Assembly: GCA_015491815.1 (NCBI GenBank)
Contig: WFVC01000029.1
Location: 1-38,734 of the forward strand
From: Gammaproteobacteria bacterium
GTDB taxonomy: Bacteria; Pseudomonadota; Gammaproteobacteria; UBA6429; Thiohalophilaceae
DNA length: 38,734 nucleotides
Direction of reading: 5' to 3'
Positions within the stretch are counted from its first letter, which is position 1. Every line of letters starts with the position of its first letter. The translations under genes and the position numbers were made by a program. The notes beneath the pieces were generated by a model. It saw only the letters and a program-made list of their open reading frames with translations. It was not told the DNA's origin and did no database searches. Below, piece by piece: positions 1 through 38,734 of the stretch.

Positions 1-332
1 ATATTTATGTTGGGCTTCAATGTGATTACAGTTGGGGGAAAGGTGATCTACGCAAAAACACTATAATTAAAGAAAAAAATAATGGCTGGGTTATTGAATC
101 TAACCTAGATCATTCTGATGACATAAATGATCATCTAAATAATATCCTTGAACGTGTTGCTGGGTTAGCGAATAAAATTTCATCATTATCACAAAGAGTA
201 AAAATACTAGTGTCATGTGCTATCTACGCAGATGATGTACCTTCTCTGTATTTTGACAAGGACACTGTAAAGAAGATTGCGGCTCTTGGTGCAGATTTTG
301 ATATTGATCTTTACTTGGAACAACCGGAATAA
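1..332 (+). CDS. DUF4279 domain protein, C-terminal fragment
   Basis: The reading frame is open from base 3 to a TAA stop at 330-332, with no start inside the window, so the 5' end lies beyond the left edge. The 109 visible residues include WGKGDLRKN near the start, NNGWVIES, a central LERVAGLANKI helix, VSCAIYADDVPSLYFDKD, and end with GADFDIDLYLEQPE. This pattern (GD-R followed by GW-I-S and a closing ALGADFDIDLY) matches the DUF4279 family, small proteins of unknown function often found in accessory DNA. The DNA is AT-rich compared with the iron and nap regions downstream, which suggests horizontally acquired sequence. No function can be assigned. Confidence 0.75.
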   Translation, partial: IYVGLQCDYSWGKGDLRKNTIIKEKNNGWVIESNLDHSDDINDHLNNILERVAGLANKISSLSQRVKILVSCAIYADDVPSLYFDKDTVKKIAALGADFDIDLYLEQPE

Positions 333-406
333 AAAGCGGAACAAACGGGGTCAGAGAACAATAGATTCTAATATAGATTGATTTATAGAAGTGAATACCC
401 CGCCAA

Positions 407-440
407 CTAAAGGGGACGTAACAGCTAAAGGGGACGTAAC
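407..440. repeat. Two tandem 16-bp repeats upstream of the transposase
   Basis: The sequence ctaaaggggacgtaac occurs at 407-422 and again at 425-440, separated by two bases (18-bp period). It lies 57 bp before the transposase start. Together with the nearby acggggtcagag stretch at about 346-357, it looks like the end region of an IS200-like/REP-type element rather than a conventional promoter. Confidence 0.6.
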
Positions 441-496
441 TATTTAGCTGATGTAAAATAGTAAATCAATGGAATGATTGCACTAGAAAAGGAACT

Positions 497-1195
497 ATGC
501 CAAGGAAAGCACGCATACTGGTACCCAACTACCCGCATCATATCGTACAGCGCGGCCATAACCGCAAGGTGGTTTTTCTTGCTGGCGAAGATTATCAATT
601 TTATCTTGAGAACCTGAAGGAATGGAAAACAAAGCTGGGTATAAAGGTGTATGCCTGGTGCCTGATGACCAATCATATTCATCTGATTATCGAGCCGGGT
701 GATGATGCGCGTAGCATATCGGAGCTGATGAAACGATTAGCGGGTCGACAGGCCGCCTTTGTGAATAAGCAGGAGGGGCGTAGCGGTGCGTTGTGGGAGG
801 GTCGTTTCAAAGCCAGTCCGATACAAAAGGATGCTTACCTGCTGCCCTGTTGCCGCTATATCGAGATGAATCCGGTGCGCGCCAGTATGGTGGCAGGTCC
901 CCGGCAGTATCGTTGGTCAAGCTATCGGGAACGGGTCGGGTTGGTGAGTCGTGAATTGTTGGACAAGGATGCATGTTATCTGGCTTTGGCGGATACAGAT
1001 GACCTGCGTATCAAGCGCTATCAAGCCTACTTAAAGCAGGACATATCGGACAGTGAAATTGAACTGTTACGCACGGCCTGGGCGCGTAATCAGCTGACGG
1101 GTAATCAACGTTTTGTTGACGAAATTGAGCTGCGAATGGGGGTGCGAGTTGAGCATCGTGGTCGGGGTAAGCCGAGTCGAAACAAGCAAGAGTAA
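497..1195 (+). CDS. REP-associated tyrosine transposase (IS200-like, Y1_Tnp)
   Basis: This 232-residue protein belongs to the single-strand HUH transposase superfamily and to the RAYT branch, chromosomal enzymes linked to REP palindromes. The N-terminus (MPRKARILVPNYPHHIVQRG) is characteristic. The metal-binding HUH motif is H60-I-H62 in MTNHIHLIIEP. The conserved helix RYIEMNPVRA at about 120-129 follows a candidate catalytic Tyr114 (Tyr121 is the alternative). GALWEGRFKA at 97-106 is also family-typical. Length is near that of intact RAYTs and the frame is unbroken, so it may be active. An aaagga ribosome site precedes the ATG. The upstream tandem repeats and the flanking 13-mers belong to the same unit. 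Confidence 0.9.
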   Translation: MPRKARILVPNYPHHIVQRGHNRKVVFLAGEDYQFYLENLKEWKTKLGIKVYAWCLMTNHIHLIIEPGDDARSISELMKRLAGRQAAFVNKQEGRSGALWEGRFKASPIQKDAYLLPCCRYIEMNPVRASMVAGPRQYRWSSYRERVGLVSRELLDKDACYLALADTDDLRIKRYQAYLKQDISDSEIELLRTAWARNQLTGNQRFVDEIELRMGVRVEHRGRGKPSRNKQE

Positions 1196-1207
1196 TTTAT
1201 AGAAGTG

Positions 1208-1905
1208 TGCAATACGAATAATCGCAGATACAATACTGCGCGTTTTGTTCCTGCAAAAGAGTCCTGTGTTTTTTTGTAATTTCCCAAATTACAGTCAGGT
1301 GGTACAGCTACACAACGGGGAATGCCATGCCGCAAAATAATGACACATTCTCCTTTGTCTATTCCGCCGACCTTCGCTGCCTCGGCTGCCCTGCGTCCGT
1401 TCGGAAAGGCCCGTGATTAAATTTCATCCCGGCTCACTCCCTCAAATGGCGCTATGCCATCCCTCGCTACCGAGGACTATCGGCCCCCTCGTTCGCTCTC
1501 CTTGGCCGACAGCGGGATTCGGTGGCCACGGTGGACTGGAAGGGTGGCAAAGTGAGCGTGGAATATGCACCCCGAGGTAATATTCATAGTTCACCTGCTT
1601 GCAAAAGAAACGTTTCACGCTTGGAATATATAGCATAGTATTTGTATGGATTAACTTGGAGTACTGTTATTTTCTGGGAAATAACCAAGATTCTAACGTG
1701 CAAAAAAATAGCCCTGTTAATAACAGGGCAATAATCAACAGATTAATTGAACGCCTAGAATATTTACCCCGGTTTTTTTTATGGGGTTACCTGTCCCATT
1801 CTGGCTGCCAGTGCTGTTCTCTCAGTAATTGATCTGGCGCAACTAAACAGCGGTTCGATTATCTCCCCCCTTGATCTTCGTACAATAAATCATCATAATA
1901 CAAAC
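1208..1905. other. Non-coding accessory region between the transposase and the iron operon
   Basis: About 700 bp with no convincing gene. Short frames occur on both strands (for example 1599-1832 plus and 1442-1636 minus), but they lack ribosome sites and family-like composition. A higher-GC patch at about 1360-1580 with runs such as ggtggccacggtggac could be a remnant of another insertion element; I cannot identify it. A strong hairpin lies at 1711-1729. Confidence 0.5.
1701..1729 (-). terminator. Rho-independent-type hairpin on the minus strand
   Basis: The segment gccctgttaataacagggc at 1711-1729 is a perfect 9-bp inverted repeat around a single base. Read on the minus strand, the hairpin is followed by TATTTTTTTG, so it would terminate leftward transcripts. 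No minus-strand gene lies directly upstream of it; it may limit antisense transcription from the iron-operon promoter region. Confidence 0.5.
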
Positions 1906-1922
1906 AAGAATGATTCGCATTT
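1871..1922 (+). promoter_or_regulatory. Predicted promoter with overlapping Fur box for the ftr operon
   Basis: A -35-like TTGATC at 1871-1876 and a -10-like CATAAT at 1894-1899 are separated by 17 bp. Just downstream, aagaatgattcgcattt at 1906-1922 contains ATGATTCGCATT, close to the AT-rich Fur-binding pattern. It would cover the transcription start, the arrangement expected for iron repression by Fur. The fit of the site to the function of the downstream genes supports the call; it is a by-eye match. Confidence 0.55.
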
Positions 1923-1943
1923 AGAAGTATGGAGCATACATTG

Positions 1944-2501
1944 ATGAGAACCCCCTTCCTGAAAATCAGCCTTTTTAGCTTGGGATGCAGCCTGTTTAGC
2001 GCCCCGGTCTGGTCGGTAGAATACCCCATTGGCGTGCCGGAACAGCGCAATGGCATGGAAATCGCGGCGGTTTATTTACAGCCGGTGCGCATGGAACCGG
2101 CGGGCATGATGACGCCTTCAGAAAAATCCGATGTGCATCTCGAAGCCGATATCCGCGCGCTGGATATCAATGCCAACGGCTTTGCCGAAGGCGACTGGAT
2201 CCCCTATCTGCATGTGAAATATGAAGTAACGAAAAAGGGTTCCAGTGAAAAAGTCAGTGGCGATTTCATGCCCATGATTGCCAACGACGGCCCGCACTAT
2301 GGCGACAACGTCAAGCTTATGGGGCCGGGAAAATATCACGTCAAATATACGATTTATCCGCCGAATGCACCGGAAAACCCCTCCGGTAAACACTTCGGTC
2401 GGCATACGGATCGGCTCACCGGCGTGCGTCCCTGGTTCAAAACCTTTGTCGTGGAATATGACTTTATCTATGCCGGTATTGGCAAGCGGGGTGGATACTG
2501 A
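1944..2501 (+). CDS. ftrA: Periplasmic ferrous-iron transport protein, P19/Tp34/FtrA family
   Basis: FtrA/FetP/P19 proteins are periplasmic metal-binding proteins that work with an FTR1 permease in high-affinity Fe2+ uptake. The start is set at the ATG at 1944 rather than the in-frame ATG at 1929: ggag at 1931-1934 is well placed, and the product then begins with a signal peptide (MRTPFLKISLFSLGC...SAPVWS). The mature part has family marks: EYPIG, GMEIAAVYLQPV-M, the metal-site region SDVHLEADI, HVKYEV, and a conserved MIANDGPHYGDNVKL, plus a GKYHVKYTI strand. Met and His residues in these segments are the known metal ligands of the family. It is the first gene of an iron operon and lies behind a Fur-like box. 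Confidence 0.88.
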   Translation: MRTPFLKISLFSLGCSLFSAPVWSVEYPIGVPEQRNGMEIAAVYLQPVRMEPAGMMTPSEKSDVHLEADIRALDINANGFAEGDWIPYLHVKYEVTKKGSSEKVSGDFMPMIANDGPHYGDNVKLMGPGKYHVKYTIYPPNAPENPSGKHFGRHTDRLTGVRPWFKTFVVEYDFIYAGIGKRGGY

Positions 2502-2504
2502 TTT

Positions 2505-3908
2505 ATGCGCGCTCGTACCGTCAATCCCATTATCGCCAGTCTGTTTGGTCTTGGTTTGTGCTTGCCGGTAGTCGCCGCCGAGCTGCCGACGGCGACGGAA
2601 AAGCGGCTGGAAGCATTGGAAAAGCGCATCGAGACGCTGGAATCAGAAAACGCTTTACTCAAGAAATCACTCGACGAGCCTTATATCAGTGATCGGGAAC
2701 CGGAAATTTCCGCCCGTCTGAAGGCGGTCGAGTCGCAGGTGAACAGTTATCGTAAGGCCGCGCGCACGGTGGAAAGTCTGGACGGTATCGAGGCGGGCGT
2801 GGGTCTGACGATGGCCGCGCAGGGCGTTTCCGGCGCGCCCGCCGATGCGCAAAAGTCAGCCGAGCTGAACTATCGCGGCGATGTGACGGTGAGCCTGCCG
2901 GCGGGCAATATTGGCGCATCGGAAGGGTTTATTTTTACTCATTTTCGCATGGGCCAGGGGCTGGGACTGGAAAATCCCGGCGATGCGTTTTCTTCCTTTA
3001 ACGCCACCAGTTTCCAGCGTCCCGGCACTGCTACGGCGGACAGTACGGTGTTGCTGGCGCAGGCCTGGTATCAGCTGAACGTGCCGCTGCCGCTGGGCGG
3101 CAATCCGGATCTTTCGCGTCAGCATCTGGAGCTGAATTTCGGCAAGATCGACCCTTTTATTTTCTTTGATCAAAATACCATTGCCGATGATGAAACCCGG
3201 GGCTTTATGAATCAGGCTTTCGTGCATAATCCGCTGCTCGACGTTGGCGGCGATATCGGCGTGGATGACTTTGGTTTCTCGCCCGGCATGCGTCTGGCCT
3301 GGGTGAATGATTACTACAAACCGCAGACCTATGGCCTGTCGATGGGCGTCTTCGGCGCCGGCAAGGGCGCCAGTTTTGAAGATTCGTTTTCTGATCCTTT
3401 TGTTATTATGCAGGCCGAAACAGGTCAGCGTTTTTTCGGCGGGCTGGAAGGCAATTACCGCGTATATTACTGGCGCAATGGCCGGGGTCAGGACTTTGAT
3501 GGTATTGAAAACACCCATGCCGGCATCGGCCTGAGTCTGGATCAAAAAGTCGATGATTACACTACCCTGTTTGCCCGCGTTGGCTGGCAGACTCAGGGGC
3601 GGGTTAAATTCGATCGCACGCTGACCTTTGGTGCGGATTTCGGCGGCAGCTACTGGAGCCGGGGCGGCGATGCGATTGGCGTGGCGCTGGGCTGGTTATC
3701 GATCAGCGACGAATATAAAGCGGATTCAACCAGTCTGGTTGGCTTTAACGCCAGTGGTGCGGAACAAGTTGCCGAGCTTTATTATCGCTACCGCATCAAC
3801 AGCCAGTTTGAACTCTCGCCTAACTTGCAGTACCTTCGCCGGCCCGGTGGTAATTCAGGCGCTTCCGCCATGACCGCCTACGGTCTGCGAGTCCAACTGA
3901 ATTATTAA
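2505..3908 (+). CDS. Outer-membrane porin, OprB-like, in the iron operon
   Basis: The 467-residue product has a signal peptide (cleavage near VVAAE), then a predicted coiled coil at about residues 28-75 (ATEKRLEALEKRIETLESENALLKKSL). A long beta-barrel-type region follows, with alternating aromatic and glycine residues, ending in the outer-membrane style LRVQLNY with terminal aromatic Tyr. Segments such as LNFGKIDPFIFFDQN, DETRGFMNQAFVHNP and the GFSPGMRLAW region resemble OprB-type carbohydrate porins. It lies 3 bp after ftrA and 13 bp before ftrB, so it is very likely cotranscribed. Porins are not part of the described ftrABCD sets; passage of Fe2+ or a small ferrous complex across the outer membrane is inferred from position alone. 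Confidence 0.7.
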   Translation: MRARTVNPIIASLFGLGLCLPVVAAELPTATEKRLEALEKRIETLESENALLKKSLDEPYISDREPEISARLKAVESQVNSYRKAARTVESLDGIEAGVGLTMAAQGVSGAPADAQKSAELNYRGDVTVSLPAGNIGASEGFIFTHFRMGQGLGLENPGDAFSSFNATSFQRPGTATADSTVLLAQAWYQLNVPLPLGGNPDLSRQHLELNFGKIDPFIFFDQNTIADDETRGFMNQAFVHNPLLDVGGDIGVDDFGFSPGMRLAWVNDYYKPQTYGLSMGVFGAGKGASFEDSFSDPFVIMQAETGQRFFGGLEGNYRVYYWRNGRGQDFDGIENTHAGIGLSLDQKVDDYTTLFARVGWQTQGRVKFDRTLTFGADFGGSYWSRGGDAIGVALGWLSISDEYKADSTSLVGFNASGAEQVAELYYRYRINSQFELSPNLQYLRRPGGNSGASAMTAYGLRVQLNY

Positions 3909-3921
3909 TCAGGAAAACAGT

Positions 3922-4257
3922 ATGACTAGAAAATATAAATCGGGATTGATCTTTCTTGCCAGTTTCGTGCTTTCTGTGAATGCATGGGCCGGCCTGCCCG
4001 CCTACAAATTAACGATCAAGGACGGTCGCTTTGAGCCGGAAACCATTACGGTGCCGGCGCGTACGCGTTTCAAAATTGTGATCACCAATGAGGGACCGGG
4101 ACCGGAAGAATTTGAAAGCAAGGAGCTGCGCAAGGAATCGGTGATTGCCCCCGGCGTTACCCGTTCAGTTATTTTCGCCCCGTTGAAACCGGGACGTTAT
4201 CGTTTCTTTGGCGAGTTTCATCCGGAAACGGCGCAGGGCCACCTTGTTGTTGAATAA
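3922..4257 (+). CDS. ftrB: Cupredoxin-like periplasmic protein FtrB
   Basis: The 111-residue product has a signal peptide (SVNAWA) and a single cupredoxin-fold domain: YKLTIKDGRFEPETITVPA, KIVITNEGPGPEEFES, then the closing GRYRFFGEFHPETAQGHLVVE. In Bordetella ftrABCD, the cupredoxin-like FtrB is proposed to oxidise or hand over iron to the FTR1 permease. The usual type-1 copper set is absent: there is no Cys or Met in the C-terminal loop, only two His. Acidic residues (PEEFESKEL) replace the first His position, as in the EfeO N-terminal domain, so direct iron handling is plausible. An aggaa site precedes the ATG. Confidence 0.8.
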   Translation: MTRKYKSGLIFLASFVLSVNAWAGLPAYKLTIKDGRFEPETITVPARTRFKIVITNEGPGPEEFESKELRKESVIAPGVTRSVIFAPLKPGRYRFFGEFHPETAQGHLVVE

Positions 4258-4284
4258 AATTAATTAAGACGACGGAGAAGAATC

Positions 4285-5112
4285 ATGGGCAGCACTGTAT
4301 TTATCGTTTGGCGTGAAAGCATCGAAGCCATGCTGGTGATCGGTATTCTCTATACCTGGTTGAAAAATCAGGATGATGCCGGTAACGGCATGCATTTTCT
4401 CTGGGGTGGCGTGCTTGCCGGTGTGGCGCTGGCGATGGGGCTGGCCTTCGTAATGCTGGAAGTGCAAAGCGAGCTGGCGGGTGAGGCGCTGGAATATTTT
4501 CAGATCGCGATCATGCTGATTGCGGCAGGCCTGATCACCCAGATGGTGCTGTGGATGCGTCGTCACGGCCGCACGCTCAAGCGCGATCTGGAAACCGGTA
4601 TGCAGCGCGCCCATGAGCAGGCCAACTGGTGGGGCATGGCTGCGCTGGCGGCGATTGCGGTGGGCCGCGAAGGCGCGGAAACCGTGATTTTCCTTTATGG
4701 CGCCGGGCTGGCGCAAAGCGCGGACACCCAGCTGCAATTTATCGCGGCGGCGCTGGGCGGCTTCGGGCTGGCCTTCGTGACCTTCTGGCTGCTGTCACAG
4801 GGGACGCGCTTTTTTTCATGGAAAGTATTTTTCCGTTTCAGCGAGATCCTGTTGCTGTTGCTGGCGGCCGCCCTGCTGGTCGATGGCGTGGATCGCATGA
4901 TCGGTCTCGGCTGGTTGCCGACCCTGATCGATCCGGTCTGGGACAGCAGTTTTCTGCTGGATGACAGCACCCGCGTGGGCGGGGTGATTGCCGCCTTCAC
5001 CGGCTATCGCGCCCATCCGGCATTAACCCTGTTGCTGATTTATGCCGCGTACTGGCTGGTGGTCAGCCTGCTGCTGCGGCGGCCAACGGGATTGAATTCC
5101 CACGCGGCTTGA
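4285..5112 (+). CDS. ftrC: FTR1-family ferrous iron permease FtrC
   Basis: Inner-membrane iron permease of the Ftr1p/EfeU family. The 275 residues form about seven membrane segments. Two diagnostic R-E-x-x-E motifs are present: RESIE at residues 10-14 in the first helix and REGAE at 128-132 in the fourth, which line the iron path in this family. A ggagaag ribosome site precedes the ATG. It lies between the cupredoxin ftrB and the polyferredoxin ftrD, the same order as Bordetella ftrBCD. Confidence 0.9.
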   Translation: MGSTVFIVWRESIEAMLVIGILYTWLKNQDDAGNGMHFLWGGVLAGVALAMGLAFVMLEVQSELAGEALEYFQIAIMLIAAGLITQMVLWMRRHGRTLKRDLETGMQRAHEQANWWGMAALAAIAVGREGAETVIFLYGAGLAQSADTQLQFIAAALGGFGLAFVTFWLLSQGTRFFSWKVFFRFSEILLLLLAAALLVDGVDRMIGLGWLPTLIDPVWDSSFLLDDSTRVGGVIAAFTGYRAHPALTLLLIYAAYWLVVSLLLRRPTGLNSHAA

Positions 5113-5147
5113 AACGTCAATCCTGATTTTATCCGGAACAATGTATT

Positions 5148-6539
5148 ATGAATGAAATTGCCGAAACGCTGCCCCTTCCCCGTCGCCCCTGGCTGCAACG
5201 TCTGGGCGATTTCATGCAGGCCAAACGCAGCCTGATTCAGGGTATTCAGTGGCTGGTGGTGATCTTTTATCTGACTCTGTTGATCTGGCCGGCGCTGTTG
5301 CCGTTGCCCAAAGATTATGTGCATTTCTATGAAAACCTGATCCTGTTTGCGCAGTTTATTTTCTGGGGGATCTGGTGGCCCTTCGTGATGCTCAGCATGA
5401 TTTTAATCGGGCGCGTCTGGTGCGGGGTGTTCTGTCCGGAAGGCGCGTTAAGCGAATGGTCGAGCAAACATGGCATGGGCCGAACCATTCCGCACTGGAT
5501 GCGCTGGGGCGGCTGGCCCTTTGTTGCGTTTGTGCTGACCACCGTTTACGGGCAACTGGTCAGCGTGTATGAATATCCGAAAGCGGCGCTGTTGATCCTG
5601 GGGGGCTCGACCATCGCGGCAATGGTTGTCGGCTTTATTTATGGACGCGGGAAGCGTGTCTGGTGTCGCCACCTGTGTCCGGCCAACGGGGTGTTCTCCC
5701 TGCTTTCACGGTTAGCGCCGGTGCATTTTCAGGTGGACAGGGAAGCCTGGAAGCAGGCGCCGCGTCGCACTCCGGCGGTTGATTGCGCGCCGCTTATCAA
5801 TGTTCGGGCGATGACCGGCAACAGCGCCTGCCACATGTGTGGCCGTTGCAGCGGCTATCGCAATGCGGTGATGCTGGAAGCCCGCTCGCCGAATATCGAA
5901 ATTGTTTCGATTGAAAAAAAGGATGCAAACCACTGGGATATCCTTCTGTTGCTGTTTGGCATGCTGGGCGTGGCCACCGGCGCTTTTCAATGGTCGGCTT
6001 CCCCCTGGTTTGTGCAAATGAAGCAGGCTATCGCCGAATGGCTGATCGAGCGGGACAGCTTCTGGATGCTGGACAGCAATGCCCCCTGGTGGGTGCTGAC
6101 GCATTACCCCGAGACGAATGACGTTTTCAGCTGGCTGGACGGCGCGAGCATTTTACTTTATATCGGCGCGATGGCGCTGGTGATTGGCGGCCTGATAATG
6201 GCGGGACTCTGGCTGGCCGGACGCATCCTGAAAGAAGACAGCGCTATTCCCTGGCGGTTCGGTTATGCGCTGACTCCGCTGGCAGGCTTGAGCGTATTCC
6301 TTGGTTTGAGTGCGCTGACCTTAAGCATGCTCAAGGCGGAACACATCACGCTTGTCGGGATTGCGGAGTTGCGTATTCTGCTGCTGGTGATGGCCTATGT
6401 CTGGAGTGGTTTTCTGCTCTGGCGCATGATCATAAAAACCGAGATTGCTCGCGGGCGGCAGTTCGCGGCATGGACTGTGATTTTGGCCAGCGCCGCTCTG
6501 GTCGGGGCAAGCTGGATTACGATGTTTTTTGTCTGGTGA
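5148..6539 (+). CDS. ftrD: Membrane polyferredoxin FtrD (NapH/CcoG-like)
   Basis: The 463-residue product has N-terminal membrane segments, then NapH-type cysteine motifs: CGVFCPEGALSEW, CRHLCPANGVFS, and a CHMCGRC set in the soluble loop, followed by further membrane helices to the C-terminus. FtrD proteins are proposed to move electrons across the inner membrane to support iron oxidation and reduction during FTR1 transport. It is the last gene of the operon, 35 bp after ftrC, and converges on narL with only 35 bp between stops. The C-terminal membrane half is comparable in layout to that of the polyferredoxin at 15834-17363. Confidence 0.82.
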   Translation: MNEIAETLPLPRRPWLQRLGDFMQAKRSLIQGIQWLVVIFYLTLLIWPALLPLPKDYVHFYENLILFAQFIFWGIWWPFVMLSMILIGRVWCGVFCPEGALSEWSSKHGMGRTIPHWMRWGGWPFVAFVLTTVYGQLVSVYEYPKAALLILGGSTIAAMVVGFIYGRGKRVWCRHLCPANGVFSLLSRLAPVHFQVDREAWKQAPRRTPAVDCAPLINVRAMTGNSACHMCGRCSGYRNAVMLEARSPNIEIVSIEKKDANHWDILLLLFGMLGVATGAFQWSASPWFVQMKQAIAEWLIERDSFWMLDSNAPWWVLTHYPETNDVFSWLDGASILLYIGAMALVIGGLIMAGLWLAGRILKEDSAIPWRFGYALTPLAGLSVFLGLSALTLSMLKAEHITLVGIAELRILLLVMAYVWSGFLLWRMIIKTEIARGRQFAAWTVILASAALVGASWITMFFVW

Positions 6540-6574
6540 CAGAAAAAACGCTTTTGGGATTATTTTGTTTAAAC

Positions 6575-7213
6575 CTATTGTTTGTTTTGTTCGAGCATCC
6601 AGATAGCGGCTTCAAGCCGGTTGCGTAATTTGAGTTTGCGCAATAGATGTTTGACATGCACTTTAACTGTGCTCTCGACAATATTAAGTTCGCGGGCGAT
6701 CAGCTTGTTACTCATACCTTTCGCTATTAACTGAAGAATTTCATCTTCGCGACCGGTGAGTTTTACTGTTTTACGTGATTCCTCCTGTAGTCCCCGGACA
6801 ACCAGATCAGAGACTTTGTCGCTAAGAATGATTTGTCCGTTGACGACCTGATGCAGTCTTGTCAGCATATCTTCCGGCTCCATATCCTTAAGCAGATAAC
6901 CATCAGCGCCTGCGCGCAGGGTGGCGACGACGTCTTTTTCATTATCCGAAACAGTGAGAATAACCACGCGACTGTCCAGCTCGGCGGCTTTGATGGCTTT
7001 CAGCGTTTGCAGGCCATCCATTATCTCCATGTTCAAATCAAGCAGAATAATATCCGGCTTGAGTGACAGCGCCAGTTCCAGTCCTTCGGTGCCGTTGGAG
7101 GCTTCGGCGATAAGCTTGAAAGATTGATCCATACTGACAAGGTCGCTAATGCCTCGGCGCAATAGTGGGTGGTCATCAATAATAAGGATAGAGTGAGTAT
7201 TGCTTTTATTCAT
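6575..7213 (-). CDS. narL: Nitrate/nitrite response regulator, NarL/NarP type
   Basis: A 212-residue NarL/FixJ-class regulator. The receiver domain has acidic D13-D14, phospho-acceptor D59 in ILLDLNM, and the strongly NarL-like GADGYLLKDMEPEDML. The C-terminal LuxR-type helix-turn-helix has LTGREDEILQLIAKGMSNKLIARELNIVESTVKVHVKHLLRKLKLRNRLEAA, nearly superimposable on E. coli NarL/NarP. It begins one base after the narX stop, so the two are translated from one mRNA. Its likely target is the divergent cytochrome-napA promoter; choosing between NarL and NarP names is not possible from sequence alone. Confidence 0.9.
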   Translation of the reverse strand: MNKSNTHSILIIDDHPLLRRGISDLVSMDQSFKLIAEASNGTEGLELALSLKPDIILLDLNMEIMDGLQTLKAIKAAELDSRVVILTVSDNEKDVVATLRAGADGYLLKDMEPEDMLTRLHQVVNGQIILSDKVSDLVVRGLQEESRKTVKLTGREDEILQLIAKGMSNKLIARELNIVESTVKVHVKHLLRKLKLRNRLEAAIWMLEQNKQ

Positions 7214-7214
7214 G

Positions 7215-9188
7215 CTAGAGATTAACCGGCGTGGTGGGGGTGCTCGGGGTGAAAACCAGCTTAACCAGTGTTCCTCCCCCGGCGTTATTTTTTATTGTCA
7301 GTTTACCATTCATACTGCGGGTGCGTTCATTCATAATCGCCAGTCCATAGTGATGCGGCTGTGACTGAAGTTTGTCGATGCCAACGCCATCATCTTCGAT
7401 ATGGATCTGGATATCGCCCTGTGAGTTGTATTGTAACAATACTATTGCATTTTGTGCATGAGCATGATGAATAACATTGGACAGGGCTTCACGAATTAAT
7501 TGCAGAACATGGATTTCTTCATTCGGGGTTAGATCGAAGTAAGGCAGGCGATTATCACACTGGATATGCGTGTCGCTGCGGTCATTAAATTCTTCTACGG
7601 TTTTCTCCAGCGCTTCGTTAAAAGTCTCCCCCTCAAGTTTAAGGCGAAAGGTAGTGAGCAGTTCGCGCAGTTCACGGTAGGCGCTGTTCAGGCCCAGACG
7701 CAGTTCGGTAATAATTTTTTCTGCACTGGATTTATTTTCCGGTTTCTTTAATTCCGCCTGTAACAGGCTGACCTGTATTTTCATATAGGTCAGGGACTGG
7801 GCGAGTGAGTCGTGAAGTTCACGGGCAATCACGCTGCGTTCTTCTATCAATTCCAGACGTCGGTTTTCAGCCGCCTGCTGCGAATTGTTGATAGTCATAC
7901 CGATATGTCCAGCAATGGTTTCCAACAGTTGTATTTGCCATGTTTCCACCGTTTTTCCGCTATGCGGCGCCATTAATAACACGCCATAGCGTTGAGTTTT
8001 GTCTCTGATGGGAATCGTGATAATTTTTCTATCCAGATCAAAATCCATAAACCGGGTTTCATCTGTTTGTAAACACCGGCTGCAGCCATTTTTGTCACAT
8101 AATTGTTCTTTACAGATAGCCTGATCCAGGGTCGAAGCCAGCATGGCGGCGGATTTATTTATCTGATTGCTCAGGCAAATAGCGCCGCAATGCATGTCGG
8201 ATAATTGCTCGATGTCCTGTAACAATTGAGGGTAGGCTTCATGCGGGGTGGCGGCGAGGTTAAGATGTCTGACGGTTCTATAAAGCAATTCCAGTGAACA
8301 GTTGCTGCGTTCAAGATCCCTTGTTTTCTGCTGAACGCGATCTTCCAGTTCAGCATAAATATGAGACAGATCCTCCGCCATAGAGTTGAACGCCTGTCCC
8401 AGTTGTCCCAGCTCATCTTCTCCGGTGTACTGTGTGCGAAAGCTGAAATCCCGTTGTCGAGTGCGCTCGGCGCCAGTCAGTAATTGTTGCAGTGGTAGGC
8501 GAATGTGTTGTTTGACCAGGAACAGACCGGCCAACGCCAGCAGAACAGTAAGAGTCAGCGTGATGACCTGATAAATACGCAGATCTCGAATATTGCTCTC
8601 GGCATCGTCCTCAAGCAGTGAAACAAGATAGTCAATATTATTAACAAAATCGCTAACCAGAGAAAAATATTGGGCGCGCAGATTAGTGACCGCATCTTCA
8701 CTGATGGAGAAATCCTGACTGTCTTCAGACTGAAAGCCAAGCAGGCCATCAAGATAGATGTCAAACAGAGGTCGGATCTCCTCATGCCACTGATATTCAA
8801 TTCGTTCGTAGGCCTGTCGCAGGGGATGTTGCTGATCATCGGGAAGCACATCGGTGAGCGCCGGACTGTGCAAGTGTTGTTCAAACTCATCTATAAGGGC
8901 ATAGGTGTTCCGCCAGTGTTCTTTAATATCAATCGCATCGTAAACCATACTGCTGGCGATTCGATAGGAACGCATGCGCAGGGCGCCGGATTCATTGATG
9001 GCGGTTGCCTCGCCCTGCATGGTGTCGGCAATAAACAGGGAGACAGCCATGCTTGCAAAGGCAAGTAGAGTAATGGCGGCCATAACCGAACCGAGATTGA
9101 ACAGCAGTGAATGACGAAGACGCAGAGGCATAAAGCATTGTATCCGCCCCCAGCTTTTTCTAAAACCAGGGAGGCAGATTTTTATCAT
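7215..9188 (-). CDS. narX: Nitrate/nitrite sensor histidine kinase, NarX type
   Basis: 657 residues as the longest frame. The order is TM1 (about 33-53), a periplasmic domain opening with the nitrate-binding P-box ATAINESGALRMRSYRIAS (61-79), TM2 (about 208-225), HAMP, a GAF-like module with a NarX-type cysteine cluster (C334, C338, C359, C364, C369, C372), then a HisKA_3 domain with phospho-accepting H459 in ARELHDSLAQS, and a HATPase_c domain with EALSNVIHHA and DDGVGI. An ATG at 9131 (MPLRLRHSLLFN) may be the true start, since the 19 extra residues have no counterpart in typical NarX. It is transcribed away from the nap cluster and is directly followed by narL. Confidence 0.9.
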   Translation of the reverse strand: MIKICLPGFRKSWGRIQCFMPLRLRHSLLFNLGSVMAAITLLAFASMAVSLFIADTMQGEATAINESGALRMRSYRIASSMVYDAIDIKEHWRNTYALIDEFEQHLHSPALTDVLPDDQQHPLRQAYERIEYQWHEEIRPLFDIYLDGLLGFQSEDSQDFSISEDAVTNLRAQYFSLVSDFVNNIDYLVSLLEDDAESNIRDLRIYQVITLTLTVLLALAGLFLVKQHIRLPLQQLLTGAERTRQRDFSFRTQYTGEDELGQLGQAFNSMAEDLSHIYAELEDRVQQKTRDLERSNCSLELLYRTVRHLNLAATPHEAYPQLLQDIEQLSDMHCGAICLSNQINKSAAMLASTLDQAICKEQLCDKNGCSRCLQTDETRFMDFDLDRKIITIPIRDKTQRYGVLLMAPHSGKTVETWQIQLLETIAGHIGMTINNSQQAAENRRLELIEERSVIARELHDSLAQSLTYMKIQVSLLQAELKKPENKSSAEKIITELRLGLNSAYRELRELLTTFRLKLEGETFNEALEKTVEEFNDRSDTHIQCDNRLPYFDLTPNEEIHVLQLIREALSNVIHHAHAQNAIVLLQYNSQGDIQIHIEDDGVGIDKLQSQPHHYGLAIMNERTRSMNGKLTIKNNAGGGTLVKLVFTPSTPTTPVNL

Positions 9189-9491
9189 TTTGGCGTCAGG
9201 AAAGCGCTACCACCAAAAAGTCATAAACGTCATGGCGGAAATGAACAATCTCAAAAAAATATGAATAAACTTATTATTTACAACAACTTAACATAAGTTT
9301 GAATACTACCACCAAGGGAGTACTCAGGGGGGTGATCAATATTTTTAACGCAAAAAGCAGTTAGACAATAGTCGTAAACGCTTGCTATAACATGAGTCGA
9401 AATAAAATTGTGTGCTGTCGATACTGGCGCTAATTCGTTTGGCGTCAGATCAAACTGGCCGGAACAACTATAAATTTATGAGGGTAAATAT
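9189..9491. promoter_or_regulatory. narX / cytochrome-napA divergent control region with repeated motifs
   Basis: This 303-bp region holds two copies of ctaccaccaa (9207-9216 and 9306-9315). The second begins a 7-2-7 arrangement TACCACC-AA-GGGAGTA (9307-9322), whose half-sites approximate the NarL/NarP heptamer TACYYMT. An 11-bp direct repeat, tttggcgtcag, occurs at 9189-9199 and 9438-9448. No clear FNR site was found; one atcaa half-site follows the second 11-mer. An aggg ribosome site precedes the cytochrome start. Nitrate control through NarL is the simplest reading. Confidence 0.5.
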
Positions 9492-10154
9492 ATGAGACGC
9501 CATCAACAAATTGCCAGTAGGGTAGTGGGTCTGGCCCTGTTGGCAATTGGCTCTGCGGGGCATGCGAGCGCAAATGAAGTCACGCAGGGGAAACAGCTGT
9601 TTGAACAAAATTGCCAGGTCTGTCATCAGGCCGATGCGATTGGTAAGCCGGGGTTTGCGCCATCATTGACGAATAAAGAACTACTGAGTATCGGTTCAGA
9701 CAAATTCTTTATGTCCACCATTCGCGATGGCCGAACCGGTACGGGCATGCCGCCCTTTGCTCATCTGGGCAAGAAAAAAATAAAAGCCATTGTGGCTTTT
9801 CTACGCAGCCATGAAAAGCTGCCTAACCGTTCAAAAGAAGTGGATGCGCAGCCGGAAAGTTTCGGCGATGCGCGCAAGGGTGAACTCTGGTTCAATGAGA
9901 TCTGTGTCGCCTGCCACGGTGATCGGGGTGAAGGCTATGGCGCCGGTGTTGTCGGCACCGCGATTGGCAAGGCCGGCTTTCTAAACAAGGTGTCCGATGG
10001 CTTTATTCGTGAAACGATTAAGAATGGCCGTTCCAATACGCGCATGCGCGGCTTCTCCGGTTCGGGTGGACTGGCGAATCTGCGTGATTCGGAAATTGAA
10101 GATATCATTGCCTACCTCCGAACTCTTGGCGGTAAGAGCAACAGGGCGCGTTAA
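9492..10154 (+). CDS. Periplasmic dihaem cytochrome c
   Basis: The 220-residue protein has a signal peptide (cleavage near HASANE) and two class I cytochrome c domains. The first carries C41-QV-C44-H45 and a candidate Met ligand in GTGMPPF; the second carries C138-VA-C141-H142 and NTRMRGF. Such dihaem proteins shuttle electrons in the periplasm. It lies 47 bp before the NapA-like gene, where canonical systems would have a dihaem NapB, but it is not NapB: NapB lacks this duplicated cytochrome-c fold. It may be the electron donor or acceptor of the molybdoenzyme. Confidence 0.85.
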   Translation: MRRHQQIASRVVGLALLAIGSAGHASANEVTQGKQLFEQNCQVCHQADAIGKPGFAPSLTNKELLSIGSDKFFMSTIRDGRTGTGMPPFAHLGKKKIKAIVAFLRSHEKLPNRSKEVDAQPESFGDARKGELWFNEICVACHGDRGEGYGAGVVGTAIGKAGFLNKVSDGFIRETIKNGRSNTRMRGFSGSGGLANLRDSEIEDIIAYLRTLGGKSNRAR

Positions 10155-10201
10155 GCGGATATTCATTACAGATATAATTAATTACATGGGAATGAACAAC
10201 T

Positions 10202-12901
10202 ATGAAACGCATTAAAGATATTTCCCGACGTGACTTTATTAAAAACAGCACGTTCATCACAGGCTCAGCCGCAGGCGCCGGACTCTTTGTCGGTAATAAC
10301 CCGGAACTGGAAGCGGCAACGTCTTCTTCAGATTCATCCTCTACAAAACGCACAACGGCATTGGCGCAATGCCCTTATTGCGGCGTGGGCTGCGGTACGG
10401 TTATTGTCTCGGAAAATGGAAAAATTGTTTCCATGCGCCCGGACAAGGATCATCCGACCAACTATGGTCTGCAGTGCATCAAGGGTCTGACCGCCGCCGA
10501 GCCTATCTACGTGGATCGCATGGAAGGGGACTCCTATGTGCGCAAGGATGTCTGGGAAGAATGGAACAAACCCGGTCATGGCGATATCGAATACACCAGC
10601 AAAACCAAGAATGCCTTTGACGAAGATCTTTTTGTTCGGGTGCCATACAAAAAAGCGTCAGAAATGGTGGCGCACAAGGTTGCGCATTTTGCGAAGAAAT
10701 ATGGCGGCAACTCGATTGCCCTGTATGGTTCCGGTCAGTTGACCATGGAAGGCCAGTATCTCGAAAACCTGTTCATGAAAGGGGTGCTGGGTTCCAATAC
10801 TATCGAAGCGAATGCGCGTATGTGTATGACTTCGGCGGTGACCGGCTATTTTGCGACCCTGGGTTCAGATACCCCGCCATTGGCCTATGAAGATCTGGAG
10901 CTGTCGGATATGGTCATGCACTTTGGCCACAATGCCCGTGAGTCCCATCCGATCATTTACTGGCGCATTGCAGATCACAAAAAGAAAACCGATATTCCAA
11001 CCGTGATCGTTGACCCGCGCTGGACAGGCTCCAGTCAGGGGTATGCGGATATCAATCCCAAAAACCATGTGCATGTGCCGATTATGAACGGCGACATTAG
11101 TTTCCTGAACTCACTGGCGCATGTGCTGTTAAAAGATCATGATGATGTTATCGATTGGGATTTCCTCAAAGCGCATGTTACCGGCTGGAAAGAGTATATT
11201 TCCGAAGTCAAAAAGAACTACAGTCCTGAGCAGGTTCAGGATCGCATGGGCAGTGACAAGGTTACGCCGGAAATGATTCGCCATGTTGCCGGTCTGTTTG
11301 CCGATGCAACCCGTAAGCGCCTGAAGCGCAGCAAGATGGAGCACAAAGGCGACGGGCATGGCGGCGTTATTATCATGTGGGGAATTGGTTATAACCAGCA
11401 TATTCACGGACAGCATAATGTTATTTCCATCATCAACCTGCTGACCCTGACCGGTAATCTGGCCAAGCCGGGTTGTGGACCGTTCTCAATGACCGGTCAG
11501 CCGAATGCTATGGGCGAACGCTTTACCGGTGGCCTGACCGGACGTCTGCCATTTAATATGCCGTTGAAAAACGCCAAACATCGCAAACACATGGCCAAGC
11601 AATGGGGTGTGCCGGAGAAAAATCTGATCCATGCCATGAATTCAGATAATCGTGGTATGGCGATTGGCATGATGGAACGCGCCAACAAGGGTGAAGTGAA
11701 GGCGATGTTCCTGGTTTATGCGACCCATATCGACCTGCCGGATCAGCATAATTTGGTGCGCCCGGGATTGATGAAATCCTTCAATGTGGTGCAGGAAATT
11801 TATCGGCATGCGCCGAATAATCTGTTTGCTGATGTGATTTTCCCGGCGGCGACCTGGGGTGAAGTGGACGGTGTTTATATCAGTTCAGAACGCCGCATCA
11901 ATATCTGTCAGGCCGGTGGCACGCCGCCTCCGGGATGTCTGCCGGATATGGACATGGTGATCGATAAGGGTAAGGAGATCGCCCATTTGTTAGGACTGGA
12001 TGGCGACAAGATTTTCCCCTGGGGTAAGAATGATAAAGGCTTCTATGATGCTGAACAGGTGTTCCGCTCGGTAGTCGAGGCTTCGGCGGGTAGTGACACC
12101 GATCTTACCGGTATGTTGGAAGTTGAAAAGATTGATGGCACTGGCCTGTATCAGCAGTTGATCGATCATCGCGGCATTCAGTGGCCGGCGCCGACCTATA
12201 CGATTGCCAAGGCCGGTGGCGCCAAACGCCGTTACATGAATCAGGAAGGCGTCTGGAAGTCCAAACCCTATGGTTATTTCCGCACCAAAGATGGCAAAGT
12301 GCACATGAAACTGTGTAAGCAGGATTACAGCCAGCGCAAGGAGATCACCAATAAGTTAATGCAGTTCGGTGTCAAGAAAGACTTTTATGTCATTGACAAT
12401 ATTGATCTTATCAAGAAAGCGCGCGACATGGCGCTTACCCCGGATTTACCGGATGAGAAGCACCGGGGTAAAAAGTGGCAGGATATTCCGAAAGATAAAT
12501 ATCCCTACTGGCTGGGACTGGGTGTGGTCTATGAACACTTCCATACCGCCAAATCCAACCGCAGTCCAACGACCCGTCGCCTGGTGCCGGAACAGTATGT
12601 GGAAATGCATCCGGATGATGCCGCCGCGCTGGGTATCAAGGATGGCGATCAGGTTCGCCTGATTACCCGTCGGGGACACTATCAGGCGCGTGCTCAGGTC
12701 GGCACCAATAGTATCGTCCGTCCGGCGCGCAACTCGGTTCCACCGGGGTATCTGTTTAGCCCCTGGAACCTGTCAGTTGCCGACAGCGCGGATCCGAAAA
12801 AGAACAAATGGCTGGTTAATGGGGTTTCCAACCGCGCCTTTGATCCGGTCTCTGGACAGGTGGACTTCAAAAAGCTGGCCTGTCGTATCGAGAAGGTATG
12901 A
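10202..12901 (+). CDS. napA: Periplasmic NapA-like molybdopterin oxidoreductase (divergent)
   Basis: 899 residues, longer than the roughly 830 of E. coli NapA. A Tat signal (SRRDFIKN at 8-15) is followed by a [4Fe-4S] motif C57-x2-C60-x3-C64-x27-C92 and the CIKG lysine. The predicted molybdenum ligand is C208 in NARMCMTSAV (NARHCMASAV in NapA). Further shared segments are GCGPFSMTGQPNAMG, the SSERRIN segment, EHFHTA and the terminal VDFKKLACRIEKV. Departures include CPYCGVGC instead of CRFCGTGC, ESHP instead of EMHP, HIHGQHN instead of HTRGVWANN, and an insert at about 105-145. Family membership is firm; nitrate as the substrate is probable but not certain. Confidence 0.8.
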   Translation: MKRIKDISRRDFIKNSTFITGSAAGAGLFVGNNPELEAATSSSDSSSTKRTTALAQCPYCGVGCGTVIVSENGKIVSMRPDKDHPTNYGLQCIKGLTAAEPIYVDRMEGDSYVRKDVWEEWNKPGHGDIEYTSKTKNAFDEDLFVRVPYKKASEMVAHKVAHFAKKYGGNSIALYGSGQLTMEGQYLENLFMKGVLGSNTIEANARMCMTSAVTGYFATLGSDTPPLAYEDLELSDMVMHFGHNARESHPIIYWRIADHKKKTDIPTVIVDPRWTGSSQGYADINPKNHVHVPIMNGDISFLNSLAHVLLKDHDDVIDWDFLKAHVTGWKEYISEVKKNYSPEQVQDRMGSDKVTPEMIRHVAGLFADATRKRLKRSKMEHKGDGHGGVIIMWGIGYNQHIHGQHNVISIINLLTLTGNLAKPGCGPFSMTGQPNAMGERFTGGLTGRLPFNMPLKNAKHRKHMAKQWGVPEKNLIHAMNSDNRGMAIGMMERANKGEVKAMFLVYATHIDLPDQHNLVRPGLMKSFNVVQEIYRHAPNNLFADVIFPAATWGEVDGVYISSERRINICQAGGTPPPGCLPDMDMVIDKGKEIAHLLGLDGDKIFPWGKNDKGFYDAEQVFRSVVEASAGSDTDLTGMLEVEKIDGTGLYQQLIDHRGIQWPAPTYTIAKAGGAKRRYMNQEGVWKSKPYGYFRTKDGKVHMKLCKQDYSQRKEITNKLMQFGVKKDFYVIDNIDLIKKARDMALTPDLPDEKHRGKKWQDIPKDKYPYWLGLGVVYEHFHTAKSNRSPTTRRLVPEQYVEMHPDDAAALGIKDGDQVRLITRRGHYQARAQVGTNSIVRPARNSVPPGYLFSPWNLSVADSADPKKNKWLVNGVSNRAFDPVSGQVDFKKLACRIEKV

Positions 12902-12940
12902 TTAACAGGTTCTTTGTTCCTGACAGTAGGTAGCACCTTT

Positions 12941-12976
12941 ATGCGGTACACCGGCTTTCGGTGTGCCGCATTTTTC
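12941..12976 (+). terminator. Strong intrinsic-terminator hairpin between napA and napG
   Basis: The stem atgcggtacaccg (12941-12953) pairs with cggtgtgccgcat (12959-12971), 13 bp with one G-U pair and a gcttt loop, followed by a short T run. It lies inside the 92-bp napA-napG gap. It should end part of the transcripts and give more cytochrome and catalytic subunit than membrane components, or protect the upstream mRNA 3' end. Confidence 0.75.
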
Positions 12977-12993
12977 AGTTATAGTAGTTTTAA

Positions 12994-13593
12994 ATGAAAA
13001 GACGCCATTTTTTAAAAGAACTTGTTGCCGGCGCAGTGGCAAGCTCTGTATTGAAGTCCTCTCTGGCGGAAGCCGCCTTCTCAGCACAAACTGCTCAACG
13101 CTATTTACGTCCCCCCGGCGCGCTGGCCGAGGAAGAGTTTGAAAGTCGTTGTATCCGCTGTGGTCAGTGTGGCGAAATATGCCCGAATCGTTGTATCGAA
13201 TATTTCGATCTTGAAAACGGCATAGATTCACTGAATACGCCCTTTATTGTTCCCCGCACCAAGGCCTGCATTTTATGTATGAAATGTGGACAGGTCTGCC
13301 CGACGGGCGCGTTAAAACCACTTGAACGTACGGCGAATGATATTCTGACGCATGTGCGAATGGGACGGGCAAGGGTGGAGGAAAGTCTGTGCCTGTCCTT
13401 TCAGGGCAAAACTTGCGGGGTCTGTTATCGCGCCTGTCCGCTGCAGGATGTGGCTATCAGGGTCGGCCTGCTGGAGCAGCCGCATGTCCTCGATGGTTGC
13501 GTTGGCTGTGGTTTGTGTGAACGATCCTGCATTCAATTACCGCAGGCCATAAAGATTATTCCCAATCATATAATTAAGGCGACGGCATCATGA
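12994..13593 (+). CDS. napG: NapG-type periplasmic ferredoxin (4 x [4Fe-4S])
   Basis: The 199-residue protein begins with a Tat signal (KRRHFLKEL plus hydrophobic stretch) and YLRPPGAL, as in NapG. Four cysteine groups follow: CIRCGQCGEIC, CILCMKCGQVC, CLSFQGKTCGVCYRAC (the NapG signature) and CVGCGLCERSC. With NapH, NapG forms a quinol-oxidising route to NapA. The ribosome site is weak (no clear purine run before the ATG), and the terminator hairpin lies just upstream. Its stop overlaps the napH start. Confidence 0.88.
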   Translation: MKRRHFLKELVAGAVASSVLKSSLAEAAFSAQTAQRYLRPPGALAEEEFESRCIRCGQCGEICPNRCIEYFDLENGIDSLNTPFIVPRTKACILCMKCGQVCPTGALKPLERTANDILTHVRMGRARVEESLCLSFQGKTCGVCYRACPLQDVAIRVGLLEQPHVLDGCVGCGLCERSCIQLPQAIKIIPNHIIKATAS

Positions 13594-14582
13594 GCGCAAT
13601 ACGGAAGCCATTTTTTCTCTGGCGGCATCTCAATAAATTACGCTGGCTGGTATTGAGTCTGATTTTTATGATGCTGGTGTTTTTACCCTTTGTGCATGTC
13701 TATCAGACTTACGTTGCCTCATTTTCCTATGACCTGCTCTCTGAAAATGAAAAAGAACTGTTTGATATCATGGCGGCGCTAACGTCACCATTGACGGATA
13801 ATCCTGCCGATGATCTGGATGCGATCAAGGGCAACACCTGGTCGGGTAATTTTTTCGGTTATCAGATTTCTGATCCGCTGGCGGTGGTCGGGCAGGTGGC
13901 GGCGGGTCTCTCGGTTTACTGGCCCTTTGTCCTGACTGCGTTATTGCCGGTAATTTTTACGCTTTTGTTTGGGCGTTTTTTCTGTGGCTGGATTTGCCCG
14001 GCGACATTTTTATATGAACTCAACACGATTGTTTCATTATCACTGCAGCGCGCCGGCATCAAGGTGGGCCAGCGTCGTTTTGATCGACGGCTAAAATATC
14101 TGGTGCTGGTCATCGGCCTGATTATTTCGGCCATCAGTGGATCGGTGCTTATCTCGGTTATTTACCCGCCGGCGATTATCGGCCGCGAACTGTATTTTGG
14201 TATCGCCCTTGGCGGCGTGGGCGCGGGACTGGTGTTTTTTGTTCTGACCCTGTTGTTTGATCTGTTTGTTTCACGCCGGGGGTTTTGCCGCTATGTCTGC
14301 CCCGGTGGCGCGCTCTATTCTCTGCTTGGTCGATTCAGACTTTTCCGTATTCGACGCATTGTAGAAAATTGCAATGACTGCGCGAAATGCAATGCGGTTT
14401 GCGAGTTTGCACTGGATCCTCTGCACGATGATTTCGGTCAGGAATGCAATAATTGCACGGCCTGTATTGCGGTTTGTCCCACTGATGCGATGACCTTTGT
14501 GATCCGGCCAGTGGATGAGCCGAATCAGGGACCGGGCCATCTGGGGAAAAAATACAAACGTCAGCAACAGCAAAAAGGATAG
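13590..14582 (+). CDS. napH: NapH membrane polyferredoxin
   Basis: The 330-residue membrane protein has about four hydrophobic segments, the cytoplasmic-side motifs CGWICPATFLYEL and CRYVCPGGALYSL, and two C-terminal [4Fe-4S] sets (CNDCAKCNAVC and CNNCTACIAVC). This is the standard NapH plan: quinol oxidation coupled to NapG. The ATGA overlap with napG implies translational coupling. A periplasmic loop of about 60 residues lies between the first two helices. Confidence 0.88.
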   Translation: MSAIRKPFFLWRHLNKLRWLVLSLIFMMLVFLPFVHVYQTYVASFSYDLLSENEKELFDIMAALTSPLTDNPADDLDAIKGNTWSGNFFGYQISDPLAVVGQVAAGLSVYWPFVLTALLPVIFTLLFGRFFCGWICPATFLYELNTIVSLSLQRAGIKVGQRRFDRRLKYLVLVIGLIISAISGSVLISVIYPPAIIGRELYFGIALGGVGAGLVFFVLTLLFDLFVSRRGFCRYVCPGGALYSLLGRFRLFRIRRIVENCNDCAKCNAVCEFALDPLHDDFGQECNNCTACIAVCPTDAMTFVIRPVDEPNQGPGHLGKKYKRQQQQKG

Positions 14583-14586
14583 CAAT

Positions 14587-15201
14587 ATGCGTCGGCGTTC
14601 TTTTTTACAGAGGTTGATTGTTAGCGCCGGCATGCTGGGCGCGGCGATCCTGCCCTATGGTTTGGCGCGTCTGTTGAGTCCTGCTGTCGCCAGTGATTTT
14701 TCCCGCCATTTGCGTCCACCCGGTTCCCTGAAAAATGACGAGGATTTTATCGCCGCCTGTATCGGTTGTGGTCTGTGTGGTGAGATATGTCCGCCGAAGT
14801 GTATTTTGTTCGATAAACGCGAAGGGGGTAATCAGCTCAATACGCCCTATATCAATCCGGAAGTCAAAGCCTGTACGCTTTGCGCTAAATGCATGGACGT
14901 CTGTCCGACGGAAGCCATTACCCATTTAGAACGCAATGAGATTAAGATGGGCATCGCCCAGATCGATCGCAGCGCCTGTTATCCCTGGGTTGATCGCGGT
15001 GTGTGTGGCGCCTGTGTGGCCATTTGTCCACTGGGGGAAAAAGCCATTACCTTTGAGTTTGCCAATATGTATCGTCCGGTGGTTATCGAAAAAGGTTGTG
15101 TCGGTTGTGGCCTGTGCGTAGAGATCTGCCCGCATCCCAGCCTGCCAATCAGAATTGTTGAACCGTCGATGGGCACAGTGGTAAAACACGCCATTAGTTA
15201 A
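14587..15201 (+). CDS. Second NapG-type periplasmic ferredoxin
   Basis: The start is set at 14587 (MRRRSFLQRL), which gives a proper Tat signal and an aaggat ribosome site; the longer frame from 14515 would run into napH. The 204 residues repeat the NapG plan: HLRPPGSL, CIGCGLCGEIC, CTLCAKCMDVC, CYPWVDRGVCGACVAIC and CVGCGLCVEIC. It is clearly a paralogue of 12994-13593 and only 4 bp from napH. A second NapG in one cluster is unusual; it could pair with the membrane polyferredoxin at 15834-17363. Confidence 0.85.
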   Translation: MRRRSFLQRLIVSAGMLGAAILPYGLARLLSPAVASDFSRHLRPPGSLKNDEDFIAACIGCGLCGEICPPKCILFDKREGGNQLNTPYINPEVKACTLCAKCMDVCPTEAITHLERNEIKMGIAQIDRSACYPWVDRGVCGACVAICPLGEKAITFEFANMYRPVVIEKGCVGCGLCVEICPHPSLPIRIVEPSMGTVVKHAIS

Positions 15202-15240
15202 AGATCTGATATTAATATTGTAATACGCAATTTATATCTT

Positions 15241-15837
15241 ATGAAAAATGTAAAAATAATTTCCGTCTCAGGTCGAGTAACCATTCTGTTGCTCAGTTTA
15301 ATATTGTCGGCTAATGCTTTTGCTCATCATGTGCTTGGCCGGCCGGCCTACAGCTTGAATGAAGATTCAAACACGCCACCGAGCATGGAAGTGGAAACAC
15401 AGATTGGAAACTACTTCGTTACCTATATGATTTTTCCCGCCTTTCCCCGGCCCGGAGAAAAAGGCCGGATTAATATTTACGCTTCCAGAATTGATAATGG
15501 CGATACGCTGTCTGTCCCCGTAACATTCATGGTGCGCAATGACGGCTGGTTTACAGACAGCGCGGAAGAGACGTTGGGTACGCAGGAAGTCTATGATGGC
15601 GTTTACCGGCAGGGTTTCGTGTTTAAGGAAAAGGGTAGTTATATCATAACCGCAAAATTTGAAGCCGATGGTGAACCTTATATTATCGACTTTCCTCTGC
15701 AAATCGGCGAGAGCACCTCGATGCTGCCAATCGGCATTGCTCTGGGGAGTATCGTATTAATTTTGGCCGGGGTGAATATTCTGCAACGCAAACGTCTAAT
15801 GCGTGAAAAAATACGTGAGGTTCGGGATAGCTCATGA
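15241..15837 (+). CDS. FixH/YtkA-like periplasmic protein with C-terminal anchor
   Basis: The 198-residue product has a signal peptide ending SANAFA, so the mature chain would start HHVLGRPAY. The middle is a beta-sandwich-like domain with PAFPRPGEKGRINIYASRI and VPVTFMVRNDG, the pattern of FixH/YtkA domains. A membrane helix (about 161-181) and a basic tail (QRKRLMREKIREV) close the protein, placing the domain in the periplasm. No cysteines are present. The stop overlaps the next start (ATGA), so the two are coupled. FixH proteins are linked to copper handling; a metal role here is inference. No function is established. Confidence 0.6.
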   Translation: MKNVKIISVSGRVTILLLSLILSANAFAHHVLGRPAYSLNEDSNTPPSMEVETQIGNYFVTYMIFPAFPRPGEKGRINIYASRIDNGDTLSVPVTFMVRNDGWFTDSAEETLGTQEVYDGVYRQGFVFKEKGSYIITAKFEADGEPYIIDFPLQIGESTSMLPIGIALGSIVLILAGVNILQRKRLMREKIREVRDSS

Positions 15838-17363
15838 TTATGACGCACCCCGGTTTGCCCGAACTCTGGGGCTATCTGGTCTGGGGATTTATGCTGTCGC
15901 TTGGCGTCTGGTCATTGTTTGCCGCTACTCCCGCTGAGCGGCCGCGCCGAACCCTGAATCTGAAAACCTTCCGGCTGACCCGGCCGGTGTTGCAGTTACT
16001 GCTTTATTCGCGCTGGCCTTTGCAATTATTGAAAATCATAGTCGTGGCGATTTTTTTGCTGGTCATTGTCGCCGGACTTTATGGAACCCCGATTGCGGAA
16101 AGAAATCTGGCTACCGTGCTGACCTGGAATATCTGGTGGGCGGGCTTGATTGTCTCGGTTTTTTTCATCGGTTCAGCGTGGTGCGCAGTCTGCCCCTGGG
16201 ATACGCTGGCAAGCTGGATGGTCAGGCCGCGCCTGTGGCTGGGCAAAATACATTTTAAAATTAGCAATAGTCTTGATCTGAAAGTCCCGCGTTACTTACG
16301 CAACGTCTGGCCGGCATTGCTGATGTTTGTCGGCCTGACCTGGCTGGAGCTGGGTATCGGCGTGACTACCAGTCCCTATGCAACGGCTCTGTTATCCCTG
16401 TTGATGGTGGTGCTGGCGACACTGGGCATGGCCCTGTTCAGAAACAAGGCGTTTTGCCGTTTTGTCTGCCCGGTGGGGCGGACGATAGGTTTTTATTCAC
16501 AACTGGCGCCGGTGGAACTACGACCGATTGACACCGAACTTTGCGCCCGTTGCACCACGCTGGAATGCTACAACGGCACGGATAAAATCGATCCCTGTCC
16601 GACCCAACTGGTGATGGGAAGCCTGAGCCAGAATACCTATTGCACCTCCTGCGGAAATTGCGCACGTAGTTGTCCGCAACAGAATGTTTCATGGCGTCTG
16701 CGTCCTCCGAGTCAGGAGGCGATTGCCGATGCGCGCCCGCACTGGGACGAAGCCTGGTTTATGCTTGGATTGCTCGCCATGACTACGTTTCACGGCCTGA
16801 CCATGATGCCGTTCTGGGAACAATGGATGACGGCCTTTGCACAGATGATTGGCGATTCGGGTCAGTTGTTGATGAGTTTTTCGGTGGGGCTGTTTGTCAG
16901 CATGCTTCTGCCCGCCTTATTGTACGCGCTGAGCGTTTTTATGCTTCAGCATTTCAATGCGAATAAAAAAGATTTTCGATCGCTGTTTATCGGACTGGTG
17001 TTTGTCTCCTTGCCGCTGGCTTTTGCCTATCATCTTGCGCACAATCTTAACCATCTGGTGCGAGAGGGCGCCGGTTTGCTCGGCATGTTTAAGAATCCAC
17101 TGGGAATCGGGCTTGAGCCACTGAGTATGGCGGAGAAACATCAGCGGCATTTTGAAATGCTGATCTCACAGGATGCCCTGTTTGCGATACAGGGGCTGTT
17201 AATGATGTTTGGCTTCTGGCTGGCGATAAAAGTTCTGCGTCATCGCGGTCAGCGTTTGCTACCCGAGGCGGGTTGGCGCATGTTGCCGATGCTGCTATTT
17301 ATTTTTTTAATTAACGGTTTTAATCTGTGGTTGCTGATGCAGCCTATGATTATGAGAATGTAA
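15834..17363 (+). CDS. Large membrane polyferredoxin (NapH-like, about ten helices)
   Basis: 509 residues. The N-terminal half is NapH-like: GSAWCAVCPWDTL and CRFVCPVGRTIGF at the membrane, then a soluble region with LCARCTTLECYNG...CPTQ and YCTSCGNCARSC, room for two [4Fe-4S] clusters. The C-terminal half adds five or six helices, including AYHLAHNLNHL with several His that could bind haem or a metal. Longer than NapH (about 300) and lacking the periplasmic flavin domain of NosR. It probably relays electrons across the membrane for the FixH-like partner. An alternative start lies at 15840. Confidence 0.75.
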   Translation: MIMTHPGLPELWGYLVWGFMLSLGVWSLFAATPAERPRRTLNLKTFRLTRPVLQLLLYSRWPLQLLKIIVVAIFLLVIVAGLYGTPIAERNLATVLTWNIWWAGLIVSVFFIGSAWCAVCPWDTLASWMVRPRLWLGKIHFKISNSLDLKVPRYLRNVWPALLMFVGLTWLELGIGVTTSPYATALLSLLMVVLATLGMALFRNKAFCRFVCPVGRTIGFYSQLAPVELRPIDTELCARCTTLECYNGTDKIDPCPTQLVMGSLSQNTYCTSCGNCARSCPQQNVSWRLRPPSQEAIADARPHWDEAWFMLGLLAMTTFHGLTMMPFWEQWMTAFAQMIGDSGQLLMSFSVGLFVSMLLPALLYALSVFMLQHFNANKKDFRSLFIGLVFVSLPLAFAYHLAHNLNHLVREGAGLLGMFKNPLGIGLEPLSMAEKHQRHFEMLISQDALFAIQGLLMMFGFWLAIKVLRHRGQRLLPEAGWRMLPMLLFIFLINGFNLWLLMQPMIMRM

Positions 17364-17373
17364 GGGACGCTGA

Positions 17374-17970
17374 ATGGATCGTAGAGAATTTTTCAGACGC
17401 AGCGCCAATAAAGTCGCAAAGAAAGTCACCGTGCATGTTAATGATAAGGTAGAGAAGAATGCCGCGCACTGGATACGTCCTCCTTTTGCGATGGATGAAT
17501 TAAATTTTCTGCTGGCTTGCACCCGCTGTAAAGGCTGCATCGAAGCCTGTCGCTATGATGTTATTTTTCCCTTGCCCGCAAGGCGGGGAGCGCAGGTGGT
17601 TTCGACGCCGGTGCTGGATCTGTTAAATAAGGCCTGTCATCTGTGTGAGGACTGGCCCTGTGTACAGGCCTGTGAAACCGGCGCGTTGAAATTACCGGTG
17701 AAAGAAATTGACGATGATTCAGAACCGGAAGCTCAAGCGCGCGTGCTGCCAAAGCTTGCCCGTGTTTCAATCGATGAAAAAAATTGTCTGCCATATTCCG
17801 GGCCGGAATGCGGCGCCTGTCAGGGGAGTTGCCCGGTTCCCGACGCCCTGATCTGGGAAGGTGAAAAACCGTTCATCAATGAAGCGAACTGCAGCGGTTG
17901 CGGCTTATGCCGTGAGGCCTGCATATTTGATCCTAAAGCGATTCGGATACAATCGAAACACGCATCCTGA
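17374..17970 (+). CDS. napF: NapF-type cytoplasmic ferredoxin
   Basis: 198 residues with four [4Fe-4S] motifs: CTRCKGCIEAC, CHLCEDWPCVQAC, CLPYSGPECGACQGSC and CSGCGLCREAC. The opening WIRPPFAMDELNFLLACTRC follows NapF (IRPPW..DE..FL..CTRC). The N-terminus has arginine pairs (DRREFFRRS) but no hydrophobic stretch, so it should stay in the cytoplasm, where NapF helps mature NapA's iron-sulfur centre. It is longer than the 164-residue E. coli NapF because of an acidic insert (about 108-118). An aaggga site precedes the ATG. Confidence 0.82.
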   Translation: MDRREFFRRSANKVAKKVTVHVNDKVEKNAAHWIRPPFAMDELNFLLACTRCKGCIEACRYDVIFPLPARRGAQVVSTPVLDLLNKACHLCEDWPCVQACETGALKLPVKEIDDDSEPEAQARVLPKLARVSIDEKNCLPYSGPECGACQGSCPVPDALIWEGEKPFINEANCSGCGLCREACIFDPKAIRIQSKHAS

Positions 17971-18008
17971 TTTCATCCTTTTGGGTTGCGCTGTTTGAGT
18001 CGAAAAGA

Positions 18009-18034
18009 TGCGGCTGAAGCCGCACCTGCAGGTG
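18009..18034. other. Back-to-back palindromes between convergent napF and napC
   Basis: In the 67-bp convergent gap, tgcggctgaagccgca (18009-18024) is a 7-bp inverted repeat and cacctgcaggtg (18023-18034) a perfect palindrome. They could end transcription from both sides, but neither has a clear T run. Confidence 0.4.
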
Positions 18035-18037
18035 ATA

Positions 18038-18736
18038 TCAATCCCAGTCCTCATTATCTTGTTCCGGCATATCAGGATGACAGCGCTGGCAGGGAATATT
18101 TTTCTCACTGTAGTAATCATGGTCATCGTCATCACCACCCCGGTAGGGTTCGTAGTCATCGGGTAGGTGGTGGGCAATCCCTTTGTGGCAGTCGATACAG
18201 GTTTTGCCGCGCTGTTGTGACAGACTGTGTATGGTGCGGCTGCGACTTTGTTGACGCTCCATATTCATGGCGCTGAAATTATGACAGTTGCGGCATTCCC
18301 TTGAATCCGTGTCTTTCATGGTTTCCCAGACATGACTGGCCAGTTCCAGTCGTTTAGCCTGAAATTTTTCCGGCGTATCAATCGAGCCCAATACCTTATG
18401 CATCAGCTCATTGGTGGCCTGAATTTTTCGTAACAATTTGTGTTTCCATTCGCGCGGGACATGACAGTCCGGGCAGGTGGCGCGAACACCGGTGCGATTA
18501 CTGTAATGAATGGTGTGGCGATATTCCTGATAGACGTTTTCTTTCATTTCATGACAGGTAATGCAGAAATCCATATTATTGGTTTCTTCCATCGCGGTAT
18601 TGAATGCGCCCCAGAATATAATGCCGAGAATGAAAACAGCAAAAAGGAAAAGTAGTAGATAGATGCTGCTGAGGTGTCTTATCGTGTGCTGCAGGCGTTG
18701 TAAAAGATCAGGTTTCTGAGATTTTTTATCTGACAT
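18038..18736 (-). CDS. napC: NapC/NirT-family membrane cytochrome c with five haem sites
   Basis: 232 residues: one N-terminal anchor (about 23-44), then haem motifs CITCH (58-62), CPDCH (88-92), CRNCH (148-152) and CIDCH (180-184), the tetrahaem NapC/NirT plan with MDFCITCHEM and HKGIAHHLP. A fifth site, CQRCH at 216-220, follows an Asp-rich stretch (GGDDDDHDYY) near the C-terminus and is not part of standard NapC. NapC proteins oxidise quinol and pass electrons to periplasmic reductases. It is convergent with napF rather than in the operon. Confidence 0.88.
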   Translation of the reverse strand: MSDKKSQKPDLLQRLQHTIRHLSSIYLLLFLFAVFILGIIFWGAFNTAMEETNNMDFCITCHEMKENVYQEYRHTIHYSNRTGVRATCPDCHVPREWKHKLLRKIQATNELMHKVLGSIDTPEKFQAKRLELASHVWETMKDTDSRECRNCHNFSAMNMERQQSRSRTIHSLSQQRGKTCIDCHKGIAHHLPDDYEPYRGGDDDDHDYYSEKNIPCQRCHPDMPEQDNEDWD

Positions 18737-18838
18737 AACGGGATTAAAAATTCGAATAATTCGTTATTATATCAGTACTAACAGATTAAGAGAATCTAAT
18801 GCAGCGGACATGAACAAAGCAAAATGTAAAAGTTTTTT

Positions 18839-18989
18839 TAAGGAAACTCTGATTAATTCCGTTCACCCTGAGCTTGTCGAAGGGTGAACCATATAACATT
18901 ATGATTTTACATGCTTAGCGTTCATGGTTTGACCCTTCGTCAGGCTCAGGACTTCACCACGAACGACGGAATTAATCAGAGCTTTCTTA
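18839..18989. mobile_element. MITE-like palindromic element, copy 1
   Basis: A 151-bp element between napC and nei with terminal inverted repeats: left taaggaaactctgattaat and right, reversed, taagaaagctctgattaat. The arms hold ccctgagcttgtcgaaggg-type sequence and the whole unit can fold into one long imperfect hairpin. A second copy lies at 30978-31113 in the same orientation. No coding capacity. Compared with copy 2, it has extra bases in the right arm (around 18940-18955). Confidence 0.8.
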
Positions 18990-19005
18990 AATTATTGTGA
19001 GAATT

Positions 19006-19836
19006 TCATGAACTGGTTTTTGTCTGACAGGTCGGGCAAATATAGCCCATTTTTCCGGCATAGTTTCCTTTTACAATCGTAGTCTCGCAGCGGTAACAGG
19101 GCAGGCCGTCACGACGATAGACATGGAAGCGGTAATCTTCAAATTTTACTCCCTGTTTATGCAAACCTCTCGCCCGCGTTATCAGATTGGTAATTCCACC
19201 TGTTTTATAGCTTTGCCTGATCAGTTTAAGACAGTTCTTTGCCAGACGCTGGCGCTGTGATTTTTCAAGATCGACAAGTCGCGCACAGGGATGTATCCGG
19301 CTGATATGCAGGGCTTCACAGCATAGATAGTTTCCCATACCGGAAATAAAACGCTGATCCTGTAATAGTCCCATCAGCTGGCGGCGCTGAAACTGCGGAT
19401 CTTCGAAACGTAAAACAAGATTCTCAGGGCGGGTATCCTCGGCCAGCAATTCCGGGCCCAGTTTTTTCAGGTAAGGATGCTGGTCGAGATGGGCGCTTCT
19501 TATGACTTCAATGTCTGAGGCGCTGTAAAGCAGCGCCATTGTATCCCGGGTATGGATCGCCAGGCGCAAAGAACGACTGCTGGATGGGTAGTCTCCGTCG
19601 GGTGTTATCTGCCAACGCCCGTAAAGCTGGTTATGGCTGTAGATTGTCAGGCCGTTATCAAACTCCGTTAAGACGGCCTTACTGCGGGAACGGACCGATA
19701 TAATTTTTGCCGCCAGCAGTTTTTTTTCAAAGCGCTTCAGATGACTGAAGGCGAAATAAATCCGGCTGACTTTAGCGCCTGTGAGGGCGGCGTTAAGCGC
19801 ATCCGCCGCGCGTTTTATTTCCGGACCTTCGGGCAT
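19006..19836 (-). CDS. nei: Endonuclease VIII (Fpg/Nei family DNA glycosylase)
   Basis: 276 residues. MPEGPEIKRAADAL at the N-terminus provides the catalytic Pro2 and Glu3 and matches Nei rather than MutM. SGMGNYLCCEALHISRIHP belongs to the helix-two-turn-helix region, and the C-terminal zinc finger is CYRC...CPTC. It removes oxidised pyrimidines and cleaves the strand. It sits 9 bp after pepN in the same direction, so it may be cotranscribed. Confidence 0.9.
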   Translation of the reverse strand: MPEGPEIKRAADALNAALTGAKVSRIYFAFSHLKRFEKKLLAAKIISVRSRSKAVLTEFDNGLTIYSHNQLYGRWQITPDGDYPSSSRSLRLAIHTRDTMALLYSASDIEVIRSAHLDQHPYLKKLGPELLAEDTRPENLVLRFEDPQFQRRQLMGLLQDQRFISGMGNYLCCEALHISRIHPCARLVDLEKSQRQRLAKNCLKLIRQSYKTGGITNLITRARGLHKQGVKFEDYRFHVYRRDGLPCYRCETTIVKGNYAGKMGYICPTCQTKTSS

Positions 19837-19845
19837 ACCTCTGTT

Positions 19846-22518
19846 TCACTCCTGCAGGCTGCGGCTGGCAATTTCATAGACGTCTTTTGATAGCCCCGGG
19901 TGTTGGCTGATGCGTTCAAGCTGTTCGCGCATAAGATCCTGACGCGCCGCATCGAAGCGCCGCCAGCGACTCAGGCTTTGCACCATGCGGGCGGCAATTT
20001 GCGGATTGAGTTCATCCAGCACCAACACCTGTTCGGCAAGAAAACGATAACTACTGCCATCAACCCGGTGAAAGTTGACCGGGTTTGCGGCGCAGAAGCG
20101 GCCAATCAGGCTGCGCACAAGGTTTGGGTTTTTAATCGAGAAAGCCGGGTGCTGCATAAGTTCCTGCACCTTGTTCAGCGTATCCGCCGAACTGGAGGTG
20201 GCCTGAATGGAAAACCATTTTTCAACCACCTGCCGATCATGTTTCCATTTGTCATAAAACGCATCCAGCGCCGGTTGGCGTTGAGGAATATCATGCTGGC
20301 TGAGAATAGACAGAGCGGCGAGCATATCGGTCATATTATTCGCCTGTTCGAACTGCTGCAGGCAATGCTGCTGATACTGGGGGTTGTCCAGTTCCAGAAA
20401 ATAACTCAAACAGAGATTCTTCAGGCTGCGCCGGGCCATGTCGGTTGCGTTGAACTGATAATCAACGCATATATTATTTTCTTCATAAATTTTCAACCAG
20501 TCTTTTTCCAGCGCCTCCGCCAGTTGTCGACGCATGAACTGGCGCACGGCGTGAATCGCATCAACATCGACGACCGCGCATTGATCGGCAAGATAGGATT
20601 CGGACGGCAGGCTTAATGCCTGTGCGATGAGCGCTTTATCCAGCGCCGCATTATTTAATGTTGAGCGGCAGGCATCGATGAACAGGGCAGGCAAATGTAA
20701 GTGTCTGTCCGCCTGGTAGTCCTCGACAAGATCAAGCATGATCTTGATAGCCAGCGTCTGCCCGGCATCCCAGCGATTGAACTCATCGCTGTCGTGGGCA
20801 AACAGAAAGGCCAGCTCGTCATTATCATGCGGCAGCGAGATTTTAACCGGCGCGGAAAATCCGCGCCCCAGCGAAAGCACGGGTTTTTCCGGAATGCCGG
20901 TAAAGATCCAGCTTTGTTCGGCGTCATTGAGCGATAACATTCTGGAAAAAGATGCCTCTGTCGTTGTTTCATTTTCCAGCCTCAGTGGCAGCGCATGACC
21001 CTGCCTGTCCAGCAGGCCCATTGCCAGTGGAATGTGAAACGGCTGTTTATCCGTTTGTCCCGGGGTTGGCGGGCAGGACTGGCGAATGCTTAAGGTATAG
21101 CGTTGGTTCTGTTGGTCATAGCTTTCATTCACACTGAGCTCAGGCGTGCCGGCCTGTGAATACCAGTTCCTGAACTGGCTTAGATCAATATTATTGGCGT
21201 CTTCCATCGCGCGCACAAAATCATCGGTGGTGACCGCCTGACCGTCGTGGCGCTCAAAATAAAGATCCGTGCCTTTCCGGAATCCGTCTCGACCGAGAAT
21301 ATTACACAGCATGCGCACCACTTCCGCGCCCTTGTTATAAACGGTAACGGTATAGAAGTTGCTGATCTCAATATAATGATCCGGGCGGATGGGGTGGGCC
21401 ATGGGACCGGCGTCTTCAGCAAACTGGTGGGCGCGCAATACGTTGACATCGTCGATGCGTTGCACGGCGCGGGAATTGAGATCGGCGGAAAATTCCTGAT
21501 CCCGGAATACCGTAAAGCCTTCTTTTAAACTGAGCTGGAACCAGTCACGGCAGGTGACGCGATTGCCCGACCAGTTGTGAAAATATTCATGGGCGATGAT
21601 GCTTTGAATCCGGTAGTAATCTTGATCCGTCGCCGTTTGCGGACTGGCGAGCACGCAGGAGGAATTAAAAATATTCAGTCCCTTGTTTTCCATGGCTCCC
21701 ATATTAAAATCATTGACCGCTACCACCATGTAAATATCCAGATCATATTCCCGTCCATAGGTGTCCTCGTCCCACTTCATCGCCTGTTTCAGTGAGTTCA
21801 GCGCGTGATCGCATTTGTGAATATTTTCAGCTTCGGTGAACAGTTGCAATTTTATGTCACGCCCGCTCATGCTGGTGAAGCGATCTTCCTGACAGGCCAG
21901 ATCGCCGGCCACCAGCGCAAACAGATAACTGGGTTTGAGACTGGGATCCTGCCAGCTCACCCAGTGGCGTCCATCGTCCAGATCCCCGCTGTCAATTTTA
22001 TTGCCGTTGGAAAGCAGGATGGGATATTTATTTTTATCGGCGCGGATGGTGACTTTAAAGCGGGACATGACGTCCGGCCGATCAGGAAAAAAGGTGATCC
22101 GGCGAAAGCCTTCGGCTTCACACTGGGTGCAGAACATCCCGCTGGAAAGATACAGACCTTCCAGCGCGGTGTTTTCCTGCGGGTTTATCTGCGTTTCAAT
22201 TTCAAGTTCAAACTGTTCCGGGGGGGTAAGAATGCTGAGGCTTTCATCTTCAAGTTGATACTGGTGTGGCGCCAGAATTTCACTGTTTAACTTGAGCATG
22301 ATCAATTGAAGATGACTGGCGTCAAGTTTCAGGGCGACGGGCTTTTTTATCCCGGGCGCGCGTTTGAAGGCAAGCCGTGAATACACCCGGGTGCGGGTTT
22401 CGTGAAGGTCGAATGTTAATTCAACGCTATCGAGCTGATAGTCCGGTTTTTTATAATCGCGGAGGTAAATCGTCGCGGGTGCGCCAGGATTGGCGTCTGC
22501 CGGTTTGCTGTTTGTCAT
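19846..22518 (-). CDS. pepN: Aminopeptidase N (M1 family)
   Basis: 890 residues, typical of gammaproteobacterial PepN. The substrate-binding GAMEN is at 274-278, the zinc motif HEYFH at 310-314 with E333 as third ligand (LKEGFTVFRDQEFS). The N-terminal YLRDYKKPDYQLDSVELTFDL and the C-terminal helical superhelix fit the family. It is a cytoplasmic broad-specificity aminopeptidase. The frame is intact throughout. Confidence 0.95.
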   Translation of the reverse strand: MTNSKPADANPGAPATIYLRDYKKPDYQLDSVELTFDLHETRTRVYSRLAFKRAPGIKKPVALKLDASHLQLIMLKLNSEILAPHQYQLEDESLSILTPPEQFELEIETQINPQENTALEGLYLSSGMFCTQCEAEGFRRITFFPDRPDVMSRFKVTIRADKNKYPILLSNGNKIDSGDLDDGRHWVSWQDPSLKPSYLFALVAGDLACQEDRFTSMSGRDIKLQLFTEAENIHKCDHALNSLKQAMKWDEDTYGREYDLDIYMVVAVNDFNMGAMENKGLNIFNSSCVLASPQTATDQDYYRIQSIIAHEYFHNWSGNRVTCRDWFQLSLKEGFTVFRDQEFSADLNSRAVQRIDDVNVLRAHQFAEDAGPMAHPIRPDHYIEISNFYTVTVYNKGAEVVRMLCNILGRDGFRKGTDLYFERHDGQAVTTDDFVRAMEDANNIDLSQFRNWYSQAGTPELSVNESYDQQNQRYTLSIRQSCPPTPGQTDKQPFHIPLAMGLLDRQGHALPLRLENETTTEASFSRMLSLNDAEQSWIFTGIPEKPVLSLGRGFSAPVKISLPHDNDELAFLFAHDSDEFNRWDAGQTLAIKIMLDLVEDYQADRHLHLPALFIDACRSTLNNAALDKALIAQALSLPSESYLADQCAVVDVDAIHAVRQFMRRQLAEALEKDWLKIYEENNICVDYQFNATDMARRSLKNLCLSYFLELDNPQYQQHCLQQFEQANNMTDMLAALSILSQHDIPQRQPALDAFYDKWKHDRQVVEKWFSIQATSSSADTLNKVQELMQHPAFSIKNPNLVRSLIGRFCAANPVNFHRVDGSSYRFLAEQVLVLDELNPQIAARMVQSLSRWRRFDAARQDLMREQLERISQHPGLSKDVYEIASRSLQE

Positions 22519-22565
22519 TGATTAAAGCCTGTGTGGTTTGGATTATCTCTGATAAATAGATTGAA

Positions 22566-23735
22566 TCAGATTTTGTTCGTTGGTTTAAGACCGCGATGAA
22601 TGCTGATCTGGCCAAAGCGGTTTTTTATTTGATCGGCAAGCTGATCGAGTTCACGTTGTTTTTCCTGTTCGGGATGACTGAACAGGTCGGCCTGTTGGAC
22701 GCCCGAGGGTTGTCGGCTGAGGCTACTGGTTCCCATTCCCAGCAAACGAATCGCCCGGGGGCGACCCGCCAGCGCGGTGTCGAGAAGCGTTTTTGCCGCC
22801 TGCCATAATTCTTTTGTCGTTTGCGAATGGCTTGGCAAACTCATGGCGCGGGTAATGGTTTTAAAATCAGCAAAGCGAAGTTTGATCTGCACAGTTCTGG
22901 CGTAAAACCCCTGCTGGCGTAAACGAAAGGCGACCTGTTCGGTCAGCTCCAGCAAATGATTTTGCAACACGCTTCGCTCGCTGATATCCACGGCAAAGGT
23001 GGTTTCATTGGAAATGGATTTCGCCCGGCTATCGGTAACGATTTTGCGCGGGTCGATGCCCTGTGCCAGATTCCAGATGTGTTCGCCAAATTTTCCGAAA
23101 CGATACTGCAGCGCTTGCAGAGGTTGCTGGCGCAGCTGTTTAATCGTATGGATGCCCAGTCGCTCGAATTCACCGCCGGTGACTTTGCCGACGCCCCACA
23201 GGCGACTCACCGGCAGAGGATCAAGAAAGGCCTGCACTTCTTCTTTTTTCACCACGACAAAGCCGTTGGGTTTATCGATGTCCGAAGCGATTTTGGCGAC
23301 GAACTTGCTCGGCGCAATTCCTACGGATGCGGCTAATGATAATTCATTGGCGATGTCATGTTTGATTCTTTTCCCGATAGTTACGGCGTCGCCGAACAGA
23401 CGTTCACTGGCGGTGACTTCCAGAAAGGCTTCATCCAGTGACAGGGGTTCGATCTCCGGTGTGTAGCGCTGGAATATTTCCCGGATCTGGTGAGAAATTT
23501 TGCTATAAAGCGGCATGCGCACCGGCAGGGTGACCAGCTGCGGGCAAAGCCGCTGCGCCTGCGCCACCGGCATGGCGCTGTGAATACCGTATTTTCTGGC
23601 GGCGTAGTTGGCAGCGGCGACTACGCCGCGATCCTGCGCGGAACCGCCGACCACCACCGGCAGTTTGGCCAGTCCCGGTTGTTCACGCATTTCCACCGAA
23701 GCGTAGAAGGCGTCCATGTCGACGTGAATGATCAT
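22566..23735 (-). CDS. dinB: DNA polymerase IV (Y family)
   Basis: 389 residues. Catalytic acids are D6 and D8 in HVDMDAFYASVE and D101-E102 in PLSLDEAFLEVT. The thumb helix-hairpin-helix, SRLWGVGKVTGGEFERLGI, and the little-finger domain follow. It performs error-prone translesion synthesis. I see no LexA box close to the start in the 39-bp gap to the transglycosylase gene. Confidence 0.94.
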   Translation of the reverse strand: MIIHVDMDAFYASVEMREQPGLAKLPVVVGGSAQDRGVVAAANYAARKYGIHSAMPVAQAQRLCPQLVTLPVRMPLYSKISHQIREIFQRYTPEIEPLSLDEAFLEVTASERLFGDAVTIGKRIKHDIANELSLAASVGIAPSKFVAKIASDIDKPNGFVVVKKEEVQAFLDPLPVSRLWGVGKVTGGEFERLGIHTIKQLRQQPLQALQYRFGKFGEHIWNLAQGIDPRKIVTDSRAKSISNETTFAVDISERSVLQNHLLELTEQVAFRLRQQGFYARTVQIKLRFADFKTITRAMSLPSHSQTTKELWQAAKTLLDTALAGRPRAIRLLGMGTSSLSRQPSGVQQADLFSHPEQEKQRELDQLADQIKNRFGQISIHRGLKPTNKI

Positions 23736-23774
23736 TGATGTCTGGTGATCGTATAGAAAAATTAACTGCCGGAT

Positions 23775-24425
23775 TTAATGACGACTATAGTAAGTTCGAT
23801 ATTGCATGACCTTTTTCACATAGCGCCGGGTTTCCCGGTAGGGCGGCACGCCATTGTATTTGGCCACAGCCGATTCTCCGGCATTGTAGGCGGCCAGCGC
23901 CAGATGCAGGCGGTTGTCATAGCGATTCAGAAGATCGCGCAGGTAGCGAATGCCGGCGTCCAGATTCTGTTCCGGGCTGTAGAGATCGCTGACTCCGTAA
24001 CGGGCGGCAGTCTGGGGCATCAACTGCATCAGCCCCGAGGCGCCCTTGCGTGAGGTGGCGGTCGAATTAAAATCAGATTCAGTGCGAATCACCGCCTTGA
24101 CCAGCGCCGGATCCACCTGATGCTGTTTTGACAGATCCTTGATCAGCGGTTCGAAGTGTTTAATTTGCGCCAGACCGCGGGTTTCACGAGGCTGGTAGGC
24201 GCCGGCTACGAGGTGACCCATACCGTCGATGCGCGGGCTTTTGCGAATTAATTGATGGCCTTTTTCATACAGGGGTCGATCTGACATGATCCGGCTGCCA
24301 TCGGGCAACTGATATAAATAATAACGGGGAGCGGACGTTGATCCGGCGGAACCTGCCGCCAGTACAGGGGCGCTGTTGCCGAGAATCAGCAGCAGTAGCA
24401 GGCCTGTTTTTTTAAGCTCATTCAC
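23775..24425 (-). CDS. Lytic transglycosylase with DUF4124 and SLT domains
   Basis: 216 residues: a signal peptide (to about residue 24), a DUF4124-like segment (YYLYQLPDGSRIMSDRPL), and a soluble lytic transglycosylase domain with catalytic E116 in VIRTESDFN, then GASGLMQLMPQTAARYGV and AYNAGESAVAKYNGVPPYRET. It would cut peptidoglycan glycan strands in the periplasm. Similar to other small single-domain SLT proteins of gammaproteobacteria. Confidence 0.9.
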   Translation of the reverse strand: MNELKKTGLLLLLILGNSAPVLAAGSAGSTSAPRYYLYQLPDGSRIMSDRPLYEKGHQLIRKSPRIDGMGHLVAGAYQPRETRGLAQIKHFEPLIKDLSKQHQVDPALVKAVIRTESDFNSTATSRKGASGLMQLMPQTAARYGVSDLYSPEQNLDAGIRYLRDLLNRYDNRLHLALAAYNAGESAVAKYNGVPPYRETRRYVKKVMQYRTYYSRH

Positions 24426-24479
24426 GGGTGTCTTTCTCCAGCACTGGCGTATTATCAGTCGGTCAATCCGGCAAAGAGT

Positions 24480-25139
24480 TTAGCCGGCGGGGTGAAGCAA
24501 ATACACGGATTCGTCCAGCCGGCTCAAGCCCTTTTGCTGAAAGCGCGGGTTTTCCGGCAGGATATCCTCAGAAAATATTTTTTCAAGCCGAAAATTTTCA
24601 GCATACAGTGAGCGGACTTCCGCCTCGCTCACGGCGAAAGGCGGGCCGTCCATCTGCGCCTGCTCATAATCCAGAGTAATCAGCAGACGGGGCGCCGGGG
24701 GCGGAGCCAGAGATTGCAGATGGCGGGCATAATCGGCGCGCATGGCGGGCGGCAGGGCAATCAGCGAGGCTCGATCATAAACCACGTCAGGCTGCCCCAG
24801 AAGCTCCGGGATCAGCCTGAAAAAATCGCCACAGAACAGGCGGATGCCTTCGGCTTCCCAGACTTCAAAATCCCTGTTTTGATGAATTTCGGGGGTGAAG
24901 CCCTGCTCGGTAAAAAACTGCTGCAGCGCCAGCGGGCTGAGTTCGACCCCGCTAACCGTATGCCCCTGCTCAAGCAACCAGCGAAGATCCAGACTTTTGC
25001 CACATAGAGGCACAAAAACCTGACTGTTTTCAGGTAGTTGAAGTTGCGGCCAGAAGCGCGGTAAAAAGGGATTGACGTCATCCAGATGAAACCCGGTTTC
25101 ATCATTTTCCCAGCGCTTGATCCAGAATTCGGTATCCAT
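24480..25139 (-). CDS. tpm: Thiopurine S-methyltransferase (TPMT/Tpm)
   Basis: 219 residues. The N-terminus (MDTEFWIKRWENDETGFHLDDVNPFL) and the SAM-binding VFVPLCGKSLDLRWLLEQGHTVSGVELS are the Tpm signature; VYDRASLIALPP and the LLITLDYEQ segment complete the Rossmann domain. Bacterial Tpm methylates thiols, thiopurines and oxidised selenium or tellurium compounds. It is divergent from the MBL hydrolase gene. Confidence 0.92.
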   Translation of the reverse strand: MDTEFWIKRWENDETGFHLDDVNPFLPRFWPQLQLPENSQVFVPLCGKSLDLRWLLEQGHTVSGVELSPLALQQFFTEQGFTPEIHQNRDFEVWEAEGIRLFCGDFFRLIPELLGQPDVVYDRASLIALPPAMRADYARHLQSLAPPPAPRLLITLDYEQAQMDGPPFAVSEAEVRSLYAENFRLEKIFSEDILPENPRFQQKGLSRLDESVYLLHPAG

Positions 25140-25221
25140 AATGCCCTCGACGTGATCGTATTTGCCTTATATAGTGAAGCAGTTTTGCATCACAGACAAT
25201 ATTGACTTGAAGGAGAATGCC

Positions 25222-25926
25222 ATGAGCCGGGTTGCCGCCACTAACAGCTATTATATCGAAGCGCTGGAACTGGGACCGATGGAAAATTTTATTTATCTGA
25301 TAGTCGATCGGGAAACCGGGCGGACGGCGGTGGTGGACCCGGCCTGGGATGCGCCCGCCATTCTGCAGCTGGCGAAGGAACAGGGATTGGCGATTAGCGA
25401 TATTCTCCTGACCCACAGTCATCATGATCATATCAATGGCATCGAGGCGGTGCTGGCCGAACATGACGCCCAACTGCACCTGCTCAAACCCGAGGCTGAG
25501 TTCTGGGGGCGGCAACTGGGCAAACCGCAACTTCATCATGGCGGCGATATCATCCCGCTGGGCAAGACCGATATCGAGGTCATGCATACCCCCGGGCATA
25601 CGCCGGGTTCGAGCTGTTACCATATTCATGATCACCTGATTACCGGCGACACCATGTTTGTCTGGGGCTGCGGGCGCTGTGATCTGGCCGGCGGCGATCC
25701 GGAGGTGATGTACGATACTCTGAAAAAAATGGAAAAAATGCCGGGTGAGACGGTGATCCTGCCCGGCCATAATTATGCAGACCGCCGCACTTCAAGCATC
25801 GCTGAACAACGAGAAGGCAATCCGTTTATGCACTTTGATGATCGGGATGCCTTTGTCGAATACCGCATGCACCTGCATGATAAGGTTCGCGAGGAACCCT
25901 ATCATGCCGAGCCGAGAGTGAAATGA
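25222..25926 (+). CDS. Metallo-beta-lactamase-fold hydrolase, glyoxalase II-like
   Basis: The start at 25222 (MSRVAATNSYYI) is chosen over 25162 because aaggag lies directly before it. The 234 residues carry the H65-x-H67-x-D69-H70 metal motif (THSHHDHINGI), HTPGHTPGSSCYH, DTMFVWGCGRCDLAGGDPEVM, and a final PGHNYADRRTSSI. This resembles hydroxyacylglutathione hydrolases. GCGRCDLAGG instead of the usual AGCGR-FEG leaves open another thioester or persulfide-related substrate. Confidence 0.8.
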   Translation: MSRVAATNSYYIEALELGPMENFIYLIVDRETGRTAVVDPAWDAPAILQLAKEQGLAISDILLTHSHHDHINGIEAVLAEHDAQLHLLKPEAEFWGRQLGKPQLHHGGDIIPLGKTDIEVMHTPGHTPGSSCYHIHDHLITGDTMFVWGCGRCDLAGGDPEVMYDTLKKMEKMPGETVILPGHNYADRRTSSIAEQREGNPFMHFDDRDAFVEYRMHLHDKVREEPYHAEPRVK

Positions 25927-25980
25927 TTTAGAATGGTATAGAAGCCCGCCGGGTTTTCTGTTGTTTTCCCAACCATATTT

Positions 25981-26150
25981 AGGGTCTGTTGATCTTTCAG
26001 ATGTTAAACTGATTTTACTGATTTTGAGGAAATTTTAGTCCTGACAAGGCATTTTTTACGTATCAATGCACGCCATTGATAGTAAAAAATAACGCCGGCA
26101 GGGCTAAAATTAGCCAAAATCAGACAATAGATGAAAGATCAACAGACCCT
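25981..26150. mobile_element. MITE-like element with perfect 19-bp terminal inverted repeats
   Basis: Left end agggtctgttgatctttca (25981-25999) and right end (26132-26150) are perfect inverted repeats. Inner arms also pair (ctgattttgaggaaattttag against ctaaaattagccaaaatcag), as does tatcaatg with cattgata in the centre, so the 170 bp can fold almost completely. No coding capacity. It ends 14 bp before the SulP start codon. It is unrelated in sequence to the 18.8/31.0-kb family. Confidence 0.8.
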
Positions 26151-26164
26151 GGAGCAGGAAGTGA

Positions 26165-27853
26165 ATGCTATCCGCATTAAGAAAGTCATTAAAAAGCCGA
26201 CCGTCATATTCTGAAATTCAGGCAAATATTCTTGCCGGTTTAACTGTCGGCGTTATTGCGCTGCCGCTTTCTATGGCGTTAGCTATCGCCAGTGGCGTGC
26301 CGCCCCAACATGGTCTTTATACCGCGATAATCGCAGGCATTTTTATTGCCCTGACCGGGGGGTCGAAGGTCAATATATCCGGGCCTACGGCGGCGTTCGT
26401 TGTTGTACTGTTGCCCATTGTTCAGGAGTTCGGTCTTGGTGGTTTGCTTATAAGCGGTTTTATGGCCGGTCTGATCCTTGTTCTTATGGGGCTGGGCAAA
26501 CTTGGGAAACTCATTGAAATCGTTCCTTACCCTGTCACTATTGGCTTTACTGCGGGTATCGGTGTGGTAATCGGCACCTTTCAAATTAAAGATTTTCTGG
26601 GGCTGAATATCGTGTCAATGGATGGTAATTATTTTGACAAGCTGGCGCTGATTTTTCATGCGCTTCCGACGCTCAGTTGGCAGGAAACACTGATTAGCAG
26701 TTTGACGCTTGGCATCTTACTGGTCTGGCCTCGGTTACATTCAAAAATTCCCGGCCATCTTGTCGCCCTGTTTGTCGGCGCCTTAAGCGCGTGGTTGCTT
26801 GGACATTTTCTCCCTGATTTTTCAGTTGCGACGATTGGCAATCGGTTTCATTATGAAGTCAATGGCATGACAGGCAATGGCATCCCGCCAACCCTTCCAA
26901 CTTTTGAATGGCCCTGGAATTTACCCGCTGCGGATGGCAAACCCATTGGCCTCAGTTTTGATCTTATCCAGCTGTTGCTTCCTTCGGCGATCACGATTGC
27001 AATACTTGGATCACTGGAATCACTGCTCTGTGCAGTTGTTGCCGACGGCATGTCCGGTAAAAAACATAATCCGAATGATGAACTGATTGGACAGGGAATT
27101 GGCAATATGATTTCCCCATTATTTGGCGGCTTGCCTGCTACTGCCGCTATTGCACGGACAGCCGCAAATATTAAAGCGGGGGGCAGTTTGCCACTGGCTT
27201 CAGTAATACACAGTCTGTTTATCCTTGTTGCCATATTAGCATTATCGCCACTGTTGTCCTATATACCGATGGCGTCAATGGCGGCATTGTTGTTAATGGT
27301 TGCCTGGAATATGAGTGAGGCCAGACATTTTATTCGTACAGTTAAAATCGCTCCAAGAGATGATGTTCTGGTGTTAATGCTATGTTTTTTGCTAACGGTT
27401 CTGTTTGATATGACTGTTGCCGTGGCGGTTGGCATGGGACTCGCGGCAATGTTGTTTATTCGACGCAGCATCCATCTGGTAGATATGGCGGAAATAGAAA
27501 AAGACCATCATAGCTATGATCTGCCTGATCACGTTGCTGTTTACGATATTAACGGGCCATTGTTTTTTGGTACAGCGCAAAAAGCGCTCAGAACTATATC
27601 ATCGGTGACACCTGATATACGGGTTGTTGTTATCGATATGTCAGAAGTGACTATGCTGGATGTTAGTGCAATTATTGCGATGGAATCTATCGCGGATAAT
27701 CTGTTAGACAAAGGCATTGGGTTAATAATAAATAACTTACAACCCAGAATGTTGCTAAAGCTCAGACGAGCCGGAATCAGAAAGAAAACAGGGAAAATTG
27801 AGTTTTCAAGAACACTTGCAGACAGTTTTTTGCTGGCGAAAAAAATGCTTTAG
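26165..27853 (+). CDS. SulP-family anion transporter with STAS domain (DauA-like)
   Basis: 562 residues: a SulP transport domain of about 12-14 helices with ALPLSMALAIASGVPPQHGLYTAIIAG and the GSKVNISGPTAAFVVVL motif, then a cytoplasmic STAS domain (about 440-550; VAVYDINGPLFFGTAQKAL, VVVIDMSEVTMLDVSAI). It resembles E. coli DauA/YchM (C4-dicarboxylates) and bacterial sulfate or bicarbonate SulP carriers; substrate is not decided by sequence. The aggaag ribosome site lies immediately beyond the MITE end. Confidence 0.88.
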   Translation: MLSALRKSLKSRPSYSEIQANILAGLTVGVIALPLSMALAIASGVPPQHGLYTAIIAGIFIALTGGSKVNISGPTAAFVVVLLPIVQEFGLGGLLISGFMAGLILVLMGLGKLGKLIEIVPYPVTIGFTAGIGVVIGTFQIKDFLGLNIVSMDGNYFDKLALIFHALPTLSWQETLISSLTLGILLVWPRLHSKIPGHLVALFVGALSAWLLGHFLPDFSVATIGNRFHYEVNGMTGNGIPPTLPTFEWPWNLPAADGKPIGLSFDLIQLLLPSAITIAILGSLESLLCAVVADGMSGKKHNPNDELIGQGIGNMISPLFGGLPATAAIARTAANIKAGGSLPLASVIHSLFILVAILALSPLLSYIPMASMAALLLMVAWNMSEARHFIRTVKIAPRDDVLVLMLCFLLTVLFDMTVAVAVGMGLAAMLFIRRSIHLVDMAEIEKDHHSYDLPDHVAVYDINGPLFFGTAQKALRTISSVTPDIRVVVIDMSEVTMLDVSAIIAMESIADNLLDKGIGLIINNLQPRMLLKLRRAGIRKKTGKIEFSRTLADSFLLAKKML

Positions 27854-27919
27854 TCGGCATATACGGGCGGATACCATGTCCGCCGCGCATCTGCCTTGCC
27901 GTTAATCCGGGAGGTCTTT

Positions 27920-28762
27920 CTATTGCGGCTCGGCGACAATATAAATCATCCACGACTCCTGATTTTCGACCTCTTCCGTTTGATAGTATTCGCCGGTGCC
28001 TTCCATTTCATCGTCATCATCATCGGTGTCTTCGTAACGTTCCCAGTAGATGCGGGTATTTTTATAACCGGCTTCTTCCAGCATTTCCCTTATTTCAGGA
28101 ATCGCCCACAGGCGCCATTCGTAGGTGAAGGCGTTTTCCAGCCGCGATCCATCATCGAAATCAAAGTGAATCGCGCAGGCCATGTGATTATTGATGGGGT
28201 TGAACGATACGTGTTCCCAGACATAGGTCGCGCCTTCATCTTCGATTTCGGTTTCTTCTTCCAGCACATCCGCGCATTCAGTGCCGCCGAATAAATCCAG
28301 AATCAGCAGGCCGTCGTCTTTCAGGCTGGCGCGGGTTTTACGAAAATAATCAATCAGTTCGTCGCGTTTTTCAAACAGGCAGTAACTGAAATTAAAGGCG
28401 CTGACGATATCCACTTTCGGCTCGGTGACATTGCGCACATCATCTTTTATCAAGGTGATGCGTCTGGCGACATCGGGGCCGGCCGCATCAATATTATTTT
28501 TCTGCCCCCATTCCAGGGTTTCGCCGTCATAGTCCACGCCTACCGCAGTGCGCGCCGGATCGCCCTTGCACCATTCTGTCGCCAGATAGGCGGTGCCGCA
28601 GAAATCCTCTTTGAGGCTTAACGCATCCCGGCCACGCAGTTCTTTAAAGGTCTTTTCAAAAAATTCGACTTCCGCTTCCGGACATTGAACTGATAATTGA
28701 TACAGAGCATGGCGATCCGCCTGTTCAGCCTGGGTTAATTTTTTGCGGGGTTCTGAACTCAT
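27920..28762 (-). CDS. Class I SAM-dependent methyltransferase, unknown substrate
   Basis: The start at 28762 (MSSEPRKKLTQAEQ) is preferred: it has an aaagagaa site, and the 22 extra upstream residues look unstructured. The 280 residues begin with a HALYQLSVQCPEAEVEFFEKTFKEL segment, then a SAM-binding fold (LKEDFCGTAYLATEW, AVGVDYDGETLEW, ITLIKDDVRNV, VSAFNFSYCLF, LILDLFGG). An Asp/Glu-rich run (DTDDDDDEMEGTGEYYQTEEVE) near the C-terminus is unusual. No substrate can be named. Confidence 0.8.
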   Translation of the reverse strand: MSSEPRKKLTQAEQADRHALYQLSVQCPEAEVEFFEKTFKELRGRDALSLKEDFCGTAYLATEWCKGDPARTAVGVDYDGETLEWGQKNNIDAAGPDVARRITLIKDDVRNVTEPKVDIVSAFNFSYCLFEKRDELIDYFRKTRASLKDDGLLILDLFGGTECADVLEEETEIEDEGATYVWEHVSFNPINNHMACAIHFDFDDGSRLENAFTYEWRLWAIPEIREMLEEAGYKNTRIYWERYEDTDDDDDEMEGTGEYYQTEEVENQESWMIYIVAEPQ

Positions 28763-28911
28763 AATTGTTCTCTTTCTATATCTGTTTGAAAATGGATACC
28801 GGCGACTATTATAGGCCTTTTTTGCCATTGAAACCCGTGATTTTCAGTCAAAATAGCAAACCGGCCTGTGTTACAATTAGCCTGTTTTTCAGTTGCAGTG
28901 GAACAGCATAA

Positions 28912-30135
28912 ATGTCAGCTATTCAGCCCGCCCGCGTTCATAAAACCACAGGAGTTGTGATTGACTCGGTTACCGTCGGAGGGGATGCGCCGGTTGTCGT
29001 GCAGTCGATGACCAATACCGATACGGCCGATGTTGAGGCCACCGTACAACAGGTTGTCGAGCTTGCGCGCGCCGGTTCGGAGCTGGTGCGGATTACGGTT
29101 AATAGCGCCGAGGCGGCGGCCGCCGTGGCGCATATACGGGAAAAACTTGATGCGCAGAATTGCCGTACGCCACTGATTGGCGATTTTCACTTTAACGGTC
29201 ACAAGTTGTTACAGGACTATCCTGAATGCGCGCAGGCGTTGGCCAAGTACCGTATTAATCCCGGCAATGTCGGCAAAGGCAGTAAACGCGACGCACAGTT
29301 CGCCAGCATGATTGAATGCGCCTGTGAATACGATAAGGCGGTGCGTATCGGCGTGAACTGGGGCAGCATGGATCAACAACTGATGGCCCGGCTCATGGAT
29401 GAAAATAATAAGTCCGATAAACCAAAAGAACCGGCTGAGATTATGCTGGAGGCGATGGTGACCTCGGCGCTTGAAAGTGCGCAACGAGCCGAAGATCTGG
29501 GGCTGGCGCATGAGAAAATTATTCTATCCTGCAAGATGAGCGGCGTGCAGGATCTGATTCGGGTGTATCAGCGGCTGGCGGAGCGCTGTGACTATGCGCT
29601 GCATCTGGGGCTGACCGAAGCGGGGATGGGATCCAAGGGCATCGTTGCATCGACGGCGGCGCTGAGTATTTTATTGCAACAGGGGATCGGCGATACCATT
29701 CGCATTTCACTGACGCCGGAACCAGGCGGTGAACGCACGCAGGAAGTGCTGGTCGCGCAGGAGATTTTACAATCGTTGCAACTGCGCGCCTTTACCCCGA
29801 CGGTGGTTTCCTGTCCCGGCTGCGGCCGCACTTCCAGCACCTATTTTCAGCAACTGGCGCAGGATATTCAGGCTTATTTACGTGAGCAAATGCCCCATTG
29901 GCGTGGCCGTTATCGGGGGGTGGAAAATATGAGTGTGGCGGTAATGGGCTGTGTGGTGAACGGTCCCGGTGAAAGCAAACATGCGAACATCGGCATCAGT
30001 CTACCGGGCACCGGTGAAAAGCCGGTCGCACCGGTCTATGTGGACGGGCTTAAAACGGTTACCTTAAAAGGCGATCATATCGCGGATGAATTTCAGGTTA
30101 TTGTTGAAGACTATATAGAAAAAAATTATTCCTGA
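28912..30135 (+). CDS. ispG: 4-hydroxy-3-methylbut-2-enyl diphosphate synthase IspG
   Basis: 407 residues, cytoplasmic [4Fe-4S] enzyme of the MEP isoprenoid pathway. Family marks: [56 protein letters not shown], and the cluster cysteines in [12 protein letters not shown] and [10 protein letters not shown]. Divergent from the methyltransferase. Confidence 0.96.
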
Positions 30136-30185
30136 AAGATGTTTCAGATGTTTATCAAAAAGCAAGAGACAGGAAATCGTATTTA

Positions 30186-30917
30186 ATGACTGACTTTCTT
30201 ATGAGTTTTATCATGCCATCTTCTCTGGCGTTGATTTTAATTCTTCTCGCCAGTATTTTGCTGTTGACACAATGGCGACGTTTTTCAACGCCGTTATTTA
30301 TAGCTGCGGGTCTGTTGCTACTGGTGTTTTCAACTGGCCCAGTTGCGGGGTTGCTCTTGAGTCCTCTGGAATATGAATATCCGTTACTAAACGATCCCGC
30401 AGATTATCCGGAAATAAAAAAAATAGTGGTGCTAACCGGCTACGGCGCTAACGATAGGTTGATGCCACTGAGCAGTCGCCTGAACAGCGCATCCAATTAT
30501 CGTCTTCTTGAGGCATATAATATTTACCGGCGCTGTTCTGAATGTGAGATTATTATCTCAGGCTCGGAAACGGTGACCCTGATCATGAAACAGCAATTAT
30601 TAGTAATGAATGTGCCGAAAGAGCACATTATTACTGATAAGGATGCCATGCATACTTATATCAGCGCGGAGCACCTTGGCGAACTAACAAATAATGAACG
30701 GTTTTTTCTGGTGACCTCGGCCGGGCATATGCGGCGTGCGTTAGGCCTGTTAAAAAAACAGGGGATGCAACCTGTCCCGGCGCCAACTGATTACCAGTTG
30801 CCGAAAGATTTTATGCAGACCTCATGGCGTCCTACATCGATGCACCTGCATATGTCCGAACTGGCGATACATGAATATGTTGGAATTTTGTGGTATCGAT
30901 TGCGAGGCAAGATTTAG
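30186..30917 (+). CDS. YdcF/ElyC-like DUF218 envelope protein
   Basis: 243 residues: two N-terminal hydrophobic segments (about 1-25 and 35-60) and a DUF218 domain (IKKIVVLTGYGAND, SNYRLLEAYNIYRRCSECEIIISGSE, TDKDAMHTYISAEHLGEL, FFLVTSAGHMRRALGLLKKQGMQPVPAPTDY). In E. coli, ElyC acts in envelope biogenesis. It lies 50 bp after ispG, perhaps cotranscribed. Confidence 0.82.
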   Translation: MTDFLMSFIMPSSLALILILLASILLLTQWRRFSTPLFIAAGLLLLVFSTGPVAGLLLSPLEYEYPLLNDPADYPEIKKIVVLTGYGANDRLMPLSSRLNSASNYRLLEAYNIYRRCSECEIIISGSETVTLIMKQQLLVMNVPKEHIITDKDAMHTYISAEHLGELTNNERFFLVTSAGHMRRALGLLKKQGMQPVPAPTDYQLPKDFMQTSWRPTSMHLHMSELAIHEYVGILWYRLRGKI

Positions 30918-30977
30918 GCGGACAGGCGTAGCTGAGTTGCGCAGGCGCGGCTCCCACCACACCTGCGAAAATACGTC

Positions 30978-31113
30978 TAAGGAAGCTCTGATTAATTCCG
31001 TTCGCCCTGAGCTTGTCGAAGGGTGAACCATATAACATTATGATTTTACAATACTTAGCGTTCATGGTTCGACAGGCTCACCACGAACGGCGGAATTAAT
31101 CAGAGCTTCCCTA
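30978..31113. mobile_element. MITE-like palindromic element, copy 2
   Basis: A 136-bp copy of the element at 18839-18989, same orientation, between the convergent ydcF-like gene and nhaD. The ends taaggaagctctgattaat and, reversed, tagggaagctctgattaat are nearly perfect inverted repeats; the inner arms hold ttgtcgaa and ttcgacag sequence. The loop atataacattatgattttac is identical to copy 1. Confidence 0.8.
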
Positions 31114-31279
31114 AATAAGTTTCCCATTCCAGTACACTATCATTACCGGAGCCTGCTGTAGGGACGATTTCAATCGTACCTGACGGCTTACTACCCGCGC
31201 AGCCTGTCGGATATTTCACTCAAAGGGTAGACGCCATATCTACAGTTTTATCGTTGTCCCACAGATTTGGAACAGCTAT

Positions 31280-32704
31280 TTAGAACAGGTTACTGTTAAT
31301 CCACATATGAACGGCAATGGAAGCGGCATAACCGGCGGCAATCGCCGGCGTCCATTTCAGGTGACTGAAAAAGGTATATTTGCCGCGCGCCTGTCCCATT
31401 AGCGCCACCCCGGCGGCGGAGCCGATTGACAACAGACTGCCGCCAACACCGGCGGTGAGCGTGACCAGCAGCCACTGTCCGATCGACATATCCGGGTTCA
31501 TGGTCAGCACCGCAAACATCACCGGAATGTTATCGACGATAGCCGAGAGAATGCCGACGGTGATGTTGGCATTGGTCGCGCCCCAGCTGCTATACATGAT
31601 TTCCGAGGCCAGCGATAAATAGCCGATGAAACCCAGACCGCCGACACAAAGCACTACGCCATAGAAAAACAGCAGGGTGTCCCACTCGGCGCGCGCAATT
31701 TTATTGAATATATCAAAAGGCACTACATCGCCGATCATTTTATTGGCTTTATCTTCATCGCTCTGAGAGTTTGTCACAATATCTTTCTGATGTGTTTTGC
31801 GCAGGTAGAAGCCAAAAAATTGCAGATAGGCCAGCCCGGTAAGCATACCGATAACCGGTGGCATATGCAGGAAGTTATGGAAGCTGACGGCGGTGGCAAT
31901 CGTGAGCAGAAACATGAAAATAATGCGTTTGGCGCCGCGTTTCATCGCCACGACTTCACCGGATACCTTGGGCTTTTCATTGGGGATGGCGAAATGCATA
32001 AGCGCGGCCGGAACCACAAAATTGATGACGGCGGGAATAAATAAAGCGAAGAAATCCCAGAAATGAACAATGCCTTTCTGCCAGACCATCAGTGTGGTGA
32101 TATCGCCGAAGGGGCTGAAGGCGCCGCCGGCATTGGCGCCGACAACGATATTGATGCAGGCGATACTGACAAAACGGATATTGTCGCCGCCTACGGCCAG
32201 CACCACTGCGCACATTAACAACGCGGTGGTCAGGTTGTCAGCAACCGGAGAAATGAAAAAGGCAAGAATGCCGGTGAGCCAGAATAGCTGACGAAAACCA
32301 AAACCTTTACGGATTAGCCAGGAACGCAGTGCATCGAAGACCCGGCGCTCATCCATGGCGTTAATGTAGGTCATGGCGACCAGCAGGAACAGCATCAGTT
32401 CGCTGTATTCGAGCAGATTGTGGCGAACTGCGGCTTCTGCCGTATGGTTGAGACCGTGACTGGCGTAGACCGCCGCGATTAGCGCCCAGATAATGCCGGC
32501 GGCCAGGATAACGGGTTTGGATTTACGTAGATGGATGAATTCTTCCGCCATTACCAGCACATAGGCGAGAATGAAAATAGCGATGGCCGCGTAACCGACC
32601 GCATGCGCTGTCAGATTAAGATGCGTGAGTTCAGCGCCCGTTGTATTGGCCAGCGAAAGTCCCGGCAACAACAGGAGTAATAAAAATGGCAGCAACTTAT
32701 TCAA
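31280..32704 (-). CDS. nhaD: Na+/H+ antiporter, NhaD type
   Basis: 474 residues with a signal-like first helix and about 11-12 membrane segments. NhaD family segments are visible: FISPVADNLTTALLMCAVVLAVG, NIVVGANAGGAFSPFGDITTLMVWQKGIV and TVGILSAIVDNIPVMFAVLTM. NhaD exchanges Na+ or Li+ for H+ in saline or alkaline conditions. It reads in the same direction as the sox operon, but a terminator separates them. Confidence 0.9.
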   Translation of the reverse strand: MNKLLPFLLLLLLPGLSLANTTGAELTHLNLTAHAVGYAAIAIFILAYVLVMAEEFIHLRKSKPVILAAGIIWALIAAVYASHGLNHTAEAAVRHNLLEYSELMLFLLVAMTYINAMDERRVFDALRSWLIRKGFGFRQLFWLTGILAFFISPVADNLTTALLMCAVVLAVGGDNIRFVSIACINIVVGANAGGAFSPFGDITTLMVWQKGIVHFWDFFALFIPAVINFVVPAALMHFAIPNEKPKVSGEVVAMKRGAKRIIFMFLLTIATAVSFHNFLHMPPVIGMLTGLAYLQFFGFYLRKTHQKDIVTNSQSDEDKANKMIGDVVPFDIFNKIARAEWDTLLFFYGVVLCVGGLGFIGYLSLASEIMYSSWGATNANITVGILSAIVDNIPVMFAVLTMNPDMSIGQWLLVTLTAGVGGSLLSIGSAAGVALMGQARGKYTFFSHLKWTPAIAAGYAASIAVHMWINSNLF

Positions 32705-32931
32705 AATAGATCTCCATCAGCATAGATAGTGCGCGCGCACTTTATCGCGGGGTACATAAAGAAAAAGTGAATAAACACTCCTTCGACTCAGATTATTTGT
32801 ATGCGGAATTTTTCTGCTCGTAAACATTTTGGCGATACAAGCTATTCAGGCTAGCATCCCCAGATAAAGCGCGCCATTATATCGAAAAACAAATGTTCGT
32901 TAAAGTTTTGTGAAATTGTGGGCGGAAGGAG

Positions 32932-32970
32932 GATAAAAAAAAGCCCGGGCTGCAGGGCAGGCCGGGCTTT
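32932..32970 (-). terminator. Intrinsic terminator of the sox operon
   Basis: On the minus strand aagcccggcctgccctgcagcccgggctt forms a GC-rich stem (aagcccgg with ccgggctt) followed by a run of T. It starts about 16 bp past the soxA stop and should end soxXYZA transcription before nhaD. Confidence 0.85.
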
Positions 32971-32985
32971 CAGTGAGGCAGAGCG

Positions 32986-33864
32986 TTATTGACGGATAGC
33001 GGGACCGTTCAGTTTGATGCCATTGCTCATATAAGTGTGGAAGTATTCCAGGTTGTTATAGGCAGCGGTATGCACTTTCAGTGGTTTGGCGCGAACCTGC
33101 TTGTTACAACCACCATAGCGACGCTGAATCGTGCCCAGACCGTCGAAAGGTTTGGATTCGCCACCGCGTTTTTTCGCGGATTTGGCGGCCCATTTTTTGC
33201 GCCATACCGGGAAGTGTGATGTGTGGCCCAGCGCCGGGCTAAGCAGGTTACCACGCGCCATTTTGCCAGCGTTATAAACATGGCAGTCTGCACAGGAAAA
33301 ATTTAACTGGCCGCGTTTGGCGTAGAAAAATGTTTTACCCGACTGGTAGGCGTCCATTGCGGCAGGGTCGTTGGGAATCACGACATTCTGTTTTTTTCCG
33401 CGCGAGGTGTAAGCCATGTAGGCGCTTATTGCGGCCAGCTTACCTTTCTTATATTTCAGTTTTTCAGCCTTGACATCGACACCATTGTTTTTCAGGCAGG
33501 CCATGATGTCTTCTTCCAGCGTGCGAACTTTTCCGGTCTTCTTGTCGAAGTAAGGATAGTTTTGTTTGATGCTGACGCCACCGTTTTTAAAACAGCTTTT
33601 CATGCCGTATTTGGCGAACATTTTTTCACCCTTTTCGACCGCTTCTTCGTAAGCCGGGAACTCTTCACTTTCCTGCCATTCGAAACGACGGGCTTTGTCG
33701 AGGGCGTAAATGCCATTTGAATAATCCTGGAGTTTTACCCCAGGAAATTTTTTATAAAAATAGGCGCGAAATTCTTCAAGGTCACTCTGCGGTGTAGCAT
33801 TGGTCAGCAGCGGTGTTATCCCCATGATGGAGATGGCTCCCAATGTAATGAGTAATTTTTTCAT
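32986..33864 (-). CDS. soxA: SoxA, cytochrome c subunit of SoxXA
   Basis: The start at 33864 (MKKLLITLG) has an acaggag site; the frame from 33882 would add six residues. The 292 residues hold a signal peptide, one haem motif C191-AD-C194-H195, and the conserved ligand Cys253 in RYGGCNKQV that becomes the cysteine persulfide haem ligand in the family. C91 and C123 stand where dihaem SoxA proteins have the first haem region. SoxXA joins thiosulfate to the SoxY cysteine. Last gene of the operon. Confidence 0.92.
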   Translation of the reverse strand: MKKLLITLGAISIMGITPLLTNATPQSDLEEFRAYFYKKFPGVKLQDYSNGIYALDKARRFEWQESEEFPAYEEAVEKGEKMFAKYGMKSCFKNGGVSIKQNYPYFDKKTGKVRTLEEDIMACLKNNGVDVKAEKLKYKKGKLAAISAYMAYTSRGKKQNVVIPNDPAAMDAYQSGKTFFYAKRGQLNFSCADCHVYNAGKMARGNLLSPALGHTSHFPVWRKKWAAKSAKKRGGESKPFDGLGTIQRRYGGCNKQVRAKPLKVHTAAYNNLEYFHTYMSNGIKLNGPAIRQ

Positions 33865-33917
33865 TATGAAAACTCCTGTCATCCTGCAAATCAGAATAAT
33901 TCTGTGTGAAGGTAAAT

Positions 33918-34235
33918 TTATTTAATTTTGGTCGAAGTCGAATCCTTTTCGCCCTTGTTATCCACCCAGCTGATGCTGACGGTATCACCTGCAGCAGCGC
34001 CGGTGAACTGGAAAGAGAGATAAGGGTTTTTGGAGATTGCCGGTCCCCACTGTGCAAGCACGACGGTATTGCCATTATGCTGACAGGTGACTTCCTGAAT
34101 AAAATGCGCAGGAATAAGTTTGCCGGTTTTTTTGTCCTTGCGCAGCCCGGTTTCCATTTTGTGAGTAATCAGCGCCTTGACGGTGGTGGTATCGCCTTTT
34201 AAACGGGCCCGGGCGCGAATGCTGGATTTAGCCAT
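33918..34235 (-). CDS. soxZ: SoxZ, sulfur-carrier complex subunit
   Basis: 105 residues. IRARARLKGDTTTVKALITHKMETGLRKDKKTGKLIPAHFIQEVTC and the LSFQFTGAAAGDTVSISWVDNKG segment are typical of SoxZ, the immunoglobulin-like partner of SoxY. It lacks its own signal and would be exported with SoxY by Tat. It lies between soxY and soxA. Confidence 0.95.
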   Translation of the reverse strand: MAKSSIRARARLKGDTTTVKALITHKMETGLRKDKKTGKLIPAHFIQEVTCQHNGNTVVLAQWGPAISKNPYLSFQFTGAAAGDTVSISWVDNKGEKDSTSTKIK

Positions 34236-34293
34236 GAGTGGTTCCTCTAAAAATATCTGTTCTGTATTTGTGTGTTTTTAAGCCGGGCTTTTA

Positions 34294-34758
34294 TTAACCG
34301 CCGCAGCCGCCAATGGTGACTTTGACTTCTTTACGAGCGCTATAAGTTTTACCGCCGGCGACGACGATAGCAATAATGCTGGAAGTCTTGCCCATCTTGA
34401 TGCGGGTGGAAACATAACCTTTGGCGTTAGCGGCCATTTTAAAGTTTGCCGACAGGGGAGTGCCGTTTTTCTCAGCAATAATGCCGATATCGGTTACGTC
34501 AGGCAGCGTTGTGGTAATCGAGACTGGTACGACAGCGCCGTTTTCGGCAATATCAGGAGCCTTGATGGTAATATCGCCGCTTGGCGTAGATTCAGCTGTG
34601 CCATACATGCTGGCCATCGCATCCTGAACAGATTTGGCTTCAAAAGCCGATTTAGGCCAGGCGGCAAGAACCTGACGGGGATGTAACAGACCGGCGCCTA
34701 TGGCAACCGCCACAGCTGAACCAGCCAGTGTGCCCTGTAAAAATGATCGACGTTGCAT
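34294..34758 (-). CDS. soxY: SoxY, sulfur-carrier subunit
   Basis: 154 residues. A Tat signal (MQRRSFLQGTLAGS) is followed by an immunoglobulin-like domain and the C-terminal swinging arm VTIGGCGG, whose Cys carries the sulfur substrate through the Sox cycle. Confidence 0.96.
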   Translation of the reverse strand: MQRRSFLQGTLAGSAVAVAIGAGLLHPRQVLAAWPKSAFEAKSVQDAMASMYGTAESTPSGDITIKAPDIAENGAVVPVSITTTLPDVTDIGIIAEKNGTPLSANFKMAANAKGYVSTRIKMGKTSSIIAIVVAGGKTYSARKEVKVTIGGCGG

Positions 34759-34810
34759 TCGTAATCTCCAGAAATATATTTAAATTAAGCTGTTTAAGGT
34801 GGTGTAAGGA

Positions 34811-35179
34811 TTAAAGTGTATAAACCCATTCAGTAATGGCATCAATTTCTTTTTCAGTCAGAACTTCATGCCTGCCAAAGGGGGGCATCATGGTGGCCGG
34901 GTTAGCCGCAGTTGCATCCCAAATTTGTGCGCGTAGTTTGGCCTTGTCAGGGAAGCGGTCTTTCATTGAAACCAGCGGGGGGGCAATGTTGCCGGCAAGA
35001 TGCGCACCTTCATAGTTATGGCAGGTGAAGCAATTGCCTTTTTTACGATTTTCAGCAATTTTTTTGCCTTCAGCGGCAAGGGCTTCATCGGCAACGACAA
35101 CCTGGGGTGCAAGTGCCATGGCGCTCAGTAGTGTAGCGACGGTACTGGCGGCGATTACGAGCTTAGCGGTTTTCCGCAT
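34811..35179 (-). CDS. soxX: SoxX, monohaem cytochrome subunit of SoxXA
   Basis: 122 residues: a signal peptide (to about residue 30), haem motif C50-FT-C53-H54 and a Met ligand in ATMMPPFGRHEVLTEKEIDAI, all typical of SoxX. First gene of the soxXYZA order, with a strong gaggagg ribosome site. soxB is not in this window. Confidence 0.94.
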   Translation of the reverse strand: MRKTAKLVIAASTVATLLSAMALAPQVVVADEALAAEGKKIAENRKKGNCFTCHNYEGAHLAGNIAPPLVSMKDRFPDKAKLRAQIWDATAANPATMMPPFGRHEVLTEKEIDAITEWVYTL

Positions 35180-35471
35180 GGTTTCCTCCTCGGTAATAGA
35201 CGTGTTGGTTTTTTCTGTTGGTCATAAGATATCAGGATAAAATCGTAAGTTTTATAATATAGTATTAAAACAGGTTTTTATCCTCTGTCATTAAGCAAAG
35301 ACCTTAAATATCCTGAATTTATGTTCAATTGTAGAATACCTGTAATCAGGTTCAGGATACAAGCATTGTTATAGAGCCTACTTTTTGTAGACGCAGCTCA
35401 TCGGTAGTTTATTCCAGTTCTAACTGATTTTTTTGTATGGGGTTCGCAGTTTTCATTATATTTAAACCTGT
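35180..35471 (-). promoter_or_regulatory. soxX upstream region with inverted repeats
   Basis: The motif tatcctga occurs three times: 35232-35239 (minus), 35309-35316 (plus) and 35352-35359 (minus). The last two extend to a 9-bp inverted repeat, tatcctgaa and ttcaggata. Between them, acctgtaatcaggt (35338-35351) is a perfect 5-bp-arm palindrome. These are candidate operator sites for the sox operon; the regulator is not in the window. Confidence 0.45.
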
Positions 35472-35615
35472 TTACGTGATTAGATAGCCGTTAATAAACC
35501 AGCTCATAAATACCAGGGAAAGCAGGGCGATAATAATGCTGCGATCAAAAACCCCCAGGCTCATGAGTGGCTTGTTTTTACTGCACAGGTTTTGAGAACC
35601 TTTATTCGTGGTCAT
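35472..35615 (-). CDS. Small single-helix membrane protein upstream of soxX
   Basis: 47 residues from the ATG at 35615, chosen because gtggaggag directly precedes it, the same strong type of site as soxX. The product is MTTNKGSQNLCSKNKPLM, then SLGVFDRS and a single helix IIIALLSLVFMSWFINGYLIT. I do not recognise a family. It reads towards soxX, 292 bp away, so it may be a separate small gene or share control with sox. Confidence 0.5.
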   Translation of the reverse strand: MTTNKGSQNLCSKNKPLMSLGVFDRSIIIALLSLVFMSWFINGYLIT

Positions 35616-35678
35616 GGCCGTCTCCTCCACATTTTGTCTAAATGAATAAGCACACAAAAGCTGAAAATTTCGGAAACA

Positions 35679-35817
35679 TGACTGTGTCCGAGTGTGCCGG
35701 AGAAGTTACTGTGTATTATTTTTGTTAGCGAAGGGGGGAAGATGACGCATCGGAGGCATTATTGTCAAGAGTTTCGTAATATATTAGTTATGCGTAATAT
35801 ACTGACTGTGTCTGAGT
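35679..35817. repeat. Repeated motifs upstream of the small membrane gene
   Basis: tgactgtgtccgagt (35679-35693) and tgactgtgtctgagt (35803-35817) are 15-bp direct repeats with one difference. Just before the second, cgtaatata occurs twice (35775-35783 and 35793-35801) with an 18-bp period. No gene lies here; regulatory sites are possible. Confidence 0.45.
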
Positions 35818-35912
35818 CATTGATGTCACCATGAAAATCCGTGCTTGTTATTGTTTTCGGGAATTATGCCTGATGATACAAAATGGATTGTTTTGTGCTT
35901 TATATTATTCAT

Positions 35913-37391
35913 TTATTCGCTGAAAATTTCGTTTAACAAAGCCAGTTCTTCGTGCATTTGCTGGATCCGTCCTTCGATCCTGGCATTGTCGTAGAAGCTG
36001 AGTCCCGGAGTTTTGAGTGCGCCTTTTAACTGACTCAGAGCCTGATGGGGCTGGCCGTTCAGATAATAATATTCGCCTCTGGCGGCTTTGGCGTCGGCTT
36101 CATGTCCGAGTTTGTTTTCCGCCTCGGCAAGCAGTTTATAAAGTATAGGTTCGCTGCGATCGGTGCGTAAATAGTCACGTAGAATTTGGCGGGCCTGTTT
36201 GTAATTTTTTGCTTTCAGTAAGGCCTGAGCATAGTTCTGGGTGATGGGGAGATTGCCAGGATACAGGCTCAGTGAATTTTTAAAGAGCTGTTCGGCTTTT
36301 TTATAATTGCCTGCGTGAGTTTCCAGATTTGCCTGTGCGAGCAGGTAGGCGATGCGATGGGGTTCTTTTTTCAGCAGGCTCTGGATGAGCTTGCGAGCCT
36401 GATCGAACTGTTCATTTTGTATCAGGCTGAGAATATAACCATAGGTCTCTGCGTCCCGATCGAGATAGTTTTGAGCCGCCAGATTATTTTTGAAATAGTT
36501 TAAAGTTTTTACTTTATCGTTACTGGCCAGTACGCGCAGGCGACTACGGATGAGCAAGTAGTTTTTTTGATCGGTTTGTGGATGTCGGGGCAGGTTGCGG
36601 GCGCGGTTACGGGCGTCGGCAATACGGTTTTTACTAACCGGATGGGTACGCAGAAATTCCGGTGCGGACTCGCCATAAAGCCTTGAGTTTTTATCCAGCT
36701 TTTCAAAAAAACTGGCCATGCTGAAGGGGTTGTAGCCGGAATCAGAGAGCAGGGCGATGCCGATATAATCCGCTTCTTTTTCATTTGCGCGAGTAAAATC
36801 AAGTTTGCTCTGAATGGATGTGGCGGCCATGGTGGCCAGCGCCGCTTCGCCGACTTCGTAGTTTTTGCCGCCAAGAATAATGGCGGCGATCAGCGCCGCC
36901 ATCGCCGGAATATTACTGCCGCTGCCCTGTTCGTAAGCGCGCGCGTGATGGCGTTGAGTGACGTGGGCGATTTCATGCGCCATCACCGAGGCCAGTTCGC
37001 TTTCTGATTCGCTGGCCAGCAGCAGGCCGTAGTTGATGCCAATAAAGCCGCCGGGCAAAGCGAAGGCGTTGATCTGGCTATCGTTAACCATGAAAAAATA
37101 GAAATTTTTCATGCTTGAATCGCTATTGGCAATCAATGAGTAACCAAGGTTGTTAATGTATTCATGGGTGAGCGGGTCATCCAGTACGCCGCCTGCGCGG
37201 CGGATATTTCGGACGACGGCCTTGCCGGTTTCGTATTCTTCAACCGGGGTGACGCTGGCGGCGCCGCTGGCGCCGATTTCGGGCAATTCAATCGGCTGCG
37301 CCGGTAAACGTACGGGCAATAGTGAAATAAGCAAAATAAGCACAACGGCCTGTCGGAATTTGGGAAATAGCAAAAAGAGGCTCCCAGTCAT
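35913..37391 (-). CDS. bepA: Periplasmic M48 metalloprotease with TPR repeats (BepA-like)
   Basis: 492 residues: an N-terminal signal or anchor (about 12-30), an M48 domain with zinc motif H139-E140-x2-H143 (MAHEIAHVTQRHHARA) and the third ligand in NEKEADYIG, then a C-terminal TPR region (about 300-490) with repeated A-L-K-Y patterns. E. coli BepA (YfgC) controls LptD and outer-membrane protein quality. Length and order match. Confidence 0.92.
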   Translation of the reverse strand: MTGSLFLLFPKFRQAVVLILLISLLPVRLPAQPIELPEIGASGAASVTPVEEYETGKAVVRNIRRAGGVLDDPLTHEYINNLGYSLIANSDSSMKNFYFFMVNDSQINAFALPGGFIGINYGLLLASESESELASVMAHEIAHVTQRHHARAYEQGSGSNIPAMAALIAAIILGGKNYEVGEAALATMAATSIQSKLDFTRANEKEADYIGIALLSDSGYNPFSMASFFEKLDKNSRLYGESAPEFLRTHPVSKNRIADARNRARNLPRHPQTDQKNYLLIRSRLRVLASNDKVKTLNYFKNNLAAQNYLDRDAETYGYILSLIQNEQFDQARKLIQSLLKKEPHRIAYLLAQANLETHAGNYKKAEQLFKNSLSLYPGNLPITQNYAQALLKAKNYKQARQILRDYLRTDRSEPILYKLLAEAENKLGHEADAKAARGEYYYLNGQPHQALSQLKGALKTPGLSFYDNARIEGRIQQMHEELALLNEIFSE

Positions 37392-37713
37392 GGTAATGTC
37401 AATCGGGGTTATCAGGTATGGCCAAAGACGGATAAAAGCAGTAAAAGTTCGTTCAATAATGCTACCTGATGTGGATGGGTCAGGCTATTGAAAATAAGCC
37501 GTGATAAACTCTCGGCTCGCATATCCAATACAGGTAACGCTAAATAATTTATGGGGGTGGAAGCAGGCGAATACAAGAAGTTTTTGAGTGAAAGAAAAAA
37601 TTAATTTTCTCAACGGGCAAAAAATCGCAGGAAAAACAAAATATTACCGTTTGAGAATTTTAAAATTAAAGAAATGGAGTTACGCAGTAGGATTGATTTG
37701 TAGGAGTGTGAGT
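37392..37713. other. Divergent region between bepA and the rhodanese gene
   Basis: 322 bp, AT-rich towards the right. The frame could extend the rhodanese gene upstream to 37588, but the added residues (basic, no ribosome site) look like translated leader. No terminator or RNA gene was seen; promoters for both neighbours should lie here. Confidence 0.5.
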
Positions 37714-38034
37714 ATGCGTGTATTCATGGAAATTGAAGTTGCTGAATTGTTTAATCTACTTGAAAAAGATAAAAATAAGGTGAAATTAATTGATATTCGA
37801 AATTCGGGGGAGTATGACCGGGGCGCGATTCCCGGATCTGAAAATCTGCCGGTTCATGTTCTGAGTGAGAAAATAGATGAACTGGATAGAAATAAAATCC
37901 TGGTTTTTTACTGTCAGGTAGGCATTCGCTCGGCGCAGATTTGCGCCTACTTTCTGGAAAATGGGTTTAAACATGTCCATAATCTTCGTGGTGGTATGCA
38001 TGCCTGGCGGCAAAGTGGCCTGCAGGTGGCCTGA
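37714..38034 (+). CDS. Single-domain rhodanese (sulfurtransferase)
   Basis: The start at 37714 (MRVFMEIEVAELF) follows taggag and gives 106 residues, the usual single-domain size. VKLIDIRNSGEYDRGAIPGSENLPV and the active-site loop C67-QVGIRS identify a rhodanese, with the final NLRGGMHAWRQSGLQV. In sulfur oxidisers, the rhd-tusA-dsrE2 order marks a cytoplasmic sulfur relay where rhodanese loads TusA. Confidence 0.88.
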   Translation: MRVFMEIEVAELFNLLEKDKNKVKLIDIRNSGEYDRGAIPGSENLPVHVLSEKIDELDRNKILVFYCQVGIRSAQICAYFLENGFKHVHNLRGGMHAWRQSGLQVA

Positions 38035-38346
38035 GTTCAGGAAGTTAAATGTGACATGACATTTTCTCTGAAATGCGGTTTAATACCACCTGTTATATGC
38101 TTTAACAATTAACTAAATTTGGTGATTTTATAAAAATTATCAATGAGTTAAGCCGCCACTGCGGGTATGCTTCAGCGTTTGGAGCGGGCGAGGCCGATTT
38201 TGCGTTATATCAGCTTTAGCCTGAATTACTACGGTGGAAAAGTGAAAAAGAGTTGAGTTCTATAACAACTTGTCATATAAGTGTTAGCTTGATTGCTAAT
38301 TTAGAAAACTTAAAGTTAATTTTAAACGTTGTTTGAGGAGAGATTA
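38035..38346. other. Intergenic region upstream of tusA
   Basis: 312 bp without a gene. It is AT-rich with a GC-richer patch at about 38150-38205; I see no clear hairpin terminator for the rhodanese gene nor a recognisable RNA. A tusA promoter is expected in the AT-rich right part. Confidence 0.4.
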
Positions 38347-38577
38347 ATGGCCAATTTCGATGAAGAACTGGATGCAACCGGTTTGAACTGCCCCCTTCCA
38401 ATTTTGCGTGCAAAGAAAGCACTGAATGGTATGACTGCTGGTCAGGTGTTGCATATCATTGCAACTGATCCGGGTTCAGTGAAAGATTTTGAAGCTTTTG
38501 CAAAACAGACCGGTAATGATCTGGTAGAGTCCAACGAAGAAGGCGGCAAGTTTACTTTCCTTATCAAAAAGAACTAA
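38347..38577 (+). CDS. tusA: TusA-family sulfur carrier protein
   Basis: The start at 38347 follows tgaggagag; the frame from 38329 would include that ribosome site. The 76 residues contain the TusA motif LDATGLNCPLPILRAKKAL with active C15 and the core VLHIIATDPGSVKDFEAFAKQTGNDLVES. TusA carries persulfide sulfur between proteins, here probably from rhodanese to downstream oxidation enzymes with DsrE2. Confidence 0.93.
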   Translation: MANFDEELDATGLNCPLPILRAKKALNGMTAGQVLHIIATDPGSVKDFEAFAKQTGNDLVESNEEGGKFTFLIKKN

Positions 38578-38620
38578 ATCTTATATTTCTTACAAAGATT
38601 AACGTTCTTGATGTTGTACT

Positions 38621-38656
38621 CAACAACAGCCTCTTCTGAGGCTGTTGTTAGTTTTG
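38621..38656 (+). terminator. Hairpin terminator between tusA and dsrE2
   Basis: caacaacagcctc (38621-38633) pairs with gaggctgttgtta (38638-38650) around ttct, 12 of 13 positions, followed by gtttt. It should separate or attenuate tusA and dsrE2 transcription, giving more TusA. Confidence 0.75.
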
Positions 38657-38667
38657 AGAGGTGAAAA

Positions 38668-38734
38668 ATGTCCGGGAAAAAACTTGCGATTATTGCGACC
38701 AAAGGCACGCTTGACTGGGCCTATCCCCCCCTGA
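38668..38734 (+). CDS. dsrE2: DsrE2-family protein, N-terminal fragment
   Basis: Only the first 22 codons are in the window. MSGKKLAIIATKGTLDWAYPPL is the DsrE2 N-terminus (KKLAIIA-KGTLD-AYPPL), and gagaggtg precedes the ATG. DsrE2 proteins are membrane-linked partners of rhodanese and TusA in sulfur oxidisers. The gene continues beyond the right edge. Confidence 0.8.
   Translation, partial: MSGKKLAIIATKGTLDWAYPPL

Follow-up and report, generated by a model that had tools for sequence, protein, structure and literature searches.

Genes and Features of the Locus

The window (the whole 38,734-nucleotide stretch of DNA analyzed here) carries a gene for a molybdoenzyme, set among genes for electron-transfer and regulatory proteins. 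The features are as follows:

6575–7213, minus strand, NarL response regulator (NCBIfam NarL, 290 bits, above the cut-off of 250)
7215–9188, minus strand, NarX/NarQ-like sensor kinase, divergent from the operon (P-box-like motif)
9307–9322, no strand assigned, predicted NarL-type 7-2-7 site TACCACC-AA-GGGAGTA upstream of the cytochrome gene (aligned conserved island)
9492–10154, plus strand, periplasmic diheme c-type cytochrome (CXXCH at residues 41 and 138)
10202–12901, plus strand, molybdoenzyme catalytic subunit of an apparently new lineage, 899 amino acids (Pfam, NapA HMM, trees)
12941–12971, plus strand, terminator-like hairpin of 14 pairs with a T tail (consensus match only)
12994–13593, plus strand, NapG-like ferredoxin-type protein 1 (profile match)
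13590–14582, plus strand, NapH-like membrane ferredoxin 1, quinol dehydrogenase type (profile match)
14515–15201, plus strand, NapG-like ferredoxin-type protein 2 (profile match)
15241–15837, plus strand, periplasmic Ig-like protein with a C-terminal membrane helix (alignment, model)
15834–17363, plus strand, NapH-like polyferredoxin membrane protein 2, 509 amino acids (profile and Pfam match)
17374–17970, plus strand, NapG-like ferredoxin-type protein 3 (profile match)
18038–18736, minus strand, NapC/NirT-type quinol dehydrogenase, convergent with the operon (five CXXCH motifs)

The molybdoenzyme reading frame is intact and starts with ATG. Its product has a Tat-type RR motif (SRRDFIK) and three Pfam domains of Mo-bisMGD oxidoreductases, namely Molybdopterin, Molydop_binding, and Fe4S4. 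The operon has a conserved order: diheme cytochrome c, molybdoenzyme, NapG, NapH, NapG, a metal-binding-like protein, a second NapH, and NapG, often with NapC. Across 81 loci, the diheme cytochrome c recurred in at least 71, NapG-type proteins in at least 74, NapH in at least 68, the Ig-like protein in at least 49, the second NapH type in at least 44, and NapC in at least 37; these counts are lower bounds because many contigs end within the operon and the gene caller sometimes took the wrong strand. No match to napB or napD was found in the window operon or among the recurrent neighbors, although small or diverged genes could escape such a search. The diheme cytochrome c is the probable electron donor in the place of NapB.

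The Ig-like protein matched no Pfam or NCBIfam family. Following a predicted signal peptide, its predicted mature N-terminus is an invariant His-His pair, and its model (pLDDT 88) shows a weak fold match to the copper proteins CrdA and PmoD and to FetP. Together, these features suggest that the protein may bind a metal. Some copies of the family have molybdenum-cofactor genes of the moaA/moeA type and an FNR gene as neighbors. In the window itself, the NapC-like protein has five CXXCH motifs versus the usual four, and the hairpin separates the molybdoenzyme gene from the first napG-like gene, where it possibly sets subunit ratios.

A Discrete and Widespread Family

Family members are 71–94% identical to the window enzyme and occur in Gamma-, Alpha-, Beta-, and Zetaproteobacteria and in Magnetococcales. 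The lower figure is the minimum among the best 80 of 160 matches in a search of one genome per species. All collected sequences outside the family fall below 36% identity to the window enzyme, and full-length plasmid matches reach at most 30%. In a sample of 200 Pseudomonadota genomes, 11 (the window's own counted) held a strong match of at least 72% each, and no intermediates of 40–65% identity linking the family to NapA were found. If the window's genome is excluded, the family is present in 10 of 199 sampled Pseudomonadota genomes, and more than 80 loci were found overall. One metagenome-assembled genome (MAG), BWSM_42, has two copies on separate contigs (L009 and L010, 94 and 92% identical to the window enzyme), reflecting either duplication or mixed strains.

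The family is real, discrete, and widespread, and seemingly without a name; an open-access literature search returned no publication naming either it or its operon. It makes up a third branch of the Nap/Nas group and has an operon of its own.

Relationship to NapA, Nas, and Formate Dehydrogenases

In phylogenetic trees, the family forms one clade (100/100) and NapA, including the enzyme of solved structure from Desulfovibrio desulfuricans (Dd NapA), forms another (100/98). This phylogeny upholds the proposal of the first-pass annotation that the enzyme belongs to a separate clade. The careful tree joins the family to NapA as its sister (99/90) and leaves Nas outside. Grouping the family with proteobacterial NapA, to the exclusion of Dd NapA, was not rejected by an AU test (p = 0.35), so the branching order near the base of NapA is not fixed. 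On these trees the family is best placed as the sister of NapA within the Nap/Nas group, with the exact order near the NapA base being less firm. Its stem is long, at 2.2–2.3 changes per column, and its crown is shallow.

Profile scores point the same way. The window enzyme scores 310.7 bits against the NapA model TIGR01706 (cut-off 930.55), 328 against PRK13532 (cut-off 904), and 246 versus 1000 and 226 versus 1100 bits against the curated NasA/NasC models; none of the curated models reported matches the family at its cut-off. It is very unlikely that the enzyme is an ordinary canonical NapA that has drifted locally. Its best HMM match is NapA, as are the top eight fold matches of its predicted model, but the fully supported separate clade with its long stem, a score of 311 bits against a required 931, the lack of any recognized napB or napD, and the loss of the tyrosine that contacts NapB all speak against drift. 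By score, clade, and partners, the sequences put the family outside NapA, and an identity as ordinary NapA was rejected on those grounds.

The resemblance to NapA (TIGR01706; napFDAGHBC) nevertheless extends to Tat export, the [4Fe-4S] and Mo-bisMGD fold, the Cys-Met pair at molybdenum, equivalents of Arg354, Asp155, and Gln374, and partners of the NapG, NapH, and NapC types. Unlike NapA, to which it is ~26–29% identical over the aligned part, the family has its own clade, another kind of diheme cytochrome c instead of a recognizable NapB or NapD, four substitutions (Tyr58 to Leu, Arg720 to Val, Glu156 to Thr, and Asp355 to Phe), and two inserts.

With NasA, NasC, and NarB, the family shares the CPYCGVGC and TGQPNAMG motifs, the Cys-Met pair, and the lack of an acid at the Glu156 position. 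Those enzymes are cytoplasmic and linked to nirBD, whereas the family has the Tat-type RR motif of an exported protein and c-type cytochrome neighbors, and is sister to NapA in the careful tree. Cytoplasmic formate dehydrogenases (FdhF/FdsA) have the same fold and the CPYCGVGC motif, and some members have a QHxHG motif. Most Fdh enzymes, however, carry Cys/Sec-His and RGQN, whereas the family has Met209 after the molybdenum ligand and TGQP (CM and TGQP in 85 of 85 members), and it falls outside the Fdh group in trees. Met209 and TGQP were the grounds for rejecting a formate dehydrogenase identity.

The family falls in the broad monophyletic NasC/NasA/NapA-like group that Wells et al. 2023 (PMC10100899) describe in their MopB survey, the consulted passages of which name no third lineage with such an operon. 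What appears to be new is a lineage with its own operon, clearly separate from its known relative, the periplasmic nitrate reductase.

Active Site and Substrate Channel

Residue numbering was checked against Dd NapA, and conservation was scored in an alignment of 85 family members. All 85 keep the molybdenum ligand Cys208 (Dd Cys140) with Met209 (Dd Met141), Asp223 (Dd Asp155), Gln433 (E. coli Gln374), the TGQP motif (RGQN in Fdh), and Arg440, the counterpart of Dd Arg354, which is a proposed nitrate-binding residue (PMC13223375, the source of the residue roles). Lys94, which lies between the cluster and the pterin, is invariant as well. The universal retention of Cys-Met, Arg440, Asp223, Gln433, and TGQP counts in favor of a nitrate reductase.

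The loss of both channel acids in every member counts against that reading. Glu156 is replaced by Thr224 in 85 of 85 members, and Asp355 by Phe441 in 81 and by Leu in the other four. The acid at 156 is missing from Nas enzymes too, but an Asp or Glu is present at position 355 in every NapA, Nas, and Fdh sequence aligned there, which makes the substitution at 441 the channel feature that most clearly sets the family apart in these alignments. In the pterin patch, Arg720 is replaced by Val775 in 84 of 85 members and by Ile in one. Tyr58, which contacts NapB in solved NapAB complexes, corresponds to an invariant Leu96, which fits a donor other than NapB.

The first-pass annotation had noted Cys208, a set of unusual motifs, and an insert before residue 150, and had read the changes as an altered substrate funnel, possibly with a substrate other than nitrate. 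The observation itself was sound. The quoted motifs are present family-wide and are thus not sequencing noise: CPYCGVGC and NQHIHGQ occur throughout, and RE(S/A)HP has Ser in 71 and Ala in 14 of the 85 members. The insert is also real: compared with E. coli NapA, ~20 residues are added at 117–136, where conservation is strong (K115, D116, W118, E120, and W121 are invariant), and a further insert of ~40 residues lies at 700–739. In contrast, the named positions are not invariant in NapA, since Dd NapA has EAHP and RVQGVFANN, and CPYCGVGC is less distinctive than supposed, being the version of the Fe-S motif that is usual in Nas and Fdh. ESHP does not sit in the funnel but in the pterin-binding patch, which corresponds to E. 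coli NapA residues 212–219 (PMC13223375). The channel does differ, at Thr224 and Phe441, so that the interpretation holds in part: the separate clade stands, but the placing of the named changes along the funnel is mostly wrong, given that one is the Fe-S motif and another the pterin patch. An AlphaFold model of the enzyme has a mean pLDDT of 76 that drops to about 50 or less in segments of the active site and is also poor around HIHGQHN, and channel distances from it were therefore left out of the analysis.

Regulatory Signals

The sensor kinase divergent from the operon keeps the nitrate P-box-like INESGALRMRSYR. The predicted NarL site departs at two positions from the inverted repeat consensus TACYACY-NN-RGTRGTA, and forms a conserved island amid a poorly conserved upstream region in the window and four relatives (L009, L011, L012, and L013). 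Divergent narXL genes and a conserved NarL site are found together in the window's subclade. Across the family, 21 of 65 loci have a perfect FNR-type box no more than 320 bp ahead of the cytochrome gene, versus 16 of 505 control genes of the same loci (Fisher p = 2e-12); none was found ahead of the operon in the window. Regulation of the operon looks tied to anaerobiosis and, in the window's lineage, to nitrate. Because E. coli NarL is also a repressor of reductases that use other acceptors, control by nitrate does not by itself identify the substrate.

These signals bear on the direction of the reaction. An oxidizing enzyme would pass electrons from its donor to cytochrome c, with NapGH/NapC returning electrons to quinone. 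The diheme cytochrome c could act as such an acceptor, several members come from sulfur- or iron-oxidizing lineages, and the window has sox genes at a distance of 14 kb. We consider this improbable, as FNR-type anaerobic control and NarL sites fit a terminal reductase, the NapC/NapGH partners are of the quinol-dehydrogenase type, the family groups with nitrate reductases, and heterotrophs such as Photobacterium and Shewanella carry it too.

Genomic Context and Co-Occurrence

The window's genome also has a canonical napFAGHBC operon (NapA, 1530 bits; contig C102), which adjoins d1-heme (nirS-type) accessory genes, and encodes a pair of Nas-type enzymes besides. This organism thus has other candidates of the group, to which the window enzyme is an addition. 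The second Nas-type gene (genome G000, contig C77, L093) lies by genes for a Rieske-type small protein and a NirB-like protein, and is cut by the contig end.

Among 50 member genomes, canonical NapA occurs in 21 (19 over the cut-off), and NarG is rare, with six (three over the cut-off). NapA is neither significantly enriched nor depleted (19/50 versus 15/58, p = 0.21). NirS is more common in member genomes (21/50 versus 31/189, p = 4e-4), in a comparison that ignores relatedness and MAG quality. Twelve of the 25 member genomes without NapA and NarG have a nitrite reductase (NirS and/or NirK), with a NirS-type protein in 11 and NirK in one more; these co-occurrences are associations, and NapA or NarG may be hidden by MAG incompleteness. 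Individual loci show similar links. For example, at L034 the operon is followed by moaA, nirS (6.3 kb downstream), and a nirE-type uroporphyrinogen methyltransferase gene, and at L039 a canonical nap operon is adjacent to and divergent from the family operon.

Candidatus Ferrigenium bremense BP (L080) carries the family together with NirS and NirK, and genome searches found neither NapA nor NarG in it. It is absent from the narGH-bearing Gallionellaceae named in PMC10734462. Its source, culture BP, is lithoautotrophic, nitrate-reducing, and Fe(II)-oxidizing, with Gallionellaceae dominant (PMC11784278).

Taken as a whole, the context (narXL, the NarL site, FNR boxes, and nirS or nap neighbors in relatives) favors nitrate as the substrate. 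The main alternative, though a less likely one, is that a periplasmic reductase of this type works beside canonical Nap on another substrate (e.g., another oxyanion or an N-oxide). Canonical NapA, in one or two copies, is already present in the cultured genera checked (Shewanella, Photobacterium, and Ruegeria) and in the window's genome, so that a nitrate role would be redundant there. The loss of both channel acids and of the pterin-binding Arg720 across the family also suits a different substrate, as does an electron-transfer set without NapB, and identities of 71–94% across classes suggest a fixed, specialized task. On the other hand, the equivalents of Arg354, Asp155, Gln374, and Cys-Met are retained, NarXL and a predicted NarL site adjoin the gene, and about half of the genomes without NapA and NarG have a nitrite reductase. 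We hold similarly tentative the fuller form of this proposal, in which a distinct non-nitrate respiratory reductase beside Nap has its own quinol-to-cytochrome chain and a His-headed, perhaps metal-binding, periplasmic subunit.

Proposed Role and Its Implications

From the family, operon, residues, and regulatory sites described above, we infer an electron route, a reaction direction, and a substrate. With modestly better than even confidence, we favor a third Mo-bisMGD lineage of the Nap/Nas group that is exported by Tat and serves as a terminal reductase in the periplasm, where it most likely converts nitrate to nitrite. Electrons would leave the quinol pool via NapC and/or the NapH/NapG-type ferredoxin proteins, and the diheme cytochrome c, in the place of NapB, would receive them. 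From there they would reach the [4Fe-4S] cluster of the enzyme and then molybdenum, where the substrate would lose an oxygen atom. Control would be exerted by the divergent NarXL in the window's lineage and by FNR-type regulators in many relatives.

If the enzyme does reduce nitrate, surveys confined to NapA and NarG overlook a respiratory nitrate reductase. This would affect Fe(II)- and sulfur-oxidizing MAGs that seem to begin denitrification at nitrite, and Ca. Ferrigenium bremense BP, with the family, NirS, and NirK and no NapA or NarG found, is a direct test case. If the substrate is another, the family would represent a widespread respiratory reaction that is, as far as could be found, unassigned.

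Several further neighbors were observed. A DUF255-like thioredoxin-fold protein (~800 amino acids, assigned without an HMM) lies near the operon in 12 loci (L043, L045, L050, L051, L056, L059, L060, L062, L066, L080, L081, and L087), and a hemerythrin-like membrane protein, judged by sequence without an HMM, in four (L053, L060, L072, and L039). In the window, an FtrABCD-like iron-uptake set directly before narL (1929–6539) encodes a P19-like Fe2+ transport protein, an OprB-type porin, a cupredoxin, an FTR1 permease, and a membrane polyferredoxin. Genes for a SoxA/TsdA-type cytochrome c and SoxY (32986–34758) indicate that the organism is probably a sulfur oxidizer. Finally, positions 24480–25139 hold a gene of the thiopurine S-methyltransferase (TPMT) family, bacterial members of which are tied to selenium and tellurium methylation.
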